This document shows, one piece after another, positions 1-64,000 of a stretch of DNA of 64,000 nt. Numbering within the stretch: the first letter of the stretch is position 1; every line of letters starts with the position of its first letter. This stretch comes from Owenia fusiformis (Eukaryota; Annelida; Polychaeta; Sabellida; Oweniidae), in NCBI GenBank assembly GCA_903813345.2, contig CAIIXF020000011.1, positions 21,001,754-21,065,753 on the forward strand, read 5' to 3'. The notes beneath the pieces were generated by a model, which saw only the letters and a program-made list of their open reading frames with translations, was not told where the DNA came from and did not search any database. Both the position numbers and the translations under genes were made by a program.

Positions 1-793
1 TAGTCAAGAGTAAATGTGGATAATATTTTGGGATAATAAAAAATAGGTAAAACAGCTCTGGAACAGTACTATATTAAGCAAACAGTGTCTGTATGAAATA
101 CACTAAAACATGCTATATTTTGTACAAATAGGTAATAAAAAGGAATGTTTTTCCAAAAAAGTGTATCACTTACTTTGAGTTGAAAAGTTTTACATTACTA
201 TTGTTCAAAATAGAAAATAACGAAATCTTGTATTAGAAAGAAACTGAATACCTAAGATGATTTGTTTAGGTGCAATTATACTGTATATGAGATATTTAAA
301 TTGTTTGTAACATTTTCCTATATAGGGAAACTTGGAATTTGGTATATGTAGAATGTAGATATAGAGCACATTTCTGTAAAAAGATGGCGATATAGCTTGG
401 TTCTAGCCATGCTGGCATATATTGGCAATTCATATACATCTGTACTATTTATTATTCAATAGTGGCATGATTACTTTTAAGTTTGTGTCACACTTAAGCT
501 TGAAGGGGTGTCACAACAAGAATTGAAGGGGCGTTACACTAAAAATTGAAGGTGTAAAATTATTATTAATGCTTCATGCAGTGAAATGAGTGATACCTCA
601 TCATTTTTATGATTCCACAAAGTTCCTATTTTATAACTAATTAGATATTTGAGACTTATTTGTCTCTTTATCGTCTAGTTTCATTTTTATTACTGATTTT
701 AGTCAGGTATTGATAATGACAATATGACAGAATATATTGATTTATGTGAATGAAACATTTTAATAGCTGATTTGTATACTGAACTATTCTTGG
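1..793. other. non-coding, no gene seen
   Basis: AT-rich sequence with stops in all frames and no recognisable exon. It probably belongs to an upstream intron of the afadin gene, since the window opens inside that gene or just before it. That assignment is inference. Confidence 0.5.
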
Positions 794-1180
794 TACACAG
801 GGAGATGCGCTGACGCTGAGTACTAAAATAGTACTCAGCGCATATTAGCGCTTATTGAGTACTCATTTCAGTAAATATTAGTACTAAATGAGCACTTATG
901 ACATGAGTACTGATGTATTGCATGTTTTAGTACTAAATGAGTACTCATATGATGAATGATGAAATAGCAGTAATTTCATTGAATTAGCGCTAAATTGGTA
1001 CTTATATCATGAGTGATAAGATAGTACTAGTAAAATCGATTTTTCAGCACTAAATGAGTACTCATGAATTAGTACTAAATTAGCACTCGTGACATTAGTG
1101 CTCATGAGCGCGCTTTTGGCAGAGTGCTAATTTAGTACTAATTTTGTACTAATTGAGTAATCGGCATATCTCCCTGTGTA
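794..1180. mobile_element. MITE with CACAGGGAGAT inverted ends and TA target duplication
   Basis: The left end reads TA-CACAGGGAGAT and the right end reads ATCTCCCTGTG-TA, giving an 11-bp perfect terminal inverted repeat flanked by TA. The 383-bp interior is built from many variants of the short motif GAGTACTAAATGAGTACTC, itself nearly palindromic, so the element could fold extensively. It has no coding capacity. The TA duplication fits a Tc1/mariner-type mobiliser, but the family is not identified. Confidence 0.75.
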
Positions 1181-2859
1181 TAATAGTTGTATTAAACATG
1201 TTAAACGAGTCTTAATTGGAACTGTTTTGCTCTTCTACATGTATATGTCTCATTTGCACATGCATGCTTTTTTTACAATGCTTTATGAAATATACTTTTT
1301 GTCTTATGTATACATTATACTATTACTAATTAACAATCTGTTACTATAATATAGTAACAGATTCATCATTGAAATGAATGACTTAATAAAAAAATAAAAA
1401 TAAATAAAAAAAAAATAAAAAAAAACTATAGTCTAGTAAGGTTATCCTGTTCTGCATATTAAATGTGGTTGTTTAATCCATGAATCCATGATGTATCAAA
1501 TGGTAGTTATTATAGAAATAAACGGAAGCTTTTTAATTATTTAGATCTAAAGCACTAATGTAATTGTTGCAAAGTAACATTGATCAATTAATATGTTCTC
1601 TAATACTCCCTCAACCTCTGGCATTTTATCTGAATGCTCTAGCATTTTATATGAATGCCCATTTTTCGACATGCAAGTTAAGTTGCATTTTTCACAGTTT
1701 ATTAACATGTATGATATTACAAATTACGATTTTTTTTTACTTTATTTCTTTTTTTGTTTTGTTTTTGGTTAAGGTAGTTATTAAATACTCCATGCTATAG
1801 CATAAGAGCAATGATTTGACCAGTGTTCTACTTCAGAACATTTGAATTGTTTTGATAAATGAGTTTTTTAGTTCATACATATAATAGTTTGGATGGATTT
1901 AATGAATTACACCTAATAATGGCATTTCATTTTAATGTCTTTTTGTATCATATCAGGTGAAAACACATTAACCTCTTGACTACCCAGAATGATGAGATTT
2001 TTCGTCACCTCAGAAATGACCTTGAAACCCAGGGTGACGAGATAATCCGTCATTAAATTTTTCACTAAAATTGCTCCCATTTGAACAATTTTCATGGAAT
2101 TTACACAAAAATTGTTTTAAAATGTCTAGAAATGATCTCCGCCATCTTATTTTACTAAAATGAGCATCACCTGTTGTACATGTATTTAGTAGCTGGCAAA
2201 AATGAAAAATTCTCTGGTTTCAACAGATTTTAAAACCTCGGATTCAAATGGTTAAAATCTTGAGTAGGTTTCAATCCTATAGAGATGGAGATCACTGGAT
2301 AGCTTGCTATAATGCAGTCTAGAATGAAATTAACAGTGTTGTTAAGCAGAGTATAGTATGCAACTATGCATGAATAGCTTAACATTCTATTTTTGAAGGA
2401 CAGAAATGGGGTTGATTATTCAAATATTAAAAACAAAGAAAGAATAAGGCGTGATGGCAATGACACTTTCAATACTAGCATATGAGAATCCTCACCGCAC
2501 TAAGCAAACATCATAATGGCATTTCCCTTTTAAGCACCCCATTTAGAAGTGAGAGTACAGTTGGAGATGGTTTTAGTATGATTCATGTTACATTAGTAGA
2601 AGGTATATTGATTGGAAAGTATTGGAATGAGTGTCTATTTAGTTTTTACATTGTGATGTATGGGACCAGTATTTGTTCTTATAGTCATACCTTTTAGGGC
2701 GACTCAAAAGGCTTAATTTCTTGGTATTGCTCCAAAATGTCATATCAGGCGTTTGATCTCTGCTTATTATGAAAAAGATCAATAGGCAATGTTTGAAAAA
2801 CAAGTTGATGCAATCTTCCAAAATTAATAATAATTATTAATTATCCTTTGAAATATAAG
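1181..2859. other. non-coding, no gene seen
   Basis: No exon recognised. There is an A-rich run at about 1386-1430. Short open stretches here have no recognisable protein motif. Confidence 0.5.
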
Positions 2860-3151
2860 CTTTTAAGCCTTCAATGACCTTTTCAAGGTCAAAAAGTTCT
2901 TTTTTCAACCTGCTTCAAATTAACCATTTTTGACCTTCAATGGCGTCTTTTTTCAACTTGCTTCAAATTGACCATTTTTTCCCCCAAAATTACTACAAGT
3001 TCTCAACATTTCAAATCTGCCTTTAGATTTGATCATTAAATGACATTCTCAAGGTCAAAATATTTGATCTTTAGTGACCTCCTCAAGGTCAAAAAGGTAT
3101 TTTTTATCTTGCTTCAACTATGTGACATTTTGTCATGTTAATGCCTTGTCT
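2860..3151 (+). repeat. partial copy of the GTCACCACC repeat family (internal tandem part plus 3' end)
   Basis: It holds two to three degenerate copies of the roughly 130-bp internal unit, with CCTTCAATGACC and CTCAAGGTCAAAAAG motifs and a TTGCTTCAAATTGACC segment. It finishes with the family's 3' end (GTGACATTTTGTCATGTTAA followed by TGCCTTG). The 5' half of the element is missing. The full-length relative in this window is at 17028-18042. Confidence 0.75.
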
Positions 3152-4185
3152 CATTTTCAACTGGGTGCAAATGGATTTTCAACTGGGTGAAGCCTAATTT
3201 CAAAATCTCAGGTGGGTGCTGGGCTTTCTCTGTTTCATACATGGGAGATCACTGTGATTCATATATCCACTAATTATACGCTATCTTGGTTTTGTTAATA
3301 ATTTAGAGGTACAGTAATCTATTCCCAGAGACACACCTCACAATGCAGTAGGTGATTACGTCCTGATTTAGAACCTACACAGTTTAGTATGTAGGGACCT
3401 AGTTGAGTAAAGAATGGGGAAAATATCACCTAGCAGAGAGCTAGACGTGTGATTGACTTAAGATTATATGGCTAAAACACTCAATTATTCTTGAAGTATT
3501 GCCTCTTAAGAAAACAATAATAATTTACAAGTCTGTATAACATTCAATTAACTACAGCAATGCTTGTGAATAGTGAACACCTATGATAATTCATTAAAGC
3601 AATGCTTGTCTTAGTGAACATAGAACACCTATGACATTCATTACAGTACAGTCAAATAATTTTGCATCTCAAATTGATGTTTTTTCTAGTGTCCTTTGAC
3701 TTTTTTTTTCATCTATTGATCATACTTATACAGTTAATCAATCATATCAGTTGCTTTCAAAACCTTGGTTTGACATTGAAGAGAAGGGCGAGAAAAGGTT
3801 AATTATCTAACTTAGATTATGGTAGATCAAAGAACATTGAAAATAGACAGGGAAAACTGACACCTGTATAATGTTTGATCTAAAGATAATTTTCTTATAA
3901 GAATGTACTTTTAACATGGCATGATACCTCTCTGTCTGATATTTGAATGAAATGACTGATTTTTGGAAATTTTATACATGTGAATTAAAATTGTTGGATA
4001 TATCCGTTATCATATGACTTTTCTTGGTACGATACAGGTATCGAAAAATCACAACTTATATTATGCTAATGTTGGTATTAACTCAAAATTGATAAGGATA
4101 ATGATGATGATATCATTCAAAATTCTAGAAAATTAATATGTTGTTCCAGGCTTTATCCCTGTTTCTTCCATTTTTATCTTACTGT

Positions 4186-4273
4186 TTTGTGGATGATGTT
4201 CAGAGGTTGGTGTTTGACAGTCAGCATCTGTAACAAATGGCAGGTAGAAAAATTTGCATGTTAATACCTTGTA
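4186..4273 (+). repeat. short 3' copy of the GTCACCACC repeat family
   Basis: It contains the family's CTGTAACAAATGGCAGGT core and ends TTTGCATGTTAATACCTTG. The tandem interior and the 5' end are missing. Confidence 0.7.
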
Positions 4274-4670
4274 TTTAAGACATGACATTCTTGCAAAGCT
4301 CAGACATTGTTTGGTCTCTGAAATATAAATGTTTATTTTTATTCAGTGATAGTGTTACTAGCAATCTGATTGACCCATGTGATGTAAATATATCCTGGTG
4401 CGGGGAGCCTCGTGACATGCAGACCCTATCAGGCATATTTTTTCCTTTTCTTTATCTTTTCTTTAATCGAATCATTGAATAATTTATAATGTTTGTTCAA
4501 TCATAGTACAATGATTTGGAAAAATAATAGGTAACGTAAGAATGTTGTATTATGCAAATCCACATCAGATGGCATTAATACATCGATGTTTTACAATGTG
4601 ACAAGAATTTGAGACCGAAATAATCAATCTCAAATCTATGAAGTAGGATTTTTTATTATACTTTTTTATA

Positions 4671-4816
4671 TCACTACCAAAAGTCGTGACACATTGTTAT
4701 AGTATTCAACTTTTTGGTGGACAGTTTTCGGTGGTTGATCTGTGGCTGTTGATGTTTGGGTGTTGATGTCTGTAACAAATGCCAGGTGGTGACATTTTGC
4801 ATGTAAATTCCTTGTT
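4671..4816 (+). repeat. GTCACCACC repeat family, interior-deleted copy
   Basis: It begins ATCACTACCAAAAGTCGTGAC, one of the family's palindromic 5' ends, continues through TGTTATAGT, a GGTTG-rich middle and CTGTAACAAATGCCAGGTGG, and ends ATTTTGCATGTAAATTCCTTG. It has no coding capacity. Confidence 0.75.
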
Positions 4817-5224
4817 TTATGTTCTGGAAATACCCCTTCATACTGAACTAGTTCTCTTTATATTTATCTCCTAATTATATTGTTTTATTATTTTAATATA
4901 TTCTGCTAATCTTTTCAGCTATTTCTTCTATTTACTTCAATGATGACTTCTACTAATCATGGCGTATTGATTATGAAATTATATATGACTTACAATTGTA
5001 TAGCTAGCTTGATGGAAATTATGTAAACATTGAAAGTCATCTTACCTTGCAATAGAAAGCTTTGTACATAAGGCTCCATTCTTAAAGTGAATTTTATTTT
5101 ATTAATGACTTTCTTTTCCTGAATAGAAAGCCATGGATCAGCAAATTATAATATATAGAAAGTTAGATAAGGAGAAAATAACTTTTAATTATAACTATAC
5201 TTTGTTTCAATGGTACATATAACA

Positions 5225-5368
5225 TAGCAGGGTTTAGTTGCTTCGTAATGAAGCATTTTGACAAAAAGCGTAGCAATGAAGAATATTTTGTCTTGAAACG
5301 CCTCAAAAAACCTTTGTTACGAAGCTTTTTTGTCAAAATGCTTTGTACGTAATCAATTAAACCTGCAG
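5225..5368. mobile_element. small hairpin MITE
   Basis: The two halves are near inverted copies: GCAGGGTTTAGTTG and GAAGCATTTTGACAAAAAGC on the left face GCTTTTTTGTCAAAATGC and CAATTAAACCTGC on the right. Possible TA target duplications sit just outside. It is about 140 bp with no coding capacity, and the family is not identified. Confidence 0.65.
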
Positions 5369-5526
5369 TATAACGTTTACTACTCACACAGTCGTCATAT
5401 TAAGCAAGGTATAGAATAGCTAAAGGGATTATTAAAGAGAAGTACATAGTAAATGGGGTGACTTCAATTAAGTTTCCCAAGATCATCAGTATTTAACCAA
5501 GCACCTAATTGGCAGAGTGTTCTTTT

Positions 5527-5618
5527 GTCACCACCAGAAGTAGTGACCATTTTTATGGACAGTGACAGTATGTGTCTGTAACAAATGGCAGGTGGTGACA
5601 TCTTGCATGTTAATATAT
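5527..5618 (+). repeat. GTCACCACC repeat family, short copy
   Basis: Begins GTCACCACCAGAAGTAGTGAC and ends CAGGTGGTGACATCTTGCAT followed by GTTAAT. Only about 90 bp remain, so the element is deleted from the middle while both ends are kept. Confidence 0.8.
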
Positions 5619-6155
5619 TTGATTAATTGCTGCTTCAGGCTATGGCAAGATTAATCTATTTCCTTAATCAACAACTTATGAATGAATGCAGTTGTTAATT
5701 GTGCTAACCAATATGTTATATATATAAACTTGTTAACAAACTGTAAATTGCTTTAATTTCATTTTGGGAGTCCATATAAGATAATCAAATCAAATATTTG
5801 ACAATGAATAGGTTATCATGTGTGGTATTTTGATATACTTTCTGAAAAAAACAAAGCAAATAGAGGCCAGTATTCTGGAAATTATCCTAATTATGTCACC
5901 AAACTAAACCAATGCACTATATATCATATGTGGTACATCTATAAAAGAAATAACCTTTAACAAATACCATCTCTCCTGTCATACAATCTCACATTAAGTC
6001 TAATTTATAAGCCCACAATAAAACTCTATATTGCATCAAGTAAGTCTCAAACCAAGGTACCAATTTATTCAGCTTTTTGCAGACACCCATTCTTTAATTT
6101 TCCTTAATTTTTCATTTTTTCATTTTAACTCCACAAAGGGTAACATATCGCTAAG

Positions 6156-6272
6156 TCTCCAACTTTTTTGTGGAGTTGGTTGGTATTCGGCAGTTGGTGT
6201 TATTATTCAGCGGTTGGCGTTTGGTGCCTGTAACAAATGGCAGGTTGTGACATTTGCATGTTAATGCCGTGT
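6156..6272 (+). repeat. GTCACCACC repeat family, copy with the 5' end missing
   Basis: It keeps the GGTTGG-rich centre, CTGTAACAAATGGCAGGT and the 3' end (GTGACATTTGCATGTTAATG followed by CCGTG). The palindromic 5' end is not present. Confidence 0.75.
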
Positions 6273-6570
6273 TTATTATTACCTTTATCTGATGTCCGAG
6301 TTACGGGACTGAAATAGCTATAGACATGTTTAGCAGATTTATGCTGTGTTTTATTAGAGACAGAATCACCTGCAGTTTCCTGGCTAATTCCACTGATTAA
6401 GTGGATAACAATAGGTATTTCATTCTATCTACCTGACCACATATAAATCCAGAGGTTATTTATCGATCATTGCTATAGTATTGTTCTTATCATGTGTATG
6501 TGTTACTAGTGGTCATCACAAGGACTCATGTTAGTGCAATTAATGCGAACCTCTTAAGTCATCATTATAT

Positions 6571-6790
6571 GTGCGTCACATATGTGTGTGGTAAATTTGC
6601 GTCACATATATAAGTCATAAATGTGCGTCAAATACGTGTGTGGTAAATGTGCATCACATCGATTGTCGTAAATGTGCATCACATACGTGTGTTGATATTG
6701 TGCGTCACATATGTGTTTTGTAAATGAGTGTGTCATAAAATTTCGTCACATATGTGTGCTGTAAATATGTGTCATATAAGTGTGCCAAAT
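6571..6790. repeat. degenerate tandem repeat, about 26-31 bp unit
   Basis: About eight or nine diverged copies of a unit close to GTGCGTCACATATGTGTGTG followed by GTAAAT. The centre of each unit (CACATATGTG) is a palindrome. No coding function is apparent. Confidence 0.75.
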
Positions 6791-7084
6791 AACAGGTGAT
6801 AGACAATATGTACTGTATATGTATATATAATTGGAATAGATATTAAATATCAATATCAAATATCATGTTTCAATGCCGCTGAACTTACTGACTTGTATTC
6901 TGAATATAATGCTTGCTCTACCTTTTGGAGATAAAACAGTGACCTAGTAATAGTAACATTTCATTTTGGTGCTTAACTAGTACAGCTATTCTTCAGACCT
7001 CTTTTAACCAAAAGTATCATTCAATCTAACCACAGTCTAGCTAATTCTCAGGATTAAAATCTTGCTCGCGGTCAAAAATCATGT

Positions 7085-7296
7085 ACAAGCAGGCCCGTAG
7101 CCAGGATTTGCCAAGGGGGGGTTCAGTTTTCAAAAATTTCCAGGGGGGGTTCACATTTTGATTTTGGCCCAAATATGGCTAAAATCACTCGAGAAATGCT
7201 CAAAATGGTGAAAAACTGCATGATTTTGTAAGAATTTTTGGCCAGGGGGGGTTCGCCCGAACCCTGCGAACCCCCCCTGGCTACGGGCATGACAAG
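7085..7296. mobile_element. hAT-like MITE with CCCGTAGCCAGG ends and 5-bp target duplication
   Basis: The 202-bp insertion at 7090-7291 starts CAGGCCCGTAGCCAGG and ends with the inverted CCTGGCTACGGGCATG, 15 of 16 positions matching. It is flanked on both sides by the 5-bp direct repeat ACAAG (7085-7089 and 7292-7296). The interior has G runs and repeated GGGGGGTTC motifs. The end sequence and 5-bp duplication resemble the two larger elements at 52306-53198 and 54012-55039, one of which carries a hAT transposase fragment. Confidence 0.8.
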
Positions 7297-9285
7297 TATG
7301 CAACCTTACGCCTAGGTCACATTTGCTCGGATTCATCAGCCTGCGGCTGGCGGATTGAGTATTTAGTTCATAATTGAAGGTCAATTCTCAAATTTGAGGT
7401 CAGATGTGAGCACCTGAGAACTGGTACATGATTTAAAAAAAGTAAGGTCAGTTTGAAGCAAGTTTAAATCAGTTTTGAACAAAATACTGCAATCGACCAT
7501 GCGCCAGCTGATGAATCAGAGCAAATGTGACCTAGGCATAAGTCAAACAAATGTGAAGGGTAAAGGTATTGTACAACAATGGGCTGTAATACCCAAGTAA
7601 GAATATCTTGTTGTCTTGTATCACGATCATACCCCATTGTATCACGATCATACCCCATGTTGTGCACATTTCTCCTATTACTATGAGATTAATAAATAAA
7701 TGAACTGAATTGAACCTGGAAGATATGAAACTATCACAAATAACAGATGAGAGGTAAGCCGATAATGTAATTAATGAAATAGGATTCTGCCAATATTATT
7801 TGTTTGTATACCTAATTGCTGATGCGTTATATACAAACAGGTTTTAGTAGTTGGCTATCTGAAATATTATCCGGGTCTTATATTAGACCGATATGGTGAT
7901 TCAATAAACATTATGGAGAAAATAATGAGATATTTGAGATTGGGCTTTCTAATTCAGTTCCATGTCATCTATAAATCAGTTATAATTTGGACAAAAAATC
8001 TATTTACCGATCTTTTATCAGATTACATATAAATTGTGTAACATCATAAAATGGGGTATTTCTTGAGGCAGTCCCTTATTCCATATTTATATCATATTTC
8101 AAAATGAAGGTATAAAATCTATCTATGTATAATGTATACATCTTTGATATTTGATCATGTTCAAAAATAACAAATTATGACTTTAAATAAATGTGATGAC
8201 GTATAAAGATGAAAATATATTACCTTCTAGATACCAGATATTCTATTGTTAATGAAATGGCGTCATAGAAATGCTATTATTGTATTGTTGTACAGTATAA
8301 TGTTTTTTCACCTGATAACTTTAAGTGTATAATATATGTATAATTATGAAATAAGAACAAAAGTTATTATTAATTTGTACTTAAAAGCCTTGACAGGTTG
8401 TTTTATGTGTCACATTTTCTTTAAAGGTCCCATGTAAAGATTGAAAATATGGTTTCATCATCCAAATACTATCGTTCATAACTAAACATTTTATTTTCCC
8501 AATGTTTTTTTTTTTATTTAGGGTATAATAAATAATATTTCGTAAAAAGAAACCATTTCCTGAACATGGGTAGCTAAAGCCACGTTTAAACATTTTTGTT
8601 TTAAATTGTTTAAAGTTGAAAATATAATGACTTTCTGACAATTTAATTTCTTTTTTATTGATTTTAAGAAATTTGTTACATTTTATTATTATCTAATTCA
8701 TTATTTACATTTTATTACTATCTTATTTATTATTTACATTTTCTTTTTTCTAATTTATATACCACAAAAGTGGTCACATTTTAAGATGTACATGTTGGGA
8801 ACATGTGTAATTCCAAAGTTATTAAGACAAACATCCTAAATAGTGTGATACTGACAGGTTTCTGACATAGCCTGTGTAGTTCCTATGTGCTTCATTATTA
8901 TTATTATATAGAAGGTGCCATGAATTACTTAACACTTGCTGTATATGAATAGATTATGCTATTGTTCTGTGGTATGTGTCAGGTATTCTACAATGTTTCA
9001 TCATTAGCACCAATGGAATCCTGCATGTTTGAGTCTGCCTTACTTATGCATTACTTACACTCTCATTATGTCTTGGTCTATTGAAAACGTCACCCCTTTG
9101 GACCCTCAAGAATTTAATACTCCAAATGTTAGTGTTTCATGACCCTGGGCGTATAGCTATTCACAACTTTTGACAACTATTCACAAGTTTTTTTCTTTGA
9201 TTTTTCATGTGATATAACCATAGATATAAAAATGTCATAGTATAGTAAGAGAACAAATTCCAACTTTGTTCAGGGCATAAGAAGT
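7297..9285. other. non-coding, no gene seen
   Basis: No exon recognised. At about 8421 there is a TTTAAAGGTCCCATGTAAAG motif resembling one end of the TTAA-type MITE at 61667-62507, without a clear partner end. 8660-8760 is a T/A-rich degenerate tandem stretch. Confidence 0.45.
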
Positions 9286-9899
9286 ATTTGCTCTGCAAGG
9301 AAAGCAAGTATTAGCTGTATAAGGGAAAAGCAAGTATTATCTTTGCAAGGAAAGCAAGCATTATCTCTACAAGTGAAGCAAGTATTATCTTTACAAGGGA
9401 AGCAAGTATTATCTCTGTAAGGGAAACAAGTATTATCTCTACAAGGGAAGCACATATTAGCTCTGCAAGGAGAACAAGTATTATCTCTGTAAGGGAAGCA
9501 AGTATTAGCTTTACAAGGGAACCAAGCATTATCTCTACAAGGGAAGCAAGCATTATCTCTACAAGGGAAGCAAGTATTATCTCTACAAGGGAAGCAAGTA
9601 TTATCTCTCCAAGGGAACCAAGTATTATCTCTACAAGGGAAGCAAGTATTATCTCTCCAAAGGAAGCAAGTGTTATCTCTACAAGGGAAGCAAGTATTAT
9701 CTCTACAAGGGAAGCAAGTATTATCTCTCCAAGGGAAGCAAGTATTATCTCTACAAGGGAAGCAAGTATTATCTCTACAAGGGAAGCAAGTATTATCTCT
9801 ACAAGGGAAGCAAGTATTATCTCTGCAAGGGAAGCAAGTATTATCTCTGCAAGGGAAGCAAGTATTAGCCCAGCAGAGAAGGAACATTAGCTCTGCAAG
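9286..9899. repeat. 24-bp minisatellite, about 25 copies
   Basis: The consensus is CTCTACAAGGGAAGCAAGTA followed by TTAT, 24 bp, with copies differing at a few positions. Because 24 is a multiple of three, several reading frames stay open across the array. On the minus strand this gives a 242-residue frame of repeated CFPCRDNT, and on the plus strand repeated VLSLQGKQ. There are no splice sites, signal peptide or recognisable domain, so the frames are read here as a by-product of the period, not as genes. Confidence 0.9.
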
Positions 9900-12800
9900 A
9901 GAGCATATATGACTGATATGCAGATATGATGCTCTAATTAGTCTTGCCTTGGAGAAATCAGGAGGCAGATATTTACCTGTGGGAATACACACATGCATTG
10001 TTATACAAAGACATAGTACCCATATATATCGGGTAACATTACAGAATAAAAGCGCTGGTTATTAGCAATGATAAGTTAGTTCTATTAACTCTTGATCAAT
10101 TCGTGGATACCATGTTTGAGGGTAACTACCATGTCTGCAAGGATTTAACAAATAGATGGATGTTTTGAATTGAGGTGAAGTCATGTCAGGTTATTATGTA
10201 TAATAATACCTGAGGTACATCTATAACATAAGGAGCATTGTTTAGTTTACATATACATATCCTTAAGGTATGAACAATTGTGACGTCTTTCTTTTATATG
10301 ATGAACAGTGATTGAAATGTAAGGAGATACACCTGGATAATGAGAGTGTATCAGTAAATGAGTGTAGCCAAGGAGTTATAGTGTGTTTTTATTGCAAAAA
10401 GGATACACGCAATAAAAGGACGTGTTTTAAGAAGATACATCTCAAGGTCACTTGAAAAATATATTTTGAAGAAACACAAATTTGACATTTGAGGACAGTG
10501 ACGTTGAATATTCATTTCGAGGAAACATGAAATTTTGAGGATATATCTTGCAGCGCAAGTGACACAGGAATGTCACATTAGATATACATTCTAGGATTAA
10601 ATTAAAAAATACCTCTGGAACATTGGCACAAAAGTAATGTATTTGTACAGAGTAATTTTAAGAGTAAATTCATGATTAGTTTATTGATATAGCTGCTTGA
10701 ACTATAATAGTATAATTTGCCAGATTAATCACCCTTGCTCAAAAAGTACTACTGTTCTTTAATCTTTATTCCACCCCACTTATCTCTTTTAAACATTCTT
10801 GAAGGAACGGCTTTCCTTTAATTTCTGCATAATTTCCAAGTTTGAGCTTAACATCAGAAAATGTTTGCGATTTATTCATTTTTCCCATACCATTTCTTTA
10901 GAAATCTCTCCCATTTGAATATAATTGAGAATTGATAATGTGGGATTTTTATACCCAGAGTGGTATTGTTTTAAAAAGCTTTTGTGATGCGTAGATGTGG
11001 ATACCATGACGATTGTTTCAGATGATTCATTATTTGATATATTGCAATAACAAAGTGGGATCCATGTGTATTATATGTTTTCATTGTGTTTTTATTATTG
11101 TAATATTTTAGAGAGGGAGACAATCAGTTAGATTCACTAGTTTTCATTGTGGGAATTTCGTCTATATATAGTATGACGGTATATGATTATTCTCGTTAAA
11201 TAACCTATGTGTCATCTGTCAGTTGGTGTATTAATAAATGAACAGGAGTCTCGCCTCGTCATCTAAAACCATTAAGTGGTACCAACAAAATTGTCCATTC
11301 TGACTGACAATGCTCAAAAGGTACATTTATTTCTTTGAGAGATCTGGCTTATTAGCTTGATGTTTCCAGATGTAGTATAGAAACATCATATACAAAGAGA
11401 TCAAAACGATGTCCTACTTGTCCAGTATTGTAGTACCCTTTGCAAATGCTTGACTTGTACATCTAAAAAGAGGACTCTGTTTATAGTACTTGGTGTAAAT
11501 AACCTCTAGGTTCATGGTAACCTTTTATTTCATAGACAATTGTTATTTGTGTTCTTGCAGACTTATCTTTTAACTGGGAAAACCCAGTGTCACCTCTGCT
11601 CAAGCTGCTACTTTTCCACATTTTCATTCCTCATACCTTGTATAGGTGATATTGAGTTTCAGTAATTTTTATGGCTTTCTTTGTATTAGACGATAAGTGC
11701 ATTTTCCAAAGCACTTAATTTCTCTCATTCCAATACTGATTCACTGATCCCTTGTTCTATCTGAGTTTTATTGTTTTCCTTGAACATTTATTTCATTTAT
11801 GGCTCGAAAATCTGTATACCTGTATAAATATAAGGGGAATATATGGAATTATGTGCTCTTAGGTGTTAAAAATCAATAATTTGTTCTAATTGAATCCAAG
11901 AATGTAGAGGTATGTTTGTTAACATTAAATGGCACATGAATATTTAGGCATAACTTGAATTGATTAACATTCTTTATTGTTTAATGGAAAAATTGTTATG
12001 TGTGTTATAGTGACTTTCATAAAGTCAGTTTAATGAAGTCTATTCATATAGGCAATTTCCTCAAGGTATTTTGCATTTATTTTGAAAGGTGATAGTATAT
12101 TTTTGCTTAATCTCGTAACTTCACCTTTTTATTTTTTGAAAGTTTTCTCAACTTCTAGGGTTCTTTTATAATTATTTTATACTGTATACATATTATTTAC
12201 CAGATTACTTTTTCGGAAAATTCTTAGAAAATGATCATTTAGTCATGCAATTTTGTTGAAATATAAATTGTGCTATTTGTAATCTATACTACAACATATT
12301 CAATTTTATTCTGGTGTTATACATTACATCTGAAACAAACTTCATAGTATCCTTACCATCTTCCACATTAATGTGTTCATTTCTAACAAATCCAGTACAA
12401 CAATAGATCTGGTAATTGATGTCTTTGACCAACGTGTTTCACTTAGGGGAGGTGCTTTAGACCTGCTCTAGAGGTGAAACACTAGAGCTATAATAGAACA
12501 ATGCATTATTACATTGTCATTTGACTGAAAGGAGCTATAACATTGATAAATGGACTTACGTCTGAATCGGCCAATAATGCTACAAATGCTGACTTTGAAG
12601 GAATACCATCACATCAGCCTAAGGGATTGATTAAATACTATTGATATTAGGAAACAGGATACTTATTGTGAACTGGTAAAAGAAATCAATTAGATCATAG
12701 ACAATGTGATGAATTGAACATATTATAGACTCTTATACAATACTGTAGACTTGATTGAGAAATACCATAGACTCTCAAGGAATTTGAAACATTAGACCTG

Positions 12801-13904
12801 AATGAAAAGATAGACTTTCATTTGACTTGAAAACTATTGTAGACCTGGAGTGGAAAATACAATAGACTCACAAATACAATATACTCTCAAAGGCTTTGTC
12901 AAAAATAAGTAAATTCTCATTACTTGATTGATATTAATGTTTTCACTCGTGATCTAGTACAACATATGCTTTGCAATACAGGATCAAAGAACCCATAAAG
13001 GCATCATTGTGATTTAATAGCATAACAAATGAGGTCTACCCAATATCCACAGCTTGATTCCCATTTGTTAGTGATCAGTATAGCTATTGATGTGGGATTG
13101 TACCAGATTACATCTTCATGATCCATTCCTGCACTGTAGCTACTGTCATGTACATTGTATCTTCTCGAGGATTCCCAGTCATAGGCTTACTATAGGATTT
13201 AGCACAGTAGAGATGCGTAAGTGATTTTCACAGATATGTATGTAGATGTGTGACTGATTGAGCAGATTCTAGGAGCATATTGAAATACATTATCAAACTA
13301 CAGCTGATTTCTGTATCCTGTTATTTGGAATATATAGAGTGACTTAAAAACATTTTCTTATATTATGCTACAGCCGCAAATGCTTATGACAGAGTACTGT
13401 ATATGTGATATGAAGGAACTTGGTCAGAACTTGAAGCTAAGTGCAGCAGATGTCAATATGCTGTTTTATTGAAAATAAGACAATGTACACATCAAAGTAC
13501 AGGTAAGAAAGTATTTCTGGATAAACATGAGTCTGCACGACACAAGGGACTAGTTTGAATACTCAATTTTAGTGCACCAAAGATCTGCAACTATACATTA
13601 TACTTTGAGTTTTAAGGATTACTCGGACATCTTCGATACACAAAATTAAATTAGAAAAACTAAAGTGGATATAAAAGACATAGACAAATGAGAACTGTCA
13701 ACAGTCGTACTATGTAAAGGATATATTTATACGACTGAGATTTCCATTCTTAACGTCTATATATAAAATGACATTGGAGATGAAGTTAATGTAACACCAA
13801 AGATATAATACAACAATAACATAATTGGCATATAGGAGCCAATATAAAGTCAAGATTCCAAGAAATCTAGATATCTAAATCTCATTGTGTTCGTGAAACA
13901 AATC
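9900..13904. other. non-coding, no gene seen
   Basis: About 4 kb without recognisable exons, RNA genes or clear transposon ends. It is probably intronic. Confidence 0.45.
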
Positions 13905-14565
13905 TGGCTTACCTCAGTATATTGATCAAACAACTTACTTGACTCAGCACATTGATCAAACAACTTGATTGTCTCAGCACATTGATCAAACAACTCGATT
14001 GATTCAGCACATTGATCAAACAACTTGCTTGTCTCAGCACATTGATCAGTCAACCTGCTTGGTAACAACACATCGATCAGTCAACCTGCTTGGTAACAGC
14101 ACATTGATCAGTCAATCTGCTTGGTAACAGCACATTGATCAGTCAATCTGCTTGGTAACAGCACATTGATCAGTCAACCTGCTTGTCTCAGCACATTGAT
14201 CAGTCAACCTGCTTGGTAACAACACATCGATCAGTCAACCTGCTTGGTAACAGCACATTGATCAGTCAATCTGCTTGGTAACAGCACATTGATCAGTCAA
14301 CCTGCTTAGTAACAACACATCGATCAGTCAACCTGCTTGGTAACAGCACATTGATCAGTCAATCTGCTTGGTAACAGCACATTGATCAGTCAACCTGCTT
14401 GTCTCAGCACATTGATCAGTCAATCTGCTTGTCTAGGCACTTTGATCAGTCAACCTGCTTGTCTCAGCACATTGATCAGTCAACCTGCTTGGTAACAGCA
14501 CATTGATCAGTCAACCTGCTTGGTAACAGAACATTGATCAGTCAACCTGCTTGTCCCATTACGGT
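13905..14565. repeat. 30/31-bp minisatellite, about 21 copies
   Basis: The unit is CAGCACATTGATCAGTCAAC followed by CTGCTTGGTAA (31 bp) or CTGCTTGTCT (30 bp). The first copies carry CAAACAACTT in place of CAGTCAACCT. The 30-bp and 31-bp variants alternate in blocks, suggesting amplification of multi-unit segments. A short minus-strand frame at the left edge repeats FDQCAE and is a by-product of the 30-bp period. Confidence 0.9.
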
Positions 14566-14757
14566 GTAAAACAGGTCACTGATGTAGTGATGTGATTTAT
14601 TTTAGTCATAAGTATTGGATCTACCAATAGGATAAGAACCCCAAGGCTGGCTACTGACTGAATTTGAAAGGCACATTAACGCCGGCATGCACGTCACTGT
14701 GCTCTATAACATACCTTCATGTTTCATCATCTGCTTCACAAATTGAGCGCTCACCAG

Positions 14758-14910
14758 TTAATCATGTCGAAGCGTCTTAGTAAACAAAAAAAGAATAATT
14801 GGCAGCGTCGTCTGTCCAGTCAGAAACGTCATGAGAATCAGACATCTGAGATGGAGGAGCTCCGCCAGCAATATTATCGTAATACAAATAGATTCCGTCA
14901 AGTTGTTCAG
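14758..14910 (+). CDS. candidate exon upstream of the afadin PDZ exons
   Basis: A 51-codon open segment lies between an AG at 14756-14757 and a good donor, CAG|GTATGT, at 14910/14911. It is rich in Lys, Arg, Gln and Asn (QKKNNWQRRLSSQKRH is part of it). Both edges are phase 0, and it would join in frame to the next recognised exon at 20218 to read ...RFRQVVQ then NVQRTSPRP. An ATG at 14764 with A at -3 could make it an alternative first exon instead of a cassette exon. I do not recognise it in afadin from other animals. It may be a real linker exon between the DIL and PDZ domains, or a chance open frame. Confidence 0.4.
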
Positions 14911-17027
14911 GTATGTATAGATAAGAAATCTCTGCTCCAAACTTGCAGATTTTGGTATATTAATGAACAAGGTCCTTTCTTTATTTTCCAAAAGACAAAG
15001 AAGCCTATTATTGTCTGCCTGTCAGTTTTGATTTTGGTTAACAAATAAAAAAGCTTCTTGAGTTTTATCAAAATTTACAGTCTAGTCTTACAAGTGTTTC
15101 CTAGTCTAGCTACAGACCTTGTAAGACCCCCCCCCCCCTAACACACTTCCCACAAGTGTGAGAAGGCGATTGTCAAGTAGTGGGAGGTTGAGGGGGGTGG
15201 GGTCACAGGGGCTTGTAGTTTGACTAAGCGTCTCCAAGAAAAAGGCTGTACAGAATGCAAGAATGCAACAAAGTATGAAAATAATTCTCTTTTGATATGT
15301 AAAACAACATTCTAAAGGGAATGGGGATCGATCTATATTATTAATGATATTTTGGGACATTTGAACAGGTCCCTTACCTTGATATGCTTTTTATTATATA
15401 TGGAATCCTATTGTATGTAACCTATGATGAAGAAACTATAGAAATCCAAAACAATTATAAGGAGAGAAATCATCCTAAAAATAGCATATCAGAGGAAGTT
15501 GCATTATAACTAAAAGGATGATTAGGTTATTTTTACAATAAATCTAAATTTCTCCTTATTATCCACTGTCTGCTGTTTCATTGTGGGATTGTCTCAAGTA
15601 CATGGGGATAGTATATAGACCTCTAGTAATCAATTGTTCTTTTATGTAGCAATATGTGGTAAGGACATCTTTTATCTCACTTGGATGTAGATTTGGCTGA
15701 TCTATAACACTGAACTATGCAGCTCTGAATATGCATGCAATGCTACTAGTCTATACTACACACAGTGAACGTTTCTCAGATTATATTCAGATTAGGCCTA
15801 TGTTTAGAAATTTTCGATTTGGGCATGAATTCCAGGGCATTTTTATTTTATGATACATTTTAGAGCCTAATTAATATTCTAAAACATTTGATAAGTACTT
15901 CAAATTTTAATGCCAGAGAAACGTTTGCTGTATGACACATTTAGATTGAAAAAAAAGATTTTAATCATTTGACACACTTTTCTTGAACATTTTCATATAC
16001 ACCCTAAAGAAAGACTTCTTAGATTTAATTTTTTTATTTAGAAATTGCTATCAAAACCTCACGCTCATTGTGTAGAACATAGAAGTTTGTGTCATGTTGA
16101 AATGTGGTGTTCACTTTTATGAAAAGTGGTTTTCTCTGTTATGAAGTGGTATACATTGTTATGAAACGTGGTGTTCACTTATGTGCCATGGTGAACTTTG
16201 ATGTTCACTTTTATATTAAAGTCATATTCACTGTTAGGAAATGTGATATTCACTGTTATGAAATGTGGTATTCACTGTTATGAAATGCCGTATGTGTGGT
16301 ATTTACATGCATGGTGTAACTTGATAGTGTACACCAATGTGGTGAAATAATAGCCTATTATTATATATTTATTAATTAATAATGATATTTGCACTGTTTG
16401 CTGAACTAGATTTGTCACTATTATTCCATATTCATCACACATGCAAAAAAATATAATTTACAATTTTGTGAAATATGAACATCATTTTATCATATTAATT
16501 TTTATATATTACAGTATTAGCTTTGCAGTTGATAGTAGACCGCTCACATGCTTTTGATTAAGATTTTATCCAAAAGATGTCAGCATCTGCCAACTAACAA
16601 TTTTCCATACATATTGTGAGATAATCAAATAAAATGAATGACAACACCTATTATGATTATTCAGGATGGTTATATATGAGACTATGTTGTTTCATTAAAT
16701 GCACTTTTAGTTCCAGATGAGGCAGAAAGAGGAACTTACCCAGAATCCATAGATGACCTATCTCTTTGTAAAGTACAACCACTAGAGTGTCATCTTTATA
16801 TGGAGATAAGTTCCATATATGAATTCTGGGGTATTTCCCCTCTTACTTGATGCAGAAAATTGTATCTTTAGCACAGATTAACAACAAAACTGAAATCAAT
16901 ACATGGCCAAGAAGAGATTTTATTATTCCTTGCAAGCATGCAATTATTTTCAATGATAGGGCAATCAAGATAGAAATCTTCATAGTTATAAATATATATC
17001 AGTATGATTGCCTGTTATCCTGTCATT
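14911..17027. other. non-coding, intron-like
   Basis: No convincing exon. It contains a C-run and a facing G-rich stretch near 15127-15210, and the short tandem repeat listed separately at 16104-16310. Confidence 0.45.
16104..16310. repeat. degenerate tandem repeat, about 22-bp unit
   Basis: About eight copies of a unit near GTGGTATTCACTGTTATGAA followed by AT. The last three are almost identical and the earlier ones are diverged. No coding function is apparent. Confidence 0.75.
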
Positions 17028-18042
17028 ATGTCACCACCAAAAGTGGTGACATATTGTTATGGTCTCCGTTTTTTTGCGACGGCGGTTGGAGGTTGGCGTC
17101 CGGCGTCCGGCGGTTGGAGGTTGGCGTCCGGCGTCTGTAACAATTTCTTACAACTTCCTATAACTTAACAAATACTGTTTAGACTGACTTCAATTTTTTT
17201 CTAAATCATCTACATGTTCTCAGAAGTTCAAATCTGACTTTAGTTTTGACATTTGACCTTCAATGACCTTCTCAAGGTCAAAAAGGTCTTTTTTCAACTT
17301 GCTTCACATTGACTAAATTTTTTTTCAAAATCATCTACATGTTCTCAGAAATTCAAATCTGACTTTAGATTTGACTTTAGATTTGACATTTGACCTTCAA
17401 ATCTGACTTTAGATTTGACATTTGACCTTCAATGACCTTCTCAAGGTCAAAAAAGGTCAAAACGGTCTGTTTTCAACTTGCTTCAAATTGACTAAAAAAA
17501 TTTTTCAAAATCATCTACGTGTTCTCAGAAGTTCAAATCTGACTTTAGATTTCACTTAAGATTTGACATTTGACCTTCAATGACCTTCTCAAAGTCAAAA
17601 AAGGTCTTTTTTCAACTTGCTTCAAATTGACTAAATTTTTTTTTCAAAATCATCTACATGTTCTCAGAAATTCAAATCTGACTCTAGATTTGACATTTGA
17701 CCTTCAATGACCTTCTCAATGTCAAAAAAGGTCAAAAAGGTATTTTTTCATCTTGCTTCAAATTGACTAAATTTTTTTTTCAAAATCATCTACATGTTCT
17801 CAGAAGTTCAAATCTGACTTTACATTTGACATTTGACCTTCAATGACCTTCTCAATGTTAAAAGAATTCAAAGAGGTATTTTTTCAACTTGCTTCAAATT
17901 GACGAATTTTTTTTTCAAAATCATCTACATGTTCTAAGAAGTTCAAATCAAACCTTCTTAAGGTCAAAAGGTATTTTCCAACTTGCTTTAAATTGACCAA
18001 ATTGTTTTAGGTGGTGACATTTTGTCATGTTAATGCCTTGTT
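17028..18042 (+). mobile_element. full-length GTCACCACC element
   Basis: This is the longest member of the dispersed family. It starts ATGTCACCACCAAAAGTGGT (a palindrome around AAAA) followed by GACATATTGTTATGGTCTCC. A GC-richer GGCGGTTGGAGGTTGGCGTC segment, duplicated here, comes next. The middle is a tandem array of a roughly 130-bp unit, and the end reads GGTGGTGACATTTTGTCATG followed by TTAATGCCTTG. It has no open frame of interest. Nine other copies in the window keep the two ends but lack most of the array. Superfamily unknown; probably non-autonomous. Confidence 0.75.
17156..17990. repeat. internal tandem array of the GTCACCACC element, about 130-bp unit
   Basis: About six diverged copies containing TTGCTTCAAATTGACTAAA, TCATCTACATGTTCTCAGAA, TTCAAATCTGACTTTAGATT and CCTTCAATGACCTTCTCAAG in that order. 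Some copies hold extra sub-duplications, for example near 17365-17415. Confidence 0.85.
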
Positions 18043-20217
18043 TTCTAATTGTTATACAGGAGAAAAATATTTTTATATCAATTTCTGTAATTAATTGTGA
18101 GAATATATGTACTGATAAATATAAGGATCAGATCGAAACAATAGGGTTACCAGTTTTTTCATAATGTGTGTCCCTGATAATTCCAGGCAAAAATATTAAT
18201 TTCCTGATAGTCTTGCTTTTTTCATAGCCTTGAGTCCACGTATCTATTTCCTATTACATTTTTTTCTCATCCCTTTCAGCACTCATACAAAGCCCCTGAC
18301 AATTCCAGGTTTTTAGTAACCTTGATTATCAAATATTGGTCGAATATTGATATTCAAAAATATGTCGTTGTGTATGTTTGGCTGATTAGATAAATTATAT
18401 TTTGGTATCATCAATTTCAAAGTCAGGCTTTGTATTCATCATACTTTTTCTTCCAGTAGTCAAGACTCAAACTGAGGTTTCATTTGAGGAGGGAGGGTGA
18501 ATGTTGAAATAATTATTATATTTTTTGGTGGACATTGATCCCATGGGGTATATCGGATAATGCAATAACAATGGAGAGATTTTGCACAACGGGTTATAGC
18601 TAAAACATGTATCCATAAATGTATCTCGTTTTTATTGAGCTGCTGCGCATATATCTGGCAAATGCGTTAGATTTTTTTTACAAAGTTGAGCTAAAAAGGC
18701 TGTGAAAAACTCTAATGTATAATAGCATTACTGTACATTAGTGAATGCTTTGATAATGGAATATGACATGCCAGAGATAATTATGCCATGCCAGAGATAA
18801 TGTTTCTTTATACACATGTTCATACACGTACATGTAGAGTAGATTGGTTCTAATTTTTTGTATAGAAATACTCCACTATATCAAATGACACTCATTATGG
18901 AGTGATTTTCGATCTGATTTTGTGTAAATGTAATTGCTCTAATTCCATAGAGATTACTGTTATATCATATCTCTTATGCATGCGATTGCTGATCTCTGAT
19001 CTCAACTACTTAGTATATTAGTTGCCTCATTCTGGGAATACAATGTTCACATATGTTTGTATCACCCACTTATTGTACATTATACAGGGTGTCAGATAAA
19101 TATGTTCTCCCCTTATCTTTAAAATAAAAACACATTATGTTATATAGCAAATGTATAGCAACTTCATTGAGGTGTTACAGCTAGACTTTACCAAGTATGA
19201 ATAATTAATTCTTCAGGATAAAAAAGTGACACCTGAACATGGTGAAAAGTATAAAGTTATAAAACACGATTGCATGTTACAATCTCGTAAATTGAAGGTA
19301 ATCTGATTCCATTTCTGCAGGTTAAACTCCCATTAGCCTAATTAGTAGGCATGATAATGCATCTCCTTGGTTGCAGTGTGTTCTTTTAGAATAAGGAAAG
19401 TAAAGTAAAATAAATCAGTGTAGAGGGAAATATGAGGCTATGACTATTGATATGTATGATTTTAGTAAAATGCAAAATGAATTGAAACAACATGCAAAAT
19501 TATTAGAAATTTTAACATTGGAACAGTTACAGAACGGGCACTTTGTTGTACATGAAGCTCCTCAGACTTGCTTTCAGTGCATACTCTTTTATATAAATAA
19601 ATATTGCTTATATTTTGAATAATTGACAATAAATTTGTAGTATAAGATAGTAGAGAAAGATACAGTATGTAATTGTACTAGATAGTTGGAGATGAGACCC
19701 ATATAAAAGGGAGACATAACAACAGAGACTGTCAGAGAGGTGTCTCCTGAGGGAATCAATACATTCTCCTGCGGGAGAGATTGATATAAAGGTTAATGCC
19801 ATTCAAGCATATCGGAAATTATAGAATCATAACAGGAAAATGTCACAAACAATTTGCAATAGCACTAATATGTATTAACAAATACGCTAGTACATGTAAT
19901 AACTTCATTCTATAGAATATTGAATAAATCAATGTCACTGAGATAGCAGAGGATATTGAACTATTCAAGCGTGGTAATAATATCTGCTGCCTTCAGTTAC
20001 AGCAAAAGCGACAGATCCTCAACTCATCTAAGGATAATCAGATTATAGGCACTAATGATGTAGGAACATCAGTCAAAGATACTTTTACATTCAGGGGATG
20101 ACATATCCAATGTTGCCGCTGGAATTACCTACACACGCTAGACAGAATTCTGAGTTTTATTTCGACATGTTTTATACATTAACCCGTACTATGATGAATT
20201 TTCGTTCTCTTCAACAG
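18043..20217. other. non-coding, intron-like
   Basis: No exon recognised before the afadin acceptor at 20217. A TACAGGGTGTCAGATAAATA motif near 19083 resembles one end of the TACAGGGTG-type elements further on, without a partner end. Confidence 0.45.
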
Positions 20218-20361
20218 AATGTTCAGAGGACATCGCCACGTCCTGCTCCAGGCCCCGGAGGTGATGCCCCACCCCAAGGATTACCCAAAGAGCCAGAAGT
20301 GATGACGGTGACATTCGCTAAAGTAAATGGTAGCATGGGATTAAGCATTGTGGCTGCTAGG
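20218..20361 (+). CDS. AFDN: afadin exon, start of PDZ domain
   Basis: Acceptor TCTTCAACAG|AATGTT and donor AGG|GTAAGT, phase 0 at both ends. It encodes a Pro/Gly-rich lead followed by EPEVMTVTFAKVNGSMGLSI, the first strand and carboxylate-binding loop of the afadin PDZ domain. Confidence 0.93.
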
Positions 20362-23300
20362 GTAAGTAAATATTACAAATACAACAGTATATAACATCTT
20401 TTACAACATATATTAAGAATGTTATTTTAGCCTATAGTTGAGCTATTAACATAATCTTTGAGTGACAAACGCATCAATTTTCTTTCCATAAGTTTACCAA
20501 TTAGAAAGAAATATTCTGTTCTTGAACTACGTGTCTGGAGAAGCAATCAGCAAATTTCCAGTTCAGTTTTACTTTATAATTGTGATAAAATTCTTTATTG
20601 ATTTATTTTGAGTTATACGCTGTTGATGTACAATGCTTTGAATATTGTACATACGTATTGTAAGTGCATGCTTTAAAAATCAATTCAACTTACATTGCCT
20701 GGTACATGGTATATTGTCCAGATAGATTTACGTACATTTGACCAATAATCAATGGAGCGTGGCCACTCTGGCCTACTCTGCATTTGTACATTGTTCCTGA
20801 GGTTATGAGTATTGTTTTCATGACAGTCTTCTGCATATTCTCAACAAAAAATGGCAGATGTTTTAATATTTAAGAGGGTTAAGTACTTTACTAGCTTCAA
20901 TTTCTTATAGCTACATTTATAGAAAATAAGGAAAAAGATGAAGTATTACATGAAATATTCATAGAAGACATTCAGTATAAAGTGATTTATTACTTTCAAT
21001 TCAGACTTAAAATAAGAGAAAGAATGTGTAGAGTATTAACAGAATTATTTTTATGGTATCATGTAGCAAGGAGGATTTGCTCCCAGCAATCATTATTAAT
21101 CTTCTTTTGACTAAGATTGACCAATTAGGTAATAGTATTATTACTATAATGTTCATCTCCCAACTAAAATGGGTCTTGAGATGAATGTTGTTGTAGTAGT
21201 ACAGTCTTTCTAAATTGTTCATGCCAGTCAAAGAAAGCAAATCATCTTTTGTCATATAGGCTATTTGAGTATTATGTAGGCTATTGTGACATCATAAGGA
21301 CCTAGATCTTGGTAGCTTATCACCCTCTCCTTGTATTTTATCAATTATGAATTAACTGATTTTGTAAAATTCACATCCTTTCTCCCATATAGAAGTTCCA
21401 TTTGAGATCAGTATAATCTTATTAATACCAAATCCACATGAACTAAGCCTTACAGTTGATGATTTATGGAACTTTATTTTATTTGTATTAAAGTACATGA
21501 ACAAGTATTGTTGCATTTTTATAGCTGCATTGTTGTTGACCTTTATTTATAAATCTATAGATAGGAAATCATAAATAAAAATCTTGGCCAAAGTTTCTGT
21601 TTTTTAAAGAAATCACTTGAAAATAAATAATCTGTTGTGTCATCTTGTCTTTTGCACTTTTCAGTAAACAGTACTTGTATATCAAAATAACATTGTATTT
21701 TATTGAGAGGTCATTGTCAGTAGAAGATATGATTTGAAAATGAAAGATATGTTATGTTATATCTACACAATTTTATATTTCATATATCTTTATTCATTTA
21801 GATTTGAGATAGTAATTCGCAATTTTCAAGGTAAATTATTATAGGATATCCTATGATTTTGAGGAATATCATTTTTATCTATCATGTGATATTGATATCT
21901 TCACCAGAGAGCAAAGGGAACAAATGCATATATCAATATCACCGAGTAGATTAAAATGATCTGAAAAACATCAAAGGATGTTCTTATTAGCACACTAAGT
22001 GTAGGATAATCATATACAATCAACATTTACAGTTCATGTATCAACATTTATAGTTCATGTATTTATTGAGTTAAATAGCTACTAAAAGATCATCCCCATG
22101 GGAAATAATGCATTAAATAGTCAAAATACTTCAATAGGTAAATACTTAGATGTTTTGATATTAATCTGATTATATGGACATGGTGTCTTACCTTCTCAGC
22201 TTGATTTGCTTCAGATGTAACTTAAAGTGCAATAGTAACCATATATTCACTATAATATTAGGATAAAGCTATGACTTTCATTTGATCGTAAATTATCAAG
22301 AACGTGAGGATGTATTTCTTTGTGGCTTCAAGACAATGCAAGGTAAGATTGAAGTAATTATCTTTCATATGAAGGGTAACAAAAAGGCAAGTAGTATGTA
22401 CAATAGCCAACCATTTGTTTCTGTAAAATATAATAGTAGGGGAACCAGGGTGCCTAAAAAGTAGATCCTATGAAATCATCACAAATCATATATCAAATCA
22501 AAGCTATGTATGTCAGGTTTTTCTCTCCACCCTTCATTAGTCATGAACTAGGATCATTGTTGCCATAGCAACCAAAACCAAAACATTAAGGAACCGTTAA
22601 TTTTAGCAAAACAGCATGTGTGCCTCAAAAACTATCCTTCGGTTGATATATTAATAGAACCTAGGCATGTCAAGGAATGATATGAGGCAAAAATTATGAA
22701 ATTGAATATCTGTCTGGGTCACCCATAAAACTAAAAATAATGGATGAGATCTTTAAGTGAAGAAACGCTGATGGATAAATCACTTGCAACTGAATAAATC
22801 ACTAAGGAGATTGTCTTTATGTCATTCATGTGTTCTCCTTACATACATTTTCTTGGACTCTATGTGTCATAACCAGTGGACTCATCAATCACAATATGAA
22901 ACTTGGATAGAATAAAAACTTCATAAAATGGTAATATTGTCCTCTATTATCATGATTAAAACAGTCGAAATTAGATTAACGCTCATAGTTAATAGCCATT
23001 TTGATACAGGTATACAGGGTTCACGGATTATGACCCCAAACGCTTCGTCTAGGGCATGTTGACAAATTAAACAACGCATTTATACCTGATCAATGAACGT
23101 TTTTGAAGCTCATATAATCATTCGACATAAAATGCCGTGAGTGTTTGTTTAGGTAAAAGTGAAGTGCTCAATTCCTTCCGGATATTTTCAATTCATGAAA
23201 TATGGAATTTCACCTATTATCCTTCAAAAGGAATAATCAACAGGATTATAATGTTCAATTTACTTTCAACATTTCTCGCAGTATTTATCACCAATTATTA

Positions 23301-26300
23301 AAGTTTTTCTCATTACATATAAAAGCATGGTGAAATAAATTGAAGTCAATTTGTCAGTTGTTTTATTTAAGGGTTATTGGAGAAAGTTGAACTTCAGACT
23401 TTGAAATGTTGTAATTTATAGAATATTGCATGAAACCCATAGAATAGAAGCATTTGGAGGGAATAAAAGCGGCTTGTCTGCTATAACACTTGCAATGCGT
23501 TCAATCATCTTCTATTAATAGTTGGATTGAGGTCTTATTACAAAGTGTAGCCAGTAGAAAGGGGCTGCAGATTTCAAAAATACTAGGAGCTCAAGAAATA
23601 TAACAGGTAGAATTTTATACATTTTATCTTAGTACATTCATTATCAATTATAGATGTCATGGTGTTCTAGGATATATGTCTATTTTGTATATTTAAATAC
23701 ATGTATAATATAATCACCAAGCTTTGCTGCTATGATTAATATAACAGCATTGTTAGAAACACATAATATATCAATTAATTTTCAGTATATTGCTTTTTAA
23801 ATTAGACATTTGGAAATAATCATCAACATTTTGCTTATTCTTAGTTTCATCGGAAAATATCCTGAAATGCCTAACAGGATCAACAAGTCATCCAAGGCCA
23901 AAAATATATGAAGCATTTTTCAAGAAATTTTCCAGCAAAGTGGATATTTATTAACAATGAAAAATGATCATGCAGCAAATTCAATTAAAAAGCAATAAAT
24001 ATCATGACATATGCGTTAACATGACAAAATATCATTCTGTGTTTTCATGAACAAAAATAGTTTTTCATCAGATGATGAACCACAAAAGGTGACTCAGTGC
24101 GTATAAATGTGAATTTGGGGGTAATTAATATTTTGATTTATTATCATCTTTAGCATGGTAGGACTTTTCAAATAAAAAGACCTGAAGTTTAGACCACAAA
24201 AAAGTTGTGGGTTGATCCGACCTTTTGAGGTGCTTAAAAAGGGAACGCTCATTAAATTAGCATAGCAATTGAAAAAACATGTTTGAGGGTGAAAGCAATA
24301 TATTAAGTTTGTCAGCGTAAATGTGTTTGATCAAACTGAGACTATTTGCTCTTGGTTCATATTACTGGTCGGATAAATAAGGGTTATGCACTGGGAGGTT
24401 TTGGATACAGGGAATATCCCGAGGGATATACAATATATCTTCCCGAGGGACCGAAGGGACCGAGTGAAGATGTATTGTCTATCCCAAGGGATATTCCATG
24501 TATCCAAACCGACCGTGCATAACTGGTGTATGTCATACTTTTTTTAACTTTTTTAAACTTTTGAAAAATTCCCGGGAGCGGGATGGATATATTATATCTG
24601 CCCGCATTTGGCCTGGAGCGGGACATATACAATATATCCTGCCCGCTCCTCAGATATGATATATATTCCCGAGTGATATCTACCCCAAACCCACTTAAGT
24701 ATGAGATACTATAGGATAGTTACTGCAAACTTCACTTAAGGTAGGAACTAATATTGAACGGTTTGGTATCTGTTTATGATTCAAATAACAGTCACAGACA
24801 GTGATTTTTTAACTGAATTTTTATGAACTGCGAGCACCCAGATTAAGAGCCATGAGCAGCATTGTTTTCCCATAAAATAGTAGGATTTTAACTGGTAAGT
24901 TAGATTGAAGATTATCACATTATCATATTCCATAATATAAATGTACTATAGTGCATAGTAGTGCTATAGGATCATAATAGTTTAAACAAAATGGTATCTA
25001 GTTGGGAGGTTTCTCCTTTTAAAGACAAAGGGTGTGGTATTTCCTTCAGGAGACTTAAGATATTTTTACTTACGGGTTCTTATCATGTTAGAATACCTCA
25101 GGTTCATAAACACCCACACAAATAAAAGTACTATCAACAATAAATCTGTTCTTGTTAGTCGAGAATATATCATCCTTTCAATAAAGATATATTGGCTCAC
25201 TTTTATCAATTATTTATTTCTTCGATATTTGTTTATAATCCAATTGGAAAAGGGTCATCCATCCTCTAAACTCAATTAATTTGACAATCCTTTTAAGGCG
25301 GTTTCTCATTATGAATTATATTACAGAGTGATCAGTTTAGAAAAATACTGATGCAAAATAAAGATTTTTTGTGGATAACTTCTTAGTGAACAATGGTGAC
25401 ATATTGTTATAGTCTCCAAATTTTTTGTGGATGGCGGTTGGTGTTCAGCAGTCAGTATCTGTAACAAATGGCAGGTGGTAATATTTTGCATGTTAATGGC
25501 TTGTTGACTTTATGTTATCTTTAGTATCTGGGGGAATATCTAAAGGAATTAAGGTAGCAGATAGCAGAGTCAGAAAAACTAGAATGGATTTTTATCTGAT
25601 ATCCACCATCTCGAAAGCATCTGAATATCCCCCTCACAGACCCTCAGACATAACATACACAAGTACCCACCAACACCAACATGTAATTCAGTTCACACGT
25701 TCAGTCATCTAATAACGGTTATTTATTTTTGTATATTTACAGGGAGATCGTCAGGAGGAGAAGGGAATTTACATTAAGTCTGTTGTCAAAGAAGGTGCTG
25801 CTGATCTAGTAAGTAAACAAATATAACAAGATGATCTTCTTGACATGTGAATTGTAATTTAACATTATATCAATGGGGTAAAATGTCAGGTAAGTACATT
25901 ACTACTTGACTGGAAATTGAATATGGCAAACCCTCTATTACATGAAGAAAAATAAGAAACTGATTTTATGATAGTAATTTGCATACAATTAAACATATTT
26001 TACGATAATTGTTGTTTATGTTCCAGGATAAACGGCTACAAGCAGGAGATCAACTTCTCGAGGTTGATGGCAAGAATCTGATTGGAAAGACTCAAGAAAA
26101 GGCTGCGGAGTTGATGACCAAAACTGGACATAACGTCACGTTAAAGGTCGCAAAGCAGGCTGCCATCTATCAGGGACTTGCTACACTATTAAGTCAACCT
26201 TCCCCAGTCATGTCAAGAGGTAGGTTTGGGATAGGGGGTTACGTTGTGTGTAATTTAGTGATCTGCCTTGTGGTTACCTTGCCCAGCAGACTAAAAAGTA

Positions 26301-29300
26301 GCCCATTATTACATTTCTGGGCTCACATCTTTGAAGAATTCATTCTCCTGTCTGGAAGTTTCATTCTTTCTTTCATAAACATATTAAATTCAGCAACAAT
26401 TTTGATATGATTGTGATTGGTTTTAATTAAGTTGGCATTTGACTGGCTGTTATTAATATTAATACATTACAAGATTTAATACAAAATTTAAACCCTAATA
26501 CTTTTCAACTACTACTTTTAATATCTTCTATTATAATTATATAGTTAAGTTTTCTATTTTTAACAGACAATCTGTTTTAGCCTTTTTGTAATATAGTAAG
26601 ATATTTTCTCTGAAATTCCTTATCTATCTAACATATACTTATAGGATCTGATTCTTTAATAAATAGATGCAACATTACCAGGTTTTGATCTTATAAGATT
26701 TAAGATCAAACTTAACGCATTAAAACCTGTATATGTGGAACACCTTCATTATAGACAGATGTTCTTTATAGAAAGGGTTCACTAATATGTACTTTAATGG
26801 TGTGTGGGTGTTTCATTTGTAGAAATGTTTTTAACAGAGAGGTGTTCCATTGTACAAATTTTGCTGTATTATTGCAATGTTGCATCAAGAATCAGATCGA
26901 TTCTTTTTTCTTTGTGGTACTTATGTGACGTGTCACAATTTCAGCGTTCCCTAATAAACGGGGTCCACCCCAAACTCAGGGGCAAGGCCAGGGAAAACCA
27001 CGCCCTCAAAGTGAAGATGTCTCACGATTCAATGGGCCAAAACAAGATGGATTCCACGGAGATCAAATGCTACATGATGGCAAACAGCGACCATATTTCC
27101 CTAGTCAGTTTCTACTCTAGTTAATGCATGATCTATCTAACATTATAATATAAGGAGTTTGGGCCAATATTTAACTTTTTTTATTTATATATCAGTGTAT
27201 CAAATACTAAGTCCTATACTCATATTTGTTTTCTACATAATGAGATATGATCAAACAAAAATAGGAAATTTCCAATAACTGTGCACTCCATTGCAATTAT
27301 TTTTATTATTGTTTAGATTTTGATTTATCTAATGAAACTGTTTCAAATCTCAGCTCATTCAGCCCTTTGTGCATCTTGGTAGAAAATCAGAAAAATGTAG
27401 AAGGTTTTGATCTTTTTTAACAATTATTTTCATCAGAATATGATATTTTTTTCTGGCATGAAATCATGGAAAACAAGTATGAGTAATTATTAGGGGTGGG
27501 ACGGATAACCGAAATACCGAAAAACCGCGGTTTATAGCCTTCGGATCAGTTTTCGGATCATGGCCCTACTTTCGGATCAGCTTTTCGGATCGTTTTCGGA
27601 TTAATATTTCATTGGTCAAGTATCAATAAAACAGTTAAAAACACTGTTTAACAGCAACATTTTTGATATTCCTAGTCCCTACCTTGTCTGTCTTGTCTGT
27701 TGCTAGCTCACTCGTTTACTAGATTCGTTTCGTATCCGCGTATTCGTATCTCTCGGTAATCAATCATGTGGTCCCTGGTACTACATTCTTTAGTCGTGTA
27801 TTCTAAATAATATGTATTGTTCATGCAATACTATAACATAAAATTCCATCTGTAAAATATTGTTATAACGTGGCATAATTGATACAAAGATTTGCGCAAA
27901 TTTATATTTGCGCAGGTTCGATAGGGTATTATTTTGTGCGCACCCACAATACATTCAAATATGGCGTCTGCATCACAGAATAAAGGTTTCTACAAGCATA
28001 AATTAGTTATTTTATTGGTTGTATTAAAAGAAAGTGACAGTCAGCAGTGAAGTCAGAGACAAAGCAGCTAATCATGTCAATCAATACAAATCCTTAAAAT
28101 GAATGAACCGAACCGAAAAAACCGAACCGACGGCTGATGATCCGAAAAACCAAACCGAACCGAACCGAAACGAACCGTCCCATCCCTAGTAATTATAGCT
28201 CAATGATTCAAACTGTAACTTTGTTTTGTATTAACATATTTTAAGGCTTTAACATAAAAAGATCAAATTTACATGCTAAAAATGAATGATACAAGTGTGC
28301 AAAAATAGGTCACTGTGTCTTCAGTGAAATACAGCTAATTGAACATAAATTATTGCAAAATGTACTTACCATACATTGATATTGACTATTTTCAGGCTCA
28401 AAATCCCAAGAACAAATTCGCTCGACATCTACAAGTAATTTACGAGATCAAAGAGACCCGCGTGAGGCCCCCCACAATCCATATGCTAGACAACATGGAC
28501 CCCCACAACCCATGGTTGACCCACGAGAAATAGCCATGCGATCAAAATCCACATCAAATCTTGATCAGCGGGAGCCAGGTAGGATAGAAAATCAGCCAAT
28601 CAGAGACAATCGTCAAGTGATGTCATCAAGTACATTACCGAGAAATTATCAAACAAGAAACCAAGAAAATCCTAAGAGCATATCGCAACCCAACTTGCAT
28701 CCTGATCAAGATATGAGAAACAATTATGAGAATTATCACCCTGGTGGCGGTGGTGCTCCTCCCCCTAATAGATACCCTGGGGGACCTCAGAATAATCTAC
28801 CCCCAGGGGAACCTGTACCACCATATATGCAAAAGGAAACAGTGACGACAACAACTGTGCGCTCAGTAAATGGTAATGAACCACCCAGGGACAGGGATAG
28901 AGAGGGAGGGTTTGGTCCCCCAGGGGCAAGAGGTTATGAACATGATATACCACGCCAAGCTCAGAATAATCAACACACTCAACAAAACTTTTACAATAAC
29001 ACAGTACCTCTACCGGCTAACACCCAGCCTCAATTTGAACGAATGCAACGCCCAGCTGAACCAACCAAACCACAGGTATCCCAGAAGCCCCAAATTGCCC
29101 CAAAGCCTGATGGGCCTCAAGTTGTCCATCAGGAAATTCCCAGAGTGTCGTCTGACCCACGGAAAACTCAACCCCAGTTCTTTGAAGACCCTCGTGATCA
29201 TGATCCTCATTACCAGAATGTCCAACAAGCAAAATTACAAGGGAAAGTAATTACAGAAACGAGGACAGTGCAGTTCCAGGATCGCAAACCCTCTCCCCAG

Positions 29301-32300
29301 AGAATAGATGATATACGTCGTCAAACACCCGATAGGAGAAGTGAATCGCCAAACTTGCCCCCACCCCCAGAGATTCCCCCTCCCCCTGCAGATCTTGATG
29401 GATATGTTGATGATCTCCCTCCCCCACCTCCACCACAGGATGGTGGCTCCCCCTATGACCAACAACGAAGATTTGAAATGGAACAGCGGAGACATCAGGA
29501 GCAGCAGAGGGACCGTATGGCCAGCTACGGAGGTGATCACCGAAGACCTGAGCCCCATGGCTACCAACCTCCCCCTAGCGCACCCCCAGGTGGACCACAT
29601 GGTCGCCAACACCCCGAGCCTATGCGCCCAATTGAATCTCAGCAACCATTATCACGCGGTCCTCCAACAGTGCCACCTAGTGGCCCAAGAGCAGACAAGG
29701 ATGTTATCCGTGATATCAACGAAATAAATAAACTTGAAAAAGACTCAATGGGCTCATGGAATCCCAATGCCGTGGCAGGTCCTGGGGGACAGGGACCATC
29801 GCTACAGGTGAGGATGTTGGCGGAGGCTATGAGGACAGGGGCGCCCCCTCCCTCTCCTTCACCCTGGGAGAAAGAGGAAAAGGAAAGGAAAGAGAAGAAG
29901 GTCGCAACTGAGATGGGACAGATGAGAGATGAGGAGATTGGGTTCTTGGCAAGCAAGCAGTTCAGGTGAGTAATGTGAAGGATAAAATTCAAGTTGAACA
30001 TGTTTAAAATAGAAAGTAGAATAATAGTCTATATAGAACGAATGAAATAAACAAGTACATGAAATAAACATGTACATGACATATTTGAAGTGTGTTGATA
30101 GTAAATAAGAAAAGTGGTTAAATATTTTTGATCTTAAAGTGGCTCTCTATTATTCAAAATTATGACATCACAATTGCACGTTTCAGGACACCAGACGAGG
30201 AAGCTCGATTACAGAAGTTGCGACTTGACCAGGAGTTCCAACGTCGTCTGGACGAATCAAAGAATGATGATGATGAAGAAGGAGATAGTGATTCAGAATT
30301 GACAGATAGAGCCTCGGTAAGTTATGATCACAATCTCATTCAGCCAGCATACATTCTCCCATCAAAATGTAATGAAAATAGAAAACTTCCGCAAAACTGA
30401 AAATCATTGGTTTTCTGTTACTTGAGGTCTTTTGAACAGTAGTCTCAAATGAATAGGGATTGACTGGTTCATGAATTGATTAGAATCTAAATGGACAATC
30501 AACCTCTCAAAGTACTCCGTACATACAGAATTTTCTCTGCAGAGAACATTGGGCTAGACTGTACTGAGAAACACATAAAGTTGAGCCATTTTTTTATCTA
30601 TTAAACTGAACTCAAAATTGTGGGCAAATAATGCAAGATATGCGCAAAACTGACCCCCAAACAATATATGCAAAATCTAGCTTGAATAACTCTTACTTAC
30701 ATTACTAGCAATAATTATTAATAATTATGATAATTCAATACACTCTTTACTGTCTGGGTGCTCTTTCTAATTATTTTACAGTGGTTACTTTTTTCAAAGA
30801 CAAGTTTGAACTTCAAGGTAATCTTTCCATTAAGTGAGGGGTCAAGGTACTCATTTAAACCTCTCATGTTTCTTTGATTGTTTTTGACAAAATTGAACCA
30901 CTGTGATATTTTTAGAAAGGCAAGCTGCAGAAGCGAAATTGCAAATATGATTATGTACTGAAGGTATGATTTCATAATTAATGGCCCCAAATAGCTCGCT
31001 GCTTTTGCATTAAACATACTGTGTATACTGATTTTTGCAAATTAAGCTAGTATATCCATTGGCCATCCAAGTAGATTGATTATTTTTGCAATTTTTCTGA
31101 AATTCCTTTTTACTGTTAAAATGGCCCAGATGTTAACTCTCCTAATATATGCAAAATTATCAATGTGTAATGTGCACCGTCAGTATACTTTGATACTAAG
31201 CTCATTTTCTGTTTATATAAAACGTAATGGAAATTCAAAGTCTTAGTTGTGCAAGTCGTAGGTTGTTCTATTTCTTTTAATTTGGCATATGCTAGGATTG
31301 AAGACTGGGCCCCTTTATACACATTTTCTAAAGATCTCTTGGCCATGAGGTCTCACATTTACCCAACAGTCTTTTTCACCTGATCTGTTTCTTTAATCAT
31401 TTTTATCACATCAATTTCTTGTATTGTCAATGGATGGTGGCTATATTGGTTGGTGCATACAAGGGTAGTTTAGTTGAAGGGTATGGTGTTTTGTCCTTAG
31501 GGTCGTAGGGAGCTACTCCGTAGAATGCAAGAAGACCTTGCCCAGAGAAGGAAAAAGAGTGAAGAAGATGAACAACAGAGACGTATAGATGACTTCAAGG
31601 CTGAACAAGAGAAGACAGAAAGGTAAAGGGAACATTTATGCCAGCCTGAATTACAAATGTTGTATTTTGGTTGATGGAACAATTTTGATACCCCTTTGAT
31701 ATTTTAACATTGTAATTCATGTCTATTTATCTATATACAAACTGCCAGATTCAGACTCTTGTGTTAAATTAGGAAACATGAATTTATTTGAATAATTAAG
31801 AAAATTCAATTTAATTCAATGATTTTAGCTTAAGTTACTCAAATCTGAACAAATCTGAAATCTGTAATCTGAACAAGAAAATGGAATTCATTGTAAAACT
31901 ATACCTAGAAATCTGAATGATGCTGAATAATTTCGAATATTTTATTACATCCTAATTTGAATATCTGTTTTAAAAAAGCTTGAATTGTGCTGAATATAGT
32001 TGTATTACTTCCATATAAAATTCCAGACAAAACAGGCGATTAGAACAATTTGAGAAACAGCGGGAACAAGAGAAACAAAAGATGGCCGCCAAACAAGAGA
32101 AAAAGGAACGAGAGCATGAAGAATTTTTACGGAAACAAAGAGTGAGTTTCAACTGACGATTGTGTATTTTTTGTTCTTCCCTTGTTGTACATTTTCATAG
32201 TGTCATTTGTAGTGTTAGTTCATTGGATTTTTTACATTCAGCTAAATACACTCTAATCAAAAATTATAGAATTTTCGCTGAAATATAAATAATATTTTGG

Positions 32301-35300
32301 TTTGGGGTGTATTTGTCACTGCATGGTTAACAGTTTGTGCTTCACTAAATGACTTTGGGAGATGGATGCTATATTTGTTTTTTATTTTATATTCCCTGTT
32401 AATCTTGTAGTGTGTTATTTACTGTTTACTGTTACTGTTCCCTTTAGCATTTCATATGGTGCTTATTTTTCCCTTAATCTTGCAACAGTCTTTTCATGAC
32501 TGATATTTTTACAGATAGAAGAAGAGCGTAAAGAGCGGGTAAGAGTCTTATCCTGAAGGGTTCAGGTTGCTCGGTTACTACAATTACAAAGTGGCTTCTT
32601 AAGTTAATCTAGCTTGCTTAAGAAATAAAAATATTCAATTATACTTAATATAAACTTTCTACAGGGTGTTCACTAAGTAGTTATACCATGTTTCCTATAT
32701 CAAAACTCATGATCAAAATGAACCAGCCTTATCTTGTCTATAGGTTTTTTTAATTCAACACACATTTTAACTGTTCATAAGCCTCTCATTAACCTCTGTT
32801 AACTTATGTATGTGGATGAATTTTATAATGACTTGTAGAAAGTGGACACCCTGTATGATTACTTACAGTGAACACCCTGTAATAACAAATATATGCTAAT
32901 AATCTAGTGAAGGAGGTACATCAATCCCACAGTGTATTTTGATTAGTTTTGGGGCATTGTTGGATTGATTGATCTCTTATTCTTCATTCTTAAAACAGAA
33001 CTGGACATTTAGGTGATGCTTGGAGTGGCTTATGCTACTATTACTAATCCTGGGTTGTCATAAAATTTGTTATATGCTATACTTAAAGGAGGGGTGTACC
33101 AGTCTGGCAGGGTTTCATGATACACCCCCCCCCCTATAAACGAATGTGTCTATTCATTCATTGTTCATTATTATGTTGACTAATATTTTTAATCAAATGG
33201 AGTCTCAAAATGCTTAAACAGGAATTTCTGAGCTATAATAGACTGCCCCTTTATATGATGATAATATTCATGTACATGTATTTGCTTTATTAATCTGTTC
33301 TCTCAGGAGATTTCTGACCCTGACAGACCCCTATTCTATGTGTTGCTTCATGTATGTTGACTAACCTTATTGTTCAGCCAGGTCCACATCTCGGAATCAT
33401 ATCTCATTCCCAGTGTGTTCAGCTCAATTTTCTCTTATCAGTAAACAATGTTAAAACATATTTTACTTCATTAGGTCAAATTATTATGATAACACTTTGA
33501 ACACTTACATATGTAAACCTATACTAGGTACATAAGTATTATAAAACGAAACTAATCAGCACCCTGGTATAGATAGTGCTAAGTTCCACTAATCGTATTT
33601 ATGTTAAGATAAGGCAAGGAGAGACGTACATGGTTAATGTCTCACAAATTGAGATCTCATGGTAATTTAAACATCCATTACTTAACTCAAAGGCTTCTGT
33701 GCATTCTCAAGTATTGCTTTTTCTAGAGGTTGTTATAGAGACAAATCAAGGAAAAACACATTCTTACAAGATTCTGATAAATCATTATTGGATATTTTTG
33801 TTTTATCATATTCAGTAAATGCACAGCAGATCTCTCCCAAGCAAGAAATTCTCTAAACAACCCAATATGTTTATTTTATGAATTGAAACATGTAAACCCC
33901 ACAGATTAGTCCCTGTATTAGAATGTGTGACCCCCTATGTTGTATAGGAGATGAGAGAGAAACAAAGGAGAGAGGCAGAGGAGCATAAGAAACAGCAGCA
34001 GCAAGAGGAAGAACGTATCAGACAGAGGAAGATGGAAGAGATTAGAAAAAAGAAAGATTTAGTAAGAATCTGTTTCTCCACTAAGCTCAAGCATTGTGAA
34101 CTTCATCAGAATTCACTTTAAGATAGACAATATTCCTAATTTCTGTTGGACTGTTGAATTTAGTACATCAATCGATGTCAGTGCCACCCCCCCCCCATTT
34201 CAGACAATCAGAATTCCTTTTTAAGTAGCTGATAAACATTCCTTTTAAACATTCCTGATACCTCTCATGTTTCAGTATTGTCATCTATGCCCCTGCATTT
34301 CTCTAGTTATGTCACCATCTCACGTGGTGATTGTAACAGTCTCCAACTTTTTTATGGACTGTGTTTGACATTTAGCGTTCACAGTTTGATGTCTATTATA
34401 CGAGGGGTGATCCAAAAGTCTTGGACGCCCCGCTCTAACTTTGCTATTTTTTAATATAACTACATGAAACTTTCAGATAATAAAGATCAACATCTTAACA
34501 ATTTTATGTATAAGTTTCAACAGAAAATGATATATTTTAGGTACTGTTCTACATATCTTTTAATACCGGGTCACTGCTACCCGGAACGGTATTTAAATAT
34601 AGCAAATCATGTCACAACTGTTATAATATGGCAAACACTTTAGGTGCAGGTGCACAACCTAACACCAGCCATGATATGAGAGAATTTTCGATTTCCAATC
34701 TGAGTGTCATCTGCCATCATCATCTTCACATATTAAGACATACTTTTCAACATATTTTCCACGAATTTGAACACATTTTCATACCACTTTACCAATGAAT
34801 GGAAGACATTTATGAAACCGTCATTGCTTCTGTGATACAAATGCTGCTGGAGTGCTACTCTAAACCTCATTCAATGAGTAAAAAACATTTTCTTTCAACC
34901 ATCCTTTCAACTTGGAGAAAAGGAAGAAAATTACATGGAGCCATAGATACACTGTATCGTGCATATGGTAGCTGCTTAAGGTCAATAACAGTAGTATTCT
35001 TTGTTCCACTTTGATTTCTTTCGTGTTCTGCCTTTCAGCAGCCATCTTGCAGCAAAAATGATACCAGAATGAGGGTTGCTTGTCTGATGGCATTTTCTTA
35101 GAATTTGACATGTGCAGCCATTGTCATGTGACATTATAATTAAAACACAATTAATTGGTTGCCTAGTAACAAAGGAAGTAAACTTACATGGTTTAACATT
35201 CAAAATTCAAAGAAATATAGTGGTCAAGACTTGCGAAACAAGTGAAATGGCAGTAACATTTAAGGCTGAAAGTTGCCATGTGCGAATACCGTTCCGGGTG

Positions 35301-37104
35301 GCAGGGTCCTTGTATTAAAAACTATCTAGAAAACTATACAAAATATATCATTTCTCCATGAAATTAATACACAAAGTAGTTAGGTTGTTGGTCTTTATTA
35401 TTGGAAAGTTTAAAGTAATTTTATCAAAAACCAACAAAAATAGAGCAGGGCGTCCAAGACTTTTGGATCACCCCTCGTAAATGGCAGGTGGTGAAATTTT
35501 TCCTGTTGATGCCTTGTGTCCCTTGTCAGAATCACTTCTCACAAATTTTAAGTAAAGTGCTTCTGTAATGTTATAGCTGTTATGTAATAAAATGAACATG
35601 TCATTTATTTGCACTGATGTTTTGTCACTAATAAGGCATCTATTAATTATTACAATACACCATCAACGTGATAATTTGAAGACAATGAATGGCTTTTGGA
35701 GATATCTGAAACTATCATTTTTAATAACACATTTTGTGTATATTTCAGGAACGTGAACAACTCCGGGAGATGCAATTAGCTCGAGAAGCTGAGGAACGCC
35801 AACTACGCGATCAAGCAAGGCGACAAGAAGAGGAATACACCCGCGAGAAACTCTTGTTAAGTACGCAGACTAGGGAAAATAGAATGAATGAAGATATGAG
35901 ACGAATTGAGAAATATGGACATTATGAGGTGCAAGACCAAGGCAATAGGCCACCACAGGCCCGAAGCCCAAACTATGCTGGCCCTAAAGCTACCCTTAAT
36001 GCCCCTCCTCCCCCAGAGAGGAAATCATCATATGAGTATACAAATCCTATGAACATGTCCCAGTCTCAACAGCCTGCTCCCCAGCAGCCTAGTGGTAGTC
36101 AGTCTATGCCTTATGCCTATGTTCCTCCCCACTCAGGTGGTCCCGGGCCTGCCACATCACAACCGGCCTACTCATCACTCCCCGCCAGTAGCTACGGCCC
36201 CACTGGGAGTTATGCCCCACAGGGACAGCAGAGGGCCCAATCTCAGTACTCATCATCTGGATCGAATGAACCACAGACCACAAAGTACTATGGGAATTAT
36301 CCACCTCATCCTCCGCAATCAGGAGCTCATCCAGCTCCTCAGCCTCACCCCTATAACCCCAACTCTCAGCTGTATACCCAGCCGACATCACAGCCTCAGG
36401 CATATCAGCCACAGGGCTATAACCCTCCACAAACCCCCACATCCTCACACTATGACCCTAGTCAGCAGCAAAGAGGCCCGGGGAGAAGGCCAGAGCCTCA
36501 ACAACCCCCAAGGGAGCCCCCTACAGCTGCCACTAAAAAAAGTGTGTCATTTGACTCAAGGCCTCCCATGGATATGGTGGAGAATAGAGGGCCCCAGGGA
36601 CAAATGGGGGACAACCGAGGTCCACAGAGGCAAATTATGGACAATAGAGGCCAACAACCCCAGGGGCAGATGATGGATAATCGAGGGGGACCTCCAAGTG
36701 GGTATCCCTACCAGCAACAAGCATACCATCCTGCGGGAGGCTACAAAGAGGATACCCCACCCCCTCCTCTACCTACTAGCCCCCCTCCCAATGACACTGA
36801 CCCACGTGGGTATGGGGCAGAAAATATGCCACCACGAACCCCTGAAAATAATAATGATGCAAAATATGAGACTGGACCTACCCCCAGTATCATAGGAGCC
36901 CAAGAAGTATATAGAGACCCTAGACAGAGACTGTTGGCTGCTAAACAACAAAATCCAAGAAACCCTGGCCAAGACAAAATGTCATTTAGGGATAAAATGA
37001 AAATGTTCGCTACCGAAGCAGGCGAGGATGGCACTCCTAGGGAAAAATCAAAAGTGTCAAGTAAACAACGTTCTATAGAGACATCTATAAATGGACAGAG
37101 GTAG
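20218..37104 (+). CDS. AFDN: afadin (AF-6/canoe), 3' part from the PDZ domain to the stop
   Basis: Afadin is an actin-linked adaptor of cell-cell adherens junctions; its PDZ domain binds nectin tails. Eleven exons splice in frame: 20218-20361, 25743-25808, 26027-26219, 26945-27103, 28396-29965, 30187-30316, 31501-31622, 32027-32141, 32515-32538, 33948-34061 and 35749-37104. They sum to 3993 nt, 1330 residues plus stop. The PDZ domain (MGLSIVAAR, GIYIKSVVKEGAAD, LQAGDQLLEVDGKNL) is followed by the afadin-typical ATLLSQPSP, KPRPQSE and SKSQEQ. Then come a Pro-rich linker, an acidic/basic coiled coil, a Pro/Gln/Tyr-rich tail and the conserved IIGAQEVYRDPRQR and DKMKMFATEAGEDGTP. The Ras-association, FHA and DIL domains expected upstream are not found in the window, so the gene is partial. 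The stretch after the PDZ is longer than in vertebrate afadin, mainly from low-complexity tail. Confidence 0.93.
20362..24380. other. afadin intron, no further feature seen
   Basis: A 5.4-kb intron runs from 20362 to 25742. This first 4 kb is AT-rich with no recognised exon or transposon end. The rest of the intron carries the hairpin repeat at 24381 and a GTCACCACC copy at 25383. Confidence 0.6.
24381..24524. repeat. long hairpin repeat, copy H1
   Basis: Left arm: GGTTATGCACTGGGAGG, TTGGATACAGGGAATATCCC, then GAGGGATATACAATATATC. The core is GAGGGACCGAAGGGACCGAG. The right arm is the inverted counterpart of the left with scattered mismatches (GATATTCCATGTATCC, then CGACCGTGCATAACT). Relatives are at 49720, 50273, 51082, 51405 and 52221. 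H6 (52221-53252) matches H1 in reverse orientation. No coding function; mechanism of spread unknown. Confidence 0.8.
24556..24712. repeat. module linked to hairpin H1, found inverted at 51876-52030
   Basis: It holds CCCGGGAGCGGGATGGATAT, TATCTGCCCGCATTTGGCC and an imperfect palindrome around GGAGCGGGACATATACAATA. The reverse complement at 51876-52030 is nearly identical and also sits next to a hairpin copy, so hairpin and module moved or were copied together. Confidence 0.75.
25383..25505 (+). repeat. GTCACCACC repeat family, interior-deleted copy in an afadin intron
   Basis: Contains GGTGACATATTGTTATAGTC, the GGCGGTTGGTGTTCAGC segment, CTGTAACAAATGGCAGGTGG and the TTTTGCATGTTAATGGCTTG end. 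Confidence 0.8.
25743..25808 (+). CDS. AFDN: afadin exon, PDZ middle
   Basis: Acceptor TATTTACAG|GGAGAT and donor CTA|GTAAGT. The 22 codons GDRQEEKGIYIKSVVKEGAA(DL) form the PDZ beta2-beta3 region and start of helix 1. Phase 0 at both ends. Confidence 0.95.
26027..26219 (+). CDS. AFDN: afadin exon, PDZ end
   Basis: Acceptor TTCCAG|GATAAACG and donor AGAG|GTAGGT, ending in phase 1. It encodes DKRLQAGDQLLEVDGKNL, helix 2 (TQEKAAELMTKTG) and the afadin-specific AKQAAIYQGLATLLSQPSP extension that directly follows the PDZ in this family. Confidence 0.95.
26945..27103 (+). CDS. AFDN: afadin exon, linker after the PDZ
   Basis: Acceptor ACAATTTCAG|CGTTCC continues the phase 1 codon. The donor is CCTA|GTCAGT, found because only this site joins in frame to the next exon to give SSKSQEQIRS, matching the conserved SKSQ motif of afadin. 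The frame that stays open past the splice site into the intron is a different one. It encodes a Gln/Gly/Lys-rich linker with KPRPQSED. Confidence 0.88.
27483..28196. mobile_element. non-autonomous hAT element in an afadin intron, 8-bp target duplication
   Basis: The 698-bp body at 27491-28188 starts TAGGGGTGGGACGG and ends CCGTCCCATCCCTA, a 14-bp inverted repeat with one mismatch. It is flanked by a perfect 8-bp direct repeat GTAATTAT (27483-27490 and 28189-28196), the hAT signature. Sub-terminal regions carry repeated CGAACCGAACCG and TTCGGATC motifs, typical transposase-binding arrays. No transposase reading frame remains. Confidence 0.92.
28396..29965 (+). CDS. AFDN: afadin exon, large Pro-rich linker
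   Basis: Acceptor TATTTTCAG|GCTCAA completes a serine codon; donor TTCAG|GTGAGT leaves phase 2. The 1570-nt exon encodes SKSQEQIRSTSTSNL and two further SKSTSNL/SISQPNL-like Ser-rich motifs. It continues with long Pro-rich stretches (NLPPPPEIPPPPADLDGYVD and DDLPPPPPPQDGG, candidate SH3, WW or profilin ligands) and ends in a Lys/Glu-rich segment leading into the coiled coil. Vertebrate afadin has Pro-rich DLPPPPPPP segments in the equivalent place. Confidence 0.93.
30187..30316 (+). CDS. AFDN: afadin exon, start of charged coiled coil
   Basis: Acceptor ACGTTTCAG|GACACC, donor TCG|GTAAGT. It encodes TPDEEARLQKLRLDQEFQRR then LDESKNDDDEEGDSDSEL, aligning with the vertebrate afadin region in which an EFQ/WQFQKRL helix precedes an acidic run. 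Starts in phase 2, ends in phase 0. Confidence 0.93.
31501..31622 (+). CDS. AFDN: afadin exon, coiled coil
   Basis: Acceptor TGTCCTTAG|GGTCGT, donor GAAAG|GTAAAG, ending in phase 2. It encodes GRRELLRRMQEDLAQRRKKS and more Glu/Gln/Arg-rich helix. Confidence 0.92.
32027..32141 (+). CDS. AFDN: afadin exon, coiled coil
   Basis: Acceptor AATTCCAG|ACAAAA, donor AGA|GTGAGT. Encodes RLEQFEKQREQEKQKMAAKQ and continuing charged helix. Starts in phase 2, ends in phase 0. Confidence 0.92.
32515..32538 (+). CDS. AFDN: afadin microexon, 24 nt
   Basis: A 24-nt exon encoding IEEERKER lies between TTTTTACAG and the donor CGG|GTAAGA. It is phase 0 on both sides, so it can be included or skipped without changing frame. 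Its eight residues continue the charged helix of its neighbours (…FLRKQR before, EMREKQRREAEE after). The strong donor and polypyrimidine tract support it, but eight codons cannot be proven from sequence alone. Confidence 0.72.
32660..32855. mobile_element. MITE with CAGGGTGT ends in an afadin intron
   Basis: Left end TA-CAGGGTGTTCACT, right end AGTGGACACCCTG-TA, with TA on both sides and about 190 bp between. A second partial right end (CAGTGAACACCCTGTA) follows about 25 bp further on. The ends resemble those of the fold-back element at 53357-55300. Confidence 0.65.
33948..34061 (+). CDS. AFDN: afadin exon, coiled coil
   Basis: Acceptor GTTGTATAG|GAGATG, donor TTA|GTAAGA, phase 0 at both ends. 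The 38 codons include EMREKQRREAEEHKKQQQQ and EEERIRQRKMEEIRKKK. Confidence 0.93.
34399..35479. mobile_element. mariner/Tc1-type element, decayed
   Basis: TA-CGAGGGGTGATCCAAAAG begins a terminal inverted repeat. The right end, CTTTTGGATCACCCCTCG-TA, is its exact inverse, and similarity continues for about 190 bp on each side (both arms contain ACCCGGAACGGTATT). The body is 1077 bp with TA duplications. It is too short for an intact mariner and holds only fragments of a transposase on the minus strand. It lies in an afadin intron and inside an older repeat. Confidence 0.9.
34860..35203 (-). pseudogene. mariner transposase relic
   Basis: Two overlapping minus-strand frames keep recognisable pieces of the C-terminal catalytic domain. 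One reads IIMSHDNGCTCQ, around the second catalytic Asp of the DD34D triad (normally HDNAR or HDNAP). The other reads FFLFSKLKGWLKE and FYSLNEV, which follow the third catalytic Asp in the family. That third Asp is lost here (HVIFFLF where CDFFLF is expected), and a frameshift separates the pieces. Non-functional. Confidence 0.8.
35749..37104 (+). CDS. AFDN: afadin last exon
   Basis: Acceptor TATATTTCAG|GAACGT; the exon runs to TAG at 37102-37104. It first completes the coiled coil (EREQLREMQLAREAEERQLR). A Pro/Gln/Tyr/Ser-rich low-complexity tail follows, with three tandem repeats of an M-x-DNRG-x-Q type motif near 36590-36690. The exon ends with the family-conserved IIGAQEVYRDPRQRLLAAKQ and MSFRDKMKMFATEAGEDGTP. 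The terminal SSKQRSIETSING is not a recognised PDZ ligand. In vertebrates the C-terminal region of long isoforms binds F-actin. Confidence 0.95.
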   Translation, partial: EREQLREMQLAREAEERQLRDQARRQEEEYTREKLLLSTQTRENRMNEDMRRIEKYGHYEVQDQGNRPPQARSPNYAGPKATLNAPPPPERKSSYEYTNPMNMSQSQQPAPQQPSGSQSMPYAYVPPHSGGPGPATSQPAYSSLPASSYGPTGSYAPQGQQRAQSQYSSSGSNEPQTTKYYGNYPPHPPQSGAHPAPQPHPYNPNSQLYTQPTSQPQAYQPQGYNPPQTPTSSHYDPSQQQRGPGRRPEPQQPPREPPTAATKKSVSFDSRPPMDMVENRGPQGQMGDNRGPQRQIMDNRGQQPQGQMMDNRGGPPSGYPYQQQAYHPAGGYKEDTPPPPLPTSPPPNDTDPRGYGAENMPPRTPENNNDAKYETGPTPSIIGAQEVYRDPRQRLLAAKQQNPRNPGQDKMSFRDKMKMFATEAGEDGTPREKSKVSSKQRSIETSINGQR

Positions 37105-37515
37105 AACTCATTGATTGGTTGAGATATTCCCTGTGGATTCATCTATCCTCGGATTGGTTAATTATATCCAGTCTTAACTAATGAGTGTCACATGATCAAT
37201 TTTAGTGTGTTCAGTGATATCTAATCAATGGATGCAATAGAGTGTAGCTGAAGTGATGTACATGTAGTCCTCTAAGATGACATATTCAGCCTCACAAGCT
37301 CCCTGTTCAATGTATCATTGTAAGCACTCGCATAAGATATGTGTGATTTATGTAATATAAGCATTAACATTGTATCATATGTACATCAAAGATTGAGATT
37401 TTAGTGTAAGTGCCTCCATGGAAAATGAAGATGGTCATGAATCGTTACAGTCTGATGGACAGCCTAAATACATGTAAAAGGCTCAATATGGGCTGATTAG
37501 TATAAATAAATTAAA
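37105..37515 (+). other. afadin 3' UTR, proximal part
   Basis: Follows the stop codon. The first AATAAA is at 37505-37510, giving a possible short 3' UTR of about 0.4 kb. Further AATAAA hexamers downstream could extend it. Confidence 0.6.
37505..37510 (+). terminator. candidate polyadenylation signal of afadin
   Basis: AATAAA, the first canonical hexamer after the stop codon. A second one at 37519-37524 lies inside the adjoining MITE. Confidence 0.45.
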
Positions 37516-37696
37516 TACAATAAAACCTGTATGTTGAATAGTGAACACCCATGGAGCCACAAAATGTGTTCACTATTGGTGTTTACTAGAGAGGGGACTT
37601 AAAACAGGAGTCAATGTACAATGTGCCTTGAAGTGGTGTTCACTAGAAAGAGGTGTTTACTAGAGAGAGGTGTTCACTAAGACAGGATTTACTGTA
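37516..37696. mobile_element. pogo/Tigger-like MITE next to the afadin 3' end
   Basis: TA-CAATAAAACCTGTATGTTGA on the left faces GACAGGATTTACTG-TA on the right. The 177-bp interior repeats GTGTTCACTA and GTTTACTAGAGAG motifs. The ends match those of the 1.2-kb element at 56794-58044 and of the MITE at 38721. One of its ends supplies an AATAAA hexamer. Confidence 0.75.
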
Positions 37697-38720
37697 TGTG
37701 ACAGTTTTTGGGCTGTGCGCTAGACTGTATACAGAAAACAGAAGCATGGCCATTACATGACAATTTTGTGTGGGTTATCATCTATTATGGATACAGGCTC
37801 AAACTGTTTGGTGCCTTCGTTCAAAAATGCATGTGATTTTGCAAACTATATTTTGTATGTAATTTCTATATTCATATACTGCCTATTATTGTAAAAAATG
37901 GCTGCTTTGAAAATATATCCTCAGTTCTTCACTGAATTTTTAATATTTATGTATCTTTATTTAATACTGAAATCTGGTTTTCATTATCATTATACTTACA
38001 ATGTATTAATGCTAATACATTTAAGCTATCCAATAAGTCCAATTTTAGTTGATGAGTAATGCATCTACTGTGTATGGAAGGAGAATACAGAGAAAAATAA
38101 TACTTATCCACATGTGCACAGTCAGTTATTTACAAGAAATGTATTGTTTGAAAGTTTGATTATGTCATATAGTTCATCATGAAATTCTTATATGTGGAGG
38201 TTTATCTGTATTTATTTTCTTCATTTGTCATTTTCTGTTTCTTTGAAATTATCGAACGATCATGAATTTAATTAGTCAGTGAATATTTAAGTGATTGGTA
38301 TTACTGTTTGAGAAAGTATGAAATTTTGGAATTGATTATATTATACATGAATTTATGCATGAAATTATTTAATTGATAAATATTTTTAATGTACTGTACT
38401 TTACTAGCACAATGTTAGCCAAGAAATTTATATATTATAATCTAAAATGAATTAAAAATTCATATTTTTGCAATTTATACATACTGTAATAAATTATATA
38501 AATATTTCTAGATTAGATAGAGTTTGACAATTAGATCATGGTGCTGATATTCTCAATTTTGGTGTGGAGTGAGTCCAGAAATAGGATTAATTAAAATTGT
38601 GTTCAGATCACAGAAATAATGAAATTATTGAATGGGGAATTAATGGTTGGTGAATATTTCAATTTCAGTCTTTTTTTTACTTATTTCTAATTTGGATACA
38701 GTATGAGAAAGAAATAATAT
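37697..38720. other. intergenic or distal 3' UTR, no gene seen
   Basis: AT-rich with no coding evidence. Confidence 0.5.
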
Positions 38721-38882
38721 TACAGTAAAACCTGTTTAATCTGAACACAACTCGACCCAACCAAAAGTGTTCATTTTGGCACATTCAAGATTTTTAACAT
38801 AGAAGTCTATGGCACCCAAAATGTGTTTGCATGGAGAGATGTTCAGATAAGACAGATGTTCAGATAAATAGGATTTACTGAA
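38721..38882. mobile_element. pogo/Tigger-like MITE
   Basis: TA-CAGTAAAACCTGTTTAATC on the left faces GATAAATAGGATTTACTG on the right. The right TA is altered to AA. It is about 158 bp with GTTCAGATAA repeats and is non-coding. Confidence 0.75.
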
Positions 38883-39716
38883 AATTGTATTAATGTTGAG
38901 CCTCTCATATTTGTCTAATGACTATTTATATTCATTGCATTGGTATGACATCTATTGTTTATTGTATTGGTATGACATCTATTGTTCATTGTAGTATGAC
39001 ATCTATATATTGGACTGTTACTTTCATATTTTTACACTCTACTATAATTGTATATTTGTGTGTAGGCACACTTTCTCCAAGAACTATCAAACTTGTTTGA
39101 TGGTCATTAACTTCTATTCATATTTTTTATATATGGGGTGGCTGTCAGATTGAAGTCTGATCTCTATAAATAAAAATGAATAAACCATTTTTTGATAATG
39201 ACCACCATAATGACAATTACCTTGGAAAAATATATAATTATCACTTTAAATAAACTTATCCATCCAAGGAAACATATCACAAATCTTAGAACAATATGAA
39301 TAAAATATATATATTTTTCTAGTGCTAAAACCCTGTTGTGGAATATAACATCAGTTTCATCTAAATTCCCATACTTGTTGCATTTTGAAATTAACAGAAC
39401 TTCTGCTTCAGATTTATATTTGTAAGTAACTGTGTATTCTGTACATATTGTAGATTCTATAGAACAACAAACATATCTAACAGTTTATCATAAATAAAGC
39501 AATAATTATGTTACAGTAAATATATATTGTTTATTTTGTTTAATGAAGATACACAGAATTCCTCTTACACAGGGTGACACAAAAATACAACCTTTTAATT
39601 TTGGAAATATTCATCATGAAATCTTCTTGTGAAGAGCTTTTAGTACAACTTTCAAATTAGTCCAAATAGAGAAATCATGTTTTCTGTCAATTCATGCTCT
39701 TAGACCAAATCCTAAA
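38883..39716. other. intergenic, no gene seen
   Basis: AT-rich. Several AATAAA hexamers (for example near 39172) could serve as distal afadin poly(A) sites. Confidence 0.45.
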
Positions 39717-39840
39717 CAAGGCATTAACATGCAAAATTACACAACCTGCCATTTGTTATAGATGGTGACTGTTGTGGACAGTGGTAAGTGTTCGATGTCT
39801 GTAACAAATAGCAGGTGGTGACATATTGTAAGTTAATTCA
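39717..39840. repeat. GTCACCACC family, head-to-head composite copy
   Basis: The left part is the family's 3' end in reverse (CAAGGCATTAACATGCAAAA then CCTGCCATTTGTTA). The right part is the same end in forward orientation (CTGTAACAAATAGCAGGTGG then TGACATATTG). The two 3' ends therefore face outward from a shared centre, making a rearranged hairpin-like copy. Confidence 0.7.
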
Positions 39841-40138
39841 TCATTATTCACCAGTTTATTCCAAAAAAGTGAAGAGGACATATCATTGACAATATCATAT
39901 GTATGAAAGAAAAATTCAGAAATGACAATGGGAATGTTTTTGGCACTAGCGCATACTTTAACAGAAAATATGATCTCTTTAAATCTCAAAGTTGTATATC
40001 GTTGAACAGTCTGTACTCGCCCAAATTTAAGAAGATTCCATCATAATTGAGACATTCCAAAATTAAAGGATAACATTTTTTGCATTACCCTGGATATAAG
40101 GAGGTAGCAAACATCAAGTTTTCATCCTTTTTATCTGT

Positions 40139-40315
40139 TCAAGTTAAAAGCAGTGATGATGAGAAAATTGCAAGCAACATGTACAATGGAGCACCAATCT
40201 ATTCCATACAGTCTCTCTCTCAAAAGATCCGCGATGTGTTATCAATTAGTCAATTTATTAAGGATTCAAAGTGTAAAAATGGGGGAACATGTTTAAATTC
40301 TCAAACATTAAAAAA
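40139..40315 (+). CDS. candidate exon or exon relic with an EGF-like start
   Basis: An open segment from an acceptor-like TCTGTTCAAG to a donor-like AAAAAG|GTAATC reads VKSSDDEKIASN...FIKDSKCKNGGTCLNSQTLKK. The CKNGGTCLN piece matches the start of an EGF-like repeat, but the cysteines that should follow are absent and no partner exon was found. It could be a fragment of an extracellular protein gene or chance. Confidence 0.22.
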
Positions 40316-40340
40316 GGTAATCATAGTTACAGAAAAATAA

Positions 40341-41647
40341 TATGTTGTGGTGAAAATCTTTAGTTTTCCTGAAATAAAGTATGCACTTTTTGGATTTTTA
40401 GAAAATTGATATAACAAGGAATGATAGGAGCCAAAAATATTCTAAAATGGAAGCGGTTTTGTTTAGCTTGCTCACTAGATCCGATTCTCCTTTTAAAGAG
40501 GCTCTATACCATAGGATAGCACAATCAAGACCCCTCTGGACCTTTTTGCATATTGAGCTTCACCACATAGTCACCCATCTACTTAAAAGAAGAAGTCCCA
40601 AATCCCCCGCTTCAGTGTTAATTTGCGACTCTGGTGACCGATCTAATTATTTTCATGGATATTAATTCAATATAAAATTTTAAAATACTGGGAGAATTCC
40701 CCTGTTATCTGATTGGTTGTTAAATTTGTTTATCATGAACCTGATTGGCTGCTTGGTTCAAGGCGCTTGTGGGCGCTTGTGTGACTCAACGGGGATTCCC
40801 CTCGCTAGCCGAGGAATCAATTGTGTTTAATTCTGGAGGTTGGTTGTTCTGTTGATTATTTCAATATTTCAGCAATAATATACCCATACATTATTCTCGA
40901 GATATATCCTTGGTTTGTGAGATATTATATGAGCAATAACAATGGGACATCATTGCCCATCATTAATTGTCTGGGCGAGAAACCTATGGTATAATGCATC
41001 TTTAAGGTGGTTTACCCTTCATGTTCTTTAGTATAATAAGTGATGTATTGGCAGTCGATCAATTAATATATCTATCCCCATTATGATGACATACCCGATG
41101 ATATGCTGGTTTAACTCAATTGTATCCCCAATCTTAATCAATACATACAAACCCTGTTCAAGTGAAATCCTCATTTTCTCAGATGAACTCAAGTTGATCT
41201 AGTCTCAAGTAGATTCATGTGGGATTTATAAGTTATGTAACTTATTGATGAATGTATGAACATTAGGAATAGCATAATATGATGGCATCTAAAGATGTAC
41301 AGCAAAGTAAACATGAAACCCATTATGTGAATAGATCGACATCACTTATTACAAAATCCTCATTATCTCAGAAAAATTCAAGCTTATCGTGTCTAAACAA
41401 TTAAGTGGGAGAGTAGAATTCATTCTCAATAGTAAGAATAGGGCTTCTTGAACAGGACATTAAAGCTAAAGGCCTTTTTGAGAATGTTGGTTACTAGGTA
41501 TAACTCTCTATTCTAACTTTATTTTTACAACACTTCAAGAAGTTGTTGTTATATTTATTTTCACTAATGGCATGACTTCACAGTTTAATATGTCATCACT
41601 AAGACATGGTTACATCTTTCCGACAAATATCAAAAATATCTGAACAC
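40341..41647. other. intergenic, no gene seen
   Basis: Lies between the 3' ends of two convergent genes. No exon or transposon end recognised. Confidence 0.45.
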
Positions 41648-42092
41648 AGGGTTTCTATTGAATAGTTCTTCAATGTGTTTCTGATTTAGTTCATAGCACC
41701 TCTTAACACTGGGTTTCTATTGAATAGTTCTACAATGTATTTCTCATTATGTTCAAAGAACCTCTCCACACAGGGTTTCCACTGAATAGTTCTTCAATGT
41801 GTTTCTCATTTAGTTCATAGGTTCTCTCCACATTGGGTTTCTATTGAACAGTAATTTGATGTTTTTATCATTTAGTTCAAAGCACCTCTCCATGCAAGGT
41901 TTCTATTGAACAGTTCTTCAATGTGTTTCTCGTTTAGTTCATAGCACCTCTCCACACAGGGTTTCTATTGAACAGTAATTTGATGTTCCTATCATTCAGT
42001 TCAAAGCCCCTCTCCATGCAGGGTTTCTATTGAACAGTTCTTCAATGTGTTTCTCGTTTAGTTCATAGCACCTCTCCACACAGGGTTTCTGT
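41648..42092. repeat. 62-bp minisatellite built from the RMI1 coding end
   Basis: About seven tandem copies of a 62-bp unit. On the minus strand each unit corresponds to the RMI1 segment PCVERCYELNEKHIEELFN. Two subtypes exist: type A reads CTTCAATGTGTTTCTC on the plus strand and type B reads TAATTTGATGTTTTTATC. They run A A A B A B A from left to right, so a 124-bp A-B dimer has been amplified at the gene-proximal side. The first unit and part of the second are inside the coding sequence; the rest is in the presumed 3' UTR. Confidence 0.9.
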
Positions 42093-42160
42093 CCAGGACT
42101 CAAGCGTAAGTCCATAATACAACACAAATCTACCAGTTTCTGTTGACATCCTTTTAGACC
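41996..42160 (-). CDS. RMI1: RMI1-like last exon
   Basis: Acceptor ATCATTTCAG|GGTCTA, 55 codons ending in TGA. It encodes GLKGCQQKLVDLCCIMDLRL and then the segment PCVERCYELNEKHIEELFN. Because the 62-bp repeat unit is not a multiple of three, translation enters the second unit in a shifted frame and ends RNPAWRGALN-stop. Confidence 0.87.
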   Translation of the reverse strand, partial: GLKGCQQKLVDLCCIMDLRLSPGQKPCVERCYELNEKHIEELFNRNPAWRGALN

Positions 42161-44166
42161 CTGAAATGATTAATGCAAATTGTTATGTACCATTAAAGCA
42201 TAAATAAAGTGATTTTTGTTTATATGATTTTCATCTTACATTTGTTCAGCAAAAGTTGCAGCAAAAGCAATCCACGTGACCACATTTCTCAAAACTCCTG
42301 AAATAATGTGAACCCTTCTTTGGTTCAACTTTAGATACACAATTGACTCATATGTAATCAGAACCACTAAATGTGAACACCAATACAGTAATCCCATTTC
42401 AAGGTTTTCTTAAAATGTGAGTTGATAACAAATTTAGGACAGAGAAGAACTGTTCACATTGAGAGGAGTTCTCATTAGAGTAATGTCCGGATATACAGGT
42501 TGCACTCAACATTCTTTCATATTAGTGCTATGTACAATAATTTCTCAAAGATGCATTTTATTTTGAATTAACAATTCATCATATTTCTTGCATGCAATGT
42601 GAATTATACATGCATTTATTATAAAGTATGGAATAGATCTTTCCAATAAATCTCTCACTTTTTGATACATTAGAGAAACTTTGATATATTGGCTAGATTG
42701 ATGATGTCACACAATGAAGGTTGTATTTTTCAAAATTAGAAATAAGTTAATCATGTTTTTGCAATGTCAGATTCTATCTTCAACCAATGACATTATGAGT
42801 TTAGCCAATATATTATATTTTTTATTACACCAAAAGGTGGCAGGATTTATCAGAACACCCTATTGTATTTGGACAACAAATCAACAACTAATTAATATAC
42901 AGTATATAAGTAATGTACCTTCAACATCCTGGTTTTACTAGCTGGGTCTGTCTTGGCTTGGAGTTTCAGGGGCTCACTCTCCGAGGCTGGGAAACCAATC
43001 ATTCCTTCAAGTACCTACACGTCAAAGAATATATGGAATATAAAGCAATGTACTAGAATAAAAGAGCTGCTGAAAGTGCAGGATTGTTTTTCACCAACCA
43101 CGGTTTAATGTTTCATTAGAAATATTTACAGTTCATGACAATTCATTATTAAATTGTTTCGAAAACAATATACCTCATTTTGATTTTAATTTCAACCTTA
43201 TAAACTACAAAACTGATTAGAAAATACCAACAAACAAAATATAACTCACTTGACTGTGTTTTCATGTGACAGGTATCAAAATAAAATATTTTTCAATTGA
43301 TTTTTGAAATATTTTCAATCTATGTAATACGGTAAATACACGCATACAGATATCTCAAGATTTCCCAAAATTCTGAGGCATGGATCAGAAAGACAATATC
43401 TACTTTAAAATACACAAAAGGGATCAATTTTTGAAGGATCCTATAATTAATGGACATTAACGGAAGTGGATTCAAATTATCAAGAAATATAATTTTAAGT
43501 TCCAATTTTGATCTGATACAAAAACAGGAATGAAGACAATAACAAAAAACAAATGTCATAATGAAATTTCTTCTCATATCATATCATATGTCAATATGAC
43601 ATTTCTCCTTGTCACGAAAAATAAATCATAATTGTTAACAGCAACTCTGTTACTCCGACCATGTATAGTAAAATCACACTAAACTTTTAAGCCTTTGTTA
43701 TCAAAACACCCCTCATTTAGTCAAAAGTTGACACCTGTGACATCTAACATTAACATTATGGATGCCATCTGGTATGCAATATCAAAAATTGCGAGCATTT
43801 TTGATTTTGGCAGCCAATCAAAATTTCAATACTGGCAGGACTCAAGCTACAATTTGTATTTTCATTATACATGTACATACTCTTAAAACAATTCCATTGC
43901 ATTCAACAAATAACAACTAAAAAGCAGGTTATTAACTGTTATGCAACACTTGTAATAGCTTTGCTACGACCCAAGATACGCTACTTGGATATCTAAATCT
44001 GACAAATCACAGTCTGACATTTTAGTTTGGAAAGTGAAAAATGTCTACTCACATCGTTTCCAAGTACCACATCCATAGTTTGTGAACCATCATTCAGTTT
44101 TGCTTCCAGAGACCAATGGCTACCTCCATTGCTCTCTAGTTTCCCTAGTAAAGTTCCAATATAGGC
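41996..44166 (-). CDS. RMI1: RMI1-like, C-terminal OB fold (three exons, 5' part not found)
   Basis: RMI1 is an OB-fold subunit of the BLM helicase-TOP3A-RMI1-RMI2 complex that dissolves double Holliday junctions in the nucleus. Three minus-strand exons join in phase 0: 44166-44053, 43014-42919 and 42160-41996. They encode 124 residues plus stop. The read-out (AYIGTLLGKLESNGGSHWSL, VLGND-VLEGMIGFP, LKGLKGCQQKLVDLCCIMDL) follows the vertebrate RMI1 C-terminal OB domain, including the LxxCQxxLxDLCCxM helix. The N-terminal DUF1767/OB1 half was not found upstream, in the 2.3 kb before the next gene or beyond. The remaining exons may lie across a long intron, or this is a truncated copy. The C-terminus is altered by the minisatellite. 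Confidence 0.87.
42919..43014 (-). CDS. RMI1: RMI1-like exon
   Basis: Acceptor GACGTGTAG|GTACTT, donor TTGAAG|GTACAT, 32 codons, phase 0 at both ends. Encodes VLEGMIGFPASESEPLKLQA and KTDPASKTRMLK, equivalent to the vertebrate LxxLIGF...KKDP...KFLEG region. Confidence 0.87.
43015..44052. other. RMI1 intron, no other feature seen
   Basis: AT-rich with no recognised repeat or exon. Confidence 0.6.
44053..44166 (-). CDS. RMI1: RMI1-like exon, start of C-terminal OB fold
   Basis: Acceptor ATACTTTCAG|GCCTAT, donor AACGAT|GTGAGT, 38 codons, phase 0 at both ends. Encodes AYIGTLLGKLESNGGSHWSL then EAKLNDGSQTMDVVLGND, matching the AFIxTLxGNLxSxGGxWSxxAKxxDGTxxLDV pattern of RMI1. The exon that should precede it was not recognised. 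Confidence 0.87.
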
Positions 44167-44201
44167 CTGAAAGTATAGACAGATCATACTATACAAAATA
44201 A

Positions 44202-44340
44202 CAAGGTATTAACAAGCAAATGTCTCAAACTACCATTTGTTACAGATGTCGAATACTGACTTCTAATCACCCCCGAACACCATCTACAAACAAAAAAGTT
44301 AGAGAGTAAAACAATATGTCACCACTGACACTGATGGTGA
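44202..44340 (-). repeat. GTCACCACC repeat family, reverse orientation
   Basis: Reads CAAGGTATTAACAAGC, then CATTTGTTACAGATG, and ends ACAATATGTCACCACTGACA, the reverse complement of the family's two ends and core. Interior-deleted copy. Confidence 0.75.
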
Positions 44341-46427
44341 AAATATATATGAACATGTCCCTCATATTTGCCTATTAGGGAGATACACATATTTCCCAAG
44401 GGATAAACCCTTTACCTGCAAGAGCCCCTTAAGTACTTTAATAAAGATTTATGATCCATACTGATAGACAATACATGCACTTGCATTATTTGCAGGGGTT
44501 CTTTAGCAGCAGGCATGGGCGATTTTCACCAGTTGTTTTCTCAAAACCGACTGTTGTTTTTAGGGATTTATCAACTTTTCCATGTTAAATTTATGATTTC
44601 AATTAATTTTGCCCTTTGTTTTCATTTAAAGCCTGTTGTGGGAAATTCTACTAAAACCCCTGATTTGGGTGACTATTTTGAATTTCCAAATGAACAAATT
44701 GAAAATTGATGAAACATATGGGATGTATTCTCAAATAGGCAAACCTTAACACTAATTGGACCATTTATTGTAAAATACAATCAATAAGATTATCAAGTAT
44801 CAAATAGCTAAATTTAATTAATATGCATAATACGGGATATGCCCAAGAGGTATTGCTCACCTTCATTGGTGGTAAACAAAATACAATACAATGCAATAAA
44901 TGTGGTAGACCCAAAATGTTAGTTTTACATTCAAGCTCAACTATTAAAGATAATACAGAAAGAAGTCAATACTAGCATTATTATAGGGTTATTTTGTTAG
45001 ATTTGATCAATCTGACGTGAGTTTAAAATGGAGGATGTGATGATGGACTTTCCCATGATTTGATATACAATGATAGGTAAAAACACTAAAATTCAGCATT
45101 TTGTAAAGATAAACCTGGGAGACGATAGCACGGAGGTGTTATTATACTTAACTCCATTTCATTAAATATTTAGCAGATTTGGTAGAATAATTGATTTAAA
45201 TCTCCTATACGGAATTGTTATTTCAATTCAATTAAAACAGAGAGTGGCAAACGTACCGAGTGCCACATTAAGGGATTAAAAACAGCGTTATAACAACAAT
45301 AGTAATATAGTATATATAATATAGTAGCACGTGAAAATTACCAAGAGTACAGTGTACTAAAAGTTTTACATCACATAAATTATTCATGCTATGATTCATA
45401 TAGAATAAAAATCACTACCTGATTTCATTATATTCCCTTCAACTTCGCCTCAATCATATTCTGTAAATAATTAATAGATATCTAATTTGATTGGTGTCTA
45501 TCTATGTATACATCAATCAAATTCTCGAAATCGTTGTTCCCTCTTCAAAAGAGAAGACGCGAAAATCTTTCCTTATAAGGGCAAAATATTTCCCATGATG
45601 CAATTCGCGGGGGAACAAATTTATACTTCCTTATTTTCCCTCATAGGTTTAACATGGGGATTTTCACACCTATTTTTCAAACGATATATTCGTTCATATT
45701 CCCGTACGAGAGTACAGTAAAAATTATTAGAAACGATTGATCTCTCATTAATCTTAATATAACAGCTATTTTTTTCATTGTATTAATTCATAGCGTGGTG
45801 AAAACAATAATTGAAAAGTGAGAAAATATTCCGGAAGAGAAGGTCACGTGATCAGTAGACTAGTCGCCATATTGGAAAAAACAATTCCATTCGACTTTCA
45901 ATACTTTCATGCCAATCTTACCGCACTACGAACTGCGACATCGATGCAACAACTGAATAAAAGTATTCATCTTCAAATTACATTATAGAGTTACGTTGAA
46001 AACCCACAAACAACTCAGCAGTAGACCAAAGAAGACGCGTCGCTATTATCTAGGTCAATCAGTTCAGTGGTCCGAAAGCAAATCTATAGTACTCGTTTCC
46101 GAATTTTGTTGTTCATTGTACAATCTTTTATTGATTAAACTCGGTATACTGACTATTAAAGCAATGACAAAGAAGAATACTTACGATGGTGTCATTGTTT
46201 TATTTAGCGTGCGGGTGTAAAAACAAAATTGAGTAATTAGTTTGATTTAGAACTTTCGTGTCACGCAAATAGCTACGCGAAATGCATAGTGGGAAAATAT
46301 TGACCAATCAAATTTTGTCCTTTTTGAGTGCTTTTTCAGTGTATATTTGCGAACGTTCTGATTCAAAGAGCGAACCGCGAAAATGAGAATTACACATATA
46401 GAATGATGGGAAGACTAAGCTTGGTGT
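44341..46427. other. intergenic or RMI1 upstream intron, no exon confirmed
   Basis: A segment at about 44860-44900 resembles the TTGTATTGTATTGCATTG tail of the LINE at 47600-48345 and is probably a repeat remnant. A 42-nt AG..GT-bounded segment near 45421-45462 on the minus strand has stops in the RMI1 frame. 45840-46500 may contain the promoter of the + strand gene and possibly of a divergent transcript. Confidence 0.4.
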
Positions 46428-46433
46428 ATAAAC
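46428..46433 (+). promoter_or_regulatory. possible TATA box of the PAN-AbfB gene
   Basis: TATAAA about 100 bp before the start codon at 46532. In AT-rich DNA such a hexamer is expected by chance, so support is weak. Confidence 0.3.
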
Positions 46434-46531
46434 AAATATTTCAATAAAAAAGCAATATCTGCTCTTATAGTCTACTGACGCGGACAGAATGTTCAGAAAA
46501 AGATGATCTTTCTAGATCCTTCAAAAGAATT

Positions 46532-46817
46532 ATGGCGACAGCTATCAAACGATTGACAATTATTCTTTTAAGTCAATTTCTCAACTCTGCCACAAGTCAG
46601 CAGATGTTTGAAAAACATATGAATTTCAAGGGAACTAATGTCATTCAGGAAATCAAAACCAGGTCACTGATAAAATGTGCAGCAAAATGTGTGGAACACG
46701 AAAAATGTGGAGCATTTGATTTTGATCCAGATGAATTCTCCGAACCAAGATGTCAGTTACTGGGGAATCAAGTAATGGCAAGTGAACATAATGCTGTATA
46801 CTGGCCTATAAACAAAG
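46532..46817 (+). CDS. PAN-AbfB gene exon 1
   Basis: Signal peptide and PAN/apple-like half; donor AACAAAG|GTAACA leaves phase 1. The cysteines in KCAAKCVEHEKC and RCQ fit the PAN disulfide pattern, though the domain is short. Confidence 0.8.
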
Positions 46818-47609
46818 GTAACATATGTTTAACTTTCATTTATTCTTAAATTACTTATTTTAAAACTAATGGATTCAAAACCATTTTTAACAGAAACATG
46901 GACACATGCGTATGAAAAATGTCAGCATAGTTTATACACTTGAAAAATATACTATTTCAAGTATACATGTAGAATGTTATAAGTATTTATTTTTCATAAC
47001 ATAACTAAATACACTATTAATCTGAATTAAAAATTTTCTGAGTAGAATATTTTGTACGAGTGATCGTAATCCCTAATTGAGCTTTTGTAAACAAGTAAGT
47101 TATCACATTTGCACCTCATTAAATTCTTATTTTTCTAATTGTTATCATTTTTAGAGAACAGACCTATCTATAACTTCGTGTCACAAAACCTTCCAACATA
47201 TGGTATTTGTGCTGTAGTCGAGGAAACATATCGCTCTCAAATTGTCAACAACTGCAAAGAGGATTTCATTATTCTCTCCCCTGGACTTTCTGGAGAGGAT
47301 GGAACAATTTCTATTCAGTCACTAAAGTATCCAAATCGGTACTGGCATGCAAGTGGAATGGACGCAATGCTCTATTTTGCTGACAGAACCACTGCAATTG
47401 ACCCAACAGTGTTCGACAAACATGCAACGTTCATCCTTCACATTGACCAATGGTATACTGGATATAATTCATTCGAGTCTGCAGAATACTATGGGTATTA
47501 TGTACGTCATCACGATTATATTCACAAACTACATATATTAGATGATACTGATGTTTTCCACAAGGATGCCAGTTATGAGGCAGAATCACATGGACATTTT
47601 ATGATTTAA
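46532..47609 (+). CDS. secreted PAN/apple-like plus AbfB (CBM42-like) domain protein
   Basis: Two exons, 46532-46817 and 47155-47609, join in phase 1 to encode 246 residues. The ATG has A at -3 and G at +4. Residues 1-23 (MATAIKRLTIILLSQFLNS...) form a signal peptide. Residues of about 30-90 show a PAN/apple-like pattern (SLIKCAAKCVEHEKCGAFDF, then RCQLLG). Exon 2 encodes an AbfB-type beta-trefoil (ISIQSLKYPNRYWHASG, FADRTTAIDPTVF, ATFIL, SFESAEYYGYYVRHHDYIHK, LHILDDTDVFHKDASYEA). AbfB domains bind arabinose-containing glycans in microbial arabinofuranosidases; no catalytic domain is present here. A secreted carbohydrate-binding, lectin-like role is inferred. It may be a stand-alone gene or lie in a long RMI1 intron on the other strand. 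Confidence 0.82.
47155..47609 (+). CDS. PAN-AbfB gene exon 2
   Basis: Acceptor TCATTTTTAG|AGAACA. Encodes ENRPIYNFVSQNLPTYGICA and then the AbfB trefoil with its repeated aromatic/His pockets, ending GHFMI and TAA. A LINE fragment begins at or just before the stop codon, so the original 3' UTR has been replaced or displaced. Confidence 0.85.
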
Positions 47610-48345
47610 ATAGATGTGATTGTCAAGATAATTTTGAGAATTTAGAGTATTGTTATATAGAAAAAGTCAAAAAGAAACTACTGCTTACATATGAAACAAC
47701 ATGGAATGATTTAGTACACAAGAAACCAAAATTAAGAACATATGTCAAATTCAAAACCTCATACAAAACTGAGTCATATTTATTGCTAAATTTATCTAAG
47801 TTGGAACGATCTTTAATTGCACAATTACGTATGGGAATTTTACCACTGAAAATTGAAACAGGCAGATTTAGAAATGAAAAATTGGAAAATAGAAAATGTA
47901 CTTTATGTAAATCTGGCAACATTGAGGATGAGGAACATTTTATTTTTAATTGTACATTTTATAAGGAAATAAGGAAAACATATTTACAAAATCACCAAAT
48001 TTTTGAAGAAACAGAATCAACTACGGATCAAAAGTTACAGTATTTATTTGAAAAAATGCCTAGGCAAGCTGCTCATTTTGTTAAACTTTGTTATTTTAAA
48101 AGAAGAAATGCCATTTATAATGTAAATTGAATTTAACTGCATGTATGTGTCTAAGAAATTTATGCTAGTATTTTTAAAATTGTTTGTTATGAATCTAATT
48201 GTAATTTTTAACATTAGTGGTTGATAAGCCCAAGTGGGCTGGGTTGCTTTTTATTACTTTTCTTTTGTATTGTATTGTATTGCATTGTATTGAACCTACC
48301 ACTGTAAATAACAATAAAACTAAACTAAACTAAACTAAACTATGA
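47600..48345 (+). mobile_element. LINE 3' fragment with zinc-knuckle-like tail and (TAAAC)n end
   Basis: An open frame from about 47610 to 48130 reads KKKLLLTYETTWNDLVHKKP, LSKLERSLIAQLRMGILPL, ENRKCTLCKSGNIEDEEHFI and FNCTFYKEIRKTYL. The pattern CxLC...EDEEHF...NCxxY is typical of the C-terminus of LINE-encoded reverse transcriptase proteins in invertebrate genomes. The 3' part has TTGTATTGTATTGCATTG repeats and ends in tandem TAAAC copies at about 48318-48345, a usual LINE terminus. The endonuclease and reverse transcriptase domains are missing, so it is 5' truncated. Confidence 0.8.
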
Positions 48346-48399
48346 TTCAACAATCAAACACCAATCCAATAATGGGGCAGTAGTACTATCTCCTTTTTA

Positions 48400-48724
48400 T
48401 AGATTGATTAACTACTGCATTGGTCTCTAAAATTAGAACCAAGTTTGATAACTGGTACCTTGTTTGAGCTATCAGAAATTATGTTCCTTTAAAAAAGGTG
48501 GCCATTTTGAATTGATCAGCCATTTTGAAAATTCCTTCTTGAGAAAAGTCAAGTACCCACAAAATTGTAATCAAATCTGACTCCTGGTATTTGAGCTATG
48601 AAAGATATTTTCATGGTTGTCATTTTAAATTGAGCAGCTATATTGGATATTCCTGCTTTAACAGAGTTCCTAATCAAACTAAAGACATTAACCTGCAAAA
48701 TAAAATTTGAAACAAATCCAAGAA
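48400..48724. repeat. about 130-bp tandem repeat, left block
   Basis: At least two diverged copies carrying TTTGAGCTATGAAAGAT, GTCATTTTAAATTGAGCAGC and ATTCCTTCTTGAG motifs. The same repeat continues at 55582-56000, beyond the Harbinger-like unit, so one array was split by that insertion. Confidence 0.75.
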
Positions 48725-49236
48725 CAGAGGCCTCATTATCCGGTCGACGCACCGCAAATCGCAATCGCAACGTAAATATTTAGCGAATCGTACGCAAAAC
48801 GATATTATGAGGTCATCTCAAAGGCACTCTAGCGCAAATTCATTGCCGTTTTGCGTCTTTAGCGCAAATCGCAGTTTTCTTATTACACGGTAGACGCATC
48901 GCTATTTTCATTTCGCATCGCAAATACACTGCTAACCCCACGCAAATTGGTATTATGCAGTCATCGCACAGTTGCGTCCACGTAAATCCATTGATTTTTA
49001 TCTCGGAAACTCCACTTTATTTGCGGCATCCCTGACCCTGCCGCATTATAAATCGCAAACATATCATCAAGAATCTTGATAGTTTTCCTATTTAAATTAA
49101 CATTATCGTTGTAGAAATCTAGGAAGTGCCCTTTGAGACATCCAACTAAAAATAGGTTGAAAAACATTAGAGACACAAGTAACCAAAACTTATCAAAATC
49201 AAGTCTGAAAGTGCACGATTATGCTACCTTGGTTTT

Positions 49237-49620
49237 GTGAAATCTATAATAAATATCACAATTCCATTTCGCAAATATCGTCTGCTAACATTAAAATTAT
49301 TAATTATTAATTATGTTCACAATAGAAGAGGTTTACGCTTATTCAGAGACAGGAGTCAGCCGTTAGAGATGACTGACGATGAGATATTAAACAGATATCG
49401 CATGCCGAGGCCACTCATTCTTGAGTTGATTAATATATTAGATGGGGATCTAGCGTCAAGAACAAGGAATCCTCAGGCAATTCCATGTCAGCTAAAAGTA
49501 TTCATTTCATTACGATTTTATGCTACAGGTTGAATGCAAATGATAAATGGAGATATATTCGGGGTATCCCAACCTACTGTTTCGAAAATTGTTGCTGAGG
49601 TATCGGCAGTTTTCTCTAGG
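49237..49620 (+). pseudogene. HARBI1-type transposase, N-terminal relic
   Basis: The frame reads MTDDEILNRYRMPRPLILEL, INILDGDLASRTRNPQAIPC and LKVFISLRFYATG. An in-frame TGA at 49531-49533 follows, and the same frame continues MINGDIFGVSQPTVSKIVAE up to a TAG at about 49621. This is the conserved N-terminal block of Harbinger transposases (FPR...L...RS.AISP..QVL..L.FYATG...GD..GISQ..VSR). The DDE catalytic domain that should follow is absent; hairpin repeat H2 begins at 49720. Confidence 0.88.
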
Positions 49621-49719
49621 TAGGCTATATCAGTCGGACTAATTACAAAGACACCGTGTCTTGTTTTCAAGATGGGCTGCCTTCCAGTGACAGATCTAGA
49701 TTTTCGCAAGATATATATA

Positions 49720-49886
49720 GGTTATGTAGTGGGAGGGATTCAATATGGGTTTTATTATGATGGACAATATGATATTTACCGAGAGCCCGGAGGGTCAGAG
49801 GGAAATACCAAATTGTCCCTCACAATATGTGAAATATCAAATTGTCATGAGGAATAAACCCATATTTAATCCCGACCAGTAAATTA
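49720..49886. repeat. long hairpin repeat, copy H2
   Basis: The outer arms GGTTATGTAGTGGGAGGGAT and TCAATATGGGTTTATT face inverted partners at the right end (GAATAAACCCATATTTAATC then CCCGACCAGTAAATT). The interior contains a second, smaller hairpin around GAGAGCCCGGAGGGTCAGAG, with part of one arm repeated. It is more diverged than the other copies. Confidence 0.75.
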
Positions 49887-50272
49887 GCTTTTTATTCCAT
49901 GATATTCATAACTGTCTTCAAAAATGGTATATTTAATCAAGAAAATATGACTTAGCTTTATGATATTTTTAAATATAAAAAAATTATTGTACATGTGTAA
50001 CATAAACGCATCAACATCAAAACATTCAGCAATACGTAAGCATTTTTGTCTGTGTCAGAGCGATGATGATAAAACTGGAATTCGTTTTTCACATAAGAAC
50101 ATCATTTTAGCATGCTATATCGACCCAACTGATTGAAGAGGAAGCTTTGTTTGGCAAAAATTTTCAATATGATTTTTTCTCAATATTAAAAATATTCCCG
50201 GTTATTCATCGGGAATTAGTAGTATCATGGGATAAATAGAGATTATCCTATATGAGGTTCAGGATATATAAG

Positions 50273-50412
50273 GGTTATGTACTGGGAGGTTTTGGATATG
50301 GGGTTTATCCAGAGGGAGATATGCATATCTACCTGAGGGACCGTAGGGACCGAAGGTAGATGTTCATATCTCACGAGGGATGAACCCCATATCCAAACCG
50401 ACCGTACATAAC
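50273..50412. repeat. long hairpin repeat, copy H3
   Basis: Left arm GGTTATGTACTGGGAGG, TTGGATATGGGGTTTATCC, AGATATGCATATCTACC. Core GAGGGACCGTAGGGACCGAA. Right arm GGTAGATGTTCATATCTCAC, GGATGAACCCCATATCC, CCGTACATAAC. Outside it lie GGGATAAATAGAGATTATCC on the left and TTTATCCTATACC on the right, extending the pairing. Confidence 0.85.
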
Positions 50413-50439
50413 TGCTTTATCCTATACCAAGTAGAGTTT

Positions 50440-50590
50440 TCTAATTTCCTTTCGATTTTTTCAATTTTTTTTCACATTTTTCTAATTTTTTTCAATTTTT
50501 TCAATTTTTTTCAAATTTAAATTTTTTAAATTTTTTTTCACATTTTTTCTTTTTTTTCAATTTAAAAAAAAAATTAAATTTTTTTTTCGA
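50440..50590. repeat. T-rich low-complexity tract
   Basis: Runs of TTTTTTCAA and TTTTCACA repeats, then mixed A and T runs. No further content. Confidence 0.85.
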
Positions 50591-50997
50591 AGCGGGAAGA
50601 TATGCGCTGGAGCGGGAGATATGGCGGGAGATATGGAGGTTCAGGATATGGAAACCTCAATACGGGATATATCTTACCAACTTATCTCCCTAAAACTCTA
50701 CTTGGCATAGGATAATGAACTATACGATGATCTGTTTATCCCATACCAGTCTTGGTCATTTTGTTCACGCTGTTCAATTGGCCGGAGTTCAGAAAATGTC
50801 CAACCAACCGTAAGAATTCATTTAGAATAGCCTGATTTTCAGATATTCATCCACATTTATTTCTGAAATCCTTGTTTAACAGGGATACGCTCATTTCCTT
50901 CCTTCAAACAGATCGCGATTGTCTGCCTTTTCTCCATTAACGTTTACAGTAATTATGCGCATGTTACAAAAATGAACCAATATGCGAACGGCGATTA

Positions 50998-51076
50998 TGA
51001 CGTCAGCGGGCAGATATACTATATCTGCCCGCTCAGAGCGGGACGTATAGCTATATCTGACCGCTGATGAAAATAT
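50998..51076. repeat. GCGGGCAGATAT palindromes
   Basis: CAGCGGGCAGATATACTATA followed by TCTGCCCGCTC is an almost perfect palindrome, directly followed by a second weaker one, GAGCGGGACGTATAGC with TATCTGACCGCTG. The same block recurs at 51822-51866, and a relative is at 51313-51350. Confidence 0.85.
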
Positions 51077-51081
51077 ATAGA

Positions 51082-51225
51082 GGTTATTTAATGGGAGGTT
51101 ATTGATACAGGGTATATCTGGGGGAAATACAATATATCAACCCGAGGGACCGTAGGGACCGAGGGTTGATATATTGTATTTACCGAGGGATATACCCTGT
51201 ATCAAAAATCGAGCATTTAATAACT
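51082..51225. repeat. long hairpin repeat, copy H4
   Basis: Left arm GGTTATTTAATGGGAGG, TTGATACAGGGTATATC, AAATACAATATATCAACCC. Core GAGGGACCGTAGGGACCGAG. Right arm GGGTTGATATATTGTATTTA, GGGATATACCCTGTATCAA, GAGCATTTAATAACT. The arms are about 85 per cent self-complementary by eye. Confidence 0.88.
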
Positions 51226-51312
51226 TATTTATTCTATACTTAGTAGATTGTGAGGAATAATAGCAAAGTCCCCCGGCTCAGTATCTACTCCCTGAATTTA
51301 TGACGTCGTAGA

Positions 51313-51350
51313 TCTGCTGAGCGGGAGATATATATATCTCCCGCTCACGT
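51313..51350. repeat. perfect palindrome GCGGGAGATATATATATCTC then CCGC
   Basis: A 24-bp perfect palindrome with flanking CTGA and TCAC partly extending it. Related to the GCGGGCAGATAT palindromes on either side. Confidence 0.85.
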
Positions 51351-51404
51351 CACATATATTCCCGCATGTTATATACCTATAACACTACTAAGTATGGAAT
51401 AAAT

Positions 51405-51552
51405 AGAGATTATCCTATATGAGGTTCAGGATATTGGGATTATCCCGAGGCCAATATAATATATCTGCCCGAGGGCCGTAGGTCCCGAGGGTAGATATAT
51501 TATATTGGCCAAGGGATAATCCTAATATCCTGAACCGACTATAGGATGATCT
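51405..51552. repeat. long hairpin repeat, copy H5
   Basis: Left arm GATTATCCTATATGAGGTTC, AGGATATTGGGATTATCCC, GGCCAATATAATATATCTG. Core GAGGGCCGTAGGTCCCGAGG. Right arm GTAGATATATTATATTGGCC, GGGATAATCCTAATATCCT, GAACCGACTATAGGATGATC. The arm sequence differs clearly from H1 and H4, yet the two arms match each other. Outer ends GGAATAAATAG and CTGTTTATCCCAT also pair. Confidence 0.88.
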
Positions 51553-51821
51553 GTTTATCCCATATCAATCACATTGTTCAATTGGCCAAAGTTCAGAAAC
51601 TTAGCAACAAACAGTAGAATTATTTTTAAATATTCATGTACAGTTTTGTATTCTTGTCCGTAGCCGGATTTTCCTGTTCAAATCTTTGATTATTACCGGG
51701 GCATACTGCTCCTACCCTTCTTTAAAGCATATAACAGATCGCGATTGTCTGCGTTTTTCTCCATTGTTGTTTACAGTATGCGAACGTTACAAAAAAGGAC
51801 CACAACGGGAACAGCGATTAT

Positions 51822-51866
51822 GACGTAGCGGGCAGATATACTATATCTGCCCGCTCTGAGCGGGAC
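51822..51866. repeat. second copy of the GCGGGCAGATAT palindrome block
   Basis: TAGCGGGCAGATATACTATA followed by TCTGCCCGCTCTGAGCGGGA, nearly identical to 50998-51040. Confidence 0.85.
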
Positions 51867-51875
51867 GTAAAGCTA

Positions 51876-52030
51876 TGTATCTCATACTTGAGTGGGTTTG
51901 GGGTAGATATCACCCGGGAATATATATCGTATCTGAGGAGCGGGCAGGATATATTGTATATGTCCCGCTCCAGGCCAAATGCGGGCAGATATAATATATC
52001 CATCCCGCTCCCGGGAATTTTTCAAAAATT
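51876..52030. repeat. inverted copy of the module at 24556-24712
   Basis: Reverse complement of the afadin-intron module: GTATCTCATACTTGAGTGGG, CCCGGGAATATATATCGTAT and GAGCGGGCAGGATATATTG occur in mirrored order. The module lies next to hairpin copy H6, as its counterpart lies next to H1. AT-rich filler follows to 52208. Confidence 0.85.
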
Positions 52031-52220
52031 TAAAAAAGTTTAAATATCAAAAGTTTTAATTTTTTAATTTTAAAATTAAAATATTTTAAGTTTAAATGTT
52101 ACAATTTCATTGTATTGAACAAAAAGAATATTACGAAAATGTTCAATATAAATATCTTGTCATCTGAAAAAGGTGGAAAAGGTTATATCTACCCTAAACC
52201 CACTCAAGTATGAGATACAC

Positions 52221-53252
52221 CAGTTATGCACGGTCGGTTTGGATACATGGAATATCCCTTGGGATATACAATACATCTTCCCTCGGTCCCTTCGGTCCCT
52301 CGGGAAGATACAGGGGCGTAGGAAGGTGTAAATTCAACACTACGCCAAAAATCCCGCCAAAAATATGAAACAATTGTGTCAATATTCTATATCAAAACGC
52401 CTATTTTATGCTCGTAAAATGTCATTTTATGAAAACAGAGATTTTAAGCTTGCAATGTTTTTCACAACCTAAATGTGAACGGAAATACTAAAGCGATGCA
52501 TTTGTATGGGTGATTGGTCATACGTATAGGTTGGCGTTTCGATTTTATATGCAAGCTTTAAATCCCTGATACCTTTTTAATGTGCTTTAAAATGTTCGAA
52601 TGATTTTCATCATTTAAAATCACCTTGGAAAGCCTGTCTTTTAAATCTCGACACAAATCATTCTCACTTTGCTAATGCAACCTATGCAGACAGAGCCTGT
52701 GGGAAATATTGGGTGCGGAGCAAATGAGCGGAGGGTGCGGAGCTAACGGTCATTTTTGAATTTAAATTTGGGATATTTCTGAAACTAAGCCGTTTTGGGA
52801 CTTCAAATTACCAAGATATGTGTATTTGACACCAAATATCAATACAATTGTCAAAATAGTAGCGCAATTCATTCTATAGCGACGCAGTGTGCCTTAAACC
52901 TTTCCAAGACCTATATATTTTGAAATTATCCTTTTAATACTGAGTCCCCAGCATTCATAAAAAATGGTGTTCAAGGTACACTATCTATACAAATTATTTT
53001 TGCATCTTGGAAGCCAGGCAGTATCTGTGTGATTTTATAAAAATTCGGAAATGTTTTTCAGATATGAGCCCCCTCTAAATATTGGGTGCGGAGGAGCTCC
53101 ATAAACGTACCATAAAGAACATAGGAAAATTTTTATTCTCACTTTTCAACACTACGCACTGGCGTTTTGGCGTACATTGTTCCTACGCAACTGAGATATA
53201 TTGTATATCCCTCGGGATATTCCCTGTATCCAAAACCTCCCAGTGCATAACC
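52221..53252. repeat. long hairpin repeat, copy H6, split by an insertion
   Basis: 52221-52310 and 53199-53252 together form one hairpin copy nearly identical to H1 in reverse orientation (AGTTATGCACGGTCGGTTTG at the left edge, CTCCCAGTGCATAACCC at the right). The break falls at GGGAAGATA, and the paralogue H1 shows the undisturbed sequence across that point. Confidence 0.88.
52306..53198. mobile_element. hAT-like non-autonomous element with 5-bp target duplication
   Basis: The 883-bp insertion at 52311-53193 starts CAGGGGCGTAGGAA and ends TTCCTACGCAACTG, inverted with two mismatches. The 5-bp direct repeat AGATA flanks it, and hairpin H1 (24381-24524) carries the same sequence without insertion and with a single AGATA, confirming the duplication. 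GGGTGCGGAG repeats occur near both interior edges. No coding frame seen. Confidence 0.9.
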
Positions 53253-54011
53253 CCTATATCTGCCCGCTGATGAAAATATAAGTTTTTACAAACCGGCTTT
53301 ATGTACCCGTAACACGTCCAAGTATGGGATAAAAGTTTTTACAAACCAGCTTTATGTACAGGGTGTTCAAAAAAAAAACGCAACCCAAAGAAATCGCTAT
53401 ATCTTGGAAAATACTGATCCAATTATGTTCATATTTTCAGGGAAGAAAGAAGAGACTTTGTATGTATAGCCCCTGTTGTTTGTTAGGTGTAAAACATGAT
53501 ATCTTGGACACTTGCTCAAAAGACATTTGTACTAGCAAAATACGAAAAACATGAATGGAAAATCACTATATCTTGGAAAATACTAATTCAATTATGTTCA
53601 TTTTTTCAGGAAAAGAAAGAAGAGACTGTGTATGTATAGCTCCTGTTGTCAGTAAGTTTTAAAACATGATGCCTTGGACACCAGCTCAAATGACAGTTGT
53701 ACTAGGAAAATATGAAAACGCAGTCAGAGGTGACTGCCACAGCAATAAAACCAAATAACTTTCTAACCATGGTGTTTTGGCACTTCAGATTTGGCACAAA
53801 TTATCCTCATTCAATGTTTGGTGAATTTGTGGAGTTTCATCAAAATTACTCCAGGGACTTTACAGTCATGGTCAAAATGGGTTCTTAAGTCTCCCTGAAC
53901 CAGGGCATTTGACTGCGATTTGAAAGCATTTCAATCATAACTGTAAAGTCCCTGAAGTGATTTTGATTTCACTCTACAGATTTACCATACAGTGAATGAA
54001 GATGATTTGTA

Positions 54012-55039
54012 CCAAACAGAGGCGTAGCTAACCCATTTTGCGAGTGTACGCCCGTATGATTTCCCGGTTTTATCAAAATTAACAAAACGATGGTTCCATA
54101 AAATAGGAAGATCCCGGGTGTTCAGAAGATAGGGGACACACTAAACAGATTAATTCAATGAAGGAAATATGTATTGTTTGATCATTTTGACATAGCTTTT
54201 TAAAGGGATTGAATTAACTTTATTAACAGATAATATTCGGGAAACAAAATAGACAGATTCTATAAAATCATGCAATCGGCGATCGAAGCCGTCTATAAAG
54301 GCGATTTTATTTTTTAGGCTACCTAAAACTGTATGTATGAGGCTCATTGTTTTAAGCTTTTGTGGTCATTCTCCATGAAATATTATTATTTTTCTGTGTT
54401 TGTTTTTATCTAGCTCACAAGATGATTAACAATAAAAGAACAGTTACACGACCGTTTCAACTCCATTTCGGATCTTAACAATCTGTACGTGATTCTATAG
54501 AATAAATTCTATCTTTCTGTTTTTTTTGCATTTGCGAACATGTCAATAACAGTATCAATGTTTATATCCTGTTCCCTATGGATATGTATTATGGCCAAGG
54601 AAGAAAGTCTTTCCTCGTTCATTGTGGAACGCAAGTATGGCTTAATGCGTTTCAAACTGCTAAAGCTTCGTTCAGCCACGCAAGTGGATACTGGCAATGT
54701 TAGCAGCTGGACCAAACACGTGTAGACACCGGGGTAAAGAGGCTGGGGGGTCTGTTGAATAGTGTCAATAAGAGTTGCTGGGATGTTCCCTTGAGCAACT
54801 TGTTGCCATTTATGGCTCCACCGTGTTACTTCATTTTGAAGCTCTTGTACATCTCCAGCCTCAAGGTCTGTTTCGAATTCGTCGAACAAGTTCCCAACGT
54901 TCAAATTTGGCAGATTGCCTGGAATCTTGGTAAAATATTTATTTTTCATCACAATTAATCAGGTAAATTTTATTTTTTCTTAAAATTTGAGAGTACGCCT
55001 GGGCGTACTTGGCGTACACGTAGCTACGCCACTGCCAAA
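54012..55039 (-). mobile_element. hAT-like element with transposase C-terminal fragment, 5-bp target duplication
   Basis: The 1018-bp insertion at 54017-55034 starts CAGAGGCGTAGCTA and ends TAGCTACGCCACTG, one mismatch. It is flanked by the direct repeat CCAAA (54012-54016 and 55035-55039). The opposite arm of the surrounding fold-back element carries the uninterrupted sequence, so the insertion and its 5-bp duplication are certain. The right sub-terminal region repeats GGCGTAC motifs. It carries one minus-strand transposase fragment. Confidence 0.92.
54509..54952 (-). pseudogene. hAT transposase C-terminal dimerisation domain fragment
   Basis: 147 residues with no internal stop. The C-terminal half reads PGVYTCLVQLLTLPVSTCVA, ERSFSSLKRIKPYLRSTMNE and ERLSSLAIIHIHREQDI, the hAT dimerisation signature (LxxPxSxxxxERxFSxLxxIKxxLRxxMxxERLxxLxxIxIHR). 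The N-terminal half (PNLNVGNLFDEFETDLEAGD) is less typical. The BED finger and catalytic domain of a full transposase (usually above 600 residues) are missing, so this is a remnant that cannot act alone. Confidence 0.9.
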
Positions 55040-55581
55040 TTTGAAGAGCCAAAACACTATGATAAGGAAGTTATTGAATTTTTTGCGATTGCAGTCACCC
55101 CTGACTACGTTTTTCGTATTTTCATAGTACAACTGTCTTTTGAGCAGGTGTCCAAGGCATCATGTTATACATCTAACCATTTACAGGAGCTGTACATACA
55201 CAGTCTCTTCTTTATTTCTTGAAAATATGAACATAATTGAACCAGTATTTTTCAAGATATAGCGATTTCTTCGGGTTGCATTTTTTTTGAACACCCTGTA
55301 CCTATAACACGTCCAAGTATGGGATTGACACATCCGCACTGGCGTTAACATATACATAGACATTAAAAAATCGATAAATCTATTTTGAGCTCTTAGTTTA
55401 AATTTCCCGCGTTTCCAATTTATTTGCGATTAGCATACTGTTGCGTCTGCGTTGCGTCTGCGTTTGCGTGAAGCGCGTAATACGACGCAAACCATGATTT
55501 GCACTTGCGAATAATGTTGATTCGCAAGCGCAACGCAAATCGCAACGCTAATTTAGCGCTGACCGGATAATGAGGGCTCTG

Positions 55582-56000
55582 GTCTTTTAAGTTATTAAAA
55601 ATTACATCTCATGAAAAATCACATGGTATTTGTGTTCTCAGAGGTTGTTTATTTAGAAAAAGTGGCCATTTTATATTGAAAACTCTTTCTCAAGCAGACG
55701 TTCTATAAAATTTGAGTCAAAGCCGATAGGTAGTATTTAAATTATTTAATCTTTAAAAAAATGATGGCCATTTTCAATTCGCATACCATATTAAAAATTT
55801 CTTCTTGAGCAGATGTCCTATCTTCTCATGGCAATGACTTCAGCATAAAAAGTTTGAACAAAATCTGCTAACTTGTATTTGAGTTATCAAAGATTACATC
55901 TTTTACAAAATAACCATGGCCATTTAGAATTGGGCAGACATATTCAAAATTCCTTCTCATATAAAAAGATCCTAAAACTTCTTATCCTATAAATCCTGAA
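55582..56000. repeat. about 130-bp tandem repeat, right block
   Basis: Three diverged copies with GTGGCCATTTTATATTGAAA, TTCTTGAGCAGATGTCCTAT and TTTGAGTTATCAAAGATTAC. Continuation of the array at 48400-48724 across the Harbinger-like insertion. Confidence 0.8.
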
Positions 56001-56793
56001 CCAAATCAAACGACCTATAAATAAAAAATAAATAAATTTAGCCTCCTTTAAGATTTTTGAATTAAAATATCCAATTAATATCTATAGCATTTATATGAGA
56101 GTATTCGTTACACCTGTAAATCACTTCTGGGACAATCTTACACTTGTGTATTGGGTCATATACTCACATTATGAATAATAATATATTTTACAATCCTTAT
56201 ATGAAATAGATGTCACTGTCAGCATGTAACTTACAGCCTGGAATAGTACATCTTATTTGTACTGTATAGAATTAGGACTAGAAAATACTCTACAATATAT
56301 TACTAAAAGGAAAGGGGAACAAAAAGCACTGCATGCATCCAAAGCTACTACGGTATATCAACCTAGAATGAATTACTGTTAGTTATAAATTGTAGCTTGT
56401 ACAAAGATTGATAAATACAGATAGTCCCCTAAGATACATTCCCAGAAGTTTCATCAATTTGTTGTGGTCTGAATTTATTTATTTATTTTATTTTATTTAT
56501 TCATGTAATATAATTATGATCAAGTACTAGTATTACATTTACACACTAGATACCCATAGGGGGTATATCAGTGCATTATCAAAATTTGAAAAACCATAAA
56601 GGTGTACAATTGAGTTGAGTTGAGCATGAAGACATACAATTTATAATAATACATGATATAAAATATGAAAATATTCAATTAATGCCTGCACGCTGATAAA
56701 TCAAAAGGTGAAATTATAAACATTATGGATACAACACAATGTGGAAAAATAACGTTACATTACATGCTTACAGCTTATAGCTCAATAACAATT
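56001..56793. other. non-coding, no gene seen
   Basis: AT-rich. A TTTATTTATTTTATTTTA run near 56480 is the only notable feature. Confidence 0.45.
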
Positions 56794-58044
56794 TACAGTA
56801 GAACCTGTATATCTGAACACCTGGCTAATCCGAACACCTTCCAATTTGAACACTTTTTTTCGGTCCCATTTTTTCCTCCCATTGACTCCCATGTTAAATA
56901 AACCTTGAAATCTGAACACCTCCTAATCTGAACAGTGAACAACCAAATATGAAAAAGTGACCTGTCTAATCTGAACATTTTTATCAGAAATCAAATGTCT
57001 GGACATTTCAATAATAGCCACATATTGAGTCAATGTTATAGTTGTTATTTATCTTTACATATACATGTATAATGTAATCAAAGAACCAATACTGTCCTAA
57101 TTAACTTATTTAGTCTCAGTGACATCCCTTATTTGTAGAAAACAACGGGATAATTTGAAAAGGTGTGAATACAGGAGTTAATTGGTTTATCCTATTAGAA
57201 AAGAATTGAATGTTTTATGTTTGGATTAAGAGAAAGGTGTGAATCAAGAAGATAATTGATTTAACATTATTGGAAATTACCTGGATGTTTTTGATTTGGA
57301 TTAAGAGAAAGGTGAGAATCTGGGAGATAATTGGTTTATCCTTATTGTAAATTAACTGGATGTTTTTGATTTGGATTATGAACAGGTCTTAGATGTTTTA
57401 TACCACATGGGTCTGTTATGATAGCTAAGATTCAATCAGTAAATGTTTTATAATCACAAAGACAACACAGACACAATTGCAGACAAGGTTTCACGAGAAA
57501 GAGAAAAAATTCAACTTCGTATCCTATCACTAAAATGCCTCCTAAAAAGGAGGATTATACATCATCTCGAATGATCACTCGTGAAAAATTCTTTTTAATT
57601 GAAGAGGATATCTACTCAAATATTGCTAATGCTAAAAGTGCCAAAAAATAAACAACAATGAAGGACTTTTTCAAGCAAAAGTAAAGCAGTGCTATATAAC
57701 CATAATATGGGATATGTCATTTGAGAAGCATAAGATTTCGTACGAGACTATCATATTGTCAGTGTATTACAAAGTTTTTGCCAAAATATAAGTTATTTTT
57801 ACTAAAATAATAAAATTGTTCAAAATGTAAATAAAAATAGCATATTGGCTATAGACCTATTGTAGAATAAACTCATCAACAATATGTATTGTTGTCTGAC
57901 TTAGTATTAAGTATTCAATATAGTGGACTGAACAATGAAACACCCCCCCCCCCGATCAACAATATCCTCGAAATTTGAACACCTTCCAATTTGAACGCTT
58001 CTGGCTGGTCCCATGGGTGTTCGGATTAGACAGGTTTTACTGTA
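56794..58044. mobile_element. pogo/Tigger-like element, 1.25 kb
   Basis: TA-CAGTAGAACCTGTATATC then TGAACACC on the left faces GGTGTTCGGATTAGACAGGT then TTTACTG-TA on the right, with further GAACACCTTCCAATTTGAAC copies inside both ends. The only coding remnant is the tail of a transposase at 57535-57684. Internal tandem segments near 57160-57380 repeat GGATTAAGAGAAAGGTG. MITEs with the same ends lie at 37516 and 38721. Confidence 0.85.
57535..57684 (+). pseudogene. pogo-type transposase C-terminal tail with a PIP-box-like motif
   Basis: The frame reads MPPKKEDYTSSRMITREKFF and continues to NAKSAKK, then an in-frame TAA (57649-57651), then TTMKDFFKQK and a final TAA. TTMKDFFK is the end of a PCNA-interacting (PIP) box, whose first residue is normally Gln; the TAA occupies that position and differs from CAA by one base. 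A C-terminal PIP box is known for pogo transposase. Everything upstream of the tail is lost. Confidence 0.6.
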
Positions 58045-58767
58045 CTAATGTTTTTTTATGATTATATTTAAAGGAGTGTAGAAAGGGTAGAGATTGAAGG
58101 GAAGTTGGCAATTTGTTCCATAAAATTGATCCGGAGTATTGAACTGATTTTTTGTTAAGTTTGATTTGAATCTACATGGAATAATACATGTATTTCGTAT
58201 TTGTCTTGTGAGACGAGAGTGTTTAAAATTAAAATACTGTTTGAATAAATGGCATGGAAAGTGCTGGCTCTTTAACATTGTTAAACATGAATTTTGCTTT
58301 TTCTAGCTTGTGAATATCAAATATGGTTAAAATATGAAGTTGCTCGAATAAAGGTAAACTTGCATGATATATATCTAAGTTTAAAGATAATTTAACGAAT
58401 TTCTTTTGAATTGCATTCATTTTTTCTAATAAGAATCTGTTGGCATTTCCCAATATAATATTGCATTATGAAATGTGAGAATATACATATAAGAGAGTAA
58501 AAGAAGCAAAGCTGTCAAACTTAATTTGTAACAAACTTTATAAAGTATACCTAATTTTTTGATATTTTTGAAATAATATAAGATATATGTTCATTCCAAT
58601 TGAGTTTATTGTCTATTATTACTCAAAGAAAATTTGTTTTTTCGACACGTTCAATGGTATTAACTGATATTGTGAATCATTGAGTTTAGCTTTTGATTTG
58701 GCAAAGATCATTTAGTTAGTTTTATCAATGTTGAGTGAAAGTTTATTGTTCTTGAACCAGTTATAGG
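58045..58767 (-). mobile_element. LINE reverse-transcriptase relic
   Basis: Minus-strand pieces in different frames give, in order, WFKNNKLSLNIDKTN then MIFAKSKAKL (58640-58760), LLEKMNAIQKKFVKLSLNL and PLFEQLHILTIFDIHKLEKA with KFMFNN (58229-58453), and FNFKHSRLTRQIRNTCIIPC with KSNLTKNQF (58045-58278). This order (WFxxNKLxLNxxKTxxMxF, then LQKKxVRIxxxxxxxxxxxPLFxxLxILxIxDIxxL, then R...R) is the C-terminal half of non-LTR reverse transcriptases of CR1/L2-like type. Frameshifts and stops make it dead. Confidence 0.8.
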
Positions 58768-59214
58768 TAGTGAGGTAGCACCGAAAAATGTACCCGCTTC
58801 TGAACAAATTGAAATTACTTGTTTCTTATGTATTTTTATGTGATACTTCAGAAAATTTTTGTCTGACGCGCCATATCCGGGGCGAAAGTTGTCAAAATTG
58901 GGTTTTTTACCCTAAAAAGGAAAATTACAGGGGGTACATTAACATCATTGAATAATTCATTCAGTTAGTCTTCAATCATCATAATGATTTTATTGAGAGT
59001 CGATGAGATCATTTTAAGGTAGTATGCAAACTTTCAATGGTCTGTCACTCGTGGTTGCCATGGAAACCACAATTTTTGCTGAGAAAATCCTTAATTTTGG
59101 TAAAACCTGTACCTGTACATAATATAGAATGTGGATTATTTTTCAAATCAACAGATATCAGAACATTTTAGCACTCTAAAAATCACCAGGGCTGTCCAAA
59201 CATTTGTTTAAAGA

Positions 59215-60245
59215 GAAAGAATATTGCAATTTATATGACTGGTAAGTGTCAAAGACCATACAATTACATAAGTGGTCAAAAGTGGGCGTCGCCCTCATAA
59301 TAGTAGTTGATTGCCATTCTCTATAAATACAGAGTTTTACTTGACTTTTGAGATACATTTATATTGAACATCTTTGGTTATACTTGATATCAAGCATTTT
59401 TACATCTAAGTGTTATAGTTATTGCATGGGGATACAGGGGGGAGGGGGAGGGGGGGGGGGTAGTAACAGAATTGGGATGGGGCAGAGCTTATCAGCCTTA
59501 AGTGTAAATCTCATCTACATGGTTCTAGATTTCATAGGGTACAGCTTCTGGGTCTTATTATATTCATCTCAATATATAAGATATAAGAATTTACATGGTT
59601 GGTAAGTGTCAAAGACCATAGAATAAAACATGTGATCAAAAGTGGGCGTCGCCCTAATCATAGTATATGGTTCATTCTCTATAAATACAGAGTTTAACTT
59701 GACTTTTGAAGTACATTTACTTAAAAACATCTTTGATTTATACTTAATGTCAAGCATTTCTGGTAAGTTATATATGTACATCTAATTGTAATAGTTATTG
59801 TCTGGGGGTGGAGGAGGGGGGGGGGAGAGTAACAGAATTGGAAAAGGCCGGGACAAAAAAGCTAAAATGTAAATCTTATTTATTTAGTTCTGGATTTCAA
59901 GGGGTGCATCTTCTGGGTCTTCTCCACTTCTGGGTCTTCTTCATCTCAATATATGGGATATTCCAATTTACATGATTGGTAAGTGTCAAAGACCATACAA
60001 TTACATAAGTGATCAAAAGTGGGTGTTGCTCTAACAATAGTAGATAATTCATTCTCTATGAATATGGAGTTTAACTTGACTTTAAGATTTATTTTTTAGA
60101 TTAAAACTTCTTTGATTACATTTAGTATTGTAATATTTATTCCCTGTGTGGGGGGGGGCAAGGGGGGTAGTAGCAGAAATGGGAGGGGGCAGAGCCAATG
60201 GCCAGTCAGTCTTAAGTATTAATATCATAGTCATTTTCATTCACC
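59215..60245. repeat. tandem units of about 375 bp in the left arm
   Basis: Three units starting near 59215, 59590 and 59965. Each has TTGGTAAGTGTCAAAGACCA, GATCAAAAGTGGGCGTCGCC, ATTCTCTATAAATACAGAGT, a variable G-run (at about 59440, 59815 and 60150), AGTAACAGAATTGGGA and CTTCTGGGTCTTCT. The third unit lacks its end. The poly-G tracts differ in length between units. Confidence 0.85.
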
Positions 60246-60249
60246 TCCC

Positions 60250-61420
60250 GATGTTAATATATTAACAATATCATGTGGGAGAATATACCACTACACTTGC
60301 AGGTTTGAGAGTCATTCAGTTGAGTGTATCTATATGGCGCTCCACCTTTGCCTTTTAAAAAGGTGCTATTGCTATTGCCCCTTCTGCATGGCACTTCATC
60401 TGTGAATGTGTGAAGTGCTAGGAAGGCTGCATATATGTCAGGGTCTATATTGGAGGAAATACCACTGACATCAGTCTTCATTTGTTTCCAACTCAAATAT
60501 CCAGCAGCACACTTTGCTGTATTTGCTTTTTGTTTTCATCATCATACAAGAACTAATTCCAATCTTTAGGGACTCATGTTTTTCTACCTTAAATAGGGCA
60601 AGGTGTCCCTCCCCTCTTTCAGGTTCCTTTATAGAATTTTTGATGTAATTATCACATACAAAAACGAATCAATCTGCAATTGTAGAATCTTGAAACAGTC
60701 TCCGCCAGATCCAGAAACAAAACTACCTCTCAAGTTGAATTATGGTTTGGGATAGTTGGGGTTTGTTTTCCTTATGACTTGTATACATTTAGAAGTTTTC
60801 TTTTTCTTGCCGGGTTCTATTACAAATTTTGGTCCTTTCCCTTTGGCACTTGTGGGTACATGTTCATGCATAGGGATGCGTTTCTCTGTTCTTGCAAGAT
60901 GTCCAGTCAGTGTTCCTAGAGCCTGAAGGCACAGGGCTCAATAGGAACTGCAGGAGACATTCTAGGCTAATTTTATGTTCTTAAACAAGATCGAAGCTGT
61001 TCAAAGATGTTTCATTCAGAATGTATTTGTATAAGCTTGTTCTGAGTACTTTTTTACTGTCACTGTCACTGTTGCTGCTGTAGTTTGCTGCTATAGTTTT
61101 CAATTTCATATGTTTTATTAGATCATGAAATCTTTTTTTCAACTCATCTCAGATGGTATCTCTTCATGCAATTTCCCCTTTTGACTAAAATTAGATGAGA
61201 TCTGCAGCGACATCATTTGGCACAGATTTTCCTTATGATACACCGTAGAGATGACCTTCATCCTCAATGGTAAATGGATCAAGGAAGTCTTTGATTGCGG
61301 TTTTTTTGTCATCTTTATGTCTTCTTCTATACTTGCTATTTGTGCCTTTCCAAGGTCATTATTGGTGTCACACTCATCTCATCTCTAGATAATTTTCCTA
61401 AGTTGGTCTAATGAATGACT
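60250..61420 (-). pseudogene. decayed coding fragments of an unassigned transposon protein
   Basis: Minus-strand pieces look coding but are broken by stops and frame changes. From the 5' side: TAIKDFLDPFTIEDEGHLYG then GKSVPNDVAADLI (about 61200-61330), SAKGKGPKFVIEPGKKKKTS (about 60780-60870), and AAGYLSWKQMKTDVSGISSN then IDPDIYAAFLALHTFTDEVP (60270-60530). The ALHTFT...GKG piece resembles the LHAFTGCD...GKGK motif of a widespread but poorly characterised family of invertebrate transposon-associated proteins, here without the Gly-Cys-Asp. The assignment is tentative and no enzyme activity is claimed. Confidence 0.4.
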
Positions 61421-61666
61421 GTCTGATTGTTGTAACCATCTCATCCATATAAAGCACTTATTTTCTGTATGGCCCATATTGCAAATCCTCGTAGTGAACC
61501 ACCAGATGGACTTGAATGGAAACTAAATGACTCCATATCTTTCCAGTGGGTATTGACTGATATTCTCATACAAGAGATTGGTGATATAGCAACACCAGGA
61601 GATGAATCAGAAAACCCCAGAAGATGTACCCTATGAAATCCAGAATTAAAAAGATGAGATTTATAC

Positions 61667-62507
61667 TTAAAGGCCCCATATAAAGTTTAAACCACTTTGG
61701 CTTATATTGTAGTCTTAACCAATGTTATCAAAGTGTGATATGTGAAACTTTTTTTTTTAAATTTCAAAAAGTGGTTTTTGATAGACTTTTTGTTCCAAAA
61801 TTTGTGAATTTATTTAAAACCAACTTTTAGAGGTCACTCATATCTTCTAATTAGCCACAATTCATACCAATGCATAGCATTCATCCTCCCATGTTTTTTG
61901 CCGAAGAAATTAAGAAAATCGGTTCATAAATAAGCGAGAAATGAACTTATCAGTGCAAGAAAATGGTTCTGAGAAAAATACATTTCAAAATTTTAGTTCT
62001 CATAGAAACCAATGGTACAATGATATCTAAAACATAATTTATTCTTCCTTTTAACCTGGTTAGACAATCAACATTGGTTTTTTATGAAAGTCTAAAATAT
62101 TTAGAAAAGATTGACATCGAAAAAAAAATTTCAATTTTTTTCAAAAAGTTTTTGGTACCTTAGTGACATCACTAATGTTTCAAAATATTTTTGATATGCT
62201 AAAACATTGAATTGGCCCATTAAATATGGCATTTTATTATTGAAATAGTGTGTCCTTTGTTCAACCTTTGCATTGGTGTTAAAAAGATAATCTTTTTTGA
62301 AATGCATTAAGAAATATTTGATGATTAAGAAATTTCAACTTTTTTTGAAAAATGGCGGGAAATTTGAATATTTGAGAAATGAAATGCTCACAACTTTTTT
62401 TTCAAAATATTTTTTTGTTCAAAAATCTCTAAAACCACTTTTTAAGTCCTGACAAATAATAAATGAATGATAAAGAAATATTTTCAAACTTTAGACGGGG
62501 ACTTTAA
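61667..62507. mobile_element. TTAA-targeting MITE inside the long-arm element
   Basis: The 833-bp body at 61671-62503 starts AGGCCCCATATAAAGTTTAA and ends TTAGACGGGGACT, an imperfect inverted repeat of about 18 bp. It is flanked by TTAA on both sides (61667-61670 and 62504-62507). A sister unit at about 62851-62870 reads TTATACTTAAGGCTGATTAC without insertion, confirming the target. The TTAA duplication fits piggyBac or Kolobok mobilisation. No coding frame. Confidence 0.85.
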
Positions 62508-63480
62508 AGGCAGATTAGATCTACACATTCTAATTCTGTTACTACTCACCCCTGCCCAAATGTAAAAACTATAATACTAACACAGATGTATTTACCAGAA
62601 ATGCTTGACATAAATTATAATAACAGCAGTTCAGTATAACTATGAATGTATCTCAAAAGTGAAGTTCAATTTTGTATTTATACAAAGAACCAATCATCTA
62701 CTATTGTTAGGGTGACACTCCTTTTGATCGTTTATAAATATGTAATTGTATGGTGTTTGACAAATCCTATAAATTGTAATATCCCATATATTAAGATGAA
62801 TATGAAGAAGACCCAGACGAGGTGCCCCATGAAATCCAGAACTATGCAGATGAGATTTATACTTAAGGCTGATTACCTCTGCCCCCTCCCTATTCTGTTA
62901 CTACTCTCCCCCATCCTCCCCCAGGCAAGAACTATTACAATTAGATGTGCATTACTAACCAGAAATGCTTGAAATTAAGTATAATCAAAGAAGTTGGAAT
63001 GTAAATGTATCTCAAAAGTCAACTTAGACTCTGTATTTATAGAGAATGAATCTATAAGGGCGACACCCACTTTTGATCACTTGAGTAATTCTATGGTCTT
63101 TATACTTACCAATCATGCAGAATTATAATATCCTTTATATTCAGATGAATGTGAAGAAGACCCAGAAGATGAACCCTATGAAATCCAGAACTATGTAGAT
63201 GAGATTTATACTTACGGGTGATTAGCTTTGCCCTCTTCCAATTCTGTTACCCCCCCCCATCTACCCCTTCCCCAATGCAATAAGTATAACACTTACATGT
63301 ACATTATTTACCAAAAATGCTTCATATTTAGTATAACCAAAGAACATCATTATAAATGTATCTCAAAAGTCAAGTAAAACTCTGTATTTTTAGAGAATGG
63401 CAATCATCTACTATGATAAGGGCGACGCCCACTTTTGATCACTTATGTAATTGTATGGTCTTTGACACTCCCCAGTTATG
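62508..63480. repeat. tandem units in the right arm, inverted relative to the left arm
   Basis: Three inverted counterparts of the left-arm units. Plus-strand markers are GAAGACCCAGAAGATGAACC, CTATGAAATCCAGAACTATG, TTCTGTTACCCCCCCC, CTCAAAAGTCAA and GGGCGACGCCCACTTTTGAT, with ends near 62760, 63110 and 63480. The segment reading EEDPEDEPYEIQNYVDEIYT (63142-63201) is open in two of the units and may be a relic of a repeated coding segment. Confidence 0.85.
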
Positions 63481-63946
63481 TTAATTGCAATATCCTTTAT
63501 ATTTAAATAAATGTTTGAACTGCCCTTGTAATTTTGAAAATGCTAAAATGTTCTGATATCTGTTGATTTGAAAAATAATCCACATTCTACATTATGTACA
63601 GGTACAGGTTTTACCAAAATTAAGGATTTTCTCAGCAAAAATTGTGGTTTCCATGGCAACCACGAGTGACAGACCATTGAAACTTTGCATACTACCTAAA
63701 AATGATCTCATCAACTCTCGATAAAATTATTATGATGATTGAAGACCAACTGAATGAATTATTCAATGATGATAATGTACCCCCTGTAATTTTCCTTTTT
63801 AGGGTCAAAAACCCAATTTTGACAACTTTCGCCCCGGATACGGCGCATCAGACAAAAATTTTCTGAAGTATCACATAAAAATATATAAGAAACAAGTAAT
63901 TTCAATTTGTTCAGAAGCGGGTACATTTTTCTGTGCTACCTCACTA

Positions 63947-64000
63947 ACTATTAGATATATTAATCATTTCATTATTTGCAATTTTAAAGATATGCTATAC
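63947..64000. other. right flank of the long-arm element
   Basis: 54 bp of AT-rich sequence, too short to interpret. Confidence 0.5.

What the first reader, a model, noticed from the sequence alone, without database searches (positions are those of the whole stretch)
49720..53252. Hairpin repeats whose arms covary between copies
Five copies here (H2-H6) and one at 24381-24524 (H1) share one architecture: two roughly 70-bp arms around a GAGGGACCGTAGGGACCGAG core. The arm sequence differs between copies. H1 has GATACAGGGAATATCCC with ATACAATATATCTTCCC. H5 has GATATTGGGATTATCCC with CCAATATAATATATCTG. H3 has GATATGGGGTTTATCC with AGATATGCATATCTACC. In each case the opposite arm of the same copy carries the matching complement. 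Observed: within-copy complementarity exceeds between-copy similarity. Inference: either the arms are repeatedly homogenised inside a copy (hairpin-templated repair or fold-back replication), or a long double-stranded structure is selected while its sequence is free to drift, as in a structured RNA or a small-RNA source. I know of no named family with this core.
Basis: partly seen in the sequence, partly recalled or inferred. Interest (0 to 1): 0.85.

Follow-up and report, generated by a model that had tools for sequence, protein, structure and literature searches.

The report
Jumping-DNA hairpins with paired stem changes
The covarying hairpins are the ends of a large family of small, protein-less jumping DNA elements that look like rolling-circle transposons; the two stem arms changed together between element lineages but not within single copies, a known phenomenon on an unusually large scale.

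Summary
H1-H6 are terminal hairpins (about 145 nt) of roughly 0.4-0.8 kb non-autonomous elements with thousands of relatives in this 498-Mb animal genome (core: 2023 hits, reversed control 5; hairpin end: 2888, control 2). Turned round, the typical element is: 5' inverted repeat, body, inverted copy of that repeat, large 3' hairpin, then T. Empty sites show no target duplication. This is the layout of Helitron2/Helentron rolling-circle elements and their DINE/HINE derivatives. No Rep/helicase partner with these ends was found.

Between 10 lineages, 25 of 55 stem pairs have two-sided changes (shuffles 10.9). Within five subfamilies (114 copies, 6660 pair-cells) there are 313 one-sided changes and no private compensated pair; 8 compensated cells trace to 2 lineage-shared changes. 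Covariation thus arises in transposing source lineages, as expected if the folded strand is needed for transposition. Four of 120 copies carry an inverted core or swapped outer arms, a recognised trace of template switching, so arm homogenisation happens but is rare.

Drosophila DINE-1 stem-loops already show stem change with kept pairing. New here: hairpin size and the within/between-lineage contrast. No evidence for a structured RNA.

The parts
24378..24710 (-). H1 element. Hairpin 24382-24523 at the low end; inverted repeats at about 24528-24540 and 24690-24709. Strand is given in Helitron orientation (hairpin = 3' end).
   Evidence: fold; coordinates; boundary pattern
49718..50236 (-). H2 element (diverged type without the core). 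Hairpin from 49720 to about 49886; inverted repeats 49891-49904 and 50223-50236 (short 14-nt match with one or two differences; weaker evidence).
50237..50268 (-). Left remnant of an H5-type element (TAGAGATTATCCTATATGAGG...) into which the H3 element has inserted; a short right remnant follows from 50716.
50269..50716 (-). H3 element. Hairpin 50273-50412 with core 50335-50354; inverted repeats 50416-50436 and 50696-50716.
51078..51403 (-). H4 element. Hairpin 51082-51224 with core 51144-51163; inverted repeats 51228-51246 and 51385-51403.
51404..51569 (-). H5 element, hairpin end. Hairpin 51406-51551, inner inverted repeat 51554-51569. The far end was not found by script; 53318-53333 is a candidate.
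51876..53256 (+). H6 element, opposite orientation. 5' inverted repeat 51878-51896, inner copy 52199-52217, hairpin 52221-53254 interrupted by an insertion.
52313..53188 (.). About 0.88-kb insertion inside the second arm of the H6 hairpin, with short inverted ends (GCGTAGGAA / TTCCTACGC).

Best explanation
The hairpins are the 3' terminal structures of a diversified family of non-autonomous, Helitron2/Helentron-like (HINE/DINE-like) transposons. Shown: sharp boundary at the hairpin side; an asymmetric inverted-repeat pair, one copy at the far terminus and one just inside the hairpin; insertion without target duplication, with T next to the hairpin end; thousands of copies in discrete subfamilies; strong stem covariation between subfamilies and none that is private to single copies. 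Inferred: a Rep/helicase supplied in trans moves the elements as single strands, and the folded 3' hairpin marks the end of the transferred strand. Only hairpins that still fold give rise to new copies, so pairing is kept in source lineages while the stem letters drift; copies that no longer transpose decay at random. Template switching between the arms during DNA synthesis occasionally inverts the loop or copies one arm onto the other and may supply some of the paired changes.
For: Architecture: inverted-repeat pair in 20 of 28 extended elements by script (a 21st, L089, only through a 3-mismatch chance match), 2 more by eye (L015, L004); 6 without. Boundary: of 140 sampled loci 118 have TA directly before the hairpin end and 116 of these have A before it, i.e. 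T after the 3' end in Helitron orientation. Empty sites: for L119 the letters were read in two of the 40 listed places, giving ACATATA^TCTTT with no duplication; for L136 (39 of the 40 listed places) and L151 (1 place) alignment lengths fit the same element length; L021 fits against a repeat seen elsewhere. Covariation between lineages: 25 of 55 pairs two-sided, shuffle mean 10.9, slid versions at most 8. No private compensation within subfamilies. Core inversion with arm conversion: L006, L101, L132; rearranged arms in L157. Helitron proteins are present and intact-looking in this genome: 58 PF14214 matches, many in open frames above 2500 aa. Precedent: DINE-1 stem sequence differs among species, read as compensatory maintenance, possible rolling-circle terminator (PMC2374699, passages); compensatory changes in two Helitron2 relatives (PMC3627910, passages).
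Against: No Helitron copy with these ends was found: termini matching the H family are absent from the flanks fetched for 8 Helitron copies, 2 of them on the 3' side only, and their true ends were not located. Near one of them (C5) lies a 26-bp H-end fragment, not a terminus. The hairpin (about 145 nt) is far larger than the 7-11 nt stems reported for DINE-1. The loops are not more conserved than the stems (column identity 0.855 against 0.843), so nothing shows that a protein reads the loops. L093, inside a tandem repeat, fits the no-duplication model only with a 2-bp length difference. Several lineages carry a standing mismatch and still amplified (H1, H3, C types), so pairing is not strictly required. 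The 10 lineages are not independent (three close pairs).
Confidence: 0.72

Rival explanations
1. Template switching (hairpin-templated repair) is the main source of the covariation: one arm is periodically rewritten from the other, and selection for pairing is weak or absent.
For: 4 of 120 copies with inverted core or swapped outer arms, with tract conversion in L006 and L101. Template switching is known to homogenise arms and invert spacers (PMC8604942, passages) and to create and maintain hairpins (PMC8794818, passages). At standing mismatches some copies show a restored pair, a few of them private (L127, L081). Many between-lineage pair changes are transversions such as U-A to A-U.
Against: No private compensated pair in 114 copies against 313 one-sided changes, so the rate after insertion is low. 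H4 shows a two-step route: older copies (CTACCC/GGGTTG) carry a mismatch at the base that is paired again in young copies (CAACCC/GGGTTG). Restored pairs are mostly shared by lineages and may be ancestral.
Confidence: 0.3
2. A structured RNA or small-RNA source (hairpin RNA) is selected.
For: Long hairpins with covarying stems are what such genes look like; lineages keep pairing.
Against: No Rfam match in the window at gathering scores. Copies within subfamilies decay without compensation. The hairpin sits exactly at the end of a mobile element. Thousands of dispersed copies. No RNA data were available to test it.
Confidence: 0.06
3. The repeats are ordinary MITEs or foldback elements (terminal inverted repeats moved by a DDE transposase).
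For: High copy number, short, non-coding, AT-rich target with TA next to the hairpin end.
Against: The hairpin is at one end only; the two element ends are not inverted copies of each other; the inverted-repeat pair is asymmetric. L119 has no target duplication, and H1-type far ends are followed by AGATAT or GAACAT rather than TA, which argues against a TA duplication.
Confidence: 0.1

Closest known systems
DINE-1 / HINE (non-autonomous Helentrons)
   Same: Non-coding; subterminal inverted repeats, one near the 5' end and one just inside a 3' stem-loop; T-rich insertion; stem sequence differs between lineages with pairing kept (PMC2374699 passages; PMC4067079 passages).
   Different: 3' hairpin about 145 nt with three stacked stem modules instead of stems of 7-11 nt; autonomous partner not identified; covariation between lineages of one genome rather than between species.
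Helitron2
   Same: Asymmetric terminal inverted repeats with the 3' copy directly upstream of the 3' hairpin; no target duplication for several families; compensatory changes noted in two relatives (PMC3627910 passages).
   Different: Reported ATIRs of 8-15 bp with the 3' copy 20-30 bp from the end; here the hairpin puts it about 145 bp from the end. The 5' hairpin was not examined.
Template-switch evolution of hairpins and inverted repeats
   Same: Inverted loop/spacer and arm homogenisation in single copies (PMC8794818, PMC8604942 passages).
   Different: Rare here (4 of 120 sampled copies) and not shown to cause the between-lineage covariation.

Membership tests
Helitron2 / Helentron non-autonomous element (HINE, DINE) | Asymmetric terminal inverted repeats: 5' copy at the terminus, 3' copy just upstream of the terminal hairpin | tested here: met
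   20 of 28 extended elements by script plus 2 by eye; 6 without; window H1, H3, H4, H6 clear, H2 weak, H5 far end not found
Helitron2 / Helentron non-autonomous element (HINE, DINE) | 3' terminal hairpin | tested here: met
   Folds; boundary directly outside the hairpin. Much larger than reported.
Helitron2 / Helentron non-autonomous element (HINE, DINE) | Insertion without target duplication, T-rich or A/T site | tested here: met
   L119 read letter by letter, L136 and L151 by alignment length, L021 against a repeat; L093 differs by 2 bp inside a tandem repeat. 13 of 16 joined flanks were searched; 3 gave bridging hits.
Helitron2 / Helentron non-autonomous element (HINE, DINE) | Autonomous Rep/helicase element with the same ends in the genome | tested here: inconclusive
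   58 PF14214 matches; flanks of 8 copies inspected, none with these ends; termini of those copies not located
Helitron2 | 5' terminal hairpin involving the 5' ATIR | not tested
   not examined
Canonical Helitron (Helitron1) | 5'-TC and CTRR-3' ends with a hairpin about 11 bp from the 3' end (definition passages) | tested here: not met
   In Helitron orientation the ends read TTTATCC or TGTATCTC at 5' and CCCTTA, CCCCTA or CTCTA at 3'
MITE with TIR and target duplication | Terminal inverted repeats and fixed-length target duplication | tested here: not met
   Ends not inverted copies of each other; no duplication at L119
Structured RNA gene | Match to a described RNA family, or transcription | tested here: inconclusive
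   No Rfam match in the window at gathering scores, which does not exclude an undescribed family; no transcript data

The most novel reading that the evidence does not exclude
The 3' ends of this family are recognised by shape: a modular hairpin of about 145 nt whose stems are free in sequence. It diversifies by template switching between its own arms during single-stranded transposition intermediates, so that one genome holds thousands of dated copies of an evolving DNA structure, with both the paired changes and the inverted-loop intermediates preserved.
Probability: 0.25. Interest if true: 0.65.

Novelty: new variant of a known kind. Interest (0 to 1): 0.45.

Why it matters
Covariation is usually taken as proof of a functional RNA. 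Here it is found at the ends of a DNA transposon family, so covariation screens of genomes must control for such elements. The contrast between random decay within subfamilies and compensated change between source lineages separates selection during transposition from mutation after insertion. With thousands of copies in one genome, the family would let the rate of template switching in a long hairpin, and the route of compensatory change (one step or two), be measured directly.

Tried and rejected
Considered and rejected: (1) a stand-alone hairpin MITE, because in the extended elements conserved sequence continues past the hairpin to an inverted repeat. (2) TA target duplication, because H1-type far ends are not followed by TA and the L119 empty site has none. 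(3) Ongoing homogenisation in every copy, because no private compensated pair was found. (4) My own expectation that loops are more conserved than stems, which failed (0.855 against 0.843). (5) A Helitron partner near the sampled Rep genes, not found; a search of flanks by strong 70-nt folds showed no hairpin of the H kind. (6) Excess repair at standing mismatches: partly lineage-shared, so not decisive. My first inverted-repeat finder only reported hits in one of ten flanks and handled centres poorly; I did not rely on it. One search misplaced the hairpin end in several elements; redo these.

Counts dropped before counting: 10 of 124 classified copies (6 H4, 2 H3, 1 C, 1 H1) were left out for a truncated or rearranged arm; L006, L101 and L157 stayed in. 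In one search, 18 of 140 loci gave no match to the boundary patterns.

Literature: six effective searches on Helitron hairpins, template switching, transposon covariation, arm homogenisation and the likely host (minus overlaps) did not list a family with hairpins of this size; these cover only the held open-access library, and no repeat library was searched.
Full report
What is there. The window belongs to an unnamed 498-Mb genome in 525 contigs. Size and twelve large contigs resemble the annelid Owenia fusiformis (505.8 Mb, 12 chromosome-scale scaffolds; PMC9977687, passages); this is a guess, not a test. The hairpins H1, H3, H4 and H5 are confirmed, H2 is a weaker, coreless relative, and H6 is inverted and split by an insertion.

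Copy number and controls. The core with up to 3 mismatches gives 2023 hits against 5 for the reversed pattern. Exact cores: 58 listed for T/GAG, 155 for the A variant (control 0), 129 for the C variant (control 0). The H5 core with up to 2 mismatches gives 857 (control 0). The hairpin end GGTTATNNANTGGGAGG gives 2888 against 2.

Sampling. I fetched 120 copies through their cores: 40 with the exact T/GAG core, 20 A, 20 C, 20 T/GAA, all from contig C1, 20 H5 core; and 20 more through the hairpin end, all from C1 and partly chosen for unusual ends. The core-based sample is conditioned on an intact loop but not on the arms.

Subfamilies. With the four window copies added, the 124 copies fall into five groups: H4 36, H3 25, C 21, H1 21, H5 21. 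The hairpin-end sample adds further types (for example L171, L176, L177 and a three-module type L158/L161/L162/L164).

Within subfamilies. After dropping 10 copies with a truncated or rearranged arm, 114 copies give 6660 pair-cells: 313 one-sided changes (220 break the pair, 84 give G-T, 9 Watson-Crick) and 14 two-sided cells. Eight of these are Watson-Crick and come from two lineage-shared changes (C-G to A-T in six C copies; C-G to T-A in L144 and L145). The other six are not Watson-Crick (L004, L006, L026, three in L157). Independence predicts 4.1 two-sided cells, 1.4 of them Watson-Crick. Copies therefore decay without compensation.

Between lineages. Ten representatives were aligned. RNAalifold predicts 55 pairs, 25 with two-sided changes. 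Counting on that structure: 93.5% of cells pair (shuffles 81.7%), 25 pairs with two-sided change (shuffles 10.9), covariation score 0.342 (shuffles 0.138), each reached by 0 of 500 shuffles; slid versions have at most 8 such pairs. The structure was derived from the same alignment, and three of the ten come as close pairs, so the numbers overstate independence. Own-arm complementarity 0.903 exceeds left-left identity 0.750 and right-right identity 0.735; left and right arm distances correlate at 0.91 over 45 lineage pairs.

Element anatomy. Left of the hairpin the flanks are unrelated from copy to copy; right of it a conserved tail follows. The tail starts with an inverted repeat (TTTATCCTATACCAAGTAG in H3, TTTATCCTATACTTAGTAG in H4, TATCTCATACTTGAG in H1 and C) whose inverse closes the element: 20 of 28 by script, 2 more by eye, 6 not found. 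Element lengths run from about 0.4 to 0.84 kb. The L119 insertion has an intact empty relative: ACATATA^TCTTT, no duplication. L136 and L151 agree by length, L021 agrees by comparison with a repeat, and L093 is 2 bp off inside a tandem repeat. One search finds A before TA at the hairpin end in 116 of 118 loci.

Template-switch traces. Four of 120 copies are rearranged. In L006 the core is exactly inverted and the right internal loop has become the complement of the left one, while the rest of the hairpin is normal; in L101 the interior is inverted and a standing mismatch is gone; L132 has an inverted core with a deletion; L157 has one outer arm copied from the other. Such spacer inversion and arm homogenisation are described for template switching.

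Mechanism. Best reading: rolling-circle-like transposition in which the folded 3' hairpin marks the end of the strand. The steps for transposition are inferred from the Helitron2 and DINE-1 literature, where the 3' stem-loop was proposed as a terminator and its stem was seen to change with pairing kept. No partner enzyme with these ends was found, although the genome has at least 58 Helitron Rep matches, and this is the main gap.

Verdict. A new variant of a known kind: the hairpin is unusually long and modular, and the contrast within and between lineages is clear. The structured-RNA reading has no support here.

Noticed in passing
window 50990-51070, 51290-51360, 51830-52010, 24580-24680: A second set of short palindromes of the form GCGGGCAGATATA...TATATCTGCCCGC / GCGGGA...TCCCGC lies in the bodies of these elements and as separate repeats.
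   Followed up: no
L015 (with L055), tail of L031: Another hairpin family with a different core (CGAGTGAGCGAAGCGAG-like) abuts H-type elements and begins with the same TAGAGG-like end.
   Followed up: no
L001-L003, L008-L013, L024, L027 and others: Young H4 copies share more than 180 bp of identical flank, so they travel inside a larger composite repeat (with GCGTCTGCGTTGCG... sequence at one end in L009 and L012).
   Followed up: partly
window 52313-53188: About 0.88-kb insertion in the H6 hairpin with GCGTAGGAA inverted ends; related ends are visible in L147.
   Followed up: no
window 49183-49533 and downstream: A fragment that looks like a PIF/Harbinger-type transposase (recalled resemblance; no Pfam match) just left of H2.
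   Followed up: partly
window 54509-54958 (-): hAT dimerisation domain (PF05699, E 5.6e-9): remnant of a hAT transposon.
   Followed up: partly
window about 20059-37104: Exons of a PDZ-containing gene (PF00595 at 26009-26410), resembling afadin by recall only.
   Followed up: no
C158, C500, C337, C6:36040000-36046600: One Helitron group carries tandem repeats of about 1 kb downstream of its open frame.
   Followed up: no
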